Shown here piece by piece: positions 1-36,703 of a stretch of 36,703 nt of DNA; within the stretch, counting starts at the first letter, position 1; every line of letters begins with the position of its first letter. Position numbers and translations under genes: made by a program. This DNA comes from Deltaproteobacteria bacterium (lineage in GTDB: Bacteria > Desulfobacterota > Desulfarculia > Adiutricales > Adiutricaceae), in the NCBI GenBank assembly GCA_031271165.1, contig JAISWF010000096.1:1-36703 (forward strand). The letters run 5' to 3'. The notes under the pieces were generated by a model. The model was not told the origin of the DNA. It worked only from the letters and a program-made list of their open reading frames with translations, and did no database searches.

Positions 1-114
1 ATACGACAAAATCGGTGAGCCGCTAACTGACAAAATACGACAAAAACGCTAAGCCACTAACCCAATTGCGACATAATTGCCGGGCCGAAAAATACGACAA
101 AAACGCTGAGCCAC
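1..114 (-). repeat. Insertion-sequence end: array of short repeats
   Basis: A 25-base unit at 33-57 recurs at 90-114 with one mismatch, and a partial, variant unit sits at 1-20. Each unit has the pattern ATACGACAAAA followed by a GCTGAGCCAC-like box. Multiple internal repeats of this kind are typical of the ends of IS21-type elements, where they bind the transposase. The body of the element would lie to the left of the window. The same units occur in the opposite orientation at 35523-35600 and 36388-36436. The repeats are seen directly; the IS21 assignment is inference from end architecture, because no istA or istB gene is visible. Confidence 0.6.
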
Positions 115-441
115 GACAGCCAGTTACAGCTGGGTTACTCACGAATTACATCAACGAATTACATACGGGTTTAACGATTCTTCAAAATTTTGTATAATTC
201 AAATTAGAGCACCATTGAATTTCAAGCCGGACAATATTGGTCTGGAACATTGATTCGCTACTCTTTACCAAATGATAAATGCTCTCAGCTGGAAAATAAC
301 CTTTTCCGACAATCTCAAAAAGGCCTTTAGGCCAGGAGCTATAAGGCAATACCACTTAAACTTTCCAAGACTAACATCCGCCGAATGTCTGGCGGCAGCC
401 TTTGAAATCATTAAAAGAACATTGCTAAGGAGAAATAATTT
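115..441. other. Non-coding stretch before the first gene
   Basis: No convincing gene. A 66-codon frame at 272-472 overlaps the start of the next gene, has no ribosome-binding site and resembles nothing I know. An AGGAG ribosome-binding site at the right edge (about 429-433) serves the gene starting at 442. Confidence 0.5.
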
Positions 442-942
442 ATGTATACCAACTTTATTCTCTTTACTTTAAATGGACCAAAACAAATAGCCCTAACCCA
501 ATCTCAACTTGTAATTTTTAATAAATTCATGCGAGAAAAACAATTAGGTCTGCCATTTTCTTTTAATTTTACTTCTTTAGCAAAGAAAGCTGAACATTGC
601 GGCGATATAATCTATTTATCTGAATTTATTCCTGAAAAAACCAGCGACGAACTAGCTATCATCAGCAAATGGCTTGAAATTTTCTATCTGGGTGATAATT
701 CAGTAATTGTGCTTTTAACTAAAACTAACGATTCTCTGATGGCCAATATTTTCGTCGGCGATCGACTTAAAAAAATGTATCATCTCAAGGAAATTGGCGA
801 AGCCATGACTGAGGCGGTCATAGCCGCTCGGGAGGCCAATCTCCACCTGGTGGATATGGAGGAGTTGGAAAAACTGGATATTTCGACTTATTTTGCCGCC
901 GCCAGACGGGCTATATTTGGTCAAAACAGCCTGGCCAACTAA
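442..942 (+). CDS. Hypothetical protein, 166 aa
   Basis: I do not recognise this protein. It starts at an ATG with an AAGGAG ribosome-binding site about eight bases upstream. The predicted protein is soluble: there is no signal peptide or membrane segment. It alternates short hydrophobic strands (IISKWLEIFYLG, SVIVLLTK) with a charged helical C-terminal third containing KEIGEAMTEAVIAAREANLH and EELEKLD. Codon use shifts from AT-rich at the 5' end to the GC-richer style of the neighbours at the 3' end, which could mean an old junction. It stands alone on the plus strand between an IS end and the convergent gene pair ending at 1212. Reality as a gene is likely; function is unknown. Confidence 0.6.
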   Translation: MYTNFILFTLNGPKQIALTQSQLVIFNKFMREKQLGLPFSFNFTSLAKKAEHCGDIIYLSEFIPEKTSDELAIISKWLEIFYLGDNSVIVLLTKTNDSLMANIFVGDRLKKMYHLKEIGEAMTEAVIAAREANLHLVDMEELEKLDISTYFAAARRAIFGQNSLAN

Positions 943-1211
943 ACGGCCCTTTATTTCCCCCCACGAGCGTCTTTTCTAAAGCCTCACTGAGGTCCCCTCT
1001 CGCCACAGTCATTGCTCCTCTGACCACTCCCTAATCTCCCCGTCTCGTAACTATCAAGGTTTCTTGACCCTCACCGAGCATTGCGGCTTTCTGACCAGCC
1101 TTTTACCAGCCGGCCTTGGTCTTGCCTTCTTTGGCCCTCGCCAAACCGCTAGGGCTAGTCCAAATAAGGGCCGCCCAAGGGCCAAATACATGTCGGGCTT
1201 CTTAAAGTCTT

Positions 1212-1769
1212 TTAGGCCCTCTCCAGGACTCTAAACGCCCCATAAGGCCACTGCTCGGACCAGACTTCGCTCAGCGGCACCTGGCGCTCCCCAGCCAAAA
1301 TGACCAAGTTAACCGCCCGGTGAGCCACTACCAGAAGGTTGTCCCCAGGGCTTTGGGATACTATGGTAAAAACCGGATTAACCCGGGCCGCCAATTGGAG
1401 AAAGTTTTCTCCATCCGGCGGGGCCACTGATTCCGGTTTGGCCCCCCTCTCCGCCCAAAGCCGGGGGTATTTTTGGCCAATGACTTTTTTGGATAGTCCT
1501 TCCCATTGTCCCAGAGAAATTTCCCGGAAAGCTTCCACCTCCTCCAGCCCGGCGGGCTCATACTGAGGACCCAAGATAAGTTCGGCGGTTTGGCGGGCCC
1601 GGCTGAGGGGACTGACAAAGGCCCGAGCAAATCGAACGGAGGCCAGTTCCCGGCCCAGCTCCATCGCCTGTTTGATCCCCTCACCACTTAAAGGATAGTC
1701 AGTACTCCCAACCATGACCCCAGGCGGAGCCGAGGAGCAGGCATGCCGAACCAGGTATATCCTTTTCAC
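1212..1769 (-). CDS. Histidine phosphatase family protein (alpha-ribazole phosphatase CobC-like)
   Basis: A phosphoglycerate-mutase-like histidine phosphatase of 185 aa. The N-terminal motif LVRHA places the phospho-accepting His at residue 9. The block REISLGQWEGL matches the usual FGxWEG segment of CobC/GpmB proteins, and the second catalytic His is in VVAHRAVN near residue 149. CobC would dephosphorylate alpha-ribazole phosphate in the lower-ligand branch of cobalamin synthesis, and other cobalamin genes occur in this window. However, the gene is translationally coupled to a MocA-like/HD gene (its GTG start overlaps the upstream TGA as GTGA), so an unknown small phosphate ester linked to molybdenum-cofactor handling is equally possible. 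RHA instead of the usual RHG is a minor variant. The family is sure; the substrate is not. Confidence 0.85.
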   Translation of the reverse strand: MKRIYLVRHACSSAPPGVMVGSTDYPLSGEGIKQAMELGRELASVRFARAFVSPLSRARQTAELILGPQYEPAGLEEVEAFREISLGQWEGLSKKVIGQKYPRLWAERGAKPESVAPPDGENFLQLAARVNPVFTIVSQSPGDNLLVVAHRAVNLVILAGERQVPLSEVWSEQWPYGAFRVLERA

Positions 1770-3178
1770 TGGGTCAACCCGGCGGCGGCTTTCCCCAAAA
1801 GGCGCTCGGTTAAGCGTTCCAAAGGATGATCGCCCGGGGTCAAGGCCACGTCCCGGGGCGAATCTCCCAAGCGGTCAGCCAAATAGCTCTCCAGAGATTT
1901 GGCGACCTCCCAGCGCCGGCGGACGCTGTCAAGAGCCTCCTGGCTGCCGCCATGCTCAATGAAGGCCCCAAAGCGCTCCTCCAAGGTTACCGGGCGGTCG
2001 CCCTTGGCGTATTTGTCGGCCAAGTAGACCAAAAAGGCCGCCTCAATGATTGATGGATGACGGTTCAGGTAGAGCTCATGATCGTCGGTGTGGCGATCGC
2101 CGACCGGTCCCAGATGGCCAGTTAGGCGAGCCCAAGGTTCAGGGAGTTCGGTGTGGGCGCCTACTATGGCCGCCAGATCATCGAAACCGAGGGCGGCCAG
2201 CCTTTGGGCGACCACAAGATCATGGCGGCGAGAGCTGTGATCCAAATCATGGAGGAGCCCGCCGATAAAAACCAGTTCCGGCTCGGGCACGTTTAAAGCC
2301 GCCGCCATTCTCAGGGCCAGGGCGGCCACGGTCAGGGCGTGAGCCATCTTGCGGGAAGGTCCGGTCAGCCGCAGCAAAGTCAGAGCCTCCCGGACCGTAA
2401 GCGGCCTTGGTTTTGGGGAAGCCGCCGCCAAGGCGTCGGCCAAGTCTTCTTGAGTGTCAATGTCGGTTAAAATCCGGCCGTCAAAGGCGCTAAAAAACCT
2501 TAAAGCCGAGCCAGCCCTAGGTCCGTCAAAAGGCCGATACCCGGCCTCGACCTCGGAAGCTTCCCCAGCCGAGCCGGCCAGGGCGGCCAAGGCTCCTTTT
2601 AATCCGCCGTGCCCGCTGGAGGCCAGAACCTTTTGAACAATGCTGGGACCCATTATAGGCGGATGCCCCAGCCGGCCAAGGTATTCCGGTAACACCGCAA
2701 CCGAGGCGGCCTCCTCACCTTGGTCGAGCCAAAAACTTATGAGCTGGATTAGGACCGCCCCACCAATCATGGCCGCATCGACTGGAAGGACCATAACACC
2801 TGCCTTGGGAGCCAATTCGGTGACCTTGGCCAGACCGGTTACGACCGAGGAAAACATCCCTCGGTCGTAATCAGGGTTTTCGACCACCTCCGCCCCCAGG
2901 TCCAGAGCCTCAGCCGTAACTTGGGGCCCTCGGTGACCTGCCACCACCAGGGATTTAACTCCGGCCCAGGATAAGGTGGTCAGGGCCTTAGCCAAAAGAC
3001 CCGGCCCCAAAGGAGGCGCCAAGGCCTTATGACCGGACTTAAATCTCTCCGAGCGGCCGGCCGAAAGCACCACCGCTCTAACCTCAACCGGGGTCATAGC
3101 CGCCGGGCAATCGTTGGATTGGTTGGACCAGTCCGCCCAGCTGCTTGGCCCGTAACCCGGGCCTTTTCGATTATCCAC
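1766..3178 (-). CDS. MobA/MocA-like nucleotidyltransferase fused to an HD domain
   Basis: A two-domain protein of about 470 aa. Residues about 34-250 form an NTP-transferase fold with the signature VVLSAGRSERF and the following KAL (molybdopterin nucleotidyltransferase loop), LPVDAAM (metal-binding Asp) and a closing DIDTQEDL. This resembles MocA, which attaches CMP to molybdopterin for hydroxylases. Residues about 275-400 form an HD phosphohydrolase domain with MAH, LLHDLDHS and GAHTELP supplying the metal ligands. I chose the GTG at 3178 because GGGAGGTGA lies four bases before it; an in-frame TTG at 3193 overlaps that ribosome-binding site. The first 30 residues are low-complexity and belong to neither domain. 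The gene is coupled to the phosphatase downstream. An XdhC-family gene starts 1.6 kb away on the other strand, which supports a role in molybdenum hydroxylase maturation. Confidence 0.85.
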   Translation of the reverse strand: MDNRKGPGYGPSSWADWSNQSNDCPAAMTPVEVRAVVLSAGRSERFKSGHKALAPPLGPGLLAKALTTLSWAGVKSLVVAGHRGPQVTAEALDLGAEVVENPDYDRGMFSSVVTGLAKVTELAPKAGVMVLPVDAAMIGGAVLIQLISFWLDQGEEAASVAVLPEYLGRLGHPPIMGPSIVQKVLASSGHGGLKGALAALAGSAGEASEVEAGYRPFDGPRAGSALRFFSAFDGRILTDIDTQEDLADALAAASPKPRPLTVREALTLLRLTGPSRKMAHALTVAALALRMAAALNVPEPELVFIGGLLHDLDHSSRRHDLVVAQRLAALGFDDLAAIVGAHTELPEPWARLTGHLGPVGDRHTDDHELYLNRHPSIIEAAFLVYLADKYAKGDRPVTLEERFGAFIEHGGSQEALDSVRRRWEVAKSLESYLADRLGDSPRDVALTPGDHPLERLTERLLGKAAAGLTQ

Positions 3179-4766
3179 TTTCTCACCTCCCAAAGGCTTT
3201 TTCGGTCTTAACCCAACTATAACCGGCTAGGCCAGTCGGCTGCAACCCAGTTGGTAACTAAAAGCAGCCCCCAGTCAAATTATACCCTGCCAGGTCCAAT
3301 TCCAAAATTTTTTTTGGCCAAACTGTCGCAGTCGGTCACTGATCGGTCTCGGTTTGTCGGTCAAAACTACATCTTAACATGCTAAATGATCAAAAGAATT
3401 ATTGTAGTTTTCTCTAGCCAAAAAAAAATTATTTTTGTCAAATAAATTGGAGATGTTTTTTTTAACTGTACTTCCTACCCTGATTAAAGCTAGCCGAGTT
3501 CAGCCTTATGTCTGTAAAGTAATTCATGTCAGTTGTCTTACAGATTATCAGCCTAGTTCAGACCATTAAAGTATCCCCATTCCAGAAAAACGGCGTCGTA
3601 TTTGAAACATATAATTATTTCAGTAACAAAAAAATTTTTTGAAAAAATATTTTGAGCTATCAGCTTGACAAAAATCTGGGAAAATGGTAATTTTTCTCTA
3701 TCGCTCCACCAATGCCGGCTTACCGATGCTCAAAAAGCCCTCAATATTGCGCGGAAATTTACAGATATTACTGATACTTTATCTTTTTTTTATAAAAACT
3801 CCCCCTAATCGGGCAAGGACTGGTTACTCAGACCGCTAAAATATCCATAAAGGGTCAATAAATCAGCAGCTTTGACTTGAACCGGCAGCCATTATCAGCA
3901 ACCATTATCAAAGCTGGTCCTGGTGTCTTAAATGGGTCAAGCCTGAAAGCCCCTAATTTGAGCTGTGTATGAATGACGGCCAAGTTTTCTGAAGCCTTGA
4001 CTTTCTTAAATATATGTGTTAACTTGGAACAATTCTTGACGTCGTTATTAATCCCAATTTGAATTTTCAAACCGGGAACCATATGATTTAGGTTCACACC
4101 TTTTGACCAAAATTTTAAGCCGCCTGTTTCCAAAACGCTCCAACAATTTTTAGCCGCTTTTGGCCGGCCAAGTAATTGGCAATTTTACCTAGAAAAAATA
4201 ACTCGCTCACCTCCATATTTTTTAATTATACCGTCTGGTCTTTCAGTTGCCAATGTTGCCAATGGTGTTAAAGTCTTAAAAGGCTCACTTACCCGAAAAC
4301 TCCTAAATTTATTCCAAAAATTGGTATCAATACAAAAGATAAGCACCTGAAGTCAACGTAATTTTGATAATGATCGGTGGTCATTTATGGACCAAACCGA
4401 CTCCTTTCGCCAGCCCCAGTGACTGAGGCTAAATCAGACCAATGGCCGATTCCTTCTCCCCATGCTCCCATGTCTATATGTACCCCACGACCATATGTTC
4501 ACATGCTCGGCTGGGTCAGATACCAGGCCAACCTTGAGGTGACCGGCTTTCTCGAATCAGTAGCCCGCCCAAAAGGCCCAAGTCCCTCAGCTTTAGTTTG
4601 CGCCGCTATCCTCTGACCGAAGTCAGGGTAGAAGAAGTGAAACCGGGAAATGTCTTTTTGGCTAAAAACATTTAATTGGCCTCAAATAACCTCTCAAAAG
4701 GCCAGAAATTCTTGGTGCAAGACCAGTAATTGTTTCTAATTTGGATATCAGGCGGCTTTTAAATAT
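3179..4766. other. 1.6 kb intergenic region
   Basis: No supported gene. The part from about 3290 to 3480 is strongly AT-rich with A and T runs. The reading frames at 3855-4133 (minus, 92 codons, TTG start) and 4377-4616 (plus) show no family resemblance or clear ribosome-binding site. The region should contain the promoters of the divergent genes ending at 3178 and starting at 4767, but I could not pick convincing boxes. Confidence 0.4.
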
Positions 4767-5867
4767 TTGTATAAAACTAATTCAGGCTTTTTACCAAAAC
4801 AATCTTCTTGGGGAACTCCCATCAAAAATATATTTAAAAATCTTCTTGATTCCGTTGAAGCCGGCGATGAGTCTTTCTTGGTAACCGACCTCTCCAATCC
4901 GGTGGCCGGAAAAACCATTTACTGCGAAAAAGAGCTCAACGAGGTCACCTTGGCCGAACGTTTAGGGACCCTGCCCCCCGAGAACAACTCGCTGGTTTTC
5001 TCCCGTCGCTCCGACGCCTCCAGTCTGGTGGTTGAACATTTCGCTCCTAAACCCAGGCTAATCGTTTTTGGGGGAGGTCACATCTCGGCTTCCCTGGCTC
5101 CGATGGCCGTCAATCTTGATCTGGAGCTTTGGATCTATGACGATCGGCCCTCTTTTTCCAATCCGGCCCGCTTTCCTATGGCCCGGACGGCTATCTGCGA
5201 CTCCTTTGATTCAATTTCCGATAACATCACCCTCAGAGCTTCAGACTACGTGGTCGTGGCCACCAGGGGACATCGACATGACGAATGCTGCCTGCGGTTT
5301 GTGCTCGAAGGGGCTGAGCCTTTCTACGTCGGCCTGATCGGCTCGCGCCGCCGGGTAGCCATTGTCAAAATCAAATTAATCGACGAGGGCTACAGTTCTG
5401 ACCGGCTTGAGCGTGTGAGGACCCCCATCGGCCTTCCCATCGGCGCCGTCACCCCAGCGGAGATAGCCGTGTCCATCTTGGCTGAAATTATTAGGGACCG
5501 GCGGTCAAATAATCTCATTCCCCAACGAGGTCGTCTGGAATCGTTCGCCGACATGGCCCTGTTGAAATGGCTGGCCGCAGGTCAGCAGGACAAAGCAGCT
5601 CTGATAACCATCACCGCTGCCTACGGTTCAACTCCCAGACGGGCCGGCGCCAAGATGGTGGCCATCTTTGACGGCCAGACCGTTGGCAGCATCGGTGGCG
5701 GCTGCGCTGAAGCCAGAGTCATAACCGAGGCCAGAGAAATCATGGGCACTTGCGGCTTTCGGCTGCAAACTATTGATTTGACCGACTCGGCCGAAGAGGA
5801 CGGCATGGTCTGTGGAGGTCGGATGCAGGTTCTGATTGAAGATTTAAGCCAAACCATGAGCCCGTAA
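4767..5867 (+). CDS. XdhC/CoxI family protein, domains in reversed order
   Basis: A 366-aa XdhC-family maturation factor. XdhC proteins bind molybdenum cofactor and help sulfurate and insert it into xanthine dehydrogenase-type hydroxylases. The Rossmann half comes first, about residues 97-250, with FGGGHISASL, YDDRP, ATRGHRHDE and GLIGSRRR. The XdhC_CoxI half follows, about 270-360, with GSTPRRAGAKM, GSIGGGCAEA and the terminal CGG. In classical XdhC the CoxI part is N-terminal. The order seen here is one I associate with selenium-dependent hydroxylase gene sets, but that link is inference. The only start codon near the open end of the frame is TTG at 4767, with a poor ribosome-binding site, so the true start is uncertain; recognisable sequence begins near residue 18. 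No hydroxylase gene is in the window. Confidence 0.85.
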   Translation: MYKTNSGFLPKQSSWGTPIKNIFKNLLDSVEAGDESFLVTDLSNPVAGKTIYCEKELNEVTLAERLGTLPPENNSLVFSRRSDASSLVVEHFAPKPRLIVFGGGHISASLAPMAVNLDLELWIYDDRPSFSNPARFPMARTAICDSFDSISDNITLRASDYVVVATRGHRHDECCLRFVLEGAEPFYVGLIGSRRRVAIVKIKLIDEGYSSDRLERVRTPIGLPIGAVTPAEIAVSILAEIIRDRRSNNLIPQRGRLESFADMALLKWLAAGQQDKAALITITAAYGSTPRRAGAKMVAIFDGQTVGSIGGGCAEARVITEAREIMGTCGFRLQTIDLTDSAEEDGMVCGGRMQVLIEDLSQTMSP

Positions 5868-6320
5868 AACTGCAATCAGCCCCGAGCCTTGATGACCAAA
5901 AAGGTTGCCCTGAAGAAGGCTTAAGATCAAGCTGGCCAGTTCCTTGTTGACACCTTTTCTAACTACCGGACCAAAAACTTGAATCAAACTAACCCAAAAT
6001 CATTTTCCTTAACGCCAAAGCTTGCTTGGTCTGAAGATAAAGCCCATAGTGAAATGGCCTTACCAAGGCGGCTTTGTTTCTAAGACCTGATAATGGTCGA
6101 AAAAAAGCCAATTTTGTTAATTTCTCGACAGTTTCTTCTGAAAATTGAGATAAAAAATTTTAGATTTTTTCCTCATCAAGGAAATTTTCCAGTCGCTCAC
6201 CGACAACATTCTTTGGGCTCTACCCGCTCCCCTGCTCGCTAACGCCGGCTTTAAACTAATCCCTCTAGCGCTTTTAGAGGCGTTTGAAATCAGTTTGGTT
6301 TAACCTTACAGGAGGCCTCA
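5868..6320. other. Intergenic region before the peroxiredoxin gene
   Basis: No gene seen. An AT-rich patch around 6115-6170 is a plausible promoter area. The AGGAGG ribosome-binding site at about 6311-6316 serves the next gene. Confidence 0.4.
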
Positions 6321-6809
6321 ATGCTGAAAAAAGGTAATCTCTTTCCGGATTTTAAATTAAAAATCCAAGACGGCACTCTGACCACGGTCAAGGACCTTAA
6401 AGGCCACTGGTCAGTTGTATACTTTTACATGAAAAACTACTCTGATATCTGCACCAAGCTGGCCACGCAATTTTCCGCCTTGGCCCGCAAGTTCAAAATC
6501 CGGAACACCCTGATCTACGGTGTCAGCCGCGAGACCGAACGCAGCAACTTTAACATGCACAACGAACACAAGCTGGCCCAATTTTTGCTAAGCGATCCCG
6601 ACCACGTCTTGATAGAGGCAGTCGGAATCTGGGGTCCCAAAATGCTTCACGGCAAGCAGGCCATCGGACTTCACCGGACCACTTTTATCCTGGACCCTGA
6701 CGCCAGGGTCCAGCAAGTTTTCCCTGCGGTGAACCCCCACCACAACCACCCCAGCAGCGTCTTAGAGGCCCTGCTTATTCTTCAGGACAAAGAGCCAAGC
6801 CACCAGTGA
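6321..6809 (+). CDS. Bcp/PrxQ-like peroxiredoxin
   Basis: A thioredoxin-fold peroxidase of 162 aa in the AhpC/TSA-Bcp group, expected to reduce hydroperoxides in the cytoplasm. The peroxidatic Cys is residue 44 in NYSDICTKLA, where PrxQ proteins usually read NTPGCTKEAC. So the conserved Pro is replaced, and the usual resolving Cys five residues on is Thr49. This suggests a one-Cys mechanism or another resolving partner. The late motif HRTTFILDPDARV matches the Arg-containing RxTFxID segment of the family. The ribosome-binding site AGGAGG sits just before the ATG. The stop codon overlaps the GTG start of the CbiL gene (GTGA), so the two are translated together. The histidine-rich stretch NPHHNHP near the C-terminus is unusual. 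Confidence 0.8.
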   Translation: MLKKGNLFPDFKLKIQDGTLTTVKDLKGHWSVVYFYMKNYSDICTKLATQFSALARKFKIRNTLIYGVSRETERSNFNMHNEHKLAQFLLSDPDHVLIEAVGIWGPKMLHGKQAIGLHRTTFILDPDARVQQVFPAVNPHHNHPSSVLEALLILQDKEPSHQ

Positions 6810-7549
6810 CCCAAAATACATTTGAGAACACCAGTCAAATCGGTACGCTTTACGGTTTAGGAGTCGGTCCTGGCGATCCAGGGCTGCTCACCATTGCCGC
6901 TTCCAAACTCTTAGGTGAAGTCGACGACATCTTTACCGCCTCCTCGTCGGCCAACGAAGACAGCTTGGCCGCCAAGATAGCCGCCCCCTACATCAAAACC
7001 GGGGCGGTAACCACCAAACTTGGGTTTCCGATGACCTCTGATCGGGCAGTTTTAGAATCAGCCTGGGATCGAAATGCAAACGTAGTAGCTACAAGTCTCA
7101 AAGGCGGCCGCTCGGCTGCCTTTCTAACCTTGGGCGATTGTCTGACCTACAGCACTTACTCTTACCTTTTAAAACACCTTTTTAAAATCATGCCCGAAGC
7201 CAAGGTGGTCAGCATCCCGGGCATCACCAGCTATCAGCTGGCCGCTGCCCGCCTCAACCGCCCCCTGGTTATGGGCCGGGAGACGCTAACCATCTTGGGA
7301 GGAGCCAGCGACGAACAAGAGGCCGATTCGTTAGCCCGCCTCAGCGATAATCTGGTGATCCTTAAATCCTACCGCGAGACCTCGGCTATGATCGAAAAGC
7401 TTAAAGACATGAAGGTGGCCGGGCAGGCCGCCTTGTGCGCCAATCTATCCCTGGCCGGGGAAACCGTCATCGACGGATTGGAGGAGAATTTTACCGTACC
7501 CAACTCGTATTTCTCCCTCATCTTGGTCAATAAAAGGCCCCGGGATTAA
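6806..7549 (+). CDS. cbiL: Precorrin-2 / cobalt-factor-II C20-methyltransferase
   Basis: An S-adenosylmethionine-dependent methyltransferase of the corrin/tetrapyrrole methylase family, 247 aa, the usual length. It methylates C20 of (cobalt-)precorrin-2, an early ring step of cobalamin synthesis. Seen in sequence: GTLYGLGVGPGDPGLLT near residues 13-29 (SAM-binding loop), FLTLGDCLTYSTYSYL near 106-121 and the PGITSYQLAAARL block near 138-150. These are diagnostic for CbiL/CobI rather than other ring methylases. One oddity is Cys112 where most relatives have Pro in LGDPLTYSTY. The GTG start lies inside the stop of the peroxiredoxin gene, giving a two-gene operon. CbiL (anaerobic) versus CobI (aerobic) cannot be settled from sequence alone; the CbiA-type amidase and general context favour the anaerobic route. 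Confidence 0.9.
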   Translation: MTQNTFENTSQIGTLYGLGVGPGDPGLLTIAASKLLGEVDDIFTASSSANEDSLAAKIAAPYIKTGAVTTKLGFPMTSDRAVLESAWDRNANVVATSLKGGRSAAFLTLGDCLTYSTYSYLLKHLFKIMPEAKVVSIPGITSYQLAAARLNRPLVMGRETLTILGGASDEQEADSLARLSDNLVILKSYRETSAMIEKLKDMKVAGQAALCANLSLAGETVIDGLEENFTVPNSYFSLILVNKRPRD

Positions 7550-7555
7550 ACAGCT

Positions 7556-7594
7556 GGCAGGCGAGACGGCGACTGCCGATGAAAATTGTTTTTT
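7556..7594 (+). terminator. Possible terminator after cbiL
   Basis: GGCAG at 7556-7560 pairs with CTGCC at 7573-7577 across a GC-rich loop. A T run (7589-7594) follows, but only after an 11-base gap, so this is a weak candidate. Confidence 0.3.
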
Positions 7595-7618
7595 GAGTTT
7601 GGTACGTTTGGCCTTTTA

Positions 7619-7879
7619 ATGTCGGATTTCGTCTCACGCCCCGTCGAGCTGACCCACTTGGTTGACTGCAATGGGCTTTCGGCACCGGCTCTGGCCTGCT
7701 CCAAAAAAATTGTCCAATCCATACGCCAGGCTGCCCACTTAAAGGCCGTGGCAGATCATCGGTTCTGGAACTTGGGCGGCCTCCCCTCACCGCCCCAAAC
7801 TGAGGCCAAAATTCTGAACGACTTTTTGGCCGTTCTAAAAAGGCCACCGCTGCACTCGCCAGCTGAGACGGTTTTTTAG
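7619..7879 (+). CDS. Small ORF with faint TusA/YedF resemblance, possibly decayed
   Basis: An 86-codon frame with an ATG start but no clear ribosome-binding site. Residues about 13-31 read LVDCNGLSAPALACSKKI, which recalls the TusA/YedF opening (VDxRGLxCPxPVxxTKKAL), a sulfur- or selenium-carrier fold. The key Cys of the CPxP motif is replaced by Ala here, and the rest does not look like TusA. YedF often accompanies XdhC-type genes, which is why I mention it. It could equally be a chance frame; an overlapping minus-strand frame is longer but shows no family features. Confidence 0.25.
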   Translation: MSDFVSRPVELTHLVDCNGLSAPALACSKKIVQSIRQAAHLKAVADHRFWNLGGLPSPPQTEAKILNDFLAVLKRPPLHSPAETVF

Positions 7880-8833
7880 AACTTGAAACGGTTAAGAACC
7901 CGTTTACCTTTATAAGCAGCATAAAGGTTTTTAAATTCCCGCCAAGAGTGAAGCATTCCCGGACATTTTAAATGACATTTTGAATTTGGTGACCAAATTC
8001 GAGTCCAATCCTAAGGACTCAAAACAATTATCTGCTGATATACTAATTTTAGCCCCTAAATAAAAATGTGCCCCTGGCTGGCCTTGCCGGTCTAGTGAAG
8101 TCAGACTGGAAAAGGCGATGGGCCAACCGGAGACTGGCCGGTGACTCCTCGATCGATGTCCTGGGTCGATATCCTGCCGGTTTAAATTCACTTTAAATGC
8201 CTGTCACTTTAAGTGCCACTGCCAGAAAGACCTACCCAAAGAAGCCTAAAATAAATACAACTCTCTGGCATAAATACCAAATACATGCAATACAATACTA
8301 TAAATATCAGCATTAGCATCAATAGATTATAACTAATAATAACTCTGGAGAAAATTTAAAAGACATGATATGTGGAAGAATTGAAAAATATAGCCAAGAT
8401 ATTATCATAAAACATACTATTTTTATAAATGTTTTACCATTTTAAAATTGTTTCATGATAATTAATTTATATTTTTTAAATTTATTTATCGTTAAAAATT
8501 ATTAAAAATAATTTTTATAATAAAAACCGATACCAGCTAAACATAAAAAACATTAGCAACAAATTATTTTACTGGACCAAAAAAAAATAATAAACGCAAA
8601 CAGCTTGGTCTCTCTAATAGTTAAATATTTTTCACACTTAAAATAAATTAAAAATAATTAAACCGGTCCGCTTTTGCTAGCAATTTTTTTATCTTATCTA
8701 GGATACTTGTAACTGTTAAATATCTGGTATACTTTTAGCTGGTTAAAATAAGCTATTTTGGCCTGATATTTCCTGTCAATAGCCACCAATAGGCTTATTA
8801 ATAAAACTAACAATGCTTCGATAGAAATTCAAA
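7880..8833. other. AT-rich intergenic region
   Basis: No gene seen. From about 8200 to 8830 the sequence is extremely AT-rich with many A and T runs and stops in all frames. The part from 7930 to 8190 is closer to average composition but has no recognisable coding frame. Confidence 0.4.
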
Positions 8834-10351
8834 TTACAGATCGTCGTTGGACCAAACCAATTTGTTGGCCCGAGGACCAAAGAGGGTTTCAAAATCCACC
8901 CGATCCTGAAATCGCTTGTCCCTGGTCTGCCGAGTGTCAACAACGTAGGTTAAGACCTGACCGGCCCCAACGGTTGCGCCCCGTCCCTGGCCGTGCCCCA
9001 AGGGGATCAGAGATACCGTTGAACAATTCAGGGAGCAGGCCGCCGCTGCCAGTTGCTCAATCGGTCGGAGCGCAATTAGGCGAAGATCGCTTTCATCAAG
9101 TATTTGAGCCGGGCATAAAACCAAATCCACCCCTTCTTTGGCGGCCGCCAAGGCCGCCTCGGGATGACTCATGGCCTTAAGAGAAGTCAGAAGGACTCTA
9201 GCCGGTCCTGTATCCGCCGCCAAGCTCTGGCCTAAATTGGTGGGGACAGCTTTGACATTAGGACCCAAGGCAAAGTACTGCGTCTCACCTCCGGCCAAGT
9301 CGGCTCCGACAATAGTCAGCTTTGAACTATGAGCCATCTGGCTGAGTCGTTCAAGGTTGTCAGTGCCGTAAGAGCCCAAGGGAATCAAAACCAAACTCCC
9401 GGCTCTGAAGTTGGAAAAGTTGGCAGTTAAAAAATCCAAACAATCATTTTGACCAGGTGAAAGGGCGTGAAAATCCAACCAACCCGGCTGGGGCAGATTC
9501 AAACAGCTGGTCAGATCTCTAACCGCCGCCAAATTGCCGTAAACCCGGTGGTAGAACTCCGGCTGGCGGCTTTCCAAACGCTGATTTCTCCGATCGTCGA
9601 ACAATCCCTTAGAATTTAACGAAATATCCAGGATTTTGACTCGCTCATCTTCGGGGTCGGACCAAAGAGGGACCAAAGAGCCGTCCGGGTCAAAGGCCAT
9701 AGTCCGGGCAGAAGAAAAATCGATCTCATTTTCCCGGCCGCTGCGGTTAACGGCGGCCAGCCAAATGCCATTTTCCCAGGCCCTTTGCTGCCAGAGAAGT
9801 TCAGGAAAGCCGTCAGAATCCGGCCAGTTCGACGGCAAACAAATTAGGGAAGCTCCCTTGAGGGCGGTAATCCTGGGGATGAGCGAATGATAGGAATCAG
9901 CGCAGATAAGTAGCCCCACTGCGCCCCAAGGGGTCATAAAGATATTGTACTGAGAGGCATGACCAGGGGCTGCCCAGCGCGTCTCGGCGTTAACTTTGCG
10001 ATAGCGGCAGACCAAGGTCCCGTTAGGAGCAAAAACGAAAGCCGAGTTATAAAGGACCGACCTTTGAGCTGCCTTTTCGGCCCAGCCGGCGACTATGAAA
10101 GTCTCAGTTTCCAAGGCCGTCTGGGAGATCGCCTCAGCCGCCCGGCCGCTGGAGCTTTCAGCCAAGTCCCAGATGGAACCAATGGTTTTATGAACGTAAC
10201 CGGACAGACACATTTCCGGGGCGCAGATAATCTTGGCCCCACGACTGGCCGCCCGACGACAGAGACCAACTAAATTGTCAAGATTTTTCTCAGGGTTGGC
10301 GTACTCAACGTCCATATGGAGGAGAGCTATCTTTAAAAGGTCTTTTATCAT
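8834..10351 (-). CDS. Carbon-nitrogen hydrolase (nitrilase superfamily) with a degenerate second half
   Basis: About 505 aa, nearly twice the usual 260-300. Residues 1-280 are a nitrilase-superfamily amidase with the complete Glu-Lys-Cys triad: Glu46 in CAPEMCLSGY, Lys119 in CRYRKVNAET and Cys150 in GLLICADSYH. Supporting motifs are PSNWPD and RAWENGIWLAAVNRSG. The enzyme should hydrolyse a C-N bond in an amide or carbamoyl compound; the substrate is not predictable. Residues about 318-450 look like a second nitrilase core: ARVLLTSLKAMSHPEAA followed by EGVDLVLCPAQ and RPIEQLAAAACSLN parallels the Cys region of the first half, but the Cys position is Thr or Ser, so it is probably non-catalytic. 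I chose ATG at 10351 because the fold begins there; the frame is open upstream to a GTG at 10453. It is a single gene with its own promoter region. Confidence 0.82.
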   Translation of the reverse strand: MIKDLLKIALLHMDVEYANPEKNLDNLVGLCRRAASRGAKIICAPEMCLSGYVHKTIGSIWDLAESSSGRAAEAISQTALETETFIVAGWAEKAAQRSVLYNSAFVFAPNGTLVCRYRKVNAETRWAAPGHASQYNIFMTPWGAVGLLICADSYHSLIPRITALKGASLICLPSNWPDSDGFPELLWQQRAWENGIWLAAVNRSGRENEIDFSSARTMAFDPDGSLVPLWSDPEDERVKILDISLNSKGLFDDRRNQRLESRQPEFYHRVYGNLAAVRDLTSCLNLPQPGWLDFHALSPGQNDCLDFLTANFSNFRAGSLVLIPLGSYGTDNLERLSQMAHSSKLTIVGADLAGGETQYFALGPNVKAVPTNLGQSLAADTGPARVLLTSLKAMSHPEAALAAAKEGVDLVLCPAQILDESDLRLIALRPIEQLAAAACSLNCSTVSLIPLGHGQGRGATVGAGQVLTYVVDTRQTRDKRFQDRVDFETLFGPRANKLVWSNDDL

Positions 10352-10683
10352 GGGCCGTCTCAAAATAATGGCAAAAATTATCGGAGGAAAAGGTATTTCC
10401 AGCGGCGCTCCAGAAGTTAGGAAGGCCGGAAAGACACTAAAAGCTGGCCGCACCCAACTCTTTGGTCTGGGGCTCGGAAAATTGCCTCTGACCAGAAAAA
10501 AAACAACCAGAGGGGGAAAAGTCTTAAGAACGTCTTTGGAAGATTATAGCACAACTGACTGGTCAAACACGAAATTACCTGATTGCTGCCCCTCACCAAG
10601 GCCATTATTATGGTCCTGACAGCACTGGCTCTAAAGATCGGCTGCCAAGTCCGAGCTGAAACTTTTCAAGCCCAGAGCCCGCC
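10352..10683. other. Intergenic region between the nitrilase gene and the pilus operon
   Basis: Upstream region of the minus-strand nitrilase gene. Reading frames here on both strands are unconvincing. Confidence 0.4.
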
Positions 10684-10709
10684 AAAAAAAAGCCCCCCGC
10701 CGCAGGGCG
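10684..10709 (-). terminator. Rho-independent terminator of the pilus operon
   Basis: Read on the minus strand, a GC-rich hairpin (GCCC at 10708-10705 pairing with GGGC at 10695-10692) is followed directly by eight T residues. It lies just downstream of the last pilin gene. Confidence 0.65.
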
Positions 10710-10731
10710 AAGGGTAACTTCAATCTTGAGT

Positions 10732-10764
10732 CTTTGGCCTGGCCTGACCCGAGCCAGGCCAAAG
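10732..10764. repeat. Perfect 12-bp inverted repeat
   Basis: CTTTGGCCTGGC at 10732-10743 pairs with its exact complement at 10753-10764 around a nine-base loop. It sits between the pilX stop and the terminator, with no T run on either strand. It may protect the 3' end of the pilus operon mRNA or help the terminator that follows. Confidence 0.65.
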
Positions 10765-10792
10765 AAGGGACTAAAATACTTAATTTTACTAA

Positions 10793-11488
10793 CTAATTTG
10801 ACTTGACTACCGAATACAGCACGGTAATAAAAGTCTGCGGCCCGCTTAATTCGAGCTCGTCTTCGTCGTCGACAAAAAACGACTGCGCCCCATAGGGGAC
10901 CGGCTCCTTGCCGCTGACCGTAATTACGTAATACTGCAGTCCCATCCCGCCAATCCCAGTATTACCTTTATCGGCGATGCCTCCAGAATTCCCCACCCCG
11001 CCCCCGGAATAAGATTCGACGTCAGCGGAAAAATCATGGGAGATCATCACCGTCCCGACCAGCCGATCGTTTTTGTCGCGGACGATAATATCCGGGGTGG
11101 TCGAAGAAATCCGGCCAACCCCAAGGTATCGATTCCTGGTGGAGACCCTGTTGACTCCGCTGTCGGAGTTAAGGGTCCCGAGGTTATCGGTAACCTCGAT
11201 CTTGTAATCGCTAAGGGCGCTGTTATAAGTCAAATGGTCCTTGACGTCTTCAAGGGACCCGGAAGCCATAACGTCGGTCGCCCTGATGGCTAACTGAACA
11301 ATGGCGTCAGCGTGGTTGAAGGCCTTCATGGTCTGACGATAGTTGGTGGTGGTAGCCAGCTCCGCCCGAGTGGAAAACAGCATGCCCGCACCTAAAATAG
11401 CGATGAGCAGCATAATCACCAAGGTGGTGACGAGGATCATCCCGCTTTTCTGAGCGGAAGCCGGGGAGAAATGGTTATTTACTGGCAT
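10793..11488 (-). CDS. pilX: PilX-like minor pilin
   Basis: A class III-type prepilin of 231 aa. A short basic leader ends at Gly16, followed by the hydrophobic helix MILVTTLVIMLLIAILGAGM, which is the membrane anchor and assembly helix. Position +5 is Thr rather than Glu, as is common in PilX-type proteins. The body is hydrophilic and contains a Gly-rich stretch near residue 165 (SGGGVGNSGG) and an acidic VDDEDELELSG motif near the C-terminus. PilX proteins join the priming complex of minor pilins at the pilus tip with PilV, PilW, FimU/FimT and PilY1. It is the last gene of the operon, 97 bases after pilV. The symbol rests on position in the operon and prepilin form rather than close identity. 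Confidence 0.75.
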   Translation of the reverse strand: MPVNNHFSPASAQKSGMILVTTLVIMLLIAILGAGMLFSTRAELATTTNYRQTMKAFNHADAIVQLAIRATDVMASGSLEDVKDHLTYNSALSDYKIEVTDNLGTLNSDSGVNRVSTRNRYLGVGRISSTTPDIIVRDKNDRLVGTVMISHDFSADVESYSGGGVGNSGGIADKGNTGIGGMGLQYYVITVSGKEPVPYGAQSFFVDDEDELELSGPQTFITVLYSVVKSN

Positions 11489-11585
11489 TTTTCACGCCTT
11501 TCAGTAGGGTCAGCCGAAAGCAAGACATTAGAACCTAACTGCAGCCAGGCTTTGGGAGTATTAAAAGACCCAAAGGCAATGAGGA

Positions 11586-12017
11586 CTATTTGTCCCCGGG
11601 AATGACGCTGGTGTATTTCAATGGTTCGGCACGCGGCCATTTGATTTCAACGGTCAACTCATTGGTGAACTGAGTTGGGCAACGGCGCTTGAGGGTGATC
11701 CCCCGGGTGTAGAAAGCCGTATCCACTGTCGTGGATTGACCATTGCGGTCGAGATAATCATAAACGGGACTGTTGTCAGGGAAATTCGTCGGCGGCAAAA
11801 ACCTGAACTCCTCCATTTTGGACTCAGCCAAAAAAACGGCCATGGTCTGGAGTTCGGCGATGGTGCCGCTTTTGATGGCCGTAGTGTGAAGAACCAAAGC
11901 GGCCATAAACCCAAAGAGAATGACAGTCAGAGCTATCAGGGTCTCAACGAGGGTAAAACCCTCAGCCTGGCTTTTGGCCTGTGAGACAGGCTGCATCGTT
12001 TCATAGGTCTCAGTCAT
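11586..12017 (-). CDS. pilV: PilV-like minor pilin
   Basis: A type IV prepilin-like protein of 143 aa. The prepilin peptidase site is clear: a leader ending EG (Gly20), then FTLVETLIALTVILFG with Glu at +5 and a hydrophobic helix to about residue 45. The block LAESKMEEFR after the helix is typical of PilV/GspI proteins. The ATG at 12017 is chosen because GGGAG stands five bases before it; an upstream in-frame TTG at 12056 would overlap the preceding gene. It lies between the FimT/GspH gene and the PilX-like gene in the operon and is expected to act in the tip initiation complex. Confidence 0.82.
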   Translation of the reverse strand: MTETYETMQPVSQAKSQAEGFTLVETLIALTVILFGFMAALVLHTTAIKSGTIAELQTMAVFLAESKMEEFRFLPPTNFPDNSPVYDYLDRNGQSTTVDTAFYTRGITLKRRCPTQFTNELTVEIKWPRAEPLKYTSVIPGDK

Positions 12018-12043
12018 ACCGACTCCCAAATCTAAACAAAAAC

Positions 12044-12796
12044 TTATGACAGGCAATCGGCGGTTTTACAAGCCGACAACCGGATATGACCGGTACTGTT
12101 GATGATCGACAATCGCCAGTTACTTTTGTCACCCAAAAGCGAGTTGGCAAATCTCATGTCAATAGTGCTGTTGGTAATGGCCTCGCCGCCGGAGGTAAAG
12201 ACAACAACGAAACTGTCGTTGTTGAAATCATCCGCTCCGTAAACCCCGTAGGTCCTGGGACCAACATTAGTTACGGTTTTAAAATTGTTAAACATGGACT
12301 TGAACTGCTCAAAGTTGGACCTGGTCCTAGAGACATTGGCCGGGATCAGATAAGTAATGTTGGTAGCGGGATGGAGTTCAACATCGGTTACGCTGAGCTT
12401 TTTCCAGTTTTTAATGACCCCGGCGGCGTCAAAAATGGCTACCTGGGCCTCAAGCCGGCAGGGATTGGACCCTGAGCCCGATATTTTGGTCCGGGTCAAA
12501 GCAGTGCAGTCCACCAAAACCCGGATGGGTCTTTGATAATTTGAGGCGCTCATTCGGGCCCGCTGCAGGACGTTCATGACCAAGCGGGCATCATTTTTGA
12601 TCTCCCCTCTGGGGACGATGCTCAGGTAAGTCGGGACGGCAATGGCAATTAAAATCCCCATGATCATTATGACGATGACCATCTCAATGATACTGAAGGC
12701 GGCCAGCCATGACCCCTTTGACAAACCAGCCCTAACAGCGGCCGCTCTCTTTAGGTCTGCATCCGGCGGTAATGCGTCTTTATTTAAAGTTACCAT
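12044..12796 (-). CDS. FimT/GspH-family minor pilin
   Basis: A GspH/FimT-type pseudopilin of about 250 aa. Its N-terminal helix reads FSIIEMVIVIMIMGILIAIA, with Glu at +5 after the predicted cleavage point, then VPTYLSIVPRGEIKNDARL, typical of the H-type pseudopilins that carry two extracytoplasmic beta-sheets. The residue before cleavage is Ala instead of Gly, which is unusual for prepilin peptidase, and the leader of about 33-36 residues is long. Two ATGs are possible, 12805 and 12796; the second has AGGA eight bases upstream while the first has only an AGG immediately against it. A cysteine pair near the C-terminus (CKTADC) could form a disulfide. The gene starts closely after pilW ends. 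Confidence 0.8.
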   Translation of the reverse strand: MVTLNKDALPPDADLKRAAAVRAGLSKGSWLAAFSIIEMVIVIMIMGILIAIAVPTYLSIVPRGEIKNDARLVMNVLQRARMSASNYQRPIRVLVDCTALTRTKISGSGSNPCRLEAQVAIFDAAGVIKNWKKLSVTDVELHPATNITYLIPANVSRTRSNFEQFKSMFNNFKTVTNVGPRTYGVYGADDFNNDSFVVVFTSGGEAITNSTIDMRFANSLLGDKSNWRLSIINSTGHIRLSACKTADCLS

Positions 12797-12811
12797 AAGG
12801 GGCATCCTGAC

Positions 12812-13873
12812 TTAATAGTTACGCAGCTGCACGGTGTTTTCTAAAAACCGGCGGACATAAGAATCCGGCGCCCCGACCGAAGTATGATTGAGCGCAGTTA
12901 CAGCCGAAAAAGTACCCCGATATGGATCAGGGGTGGAAGATTTGGAGATCATCACCAACCGAACGGTCCGGACCGGCTTGGATTTTAGATCCTGACCGTC
13001 GAAGTTATGGACGTACTTACTCAAATCTCCAGGATCATCGCTCCCCAGGCAGTATGCAATCTGGAGGTCTTCGATTTCTTCGGCCATCAAGTCCCCGGTG
13101 ACCTCGTTGGAGTCCATAACCAGGAAGTTGTTGACGGTATCGACGCTGAAAGTCCTCAAACTGACCGACTTGACGTTATAGACCTTGGTCCCGGCCGGAA
13201 GGGAGGACATCCCGTTGGGGAGAGAGGAGGGCAGTTTTTTAATGGTGATTTCGGTGAGGTTGGTGCCATCACTGGCCGACTCCACCAAAATCGGTGGTTG
13301 GTCTCCTGGTACTAAGGCCAGATAATCATTAGGTTTAAGAACCTCGCTCGGATCCAAACCGGCCGGAAGTTCAATGGTGTTTTCCAGGCTTAACTTAGTG
13401 GAAGAAGCATTAAACTCGGCATTGAGCATCCCCAGCGGGGTGGCAAAATCGGGCGAAAGTGAGCAGATCGTGATGGTATCGGTTCCGCTTACCCCGCCGT
13501 CAGTTCCAAAAATGGGACGGACTCCGTCAGTAGAGCTAGATGGATATCTAAACCAGCCGACCGGGATACCGTCGGAGTCTTTGATATAAACCTGAATGAC
13601 CTGGTTTTGATTGAGTCCCAAAAGGCCATAGCCGTTTCCGGCCATCCGGATCTGCCTGGAAATCCCGGCCATGCCCCCGCGAAGGTTGAGCATCTGCTCC
13701 ATGGTGGCTTCCTGGCGAATATAACTACGGCTGGAGTTGCTATAAAGCAAAAACACCATTGAGAGCAAAATTGTGCCCAGAAAGACCACCGTCAGTAGTT
13801 CGATGAGGGTCATGCCCCCTGGGGCGGTTTTAATTTTCAGGGCCGGAGCCCGAACGGGTAATGAACTTATCAT
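12812..13873 (-). CDS. pilW: PilW-like minor pilin
   Basis: A large minor pilin of 353 aa. Prepilin features are a leader ending PGG (Gly20), then MTLIELLTVVFLGTILLSMV with Glu at +5. The following segment LRGGMAGISRQIRMAGNGYG is characteristic of PilW/PilJ-type proteins. The body contains DTITICSLSP and a C-terminal block VRTVRLVMISKS typical of the family. PilW acts with PilV, PilX and a FimT/FimU-type pilin in priming pilus assembly and placing PilY1 at the tip. Only 15 bases separate its stop from the ATG I chose for the next gene. The ribosome-binding site is weak. It follows the zinc-ribbon gene by 135 bases. Confidence 0.82.
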   Translation of the reverse strand: MISSLPVRAPALKIKTAPGGMTLIELLTVVFLGTILLSMVFLLYSNSSRSYIRQEATMEQMLNLRGGMAGISRQIRMAGNGYGLLGLNQNQVIQVYIKDSDGIPVGWFRYPSSSTDGVRPIFGTDGGVSGTDTITICSLSPDFATPLGMLNAEFNASSTKLSLENTIELPAGLDPSEVLKPNDYLALVPGDQPPILVESASDGTNLTEITIKKLPSSLPNGMSSLPAGTKVYNVKSVSLRTFSVDTVNNFLVMDSNEVTGDLMAEEIEDLQIAYCLGSDDPGDLSKYVHNFDGQDLKSKPVRTVRLVMISKSSTPDPYRGTFSAVTALNHTSVGAPDSYVRRFLENTVQLRNY

Positions 13874-14008
13874 TCCGTCTCGCTCGTAGGCCCGTAATGG
13901 GCCTTTAACGGCGCCGTTGACGCCGGCTGGTGATGGTCGTAGGCCAAGGGTTAGTCTTTATCCTTATAATCCGCTCCGATGGTTTTGACCAAAGCGAAGG
14001 TTACAGCG

Positions 14009-15145
14009 TTATTGTGGGAGCGTGGTCGCGGACACCGAGGCGGCCTCTGATACCGCTCCTCCCCCAGCAGTCTCCGAGGCGGAAGTCGCCGCATTAACCT
14101 CAGGGGGATGAAGCAAAACACTCAGGCGCTGGAGACGCTCCTGACCAGTCAGAAACAGATCAGCGCGTCGGCCCTTCCAAGCGATCTCCAAACTGGCCGA
14201 CCGCTCCCGAGAATCAAAACAACTGGCCTTAATATTAAACCCTAAAGCCGGGGTCTGACTTTTGACCCAAAGCCCGGTTATTCGATGACAGGTGTCAGGG
14301 GCCAAACGGCTGACCACATACTTAAAGACCCTCGACTCTCCGCCAGTATAGGCAATGTGGCGGTCAATGGAAATGGCCGAGACCATGGAGCCTTGGATGG
14401 TTCTAAGATCGGAAATCAAATTCGCCTCACCGTACTCTGGAACGGCGAACACTGGCACCGGTTCAACATCGGCCAATTGGCGGGCCGATTTCCAGGAGGA
14501 ACTCAAAATAGCTGCTTCGGCCACGAAGATGGCAACAATGACAATTGCCAGTCCCAGACCCCACATGTGCCTGACTTTGGGAGTAACCGGGTCTAAGATA
14601 GCTACCTGCATATAATCGTCTTGTCCTACACCCGGCCGGTAAAGATAATGCTGTTTAGATGGTCCGGCTTTAATCGGGTTCGGTTTCGGCCGTTTGGCCG
14701 GTACCGGTTCGTATTCCAAATAGGAATCGTCAGCCTTGATGACAAAACGCTCCGCACATGACAGACAGGTCACCCAGGCGCCTTTTTTAGGCAGTTTAGC
14801 TAAAGGGACCCGGTAACGTTTAAGGCACTTGGGACAGACCACCGGGTGCATTAATCCAACTGTCTGGGACGTTTCCGAAGCCTTGGGTACATACCGGCAG
14901 ATGGTCATAGTCCCATCTTGACCTTTGCCAAGCACCAGTTGACCATTGCAGGCCGAGCAGGCGGCTACGGTTTCGCCCTCGGGGAATTCCGAGGGCGAAA
15001 CCAGGCATTTAACTCCGCATATCGGGCAGGTAAGTTCAGCAATTTCTGGCAACAATGGCTCCTGGTCTGTCGAAAAACCTATCCAACTTTCAGCCTCAGA
15101 GTCAATTAAGCCGCCAGTTTCCTGACCGAGGCGGCTTTGACTCAT
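14009..15145 (-). CDS. Double zinc-ribbon membrane protein in the pilus operon
   Basis: A 378-aa protein with two MJ0042-type zinc ribbons in its N-terminal third: Cys40/Cys43 with Cys63/Cys66, and Cys104/Cys107 with Cys127/Cys130. Each has a CPxC knuckle, a short spacer with a Pro-rich turn (SPSEFPEG, PLAKLPKKG) and a second CxxC. A single membrane helix lies at about 194-214 (WGLGLAIVIVAIFVAEAAIL). The zinc part should therefore face the cytoplasm and a 160-residue domain the periplasm, ending in a low-complexity Ala/Ser tail. Its ATG overlaps the PilY1 stop (ATGA), so the two are translationally coupled. Zinc-ribbon proteins of this design are common in Desulfobacterota and Myxococcota, but I know of no established role in pilus assembly; the coupling suggests one. 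Confidence 0.8.
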   Translation of the reverse strand: MSQSRLGQETGGLIDSEAESWIGFSTDQEPLLPEIAELTCPICGVKCLVSPSEFPEGETVAACSACNGQLVLGKGQDGTMTICRYVPKASETSQTVGLMHPVVCPKCLKRYRVPLAKLPKKGAWVTCLSCAERFVIKADDSYLEYEPVPAKRPKPNPIKAGPSKQHYLYRPGVGQDDYMQVAILDPVTPKVRHMWGLGLAIVIVAIFVAEAAILSSSWKSARQLADVEPVPVFAVPEYGEANLISDLRTIQGSMVSAISIDRHIAYTGGESRVFKYVVSRLAPDTCHRITGLWVKSQTPALGFNIKASCFDSRERSASLEIAWKGRRADLFLTGQERLQRLSVLLHPPEVNAATSASETAGGGAVSEAASVSATTLPQ

Positions 15146-18100
15146 TCGCTACCCCCAACGTTGCTGAAATCCAGTACCTCACGCCAAGATATGATCCCGC
15201 CTTTGTACACTTCGGGCTCAGGGAGTTTAAAGACGGTGACCGTACCGTCACTGTTGACAATTTCAAACTGCCCGCGTTTACCCTCATTAGTCCCGGTGAC
15301 CACAAAAACTGCGGCCGCCGATTTTCCGCCCACCGAAGAGACGTGATCGGAAACGGCCTGGTGTCCATCATTATCGGGTAAAGCCGAATCCTGGAAGGAA
15401 TTAATTGACACGAAGGATTGATTACCAAAATCAGGCTTGGGAAGTCCAGAAAAAGTATCCAAAATATAGCCATAACTGTGTCCAGCGCTGCCGCAGGAAA
15501 CCGACCTGGGCAAAAACGTTGACAGAGCCATTATTGAGCCGCTACCGCCAAAGGGCGCCACAGATGGTTGCTCTAAGATCATTTCATAACTTAAGCCTTC
15601 CCACCAATCGGTGTCCTTGTATTTTTCGTCATCCGGAATGTCGACCTCATTGCTGTCAATATAAGTGGTCGAATTGGTCTTAAGGGCCCGGCGGTACCCT
15701 TGGTAGGAATCGGATAAAATGGCGTTGGCTACGGCGGTGTAATCGTTGAGGGGTTCCCCATCGACAACCAGAGCCGAGGTTTGACCATCGCTAGCCACCG
15801 ATTTGACTGTGGTATTGGGATAGACGGCAATGTTGCTGACATCAAACAGAGACGACTCATTGACCTTGCCCAGAGTCAAATTGCCGGAGGCATCGACTGG
15901 CTCTTTGATGCCGTAGAGATAGTTGACATGGTTAAGCTGGCAGGCTTTGAATGCGGCTGAACTCAGCCCTTCACAGACGCGGCTGTCATCACTTGACCAG
16001 TAGCGGCCGGAACCAAAGATAACCCACAACCGTCCTCTGGCGTCAACAGTAGTATTGACCGCTCCAGAAATCGGACGGTCGGCTTCAAAGAAAACTTTGA
16101 AATTGGTAGCCCAGGTGCTCGGGGCGCCGTCCATGTACAGGCGCCAGATGCCGCCTTTATCAATAGCGCCGTTATTGCCATACCTTTTGGAGACGCAGAA
16201 ATCGTCGGGCCGTGAGGGACTCAGGTAAGGCGCTGATTCGACGCTGGTATTGAGGCACAACAAGTCGTTATCCAAAGCTGAATGGGTCAGACTGAAGTAA
16301 GCCAAGACGTTGCGCCAGCTCACCAACCCATCTGCGTTCTTCACCGTGTATTGGGGAGCAGTCAAAACCTGAGAGTTGGTGAAAAAGCTCTTGGGCCGCT
16401 TGGTATCAATGACGGTAACCCCGCCTTCTGGACCGGTGACAGCGTTAAAGACAAACAACTTGGCCGACTGGTTGCTCAGGCCTTTGTAGGCCAGCGGGCC
16501 GTCCTTAATGGTCGAGGTTATCCCGGTTTTGGCGTCATAGTTATCGTAGGTCGGGCCGCTTCCAACCAGGACATACCAGTTATCACCCTGGGCGTTATTT
16601 CTAACCACCGTGGGTCTGGCCACCACCAACCCCAGCTGCGGGTGAGTAAAGCGCCACAACAAGACCGGCTCGGTGTCGGGATCGGTCACGTCGAGAGCAA
16701 AGACCTCGGAGTAGGAGTACTTGGACCCATTAGTATCCAACTCAATGGCCCGGCCGCCAAATCTAAGGCTGCCAATGATAATCGTCCGCCACGGTCCGCC
16801 TAAAGCCTCGCTCTTGGTGGGGTCCTTTATCTCAACCACCGTTGGGGTAAGGTCGAGGTAGTAGCTGTGGGCATAATCAAGCAGGGGCAGCCACTGCAGG
16901 TGCGGCAAAAGCGATTGAGGAATAAAAGCCCACATCTCACGTCCGATATAGGATTTGGCCTTGTCGGTGTAGCCGTTGTAACCTTCCTTAAGGGATATGG
17001 GGAAGCCCATATTGATGGCATGGAGCATACCATCATTGGCCCCGACCACGGCCAAGTTGCGCCGCTTGCTGTACCGGACTTTGTATGTGGCATACGATCC
17101 ATCGGAGAAAATATAATCGTAGTTGGAAAAAGGCGTCCCAGATATGATCGGCTGGGAATTGATGATATCACCCAACCGGCAGACTATGGGCTGGCCTTTG
17201 GTGAGGTCAAACCACGGTGACAGGGTCTGGCGGGAACGCCAGCCGGCCTGATCTTTGCCGAGAATAAATTCAATAAGGCGGGTAGCGGTGTTGCTGTCGG
17301 TCTGAAGCATATACGGGGCCAGTTTCAAACCGTCAGTCGACCTTAGAAGGTTAGAATTGCCGAAGGAAAAGTTCTTTTTGGCGAACAGATCCTCATGGTA
17401 GTAATAAACCCGGCGCTTGGACGTATCAAGTTCTTTAAAAGTAGTTCTGGGTTGAAGAATCTCGTCGTCGGTCAAAGACGATAAATCGCGGCTCAGGTTC
17501 CAGACGGTCCTGAGGTCCCCCAAAGACACGTACTGCAGCCTCGATGGGCTCAAATCTTTGTAGTTTTGGCCGTTTTGGTCAGGATAGACGCGGGCGATGG
17601 TTTTAATGTCGGATATATCCCGTTTGTCATAGCAGGCTTGTCTTTCAGTGGCTGATGACAACTTTTGGCAGTCAACAAATTCGACTATCCAGTCGCCTTT
17701 GCTGGTGCTGCTGCGCTCGGAGCCAGGGTCGCCTTCAAAGCCGCAGTCAAGATCGAGCTGACCGTTGAGGTTGGTATCCTCACGCATGTTGCCCCAAAGG
17801 TCAATAAACAGGGCATAGGTACCGCCAAGCCATTTAATCTCAGGAACTTCCGGACTTTCAGCCGGCGAATGCACGGTTTGGAAGTAGGTGCGCACGGTCA
17901 CCCCGCCGCCCAAGACCGAGTTAACCGAAGCTGAGGTGGCGGTACCAACGTTCATGGTACTCATAATCCTCTCAAAAGCCTCCGAGAGTTTCTCTTTGAG
18001 TTCGGAGAGGGTGTTGGCGTAGAAATAATTGTCGGGAATATCGTCGCCATTGGGTTCCGGAAGAACATCAAACTCGTTTTCCTGGGGAATCCCGTCGTTG

Positions 18101-21100
18101 TTCTCATCATTGAACCCGCCGTACTTGGCCGCCAGCCACAAGGGATCAGGTAGGTAGCGAGGCGGCTCAATGGTTTCACCGCTGGCGGGGAAGCGGAAAA
18201 ACCTGGTTGAGGTCAGGGGGAGACGGGCACTGCCGCAAAGCGGAGTGACTATGGCATGGGGCCGCTTGTCAGTATCGGAAATGAATCCAGGCATCTGCCG
18301 ATTGCCGGTAACCCCGTCTTTAAAGAGCTTGGGATTACTTTCGGAAGCGGTAAAGTTCTGCGGTTCAATATCATTAGCCGTCCCAGCCCGATAGCAGGTT
18401 GGCGGAGTATTAAGCGGATGGGCGATGGTCATCAGGCCAAATTCCTGGCCCTTGTTGTTGACGCTGACAGTGGTGCCCTCATTTAAGACCTTCTGGGGGC
18501 TTCCACCCATATAGTTGTGCTCGTTTTGGATCTCCAGATAGGTCCCCTCACCATTACCCAGGGACCGGCTGGGGTTTTCAATACCGGAATCGTAGTTGAG
18601 TCCTCCGTGAATGTAGTAACCAATGTTCATCGGCATATTGCGATCGGAGTAGTCAATTTTTTCTTCCAAAGAGTAGACAAAGATAGCTACGCCGATGGCA
18701 TCTTTCATCTCTTCAGGCTTGGTAACCTTTTTATAAATCCGTCCGGGCTCCCCGATGTAGCCGTAAACGTCCATGACCTCCTCGTAGCCAACTTCGGCGT
18801 AAGGCCGGTCGATAAAAAGGCTCTCGGTCTCGTCAAAAACGTAATCAATGGGGGAGACGCCGCCTTCCTTATGGATTATATTGTTACTGGTATAATCCAA
18901 GAACTTTTCCGCTCCAGGGAAGGTCCTCATCAGGGCCTGACGTCCGGCTTTACCACTACTGCTGTACTGGTCGCCAAACTCGGGGTAAATGAGCCGGGCA
19001 TAGCTCTGCATGAGCGTCGGATCAGGATCTGACTTGGAGGTCAGGATGCCGGTTGGCCGGTGAAAATAGGCCGGGAGCTGAGACCAACGCTTGGGCATGT
19101 AAGCTGCAACATGGAACTCTTTGGGACGCTCGCTGCTAAAAATGTAGTTGGGCCGCCCAGCGTGATCCCAGCTGCGGTAAACCCACTCACGGTGACGCTT
19201 AAAGGGCGCCGCTGCATAACGGCCGTCTTTGAAATACTCGTACATAATCCTTTTGGCAACTTGGCGTTCTTTGGCACTGCCGCAGCCGGCCACCAGATCC
19301 CGATAGGTTTTGTCGTCGCACCGACCTTCTGAGCTTTCGCGGTCATTAATGACTGTATTGTCAACATCGGGGTTGTAGGCGGCATACTTTTTAGCGGTCG
19401 GTTCTGTCTTGTGGGTCTTGGGATAACCATAATTAAAGGGCTGATGAAAGTAGACAAAGGAAATATCGCGCTCATCGTCGCGCGACGGGTACCCTTCTTT
19501 GTTGCCATGACCAGACTCGTAACGGAAGCTCTCGGTCAGGGCCTTGTTGGCGTTGGAATCACACTCACCGGTATAGCATTCGCGGATCAGATCAAAGTAA
19601 TAGCGAACCGGAGCGTCAAGCTGATAGTCGTCGCCCTCACCCTCCAGTCGACCGGTAAAACCGGCGAAAACGGCTCCGCTGTAGACCTGCCCTTGATCGT
19701 TAGCCCGCCACTGGATGATGTTGGTGGTAAAGGGTCCGACATATTGAATGCCTTGAGGGTCAGTACTTCCATCTTTGCAATAATCGCTGACTCCGTCATT
19801 GTTACCACAGGGCCAAGCCACGCTCATGGCCACCGGGCTGATGGAAATGGTATGGCCTTTGGCGGTAAGGTTTATTTTCGGGAAAATTGAAGGCAGAGCC
19901 ACGGCAAAGGTCTGAATCTGATTTCCGCTTTCATCAAAGTCGTGGGTATTGCCGTAGTAAGCCACCGCCGCTGCCGCATATGTTCCATAGGTCTGAGGGG
20001 TGGACGGACACAAACCGCGAACTTGGGACAGAGAGGTCAGGACCCGAGGTATGCACAGGTTGGTGTCATCGTCCGAGGCCGGCTGCCGAGACGAGTTGTT
20101 GACGGTGATGGCCCCAGGGGCACCGGTATTAAGGTTGGCGATATAGAAAGACTGGCCGCTAAAGCCCTCTAATTTAGTAATGACATCAAGGTAGGAACCC
20201 ATATCAAAGGACTTGGAAAGACCGGCCGCATTTTTAAAGCTTTCAGGGGCCGCAAAGCCGAGGTTGAGCTGGGGGATAGCGCCAGCCCCGTCGCGGTAGC
20301 CGTGAGGGGTACCTGGCAGCATGTCGCCGTCATGACTGACAGAGGTGGAGCTTAAAAGCAAGATCACCGGCTTGAGGCAGTCGCCGGACCCGCCGTACAA
20401 GGGTGATTTCCACGGATCAAACCCGGCGCTCCCCAAACGGGGAAGGGCAACGCTCTCTTGAGACTCCATAAATCCTGGGTTGGGCCAGACTGGATAGGAG
20501 GCAAAGTACAAAAGACCAGCGTAGAGCATCTCGCCGATCGGATTGCCAAAGTTACTCTCTAATGGATCGCTCCAGCCAGCCCCGCGGGCAAGCATTTGAG
20601 TGTCCACTCCAGTGCGGGCCTCATTGAGGGGGGTAAGCCGGCTTTTGGTAACCTGAGTGATACTATCAAGCATCAGAAAGATGTTGTCATTAACCGTCCC
20701 CTTATAGGTCCCGTCGGCATTGATCTGGTTTCTGATCGAAGTAACATTATGCCGCAGCCAGCCGGCATCCCAGCGATTTTGGTTGTTAAAGGCTCCAGTT
20801 AAGAGCCCGAAGAGGGCCTGATCGAGCTTGGCATACTTCTGCAACAGGCCCACCGGTTTAAAATTTTCACCATAGCGCTCGCAATAGTCGCCAGCCTCTA
20901 TGAGGTCCTGGCTGGGAATAGCATTTTTGTTGGCTGGTCTTTTGAGCCCGGCCTTACCTCGGCCATAGTCCAAGCGACTGGTAAAATCGTAGACCTCTTC
21001 TTTGGTCAACTGCCGGCAGGCTTCAACGGTTACCTCCCAGTAGGCTGTTTTTTGTTGGTCGGCAAAGGAGTTAAGGATATAAAGAAGCGGCGTGTACTGA

Positions 21101-22131
21101 TGGCGGTATTTAGGCATAAAATAGGCACTATATGACCTAAAACCCTCATGGTTGGTAACGTCTTCTTTTTGACGCATAAACCAGATATTGTCATAAATGT
21201 AAAAACGATGACCGCTTCGGCCGTAGCTATGGAGCCTCCGGTAATGGCCGGCCCAGCGGTCGGGATCGATGGGGGTGTAATTAACTGAGTCGTAGTAGGG
21301 AGCCCCTTCGTTGTAGTCAAGCCAAAAATACTTGGTAAAGTCGTCATAGCTCCAGACGCCAGCGTTTTCGGCTATGTACTCGGCCGCCAGATAGGTTGTC
21401 TTCGGAGTATCAACCACCCTCTTGCCGCCATAAAGCACTTGCCGGATGACGTCGATCCTGGAACTGGTCATCCAGTTGAGCCAGTTCCCGCTCCAGAGCC
21501 TGGTTTCAGTATAGGTTGACCACTTGGCGGGATCTTTGTCAGTCATTTTTTTGCCATGAGAATCCATGTCCTGGGAACCGTCGACTTTGTTTTTAGCCGG
21601 ACATATTCCAGTGGCTGACCTTGGAGCCCGAAAGCCAGGACGTCCGACCGGGGATCTTTCCCAGCCATTGGCGATTTCTTTGGCCAGACGGCTAGAGTCT
21701 CTATTGGTGCCGGTAGAATCTTCTACGTCCTCAATGCTGGGCCCTAATCTCACAAAATGACCGCGGTCGATCCAGTTGGGAGTCTTGTTCCAATCTTTAA
21801 TATGGTCGGTAGCCGAACCAGCATTGGTGCCATCTTTCTGCCAATTGTAGGTGTAGCAGGAATACGGGTCGAAAATCCCGGTGTAGACCACGGCAGGATT
21901 AAACCCCACATCGGTATTACCGTCGCCATCATGATCGGCCGGGGCCACGTAGGCCGGGGCATAAATGTCAATATCCTTGCTTAAAACCATTAGAATGGCT
22001 GGTTTTGTTGCACCCACCAAAAGAGGAGGCTGCGAATAATAATCAGCGGCCTTCGGAGGGATAGCCGTAGCCGGAATGGAAACGGCTAAAATTAAGCCAA
22101 AGATAAAGGCAAAGACAGTCGATCTAATCAT
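15142..22131 (-). CDS. pilY1: PilY1-like type IV pilus tip adhesin, very long
   Basis: About 2,329 aa, roughly twice the length of Pseudomonas PilY1. A signal peptide covers about residues 1-23 (ending IPATA). An Asp-rich calcium-loop-like motif DHDGDGNTD follows near residue 66, another, DENNDGIPQENEFD, near 1340. The block AFERIMSTMNVGTATSASVN near 1390 is the conserved segment preceding the PilY1 C-terminal domain. The C-terminal beta-propeller starts around 1690 with VVGANDGMLHAINMG and then GREMWAFIPQSLLPHLQWL, the hallmark of PilC/PilY1. The segment KPVILLLSSTSVSHDGD lies near 590 where relatives have a von Willebrand-like part. ATG at 22131 is preferred, with AGGTG eight bases before; an in-frame GTG at 22140 overlaps that site. 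It heads the minus-strand pilus operon and is expected to cap the pilus tip and mediate adhesion or surface sensing. Confidence 0.93.
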   Translation of the reverse strand: MIRSTVFAFIFGLILAVSIPATAIPPKAADYYSQPPLLVGATKPAILMVLSKDIDIYAPAYVAPADHDGDGNTDVGFNPAVVYTGIFDPYSCYTYNWQKDGTNAGSATDHIKDWNKTPNWIDRGHFVRLGPSIEDVEDSTGTNRDSSRLAKEIANGWERSPVGRPGFRAPRSATGICPAKNKVDGSQDMDSHGKKMTDKDPAKWSTYTETRLWSGNWLNWMTSSRIDVIRQVLYGGKRVVDTPKTTYLAAEYIAENAGVWSYDDFTKYFWLDYNEGAPYYDSVNYTPIDPDRWAGHYRRLHSYGRSGHRFYIYDNIWFMRQKEDVTNHEGFRSYSAYFMPKYRHQYTPLLYILNSFADQQKTAYWEVTVEACRQLTKEEVYDFTSRLDYGRGKAGLKRPANKNAIPSQDLIEAGDYCERYGENFKPVGLLQKYAKLDQALFGLLTGAFNNQNRWDAGWLRHNVTSIRNQINADGTYKGTVNDNIFLMLDSITQVTKSRLTPLNEARTGVDTQMLARGAGWSDPLESNFGNPIGEMLYAGLLYFASYPVWPNPGFMESQESVALPRLGSAGFDPWKSPLYGGSGDCLKPVILLLSSTSVSHDGDMLPGTPHGYRDGAGAIPQLNLGFAAPESFKNAAGLSKSFDMGSYLDVITKLEGFSGQSFYIANLNTGAPGAITVNNSSRQPASDDDTNLCIPRVLTSLSQVRGLCPSTPQTYGTYAAAAVAYYGNTHDFDESGNQIQTFAVALPSIFPKINLTAKGHTISISPVAMSVAWPCGNNDGVSDYCKDGSTDPQGIQYVGPFTTNIIQWRANDQGQVYSGAVFAGFTGRLEGEGDDYQLDAPVRYYFDLIRECYTGECDSNANKALTESFRYESGHGNKEGYPSRDDERDISFVYFHQPFNYGYPKTHKTEPTAKKYAAYNPDVDNTVINDRESSEGRCDDKTYRDLVAGCGSAKERQVAKRIMYEYFKDGRYAAAPFKRHREWVYRSWDHAGRPNYIFSSERPKEFHVAAYMPKRWSQLPAYFHRPTGILTSKSDPDPTLMQSYARLIYPEFGDQYSSSGKAGRQALMRTFPGAEKFLDYTSNNIIHKEGGVSPIDYVFDETESLFIDRPYAEVGYEEVMDVYGYIGEPGRIYKKVTKPEEMKDAIGVAIFVYSLEEKIDYSDRNMPMNIGYYIHGGLNYDSGIENPSRSLGNGEGTYLEIQNEHNYMGGSPQKVLNEGTTVSVNNKGQEFGLMTIAHPLNTPPTCYRAGTANDIEPQNFTASESNPKLFKDGVTGNRQMPGFISDTDKRPHAIVTPLCGSARLPLTSTRFFRFPASGETIEPPRYLPDPLWLAAKYGGFNDENNDGIPQENEFDVLPEPNGDDIPDNYFYANTLSELKEKLSEAFERIMSTMNVGTATSASVNSVLGGGVTVRTYFQTVHSPAESPEVPEIKWLGGTYALFIDLWGNMREDTNLNGQLDLDCGFEGDPGSERSSTSKGDWIVEFVDCQKLSSATERQACYDKRDISDIKTIARVYPDQNGQNYKDLSPSRLQYVSLGDLRTVWNLSRDLSSLTDDEILQPRTTFKELDTSKRRVYYYHEDLFAKKNFSFGNSNLLRSTDGLKLAPYMLQTDSNTATRLIEFILGKDQAGWRSRQTLSPWFDLTKGQPIVCRLGDIINSQPIISGTPFSNYDYIFSDGSYATYKVRYSKRRNLAVVGANDGMLHAINMGFPISLKEGYNGYTDKAKSYIGREMWAFIPQSLLPHLQWLPLLDYAHSYYLDLTPTVVEIKDPTKSEALGGPWRTIIIGSLRFGGRAIELDTNGSKYSYSEVFALDVTDPDTEPVLLWRFTHPQLGLVVARPTVVRNNAQGDNWYVLVGSGPTYDNYDAKTGITSTIKDGPLAYKGLSNQSAKLFVFNAVTGPEGGVTVIDTKRPKSFFTNSQVLTAPQYTVKNADGLVSWRNVLAYFSLTHSALDNDLLCLNTSVESAPYLSPSRPDDFCVSKRYGNNGAIDKGGIWRLYMDGAPSTWATNFKVFFEADRPISGAVNTTVDARGRLWVIFGSGRYWSSDDSRVCEGLSSAAFKACQLNHVNYLYGIKEPVDASGNLTLGKVNESSLFDVSNIAVYPNTTVKSVASDGQTSALVVDGEPLNDYTAVANAILSDSYQGYRRALKTNSTTYIDSNEVDIPDDEKYKDTDWWEGLSYEMILEQPSVAPFGGSGSIMALSTFLPRSVSCGSAGHSYGYILDTFSGLPKPDFGNQSFVSINSFQDSALPDNDGHQAVSDHVSSVGGKSAAAVFVVTGTNEGKRGQFEIVNSDGTVTVFKLPEPEVYKGGIISWREVLDFSNVGGSE

Positions 22132-24230
22132 GATTGGCACCTACAAGAAAGTTATGTGATCGGCAAAAAATGAACATGAACTGGTAAAAACAAATATTTA
22201 TTTTTTATTATTATTTTTTTTAATCAACAGGCAAATATTATTTCCAGAGATATCCCTCAGCTTTCCAAAGCTTAGTCCGCCCAAATTTTTTATAGCAAAA
22301 AATATGCCAAACACCTCAAATGTTTCCAGACCTCTCTGAAGCACCATCGGCCACCAAGTCGTCTCCAAACAGACGCCGTGAGCAGATTGGTCCGATCAAT
22401 TTTTTATTTCGGAGGCACGAAAAGACAGGCTATTGTGAATTAAGCCAGACAGTCACCAAGAGCCTTAACGGTTTTTGTCTAACATATCAATTATCGATAA
22501 ATATTATTTTAAAGCAATAATAAGTTTATTTTGAGTTCTAAAAGTAACTATAAAAATTCAAAACAGCAATTTAATTATTTAATATAAATATCAAAAAATA
22601 TTCGCCATATAGAGCATCACATACACACTTAATAGTATATATTTAAACTATTAATCAATATTAACATAAAAATAAAAGTATTTTTCTGTTAATATACCTA
22701 TAAAAATAATTTTTTATAAATATTTAGCCTGATTTACTTATCAAAAACTAAGAAAATATGATTTTTAATATGCCATTGAGTGAATTTGCAGGCCTCTAAA
22801 TTCAACTGGACCTTGTCATTTTGCGTACTAAAAAATGGTAGTTCACAGCATTTTTTGTTCACCAAAAACTCCATCTCTCAGCCAGTCGAGTTCTCCAAAA
22901 ATTCCCTAGAAAAATCATCGCCCCACCGACCGTCAGCAAAAAAAAACCGCCTTTAACCGAGCCTCAATAAAAGTAGATTTCTGCGACCTTTTGCGCTATT
23001 ATTAAGCCTTATTTTAAACTATAATAAAATAAAGTCTAAACTTTGAAGCCGATTACCGGTCTGGCACAAAAAAATATGGCCAATCCATTAAGTCGTTACC
23101 TTATGTCAGAGATTTTAGTAAGTTCGCCCCCAAAAAGCACCCTTGAACTTACGATTGCCAAGTTGGCGGCGGAAAAATAAGATTTAACGCTTAGTTATGC
23201 CGCAGCCATCTCAAAAACCAAATATGCTTATGGCCATGAAAAAAACAACGGCGTCCGAACTTGCCAAAACGATCGTTTGGTCCTTTTCGTCCATCTCGGC
23301 CTAAGATACCCGATTAACCTGACTCAAATAGTCTTCTGAAGTGAGTCTGGCCAACTAAGTCACTATGGCCAAGTTAACTTTAGTTGTTGAAAAAAGGCTG
23401 ACAATCCACCTTAAAAAGAGTAAAATAACGACTGGTAACCGGGGGCGGCTCTGAAAAATGGAGTTGACCAGCCGGCGGGCTACCGTGCCCCTAAAGGGGA
23501 CCGACCAAAAAAAAGCTGGACATTTCACCCAATTAACTCAACAAAACCAAGCTTGGCCAGGCCGTCCTCAACTCTCGCTCCAGGTCCTGACCTTGGGTTA
23601 AGGTAGCTAAATGCTCTCCAAAGGTATGAAAGATGTGGTGCGGGGGGGTGTCAGGGTGGATTTAATCCAGCTTGACCTACATTTCCGAGCCAAACTAGAT
23701 TATAATAGCAAATATCAGTGGGCATTACCAGTAAAAAATGAAAATTTTTTTAAGGCCTATGAAAATGTTCATCAAAAACGGCCTTGACTGCATTTTTACC
23801 AAAAATTGGCCAGCCTAAAGAGGTTAAAAGAGCTTTTAAACATCTAACGGCTCTAAGTGGCCATTGATATTATTTAAGATTTGACCCTTGGTCTTATTGC
23901 TAGTTCTGAAACAGCTGGTTTCGAAGTTGTTGACAGGGAAGATTAGGTGAAGTGCGCTTCTGAAGCTGATTTTGGCGGCTATGACCTTTTTCGGAATACG
24001 ACCTAGAAATACCAAAAAGGCTATCGTAGTCCAACAATATACTGCTTTAATAATTATCACAATATATTTTAAAATGGAGAAAAAAATGAATTTATAGATA
24101 CATTTTGCCGATCAAGTTAAGGTGACTGCGACTGTATTTTCTGGACGACCGGAGGACTAGTTATGGTCACTATATTTTATCTTAACCACATAATATAATT
24201 TCTTATTTATTAGACTAGATTAGGCGGTAT
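22132..24230. other. 2.1 kb intergenic region, largely AT-rich
   Basis: Contains the upstream regions of the divergent PilY1 and Sel1-repeat genes. From about 22190 to 22760 it is very AT-rich with no open frame of substance. From 23070 to 23340 the plus strand reads as a continuous frame broken by one TAA, possibly a decayed gene (see findings). A small hairpin with CCCC and GGGG arms at about 23488-23499 has no T run. The frame at 23836-24060 on the minus strand is unconvincing. Confidence 0.4.
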
Positions 24231-25184
24231 ATGGCCAAGAAAATTTCATTGATGTTTGGTGTATTAATAATAGTTATTATCTATTTAGGATACACTAATT
24301 GGTGGGCTAGCTCCACTTATTTTTACAATAAGGCTCAGACGTTCGATAAAAAACAGCAATATCAAAGTGCTTTCCAATATTATATGAAAGCGGCGGTTAA
24401 AGGCTCAATTGAAGCTCACTACCAGCTGGCTAGGTATTACCGTCAAGGTCTGGGGGTGGCCGTCGATTCGGCCCAAGCCTTGGCCTGGACCATCCAGGCG
24501 GCTGAGGAGAATTACCCCATCGCTCAGTTCGACCTCGGCCTGTGGTACAACAGCGCTCAGTCTGGGGCGCAGGACCCCGACCTAGCCTTTGAATGGTTCA
24601 GCAAATCGGCTGGCCAGGGATTTGCTCCGGCTGAACACAACCTGGGCTTTATTTACGCCTCCGGACAAACCCGTGCCCAGGATTTTAACCAGGCCGCCCA
24701 GTGGTGGGAGCGAGCAGCCCAGCAAAATATCGCCCTTTCCCAGTATTATCTGGCTGCCATGTACGCCCAAGGCTGGGGCCTGGAGCAGGATTTGGAAAAA
24801 GCGTCATTCTGGGCTCTCAAAGCGGCTCAATCCGGGCTAGGCGCCGCTCAGTACCTGTCTGGAATTTTCTTCATCAATGGCTGGGGAGTAGAAACCGATG
24901 ACGCCAAGGCGGCTGAGTGGTTCGAAAAAGCCCGACGCCAGGGCATAGAGGAAATTGATTACGTAATCCGATTAGTCGATCATGAGGGCCAGGCGATTAT
25001 TGATTCACCGGTCAAGAGTCTTCCAACCGGGTCAGGCGGCAGCCCTCAGCAGGAGGCCCCCAATAGCCTAGCTTCACCGGCTGAGCAGACTGAGCAGACT
25101 CCCCAAAGTCTGGCTCCCGCCCCTGATGGCACCCAACCGGCTGAGGCCGAAGGAAATGCTGTGACTCCGGCTAACGAGCCGTAA
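24231..25184 (+). CDS. Sel1-repeat (TPR-like) protein with N-terminal membrane anchor
   Basis: A 317-aa protein. Residues about 5-24 (ISLMFGVLIIVIIYLGY) are a signal anchor. Residues about 60-240 hold five Sel1-type alpha-helical repeats of about 36 residues, each with the pattern AxYxLGxxYxxGxGVxxDxxxAxxWxxKAA. Examples are YQLARYYRQGLGVAVDSAQA and YLAAMYAQGWGLEQDLEKAS. The tail from about 255 is Pro/Gln/Ala/Ser-rich and probably disordered. Sel1 repeats are protein-protein scaffolds; in bacteria they often sit in the periplasm and serve signalling or envelope complexes. No partner can be named. The ATG has an AGGCGG-like site just upstream. It is convergent with the cobalamin pair and stands alone on its strand. 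Confidence 0.85.
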   Translation: MAKKISLMFGVLIIVIIYLGYTNWWASSTYFYNKAQTFDKKQQYQSAFQYYMKAAVKGSIEAHYQLARYYRQGLGVAVDSAQALAWTIQAAEENYPIAQFDLGLWYNSAQSGAQDPDLAFEWFSKSAGQGFAPAEHNLGFIYASGQTRAQDFNQAAQWWERAAQQNIALSQYYLAAMYAQGWGLEQDLEKASFWALKAAQSGLGAAQYLSGIFFINGWGVETDDAKAAEWFEKARRQGIEEIDYVIRLVDHEGQAIIDSPVKSLPTGSGGSPQQEAPNSLASPAEQTEQTPQSLAPAPDGTQPAEAEGNAVTPANEP

Positions 25185-25275
25185 CCAACCCCAAAGTAAG
25201 ATATCGCCTCCATGGCCGCCAGCCTTGCCCTGTCCGAGGGCCCTAAACAGCCGGCAGCCAATGACTTCAAGGCTA

Positions 25276-26577
25276 TCAGCTCAGAAGAGCTGCCGCCGCC
25301 GCTGGATTGGAGGGCAGATAAAAATGGATGTAACTGGCCGTCAGCCGACCCAAGCGGTAAACCGCTTCCCCGGGTTGGGGACGGCCATCCTGCCTGACTC
25401 CGAAAAGAGAAGGCTCTAAATCCATGATTATCTCTGAATGATGAAATGAGTGCCCCCTGAGCGGGCCTTGCGGAAAATTGGCGCTCATCAACCCCAGGCC
25501 CCTGAGGCTTCCGGTCAGCTCGGCCCGTCCGGGCAGGAGTCCGACCATGGGGAGCTGCCGGCCCTGATAAGTCAGCGATTCCAATAAATATAAAAGCCCG
25601 CCGCACTCAGCCAGAATCGGGCGGCCGGCCCGGTGGTGAGCTCGAATGTCGTCTATGAGGAGGCGATTTTCGGAAAGAGTTTCTAAATGGAGTTCCGGGT
25701 AGCCTCCAGGGAGATAGAGGGCGTCACAACCCGGGAGACGACTGCCGGCCAGCGGTGAGAAAAAAACGAGGCTGGCCCCCATCTCGGTCAGCAGATCAAG
25801 GTTGGCCCGATAAAGAAAACCAAAAGCCTCATCTTTGGCCACGGCCACGGTCAGTGATTTTAAAGAGGCCGATGAGACGGAAACATTGCCCGGCTCGAAA
25901 ACGACCTCTGGAGGCTTTAGTCCAATCTGCTGGCTTTCCAACTCCCCGGCCGCCAAATCCAGTCTCCGGTCGATGTCGGTCAGTTCAGAAGCCTGGACCA
26001 GCCCCAAATGACGACTGGGCAGTTCTATATCCCCTCCCCGCCTCAAGGCCCCGTACCAGGTAATCTTTTCCGGAAGCGATTCCCTAAGAAGCTTGGCGTG
26101 GCTCTCCCCCGCCACCCGGTTGGCCAGAACCCCAGAAAAACAAAGCCCCGGACGAAAGACACTCAGCCCGAGAGCTACCGCCCCAAAGGTCTGGGCCATG
26201 GCCCGGGCGTCAATGACCGCTAAAACCGGGAGTCCAAACTCCCCGGCCAAGTCGGCCGCCGAAGGACGGCCGTCAAAAAGCCCCATCACCCCTTCAACCA
26301 AGATAACATCGGCTTCAGCGGCCGCTCGCCACAAAAGATGCCGGCAATGCTCCAAGCCGACCATCCAAAGATCGAGCTGATAGACAGGCCCCCCACTGGC
26401 GGCTTCCAAGACGGTGGGATCCAAAAAATCGGGCCCGCACTTAAAGACCCGGACCCGGCGGCCGGCCCGGCGATGGAGACGGGCCAGAGCAGCGGTGACC
26501 GTGGTTTTGCCTTGCCCCGACGATGGAGCTGAGATCATGACCGCCGGGCAGACCCGCCGGCCGCTCATGACTTCCAT
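25276..26577 (-). CDS. cbiA: Cobyrinate a,c-diamide synthase
   Basis: A glutamine-dependent amidotransferase of 433 aa that uses ATP and glutamine to amidate the a and c side chains of cobyrinate (CbiA) or hydrogenobyrinate (CobB). The N-terminal dethiobiotin-synthetase-like domain carries the P-loop SSGQGKTTV (residues 19-27), KCGPDFLDP and VEGVMGLFDG. The C-terminal class I amidotransferase domain carries LPGGYPELH, the nucleophile Cys325 in AECGGLLYL, HSFHHSE near 376-382 and the catalytic His418 in ASYIHFYLPSNP. The gene overlaps the 3' end of the CbiC gene: the ATG at 26568 forms ATGA with the upstream stop and the ATG at 26577 lies nine bases earlier, so either may be the start. CbiA rather than CobB is favoured by length and by the anaerobic context. 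Confidence 0.93.
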   Translation of the reverse strand: MEVMSGRRVCPAVMISAPSSGQGKTTVTAALARLHRRAGRRVRVFKCGPDFLDPTVLEAASGGPVYQLDLWMVGLEHCRHLLWRAAAEADVILVEGVMGLFDGRPSAADLAGEFGLPVLAVIDARAMAQTFGAVALGLSVFRPGLCFSGVLANRVAGESHAKLLRESLPEKITWYGALRRGGDIELPSRHLGLVQASELTDIDRRLDLAAGELESQQIGLKPPEVVFEPGNVSVSSASLKSLTVAVAKDEAFGFLYRANLDLLTEMGASLVFFSPLAGSRLPGCDALYLPGGYPELHLETLSENRLLIDDIRAHHRAGRPILAECGGLLYLLESLTYQGRQLPMVGLLPGRAELTGSLRGLGLMSANFPQGPLRGHSFHHSEIIMDLEPSLFGVRQDGRPQPGEAVYRLGRLTASYIHFYLPSNPAAAAALLS

Positions 26578-27230
26578 GACTCGGCCTTGGCCAGGGCGGC
26601 CAGGGCGTTGATGGCTGCGGCGGCAACGTTGGAGCCGCCCTTACGGCTAAGGTTGGTGATGAAATAAGGAAGGCTGGAGGCGGCCAAGGCTCGCTTGGAC
26701 TCCAAAGCGTTGACAAAGCCCACTGGGAGCCCGACCACCAAGCGAGGCACTGCCAGTCCGGGGTCGGCTCCGAGGCGCTCTAGCAAGCGCAATAAGGCCG
26801 TGGGAGCATTTCCAAATACCCAAATCGCCCCCTGGGCGCCGACTTCCCCTGTCAAAGCCAGATCAACGGCCGCCATGGCCCTGGTCAAACCGGTCTTTTC
26901 CGCCTCAGCCTTGGTGGCGAGGTTATCAATTAAGCAAACCAGCCGGTTGGGAAATCCGCCCAACCGCTTGAGGTTTATGCCGCTTAAGGCCATTTTGGTG
27001 TCGGTCAAAACTACCGCCCCCTCTCTAATGGCCTTGACCCCAGATTCGACGGCCCCCGGGCTGATTACCAAATCGCGGGCGTAATCAAAATCGGCCGAAG
27101 TGTGGATCAGTCTCCTGACGACAGTCCAACTCTGAGGGTCCCAGTTATGAGATCCAGCCTCACTGTCGATTATGGCAAAACTTCTGGATTCTATGTCGGA
27201 GGGACCCAGTTTCCAATCTAATTGTTCCAT
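26565..27230 (-). CDS. cbiC: Precorrin-8X / cobalt-precorrin-8 methylmutase
   Basis: A 221-aa enzyme, close to the family's usual 210 residues, that moves the C11 methyl group to C12 to give (cobalt-)hydrogenobyrinate/cobyrinate. Visible signatures are PSDIESRSFAIIDSE (residues about 10-24), RRLIHTSADFDYA with the catalytic His43, ALSGINLKR, VFGNAPTALLRLLE and VGLPVGFVNALESKRAL. The next gene downstream, cobyrinate diamide synthase, uses its product directly, and the two overlap, so they form a logical two-step operon. GAGGA about seven bases upstream supports the ATG at 27230. No cobalamin riboswitch was recognised in the 331 bases before it. Confidence 0.93.
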   Translation of the reverse strand: MEQLDWKLGPSDIESRSFAIIDSEAGSHNWDPQSWTVVRRLIHTSADFDYARDLVISPGAVESGVKAIREGAVVLTDTKMALSGINLKRLGGFPNRLVCLIDNLATKAEAEKTGLTRAMAAVDLALTGEVGAQGAIWVFGNAPTALLRLLERLGADPGLAVPRLVVGLPVGFVNALESKRALAASSLPYFITNLSRKGGSNVAAAAINALAALAKAESWKS

Positions 27231-27561
27231 GCTCTGTTCCTCAAGTGCCCCGAAAAGTTAATCCCGGCAGCGGGCAGCCGGCCTTGTTAGCTAAAACACA
27301 TCACCCCCGGAGACCAAGTTCTGATATGGGCCGCCTGGGGCTGAGTTTGGAGCGCAGTTAGGGGCAAGGTTTTGGCCAGCTTAATCGACCGTTATTGGGC
27401 CACAATAACATAAAACTGGCCCCAAAAAAAACCCGGCCCCCTTACGGGGACCGGGCTCAATTTGTTAAGGCCCTGGTTTTCTTGACTGAAAGCTGCCTTC
27501 GAGACTGACCTGAGAAATCGGCCTCAAGTTAGAGCCGGTCGGGGCTGGACCGTAACGCTGC
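27231..27561. other. Intergenic region between the autotransporter and cbiC
   Basis: Holds the terminator listed at 27424-27456 and presumably the promoter of the cbiC-cbiA pair. I see no B12-box-like sequence. Confidence 0.45.
27424..27456 (-). terminator. Rho-independent terminator of the autotransporter gene
   Basis: On the minus strand a strong GC hairpin (CCCGG and CCCC arms pairing at 27432-27440 with 27446-27455, one bulged base) is followed by an eight-base T run. It lies about 100 bases after the autotransporter stop and separates it from the cbiC-cbiA operon. Confidence 0.8.
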
Positions 27562-29661
27562 TTAAAACTCAAAGGTCATCTGAATGCTGCCGCTAACACC
27601 ATCACGACGGCCCAGCCAGCCCTGAGTGCCAATGGTAAAAGTCATCGGAACCCGGCCGCTCCGACGATACGACAGACCAAGCTCGGCTAAAGCGGTTCCA
27701 CCGGAGGTCTTGAGCGTTTTAATGCGAGAGCCTTCCGTAACAGCTTTGGTCTGCCCGTCAAACTCATACTCATACCCGAGCCCGGCCAATAACTTAAAAC
27801 CAGGGCTGAGGTTGGCGCTAAAACGGCTGCCAGCTCTCAGGCGATGGGAAGAACTTCTTTCAAATGCGACCGGAGTTGACTCTCCCACCACCACTTCGTC
27901 ACCCGCAAGGCTGGTAAACAGGTATTTTCCGTAAAGATCCAAGGTCTTTGATTCAGCGAGATTAAAGATGCGGCCGACCGCCAGATGCCCGCCAACATAC
28001 TGACCGTCTGAGTCGAAGGTAACCTCACCGGGGCTATTGATAAAATCAAAGCTGCTGAAATCCAGCGTCAGCCGGCCTCCCCTGAGGCTGGCTTCCAGGT
28101 AGTTTTTACCAAGGCCGGGGCTGTCAAAATCAAAACGACCCAAAACGCCGCCGCCTATGTACTTAATCTGGCCGTCGCTGTCAACGATTTGGTTTTTCGG
28201 AAGGTTCATGCGGCTGTCAAAACGCCCTTGACCGACCTCTAGAAAACCTCCCAAGGTCAGGATGCCAGAGTCCAAAAAGCTGTTGCAATCAACACCGACC
28301 AAGGCGTTGAGGCCCTTAAGCTCGAATCTGTCGGCTATATCATAACGGGAGACTCCGCCACTGACGGTCATAAAAACCGCCGGACACGGACTTAAAAATG
28401 GCCGGCCCATGGCCGCCCCTAAGCCCTGATCGGCCACTTGGTCGAGACCCTGATTGAGGAAGGCCAGACCCGAAGAACGCCCAGCCGAAACTGTCTCCAT
28501 CTGGGGTTGGACCTGAAAACCCCTGAAGACCGCCGTCAGGGTGTCACTGCCAACTACTGGCTTGGAAAGCACCAGATCGTAGTTAAGCTCAAAATTGAGC
28601 TTCTTTAAGCCCTGGACCGTTTGCTGGGTAAAATCATCATCACGTATGGCGCCGTCGGCCTTAAAGAGTACAAACTCATAGCCTTCCTCAGGCATGGAAC
28701 CCTCATACATGTCGAGACTTTCGATTTTTGCCCCGCGACCGTTTAAATCTCCGAGATGGACTTCACCGGTAACATTGAGGGCCACCGAGCCAGTGGGCTG
28801 AAGCGGATCGAGAACAAAGGCGAAGTTTTCAAAGCCGCGGACGTTATTGCCTACCTCAATTCCGCCCGATTTGGGGTTAACTACCCAGAGGCGGTTTCCG
28901 GTAAAGACATCACCGGTGGTGTTGGAATTTAACCCACCGTGGACCGAGCGCCCAACAGAAGTATTGCCGCGGAGAATAACGGTATTGTAAATTGCCTGTC
29001 CTTGCGTTAAGCGCACATTGTCTCCGCCAATAACATTTAGGGCCACGGAACTGTCAATGATCTCAACCCGGTTATAGTTGGCTGTACCGGTCGACTCTAG
29101 CGTCGAAGCGGTGACTTCGTTATGACCGCCAATAACGTAATGGGCTTGGCTATTTTCCAAGATTAAGGTGTTGTAGTCAGCTTGCAAATTGCCGCCGCCG
29201 TTGATCCGGTTAAAGCCGCCATAGGCATTTTGGCCTACCCCAAACTGTGCCTGGCGGAGGATAATGGTGTTGCGGCTGGTTTTAAGCGAACCGTTAAATA
29301 AATCACCTGCCTGCCCGATCTGGCCGAAACCGCCGAAAATAGGAGTCAGGGCTATCAGCCCGGTCCCTTCGACCTTGACCAAGTTGCCTAAAACCTCGCC
29401 CTCAGCACCGTTTCCCCCATAAAAATACCCACCAGCGCCAATGACATTGAGATCAGCTGAGATGAGGAACTGATTATTGGAAGATGACGTCAGAGGAAAT
29501 AGCCACGGGTTGAAAGAGTCGTGAGGAGGGTAAAACGAAGCCGCCGAACCAGGGCCACTCCAAACCAGATTTTCGGCCTGAACGACCGGATTTACGACCA
29601 GAGACAGACCCACAACAATCGCCAAAGAAAATATAAACCGTCGCAACAATTCAGAGACCAT
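27562..29661 (-). CDS. Autotransporter (type Va) outer-membrane protein
   Basis: About 699 aa. A signal peptide of about 29 residues ends VVQA before ENLVWSG. The passenger (about 30-400) is rich in Asn and Gly and contains imperfect repeats in which a YNTVIL-like strand is followed by an IGGxN-like turn (DYNTLILENSQ...GGHN, NYNRVEIIDSS...GGDN, IYNTVILRGNT...GGLN), as expected for a beta-helix stalk. The linker SAGRSSGLAFLNQGLDQVAD near 410 is typical of the segment before the translocator. The last 280 residues form an autotransporter beta-barrel ending in Phe (MTFEF), the outer-membrane insertion signal. ATG at 29661 is chosen: GGAG lies eight bases before it and the signal peptide starts there; the frame is open to 29706. 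No protease triad or adhesion motif is evident. It has its own terminator. Confidence 0.85.
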   Translation of the reverse strand: MVSELLRRFIFSLAIVVGLSLVVNPVVQAENLVWSGPGSAASFYPPHDSFNPWLFPLTSSSNNQFLISADLNVIGAGGYFYGGNGAEGEVLGNLVKVEGTGLIALTPIFGGFGQIGQAGDLFNGSLKTSRNTIILRQAQFGVGQNAYGGFNRINGGGNLQADYNTLILENSQAHYVIGGHNEVTASTLESTGTANYNRVEIIDSSVALNVIGGDNVRLTQGQAIYNTVILRGNTSVGRSVHGGLNSNTTGDVFTGNRLWVVNPKSGGIEVGNNVRGFENFAFVLDPLQPTGSVALNVTGEVHLGDLNGRGAKIESLDMYEGSMPEEGYEFVLFKADGAIRDDDFTQQTVQGLKKLNFELNYDLVLSKPVVGSDTLTAVFRGFQVQPQMETVSAGRSSGLAFLNQGLDQVADQGLGAAMGRPFLSPCPAVFMTVSGGVSRYDIADRFELKGLNALVGVDCNSFLDSGILTLGGFLEVGQGRFDSRMNLPKNQIVDSDGQIKYIGGGVLGRFDFDSPGLGKNYLEASLRGGRLTLDFSSFDFINSPGEVTFDSDGQYVGGHLAVGRIFNLAESKTLDLYGKYLFTSLAGDEVVVGESTPVAFERSSSHRLRAGSRFSANLSPGFKLLAGLGYEYEFDGQTKAVTEGSRIKTLKTSGGTALAELGLSYRRSGRVPMTFTIGTQGWLGRRDGVSGSIQMTFEF

Positions 29662-30833
29662 AGTACTTCTCCAAAAATAGCCCTCGCCACCGAAATATCT
29701 TTCCAACAGCAGGGTTCTTATCCCGACCGCAAAAGCAGTCGGGCCCGACAGCTGGCCAACTACTAATCAATGTTGCCAGCCGTCTCAATAACAGACGCCC
29801 TGGCCCCCTTAATCTCGACGAGGACCAGAGTAATTTGATCGGAAAGGCTGTCTTTCCGCTTTTTTCATAGAGCGTTATAACGACTATGGACTGCCAACGG
29901 CAAACCAAACCTGACCCAGTTCAGATGTGAATAGAAAAATACTCAGTAATCAGCCTGTTAATAAATTGTAATAAATCCGTCTCCCATCCAGTCCATAGCC
30001 GCAGCCATCACGAGCTCTCAAGAATAAATACACTTGCCAACAAAACCATTCAAAAACCATTGCCGAGGCCCAATTATCAGCGTCCAAGCTCAACAAGATG
30101 ATGGCGACGCCAAGCTCCTCTAATCAGATCCAATCTGGTTTAACCTGAAATTTGGCACAGTTTGATGATGCCGCCGAAAACAGTGACGGTAGCCGTGACC
30201 AAATAATATGTCATAACTGACAGTTATCTCTAAAAAATGTCACAAATGATTCCAGGAAATAATCAGATGTTTCAGGCTTTATCAAGGGATTTTCGGCAAA
30301 ACATAGCCCCCGGCCAAAGGAGCAACTGGTCGGCCCAACAAAAAACAAGAAAAAAAGTATTTTAAATTTGATAAGGGGATTTTATGGCCAATTTTGGGAA
30401 AAGATTTGAAGCCTGAGAAAAGCCTGAATTGGAAATGAAATATTTTTTGCCAAACTTTACCGGTAGTTACTCTTACAAATATGGTTTAAAATATGAAACC
30501 AAATTTATCAGCGGTTTTTTCTTTGCTTTTGTCGGGACTTAATTTCTTTTTTTTTTACTACTTGACCGGCTCTTTGGCGTTTTTCTTAAAATTTCAGCAA
30601 CTTACCCAATCATGATTTTTCCTGATCGCCGCCTAATTTTTTATTCCGCCGAAAACTTTGGGCCGGACCTATTATTGCTTTTTGATTGACAGCCCGCCAA
30701 AGACCTGAGTATTATTTAAGCAGCTTTTCCACTCCAACCAGTTTAATAAAAACCCCAAAGAGCTATTGCGGCTTTAAAGATCAGAAGCGGCCGGCTTTGT
30801 AGCCGAAAATTGAGATTAAGGAGAAAAATCCCC
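29662..30833. other. 1.2 kb intergenic region between divergent genes
   Basis: Carries the upstream regions of the autotransporter (minus) and the BtuF-CbiZ gene (plus). The part from about 30200 to 30600 is AT-rich. I searched by eye for a cobalamin riboswitch (B12 box, GCCACTG) before the BtuF-CbiZ gene and did not find one. An AAGGAG ribosome-binding site stands at 30818-30823. Confidence 0.45.
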
Positions 30834-32846
30834 TTGAGAGCAAAAACTGCCACCCAATGTGTTATTATTTTTTTTCTCTTATCGCTGGCGGCCCCGGTTT
30901 TCGGGGCTTTGACCGTTACCGACGACTTAGGACGCCAGCTACGATTGTCAAGGACGGCCCGCCGGGTTTTATCAATGTCCCCGGCCGCCACCGAGATTAT
31001 CTGCGCCCTGGGCGCCGAATCAGCTCTGGCTGCGGTCACCACTGAAGACGAATATTTTCACGGGATAATCGGCGTCCCCGTTGCGGGTCCTCCGGGAGTG
31101 CCAGATGAAACAAAGCTTAAAAAATACCGGCCTGATCTGATAATTTTAGACCCAGCGCTGGCCACCCAGGCGGCCCTGACAACCCTGACTAACTGGGCTC
31201 CGGTATTGGTTTTAGGCTCTGGCGGCCCTCTTACGGCCGCCGAGTCCCGGGTAGAAACACTGGGCGTTCTTTTAGGCCGAAAAAAAGAAGCGGCCGCCGT
31301 CTTAAATGAATCAAGAGAACTTTTGGCCACCGTAGCCCTTAAAACCGCTAAAGTGGAAAAGCGCCTGGCGGTCATCCGTCTGCATGGACAAAACGGACGG
31401 CTTTACGTGGCCGGAGCTGGCAGTTGGTCCAACCTGTTGGTCGAACTAGCCGGCGGCAGCGCACCAATCGGTCTCCCAAGCGGTCAAATGGTCGAACTGA
31501 GCCCAGCCCTTTTGTCCGACTTAAACCCTGATCTGATGTTCGCCTGCGGCCGTGACCACAAGTCGATTGACAGAGTTCTTTCTTCGGGCTCTTTTAAAAA
31601 AATCCCGGCCGTTAAAAACTCCCGCCTCCGATATTTTCCCTGCGCCTTAACCGACCGAGCTGCCGCTCACGTAGGATATTTTGCCGCCTGGCTGGCCAGC
31701 ACCATGTACCCGGTGGATTTCGGAAAGCCCGAAAACTTGGTCCATCCCCAGGGTATCTTGCAGGAAAGAGAGCTTAAGCTCGACCAACTACCGTTTGTCA
31801 CCCGGGCCCGGGTAGTCTATGCCCGGCAGAGCGACTTTGTTCAAAAATCTCTTTTAATTGATTTAGCCGCCCCTCTTTCGGTAATTTCCACTTCCGATGG
31901 CCCTCTGGACGGGGTCAAGGTCATTGGCAACTGCTCATCTCCGCCCATGGTTTGGGATATCCAGCACCAGGGCGGCTGGGAAGCAGATCTAGAGGCCAGA
32001 TACAAGCTTTTGGGGCTCGATCAAAAGTCCTCGGCCCTCATGTTTACCGGGGCCGACATGGACAACCTGGCCGTCAAAACCGTGACTGAATCCTCTATGA
32101 CCGTTACCGCCCTGGTCACGGCCGGAGCCGAAAGTAATGCCGTCCGGACCTCACGCGACGTGGGGGCTTACGTGCAGCCAGGAACCATCAATATTATTGT
32201 TTTAACCTCCCGGAGTTTATCTGAGGCCGGAGCGGCCAGGGCCCTGATCACCATTACCGAAGCCAAGACGGCCGCCCTGTGGGACTTGGGCATCCGAAGC
32301 TCTCAAACACCGCTAACTAACCCTGCCACCGGCACCGGGACTGACAGCATTATCGTGGTTTCTGGAGGCGGCCGAGGTCAACCCATCGACTATACCGGGG
32401 GCCATGCCAAAATCGGCGAACTCATCGCCTCGGCTGTCCACGGAGCGGTAACCGAGGCCCTGGCTAAGGGCAACGGCAAAGCTCCGGGCCGCAATCTGCT
32501 AATTCGCCTCCGGGAAAGAGGCCTTTATCATGATGAGCTTTTTACCGGCCCCGCCGCCGATCTGCTCACCAAAATCCCCGGTTGGGCCGACCAAGTAGCT
32601 TTGGTTCTTTTGGATTCACCGGCCGCTGGTTTTACTCAAAACGCCCTGGCCCTTGATGATGCGCTAATCATGCAGCAGGCCGATGATCTGACTACTTTCC
32701 GCAGTCAATCTCTGGAAGTGGCCTCCCAAATCGCCCAAACCAAGGTTACCGCCCTTTTTGACTTGGCCGCTCCATCCCTGCCGCCAGCCTTAAAGCTAGC
32801 CTTAGACTCAGTGGGGACCGGCTTAGCGCTCAAAAAACCAAACTAA
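30834..32846 (+). CDS. Secreted BtuF-like corrinoid-binding protein fused to CbiZ amidohydrolase
   Basis: About 670 aa, two recognisable parts. After a signal peptide (residues about 1-24, ending PVFG) comes a type III periplasmic binding domain of the BtuF/FhuD fold (about 27-297): TVTDDLGRQLRLSRTARRV, SMSPAATEIICALGAE, then KYRPDLIILDP and ALLSDLNPDLMFACG. From about 337 to 545 is a CbiZ-like adenosylcobinamide amidohydrolase: TAGAESNAV, PGTINIIVLTSRSLSEAG, ITEAKTAAL, ATGTGTDSIIV and YTGGHAKIGELIASAV. CbiZ cleaves the aminopropanol arm from incomplete corrinoids so they can be rebuilt. A 115-residue tail is unrecognised. The TTG at 30834 is preferred because AAGGAG lies 10 bases before it; an in-frame TTG at 30810 is upstream of that site. 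No BtuC or BtuD gene follows. The fusion is seen in sequence; joint capture and remodelling is inference. Confidence 0.88.
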   Translation: MRAKTATQCVIIFFLLSLAAPVFGALTVTDDLGRQLRLSRTARRVLSMSPAATEIICALGAESALAAVTTEDEYFHGIIGVPVAGPPGVPDETKLKKYRPDLIILDPALATQAALTTLTNWAPVLVLGSGGPLTAAESRVETLGVLLGRKKEAAAVLNESRELLATVALKTAKVEKRLAVIRLHGQNGRLYVAGAGSWSNLLVELAGGSAPIGLPSGQMVELSPALLSDLNPDLMFACGRDHKSIDRVLSSGSFKKIPAVKNSRLRYFPCALTDRAAAHVGYFAAWLASTMYPVDFGKPENLVHPQGILQERELKLDQLPFVTRARVVYARQSDFVQKSLLIDLAAPLSVISTSDGPLDGVKVIGNCSSPPMVWDIQHQGGWEADLEARYKLLGLDQKSSALMFTGADMDNLAVKTVTESSMTVTALVTAGAESNAVRTSRDVGAYVQPGTINIIVLTSRSLSEAGAARALITITEAKTAALWDLGIRSSQTPLTNPATGTGTDSIIVVSGGGRGQPIDYTGGHAKIGELIASAVHGAVTEALAKGNGKAPGRNLLIRLRERGLYHDELFTGPAADLLTKIPGWADQVALVLLDSPAAGFTQNALALDDALIMQQADDLTTFRSQSLEVASQIAQTKVTALFDLAAPSLPPALKLALDSVGTGLALKKPN

Positions 32847-32854
32847 ATCAAGTA

Positions 32855-32879
32855 GGAGGCTGAGTCTCCCTGTTTTCTT
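32855..32879 (+). terminator. Possible terminator after the BtuF-CbiZ gene
   Basis: A six-pair stem (GGAGGC with GTCTCC including one G-T pair, loop TGA) at 32855-32869 is followed by CTGTTTTCTT. It is short, so confidence is modest. Confidence 0.35.
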
Positions 32880-33289
32880 ACGCCTCCCCGAAGTACTCGC
32901 CGGATTTACTGCTCGGTATTCGGTTGTTCACAAGAAAATCGTACCAAGTTAAAATAAATGTAACAGTAGACGATAATTGGTAAATTCATATTATACAGGG
33001 GCTGACTTTTCGCAAGCAGCCCATCAAACCCTCATCCTTAATTGATGCTGTGTACATTAAAATTTTTGATATATTAAATCAAAAAAATAAAGAAGTTTTC
33101 AAATTATTGACCTTATTACTGCGCTTACTACTGAGGAACTAACGGTTATGACCGGACAATCGGTTTAATTATGACGCAGATTTAATCCGATTTGGCCTGT
33201 CACTGAGATCGGCTGCGGCTGCTTCAACTTGATCGGCAGAGGTAAGAAACCTCAATCACTCCCCCAAACATTTTTAAGGCCAGAAGTTC
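32880..33289. other. Intergenic region
   Basis: No gene seen. A GGGCTG/CAGCCC stem lies near 33000-33024 without a T run. Confidence 0.4.
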
Positions 33290-33800
33290 AGGGAGTTTTT
33301 TATCATACAATTATTACCTATTGGGATAACTGATTTTACGACCATATACGGTTTCAATGACGGTAAAAAAAATCGTTCCAGTCTATATTTAGGCCGACAA
33401 AACTGAACTCCTTTACCATCTCGTAGAAGTTGATTACCCCTATTTTTTATCTCGACCTCGCTGATTGGGCAAATCACTTCTGGTCGATACTCTGGATAAT
33501 ATCTTAAGAGGACGCCGGGAACTTTTTGAGGGGCTCTGGATTGACCACTCCAACTATGACTGGTGGCCTTGTCCAGTCATTCGGTTGAGCCTGGCCTCAC
33601 TTAACCCAGAAAGTTTTGATACCGTAAAAAGCAGCTTAATCCAGCCCTAAACATAATTGTCGAGGGGGAAAATTTAGCTCTTGATGGCTGTACCCTGTCT
33701 TCAGTATTTATGTCACTTTTTGAAGACCTTCACTCCAAGTACGATCGAGCTGTAGCGATTATACTTGCTCACAGCTGTCCAAGAAAATCGCCAGACTGGG
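33290..33800 (+). pseudogene. Decayed AAA-ATPase-like / PD-(D/E)XK nuclease family gene
   Basis: Pieces in shifting frames match, in order, the AAA-ATPase_like family (old name DUF1703). First comes LLPIGITDFTTI near 33311. Next, in another frame, comes ADKTELLYHLVEVDYPYFLSRPR near 33392, then LGKSLLVDTLDNILRGRRELFEG near 33460, which is the Walker A region. A further frame gives GENLALDG with SLFEDLHSKYDRAVAIIL near 33675-33775, ending where the Walker B IDEYD should be. The Walker A segment reads R-P-R-stop-L-G-K-S, with TGA in place of an Arg codon, and at least two frameshifts are needed. The C-terminal nuclease domain is missing. This is clearly a dead fragment; the family is often found in multi-copy, mobile-looking sets. 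Confidence 0.65.
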
Positions 33801-34284
33801 GGTTGGGTAGGATAAACCCCAGGAAATAAGCCACCTCATCGTCCCAAACGGGTGATTTGAAATCCTATCCCCCTAAGCCAATTCTTCAGCGTGCTGTCAA
33901 AAAAAGGACCCTGGGACGCCCCCCCAGGGAGGTTCCTGGATAGATACTTAACCCTGTCAAGCCATTACGGAGCGAAGGTTTAAGGGTATTCATGGGACTC
34001 ATCTCCTCAAGAGCTGGCTAGGGGTTCCTGGTTTAGCTGTCCAACAAATCGGGCCTGTCCCGACCTGGGCCTTGTGACAGCCGACCCAAACGGCCAAGCC
34101 GACCTAATATATAGCCTGACCACTATAGGTTTTCCATCTGACCTGAGATTCTTGGGTAATGGCGACTTGGTTTTCCTATTCAGCCAGGCGTATACGTTTG
34201 TGTGCAGGGTGAGGGCCAACCGGAGCCCTGCCAACAAGTGTGGGATGCACCATTCCACCATGGCCACCGGGTGGCATGTATCTC
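33801..34284. other. Region without a supported gene
   Basis: Reading frames at 34007-34267 (minus) and 34074-34379 (plus) overlap each other and neither resembles a family I know. It contains the hairpin listed at 33899-33929. Confidence 0.4.
33899..33929 (-). terminator. Rho-independent terminator, minus strand
   Basis: CCCTGGG at 33909-33915 pairs perfectly with CCCAGGG at 33923-33929. Read on the minus strand, the stem is followed by TCC and then a seven-base T run. It may have ended the transposase remnant upstream of it on the minus strand. Confidence 0.6.
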
Positions 34285-34412
34285 AGAGGATAGTCATTTA
34301 TAACATTGTACAGCTGGGTTTTAACGGCGTTGGGGCTCGTACCGAGAAAAGATTTGACCTTGAGGTGTTGATTAATTAACTTGAAAAATCGCTCTATTTA
34401 CCATCTAGACAT
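34285..34412 (-). pseudogene. IS4-type transposase remnant (C-terminal part)
   Basis: On the minus strand one frame reads SRW-stop-IERFFKLINQHLKVKSF and then LGTSPNAVKTQLYNVIND. This matches the RWQIELFFKWIKQHLKIKxFxGTSxNAVKTQ block near the catalytic Glu of IS4-family DDE transposases. A TAA replaces the expected Gln codon at 34398-34400, and the frame loses similarity after NVINDYPLRYM. Only the block around the last catalytic residue survives. The element itself is gone, with no recognisable ends. Confidence 0.6.
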
Positions 34413-34521
34413 AGATGCCTTCTGGTAGCTCGTTCAGAAATACACAGGCTACCCAGAGGGCGGTGAGCGTCCGCTCTCCGCCTTTACCGCGCATATCTTC
34501 TTGACGGCATTGTCATAGACG

Positions 34522-34917
34522 ATGCCAGCATCGGCACTGCGTAGATTGGAATGGTTCATATCCGATTCCAACAAGGCGTACTGCTATCAGATCGTTGACG
34601 AATGGCAGCGCGGCGAAGGCGGCGACTACGAACTGATGAAAGTTTGTCATCATGTCGAGCGTGAACTGCTCCTCGCCGAGCGTTTCGACAAAACTGAGAA
34701 AGGCGTTCTTTTGAAGAGCGGCACCTTCCCAGCCATCAATGAAAACATCTTTAAACGCTTCTTTGCCGATATTTCCATGAACGTCATTAAGGTAGATGAC
34801 ATCACCGTTGCGGTGGAGAACCGCCGGACGGTGGCGTGGTATGACCTGACAGAGGACTACATCGAAAGCCTCTACTTCATCACCCATATGCATGAGTTCG
34901 TAACCGTTCACCGGTGA
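34522..34917 (+). CDS. Orphan ORF with foreign-looking codon use, probably a gene fragment
   Basis: I do not recognise this 131-codon frame. The protein looks genuine: soluble, with amphipathic helices (YQIVDEWQRGEGGDYELMKV, CHHVERELLLAERFDKTEKG) and a C-terminal part reading NRRTVAWYDLTEDYIESLYF. Codon use (CGT/CGC arginine, GAA, CTG) differs from the neighbouring genes. There is no ribosome-binding site, and an in-frame stop lies just before the ATG, so the true 5' end may be lost. A 170-codon frame on the opposite strand (34513-35025) is most likely its shadow. It sits between two transposase remnants, consistent with cargo or a stub of a mobile element. Confidence 0.4.
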   Translation: MPASALRRLEWFISDSNKAYCYQIVDEWQRGEGGDYELMKVCHHVERELLLAERFDKTEKGVLLKSGTFPAINENIFKRFFADISMNVIKVDDITVAVENRRTVAWYDLTEDYIESLYFITHMHEFVTVHR

Positions 34918-35104
34918 TTGAAAACCAATAATCTGGCGGACAGATTGCGAAAGTTTCCCATCCCCCCCATTTTTTTGGTTGAAAGCTCGTTGACAACTAC
35001 GATCATAAAGCCAGTTTGGCTCCATTTATTCACTTGACCGCCAGCTCACACTGAGCTTTATTATGAGTATCCGCTTTAACCTTTGCCTACTAAGCGTACC
35101 AAAT
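34918..35104. other. Short region without a gene
   Basis: No coding signal beyond the antisense shadow of the preceding frame. Confidence 0.35.
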
Positions 35105-35139
35105 AAAAAAAAAGCCCTAAAAGCTTCGCTTAAGGGGCT
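35105..35139 (-). terminator. Rho-independent terminator, minus strand
   Basis: AGCCC at 35113-35117 pairs with GGGCT at 35135-35139, extended by AAGC/GCTT pairing around TTCG. On the minus strand it ends in a nine-base T run. It is positioned to end the IS66-like remnant at 35330-35510. Confidence 0.65.
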
Positions 35140-35329
35140 GTTACAAAGGCTATTGGACCAGTTCAGTCATTATCTTTGTCTATCAGGGAGTGATACTTGT
35201 CTTTTAAGCCTATAGAGGCCTAAATGAGTCTTTGATAAACTCTAACTAAAGCCGACCTTTTCTGGATGGAGCAAGAGGATATGACAGTCCAAATTCCCAC
35301 TTGGACTGTCCTTTTGGAATTATGGTGCC

Positions 35330-35510
35330 TTGTGTCACGTGGCGCAGTCTATAACCACCAACCTCACACTTCGCTCGGCCCTATTATTGGTGGGCTCAAT
35401 GTCCAGAGCCAGCCACTCATCGGTCAAAAATGTCTGATAGTAGTCAACTGGCCAATCGAGTAAACCGCTTGGCCAAGTTCTTGGCCTTCTTGTCGTATCC
35501 TTGGCTTTGT
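35330..35510 (-). pseudogene. IS66-like transposase remnant
   Basis: On the minus strand one frame gives YDKKAKNLAKRFTRLAS. A second frame then continues as YYQTFLTDEWLALDIEPTNN and RAERSVRLVVI. The last part matches the PTNNxAERAxRPxVV block that carries the catalytic Glu of IS66-type transposases. A frameshift joins the two parts, and the frame stops soon after, so the gene is dead. The subgroup is uncertain. A terminator at 35105-35139 lies downstream on the same strand. Confidence 0.55.
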
Positions 35511-35522
35511 GGCGCATAGAAA

Positions 35523-35600
35523 ATGCCGTAATTTTAGGCTTAGTGGCTCAGCTGAAATGTCGCATCCCACTTAGTGCCTCAGCTCCCAAGTCGTATTTTT
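35523..35600 (+). repeat. Insertion-sequence end repeats (divergent copy)
   Basis: Three spaced units of the pattern TGTCGTATTTT then TTAGTGGCTCAGC can be read (near 35525, 35558 and 35589). The boxes TTAGTGGCTCAGC and TTAGTGCCTCAGC stand 31 bases apart. They belong to the same repeat family as bases 1-114 and 36388-36462, in the orientation of the latter. Probably the solo end of an IS21-type element. Confidence 0.5.
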
Positions 35601-35865
35601 CCTCCCCCAGTGGAGCCACTCGGGTTAAAATCACATGTCGCCAGGCAATGGCCATCGGCCATCAATCCATCCTGGCCAGGAGTGTTTCCCAAATGAAACC
35701 GAAGACAAGCCGACCCAAGTCGCGGGAGGCGCCGATAGAGGCCCCCACAGGAGACCGTTGGACTAGGAGTGCCCCCTATCCCGCCCGGGGCCCGGGCCGA
35801 GGAGCCCTGAGAGAGGCCCTGGCGAGCCCCAGGGCGGCGTACCCGGCAGCCAGGCCTCCCAGCCG

Positions 35866-36387
35866 TTGGACAGCCTGACCGTCAATGACCGGTTCGAGAA
35901 GGCAATCGCCAAGAAGATCACCCAGAAGAAGGTCACAGAGGTCCTCGGCCTCAGCCAGCGCCAAGTCCAGCGGATGGTCAAGCAGTATCGCCAGCGGGGT
36001 ACTGAAGGGCTCATGCGCAAGAAGTCGGACAAGCCGCCCCACAACGCCTTGACGGCTGAGGCCAAGCTCCTGAGCGTCGAGATGGCGAGAACCCAGTTCC
36101 AGAGCTACGGCCCAATGTTCGCAAGAGAGTATATGAGTGAATACTTTGGATTCCGAGTGGGCAAGGAGATCGTCAGTGGGTTCCTAATGGAGCACGGCAG
36201 GCTCGCCAGGATCGCCTGCAAGCCGAGGAGCCGCCGGGGGCTACTTCGGCGACCTGGTCCAGATCGACTCCTCGTACCACCAGTGGTTCACCGGCGCCGC
36301 GACCTAATACTGTCTGATCAACATCATCGACGACGCCACCGGCCGGATCTTCTGCATGTTCGTCGGCCCCGACTCTGTCGCCGCTCA
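35866..36387 (+). pseudogene. ISNCY (IS1202-type) transposase, broken and truncated
   Basis: The N-terminal half is a winged-helix transposase: KKITQKKVTEVLGLSQRQVQ and RMVKQYRQRGTEGLMRKKSD. It continues with FAREYMSEYFGFRVGKEIVS. A frameshift near 36235 moves the frame to GYFGDLVQIDSSYHQWFTGA, which carries the first catalytic Asp. A TAA codon follows at about 36305, then INIIDDATGRIFCMFVG with the second Asp. Sequence identity stops at about 36387, exactly where the IS-end repeat begins, so an element end cut the gene and the region of the catalytic Glu is missing. The DNA from about 35690 on is noticeably GC-richer than the rest of the window, a sign of transfer. The TTG at 35866 is the first start in frame and is uncertain. 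Confidence 0.75.
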
Positions 36388-36462
36388 GCGTTTTTGTCGT
36401 ATTTTGTCAGTTAGCAACTCACCGATTATGTCGCATTTTCAGACTCAGCGAAAGTGTCGTAT
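36388..36462 (+). repeat. Insertion-sequence end repeats, inverted match to the window start
   Basis: Bases 36388-36436 match the reverse complement of bases 1-49 at 45 of 49 positions. Further units (TGTCGCATTTTCAGACTCAGCG, then TGTCGTATCC) extend to about 36462. The array abuts the truncated ISNCY transposase. Confidence 0.65.
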
Positions 36463-36479
36463 CCTGAATTCCCGGATTT

Positions 36480-36548
36480 TCTGCCATACAAAAAATTTTT
36501 TTAAAAAGGTCAGAAAATGCTTGACAACCTGGCCTTCTGTATGGCAGA
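36480..36548. repeat. 10-bp inverted repeat at the start of the last transposase gene
   Basis: TCTGCCATAC at 36480-36489 is exactly complementary to GTATGGCAGA at 36539-36548. The right arm overlaps the predicted -10 box. It may be part of the element's terminal repeat or a hairpin that limits read-in or self-expression. Confidence 0.5.
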
Positions 36549-36550
36549 AT
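36521..36550 (+). promoter_or_regulatory. Sigma-70-type promoter of the last transposase gene
   Basis: A consensus -35 box TTGACA (36521-36526), an 18-base spacer and CAGAAT (36545-36550) as -10 stand just before a gene with an AGGAGG ribosome-binding site at 36562-36567. Confidence 0.55.
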
Positions 36551-36572
36551 ATTGGCCATATAGGAGGCACCT

Positions 36573-36703
36573 ATGGCCGGGATCACAGCAACATATGAAA
36601 ATGGATGTTTAAGGCTATATAGGACTTTTTCATATAGAGATTCTAATAACAAACCACAAAGGGTACGAAAATCTATCGGTAAAGTGGATTCTAGAACAGG
36701 AAA
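36573..36703 (+). CDS. Transposase N-terminus (IS1634-like), runs off the window
   Basis: The first 43 codons of a gene starting at ATG 36573, five bases after AGGAGG. The translation ends YRDSNNKPQRVRKSIGKVDSRTG. A short basic stretch followed by SIGKVDxxTG is the typical opening of IS1634/IS4-superfamily DDE transposases, which read KRIGKIDPxTG at this place. The upstream promoter and ribosome-binding site are both good and there is no stop, so this may be the only live mobile element here. The assignment rests on this short motif only. Confidence 0.55.
   Translation, partial: MAGITATYENGCLRLYRTFSYRDSNNKPQRVRKSIGKVDSRTG

Follow-up and report, generated by a model that had tools for sequence, protein, structure and literature searches.

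The known CbiZ enzymes, from archaea and Rhodobacter sphaeroides, are described as free-standing intracellular proteins, and cobamide remodelling too has been described as taking place within the cell, a link between CbiZ and uptake being no more than a suggestion. The bond that the enzyme cuts is the amide adjoining the aminopropanol linker, and the suggestion that its activity is coupled to uptake has been published (PMC7733943). Its genes are found within corrinoid transport operons (PMC4285132, PMC11697101), and in Dehalobacter starved of corrinoid the CbiZ proteins of a transporter operon increased 58- to 80-fold (PMC4285132). A targeted literature search of the most relevant papers yielded no description of a CbiZ that is secreted or fused to a binding protein, and the domain combination may already be listed in protein databases.

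Here we describe a gene from a Desulfobacterota metagenome-assembled genome (MAG) in which a class III substrate-binding domain and a CbiZ domain lie behind a probable secretion signal. The fusion belongs to the same Pfam family as the CbiZ of archaea and R. sphaeroides, keeps their conserved residues and would be expected to cleave the same bond, but it is apparently secreted and joined to a binding domain. With BtuF and other class III binding proteins it shares fold, family, signal peptide and, in its relatives, a B12 operon context; it differs from BtuF in carrying a C-terminal enzyme, in going unrecognised by the BtuF model and in being distinct from the BtuF encoded in the same operons. 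Like the ABC ATPase–CbiZ protein of Cytobacillus spongiae (WP_233812020), it ties CbiZ to a component of corrinoid-type transporters, although the Cytobacillus CbiZ lies on the cytoplasmic side, because it is fused to the ATPase, whereas that of the Desulfobacterota fusion would lie on the periplasmic side. CbiS, which combines CbiZ with an alpha-ribazole phosphatase, is also a bifunctional CbiZ fusion, and its model NF038002 matches ours in part (72.1 bits against a cut-off of 250, model positions 59–208 of 335); the phosphatase half of that model finds no counterpart in the Peripla_BP_2–CbiZ protein, which places it outside CbiS. The Hmu haem uptake system, with its membrane-bound CobN homologue HmuS (PMC12583661), offers a parallel in that a tetrapyrrole is processed at the membrane during uptake, and operons related to ours pair the fusion with an apparently secreted CobN homologue resembling the HmuS haem de-chelatase, but the chemistry of the fusion would be amide hydrolysis and its presumed ligand a corrinoid.

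Anatomy of the fused gene

The window, a stretch of 36,703 nucleotides read on the forward strand, is one whole contig (C7) of a 3.72-Mb MAG with 283 contigs and 81.6% completeness. Relatives of this genome found by name are MAGs of Deltaproteobacteria and Candidatus Adiutrix; the Adiutricaceae, putative acetogens within the Desulfobacterota, live in termite guts (PMC9137090), and a termite gut is the probable origin of this MAG as well. The features discussed below are as follows.

25276–26577, minus strand: cobB/cbiA, cobyrinate a,c-diamide synthase (NCBIfam NF002204, over its cut-off)
26565–27230, minus strand: cbiC, cobalt-precorrin-8 methylmutase (Pfam CbiC, E = 1.6e-66), divergent from the fusion gene
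30818–30823, plus strand: Shine–Dalgarno-like AAGGAG, read directly from the sequence, 10 bases 5′ of the TTG at 30834
30834–32846, plus strand: gene for the putatively secreted Peripla_BP_2–CbiZ fusion, a single open frame of 670 amino acids plus stop
30834–30905, plus strand: predicted Sec-type signal peptide, residues 1–24 (hydrophobic core, VFG|A site; kept in relatives)
30906–31703, plus strand: class III substrate-binding domain, residues 25–290 (PF01497; PDB sequence relatives; Foldseek)
31704–31862, plus strand: linker and start of the CbiZ region, residues 291–343 (interval between the Pfam matches)
31863–32450, plus strand: CbiZ (adenosylcobinamide amidohydrolase) domain, residues 344–539 (PF01955; conserved residues retained)
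32469–32843, plus strand: C-terminal helical extension, residues 546–670 (hhalign; helices in the model; common to the cytoplasmic CbiZ of the lineage)

A second TTG, at 30810, is a possible alternative start. By inspection, the N-terminus reads MRAKTATQCVIIFFLLSLAAPVFG|ALT, with a basic n-region, a hydrophobic core (13-residue hydropathy mean of 2.74) and a cleavage-like VFG|A site. A signal-like segment directly precedes the binding domain in 73 of 75 relatives from two samples (36 of 37 and 37 of 38), one of the two exceptions having masked bases at its N-terminus, whereas stand-alone cytoplasmic CbiZ typically has none. From this inspection and conservation, the fusion is probably secreted by way of a Sec signal peptide. 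The conservation of the segment across relatives likewise disposes of a misread N-terminus; a pseudogene is ruled out by the open frame and a dN well below dS, and an assembly artefact or chance fusion by the fact that dozens of genomes carry the two domains within a single frame.

The binding domain matches Peripla_BP_2 (PF01497) over residues 47–268 (E = 2.6e-18; 66.7 bits against a cut-off of 27.5), and its fold resembles haem-binding proteins with Foldseek TM scores (target) of up to 0.86 (2r7a); score and fold together place it among the class III substrate-binding proteins. The BtuF equivalog NF002894 gave no match to the window protein at E 0.1, and the best NCBIfam binding-protein model was that of the haem protein IsdE, far under its cut-off. 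The sequence does not fix the ligand, the nearest models and folds being those of haem and siderophore proteins. Contact and docking residues of E. coli BtuF lack conservation even among the separate BtuF proteins of the relatives, so their state in the fusion argues neither for nor against corrinoid binding and docking. A corrinoid is the presumed ligand.

The motif FPCALTDRAAAHVGYF (window residues 268–283) is strongly conserved among the fused binding domains and places a Cys and a His, possible cobalt ligands, where E. coli BtuF has SDWFERASPR. At four loci (L065, and L066, L072 and L098 of genus g7) the encoded, apparently secreted fusions have only half a binding domain, reduced to the C-terminal lobe before CbiZ; at L066 and L072 the fusion is preceded by a gene resembling those for acyl-CoA dehydratase activases, and at L066 a cobalamin riboswitch also lies upstream. 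At L086 the signal is of the lipoprotein type and a binding domain is not recognisable. The capture arm would therefore be dispensable in some lineages.

The C-terminal half matches CbiZ (PF01955) over profile positions 2–191 of 191 (E = 4.6e-49; 167.4 bits against a cut-off of 27). It is the slowest-evolving part of the fusion, with 79% identity to the same-genus orthologue and a dN of 0.145, against 57% and 0.389 for the binding domain, in a comparison in which dS is near saturation. AlphaFold2 models of five sequences were usable for the binding domain and the tail, the CbiZ part being too uncertain (mean pLDDT 70.7, pTM 0.57). The model predicts a helical tail, at fair to good confidence. 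When 74 fused tails were combined into a profile, it aligned with the C-terminal extension of stand-alone CbiZ from the same lineages over 126 columns (hhalign probability 93.8%, E = 1.8e-7), so that the tail is part of this CbiZ subfamily.

A preliminary description, made from the letters alone, had proposed a signal peptide, a BtuF-like domain, a CbiZ domain and a 115-residue tail of unknown nature in one frame at 30834–32846. The frame, the order of the Pfam domains, the secretion signal and the CbiZ assignment are all borne out by the results above. The BtuF-like domain stands as a Peripla_BP_2 domain, and the equivalog NF002894 lends the name BtuF no support; since relatives carry a separate BtuF beside the fusion, the label 'BtuF–CbiZ fusion' denotes fold and context and not a proven docking role. 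The tail (about 546–670) proved not to be unknown, being homologous to the extension of cytoplasmic CbiZ.

Genomic context, distribution and descent

The fusion faces cbiC and cobB both in a same-genus genome (L060) and in the window, where the gene for an apparently secreted protein lies in between. That protein (27562–29706, minus strand, 714 residues) has no Pfam match, and similar-looking proteins lie near the fusion at L069, L075 and L078. The window also encodes a 539-residue carbon–nitrogen hydrolase (8834–10453, minus strand) that belongs to the nitrilase superfamily and has an additional half at its C-terminus, homologues of which are close to the fusion gene at L002, L004, L068, L076, L136, L140 and L147; it is possibly a further corrinoid amidase or amide-processing enzyme. 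A cluster of pilin-like proteins with PilV- and GspH-type N-termini and a 2332-residue PilY1-like protein occupies 10793–22140 (minus strand).

No cobalamin riboswitch was detected at the gathering score across the window, and none emerged within the 1.5 kb surrounding the start of the gene when the threshold was relaxed to E = 5. The window, a whole contig, holds neither a BtuC nor a BtuD gene. Elsewhere, the genome carries eight cobalamin riboswitches, five FecCD permease genes, one of them (contig C88) downstream of such a riboswitch, and several TonB receptors whose scores against the B12 receptor model lie under its cut-off. The C88 permease makes it plausible that a corrinoid importer is encoded elsewhere in the genome; the earlier statement that no transporter genes adjoin the fusion holds, and of the two possibilities it named, a transporter encoded elsewhere or none at all, the former is the probable one. 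The nucleotide-loop assembly genes for CbiB (C283), CobS, CobU and CobT are present, together with a second CbiZ (contig C250, 445 amino acids) whose start is not signal-like and whose C-terminal extension is homologous to the tail of the fusion. With an ordinary cytoplasmic CbiZ also in the genome, the secreted one would be an addition.

Among orthologues, every one of the 6 loci scanned in genus g17 has a cobalamin riboswitch upstream on the same strand, as do 13 of 30 other phylum loci, and BtuB-like receptors, BtuF, BtuC and BtuD recur as neighbours, in agreement with the corrinoid role originally suggested for the window protein. Two operon types recur. In type A, a cobalamin riboswitch is followed by a BtuB-like receptor (at several loci), the fusion, a separate BtuF-like protein, BtuC and BtuD (L081, L083–L085, L087, L088, L131, L133, L138, L145, L154 and L161, some lacking one or another element within the stretch); for the neighbours at L133, the models of vitamin B12 BtuF, BtuC and corrinoid ATPase rank best or second best. 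In type B, the order is riboswitch, TonB receptor, small membrane proteins, fusion and a CobN homologue, with the riboswitch seen at L146, L151, L153, L155 and L159, and either not in the scanned stretch or in an unscanned one at L130, L132, L137, L152 and L164. The CobN homologue adjoins the fusion, or stands one short gene away (L153), at about ten phylum loci and L003. All eight type B CobN homologues that are clearly readable have a signal-like N-terminus and most a C-terminal hydrophobic segment, so they are probably periplasmic and membrane-anchored. Genes for CobN homologues with the signal-like segment lie near the fusion at L132, L137, L146, L151, L152, L153, L155 and L164, several of these loci with a riboswitch.

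A full-length profile built from 13 fusions and run on 395 genomes drawn evenly across the Desulfobacterota matched 63 of them at E 1e-60 or better, with matches spanning both domains in 52 of the 395 genomes from 20 families (counted by rows). Nearly all other genomes of the window's own family encode CbiZ in a long frame, often with a shorter CbiZ too. As this whole-genome sample was confined to the Desulfobacterota, the fusion may exist in other phyla. The viral contigs searched held no relative of the fusion, and the plasmids searched held separate CbiZ, separate binding proteins and an ATPase fusion, with no fusion of CbiZ to a binding protein among them. Three tandem fusion genes, two of them in overlong frames, occur at L079 (4088–11611, plus strand; genome G032).

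Of the 101 CbiZ domains placed in a maximum-likelihood tree, the 76 that carry the label 'fused' (L086 included) lie together on one side of a branch with support of 96/96 relative to the other sampled sequences; this one clade among the sampled sequences agrees with a single origin of the fusion. Among its nearest relatives are two apparently secreted stand-alone CbiZ proteins of about 275 residues (L166, 4239–5060, plus strand; L167, 3819–4652, minus strand), the latter encoded near BtuB-, BtuF- and BtuC-like genes. Their position suggests, without proving, that secretion preceded fusion.

Proposed corrinoid capture and cleavage during uptake

We propose, with a probability of roughly two in three (0.68), that the fusion is a periplasmic protein that captures and cleaves corrinoids in the course of their uptake, a reading in which binding, catalysis and their order are inferred. 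In its favour stand the two Pfam matches, the widely kept signal-like segment, the spread of the fusion over the phylum as one clade, the retained and constrained CbiZ residues, the riboswitches and B12 transport genes beside orthologues, the secreted stand-alone CbiZ among the nearest relatives and the nucleotide-loop assembly genes of this genome. Sec export would place it in the periplasm, where a BtuB-like TonB receptor would deliver a corrinoid to be held by the class III binding domain. The tethered CbiZ domain would then hydrolyse the amide bond beside the aminopropanol linker, removing the nucleotide loop or aminopropanol to leave cobyric acid, which a BtuFCD-type importer would bring inside for CbiB, CobU, CobT and CobS to reassemble into a cobamide carrying the lower ligand native to the cell. 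Cleavage in the periplasm would thus come before import, as the preliminary description also had it, and the corrinoid would be handed over between the two domains. Against this reading count the window gene itself, which has no riboswitch near it and no transporter adjoining it, a binding domain whose ligand is not fixed, and a capture arm that some lineages apparently do without.

The type B operons raise the alternative that the corrinoid is dismantled so that its cobalt or its ring can be salvaged, CbiZ stripping the nucleotide loop and a periplasmic CobN removing the cobalt. The CobN homologues beside the fusion, their signal-like N-termini and, in most of them, a hydrophobic C-terminal segment fit this, as does the precedent of HmuS, a membrane-bound CobN homologue that takes iron from haem (PMC12583661). 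Other operons, however, carry BtuF–BtuC–BtuD instead, the lineage keeps its nucleotide-loop assembly genes, and CobN is not adjacent in the window. To our knowledge, moreover, no CobN acts on finished cobamides, and we consider dismantling unlikely. A broader picture for the Desulfobacterota would combine TonB delivery with stripping of the nucleotide loop by the fusion and, in many species, exchange or removal of cobalt by the anchored CobN, so that B12 would be taken apart outside the inner membrane; we regard it as speculative and, as a whole, doubtful.

Alternatively, the CbiZ domain could be catalytically dead and serve as a second binding domain, making the protein a two-site corrinoid carrier or periplasmic chaperone. 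We know of no established catalytic residues for CbiZ, and a PDB sequence search with the CbiZ region returned chance-level matches only and no CbiZ structure, so that sequence by itself does not tell an active domain from an inactive one. Yet every column invariant or almost so in cytoplasmic CbiZ is retained in all or nearly all fusions (38 fused against 22 other sequences), among them T429, N435, R438, GTIN 450–453, E476, K478, ATGTGTD 498–504 and H524, and the strongest constraint falls on the CbiZ part, which makes a dead domain rather improbable. Least credible, and very improbable, is that the fusion serves the importer as its binding subunit, docking on BtuCD with CbiZ cutting during or after ligand transfer. 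Its class III fold and the transporter genes in its operon in several families speak for this, but a separate BtuF encoded in those operons scores higher with NF002894 (144.9 and 142 bits, under the cut-off of 234), and BtuCD is missing from many loci.

The separate BtuF that coexists with the fusion in type A operons means that docking on BtuCD is not required of the fused binding domain, and it argues that this domain serves the enzyme as a capture arm and is not the docking subunit of the importer. The architecture points to trimming of scavenged B12 variants on the outer side of the inner membrane, ahead of uptake, and a CbiZ joined to a putatively secreted binding protein, under riboswitch control in many species and present in at least 20 families, makes the coupling of CbiZ to uptake directly testable. 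If this is true, surveys that count CbiZ as cytoplasmic misplace the remodelling step, and neighbours in anaerobic communities such as those of termite guts and sediments could meet cobyric acid and released lower-ligand fragments.
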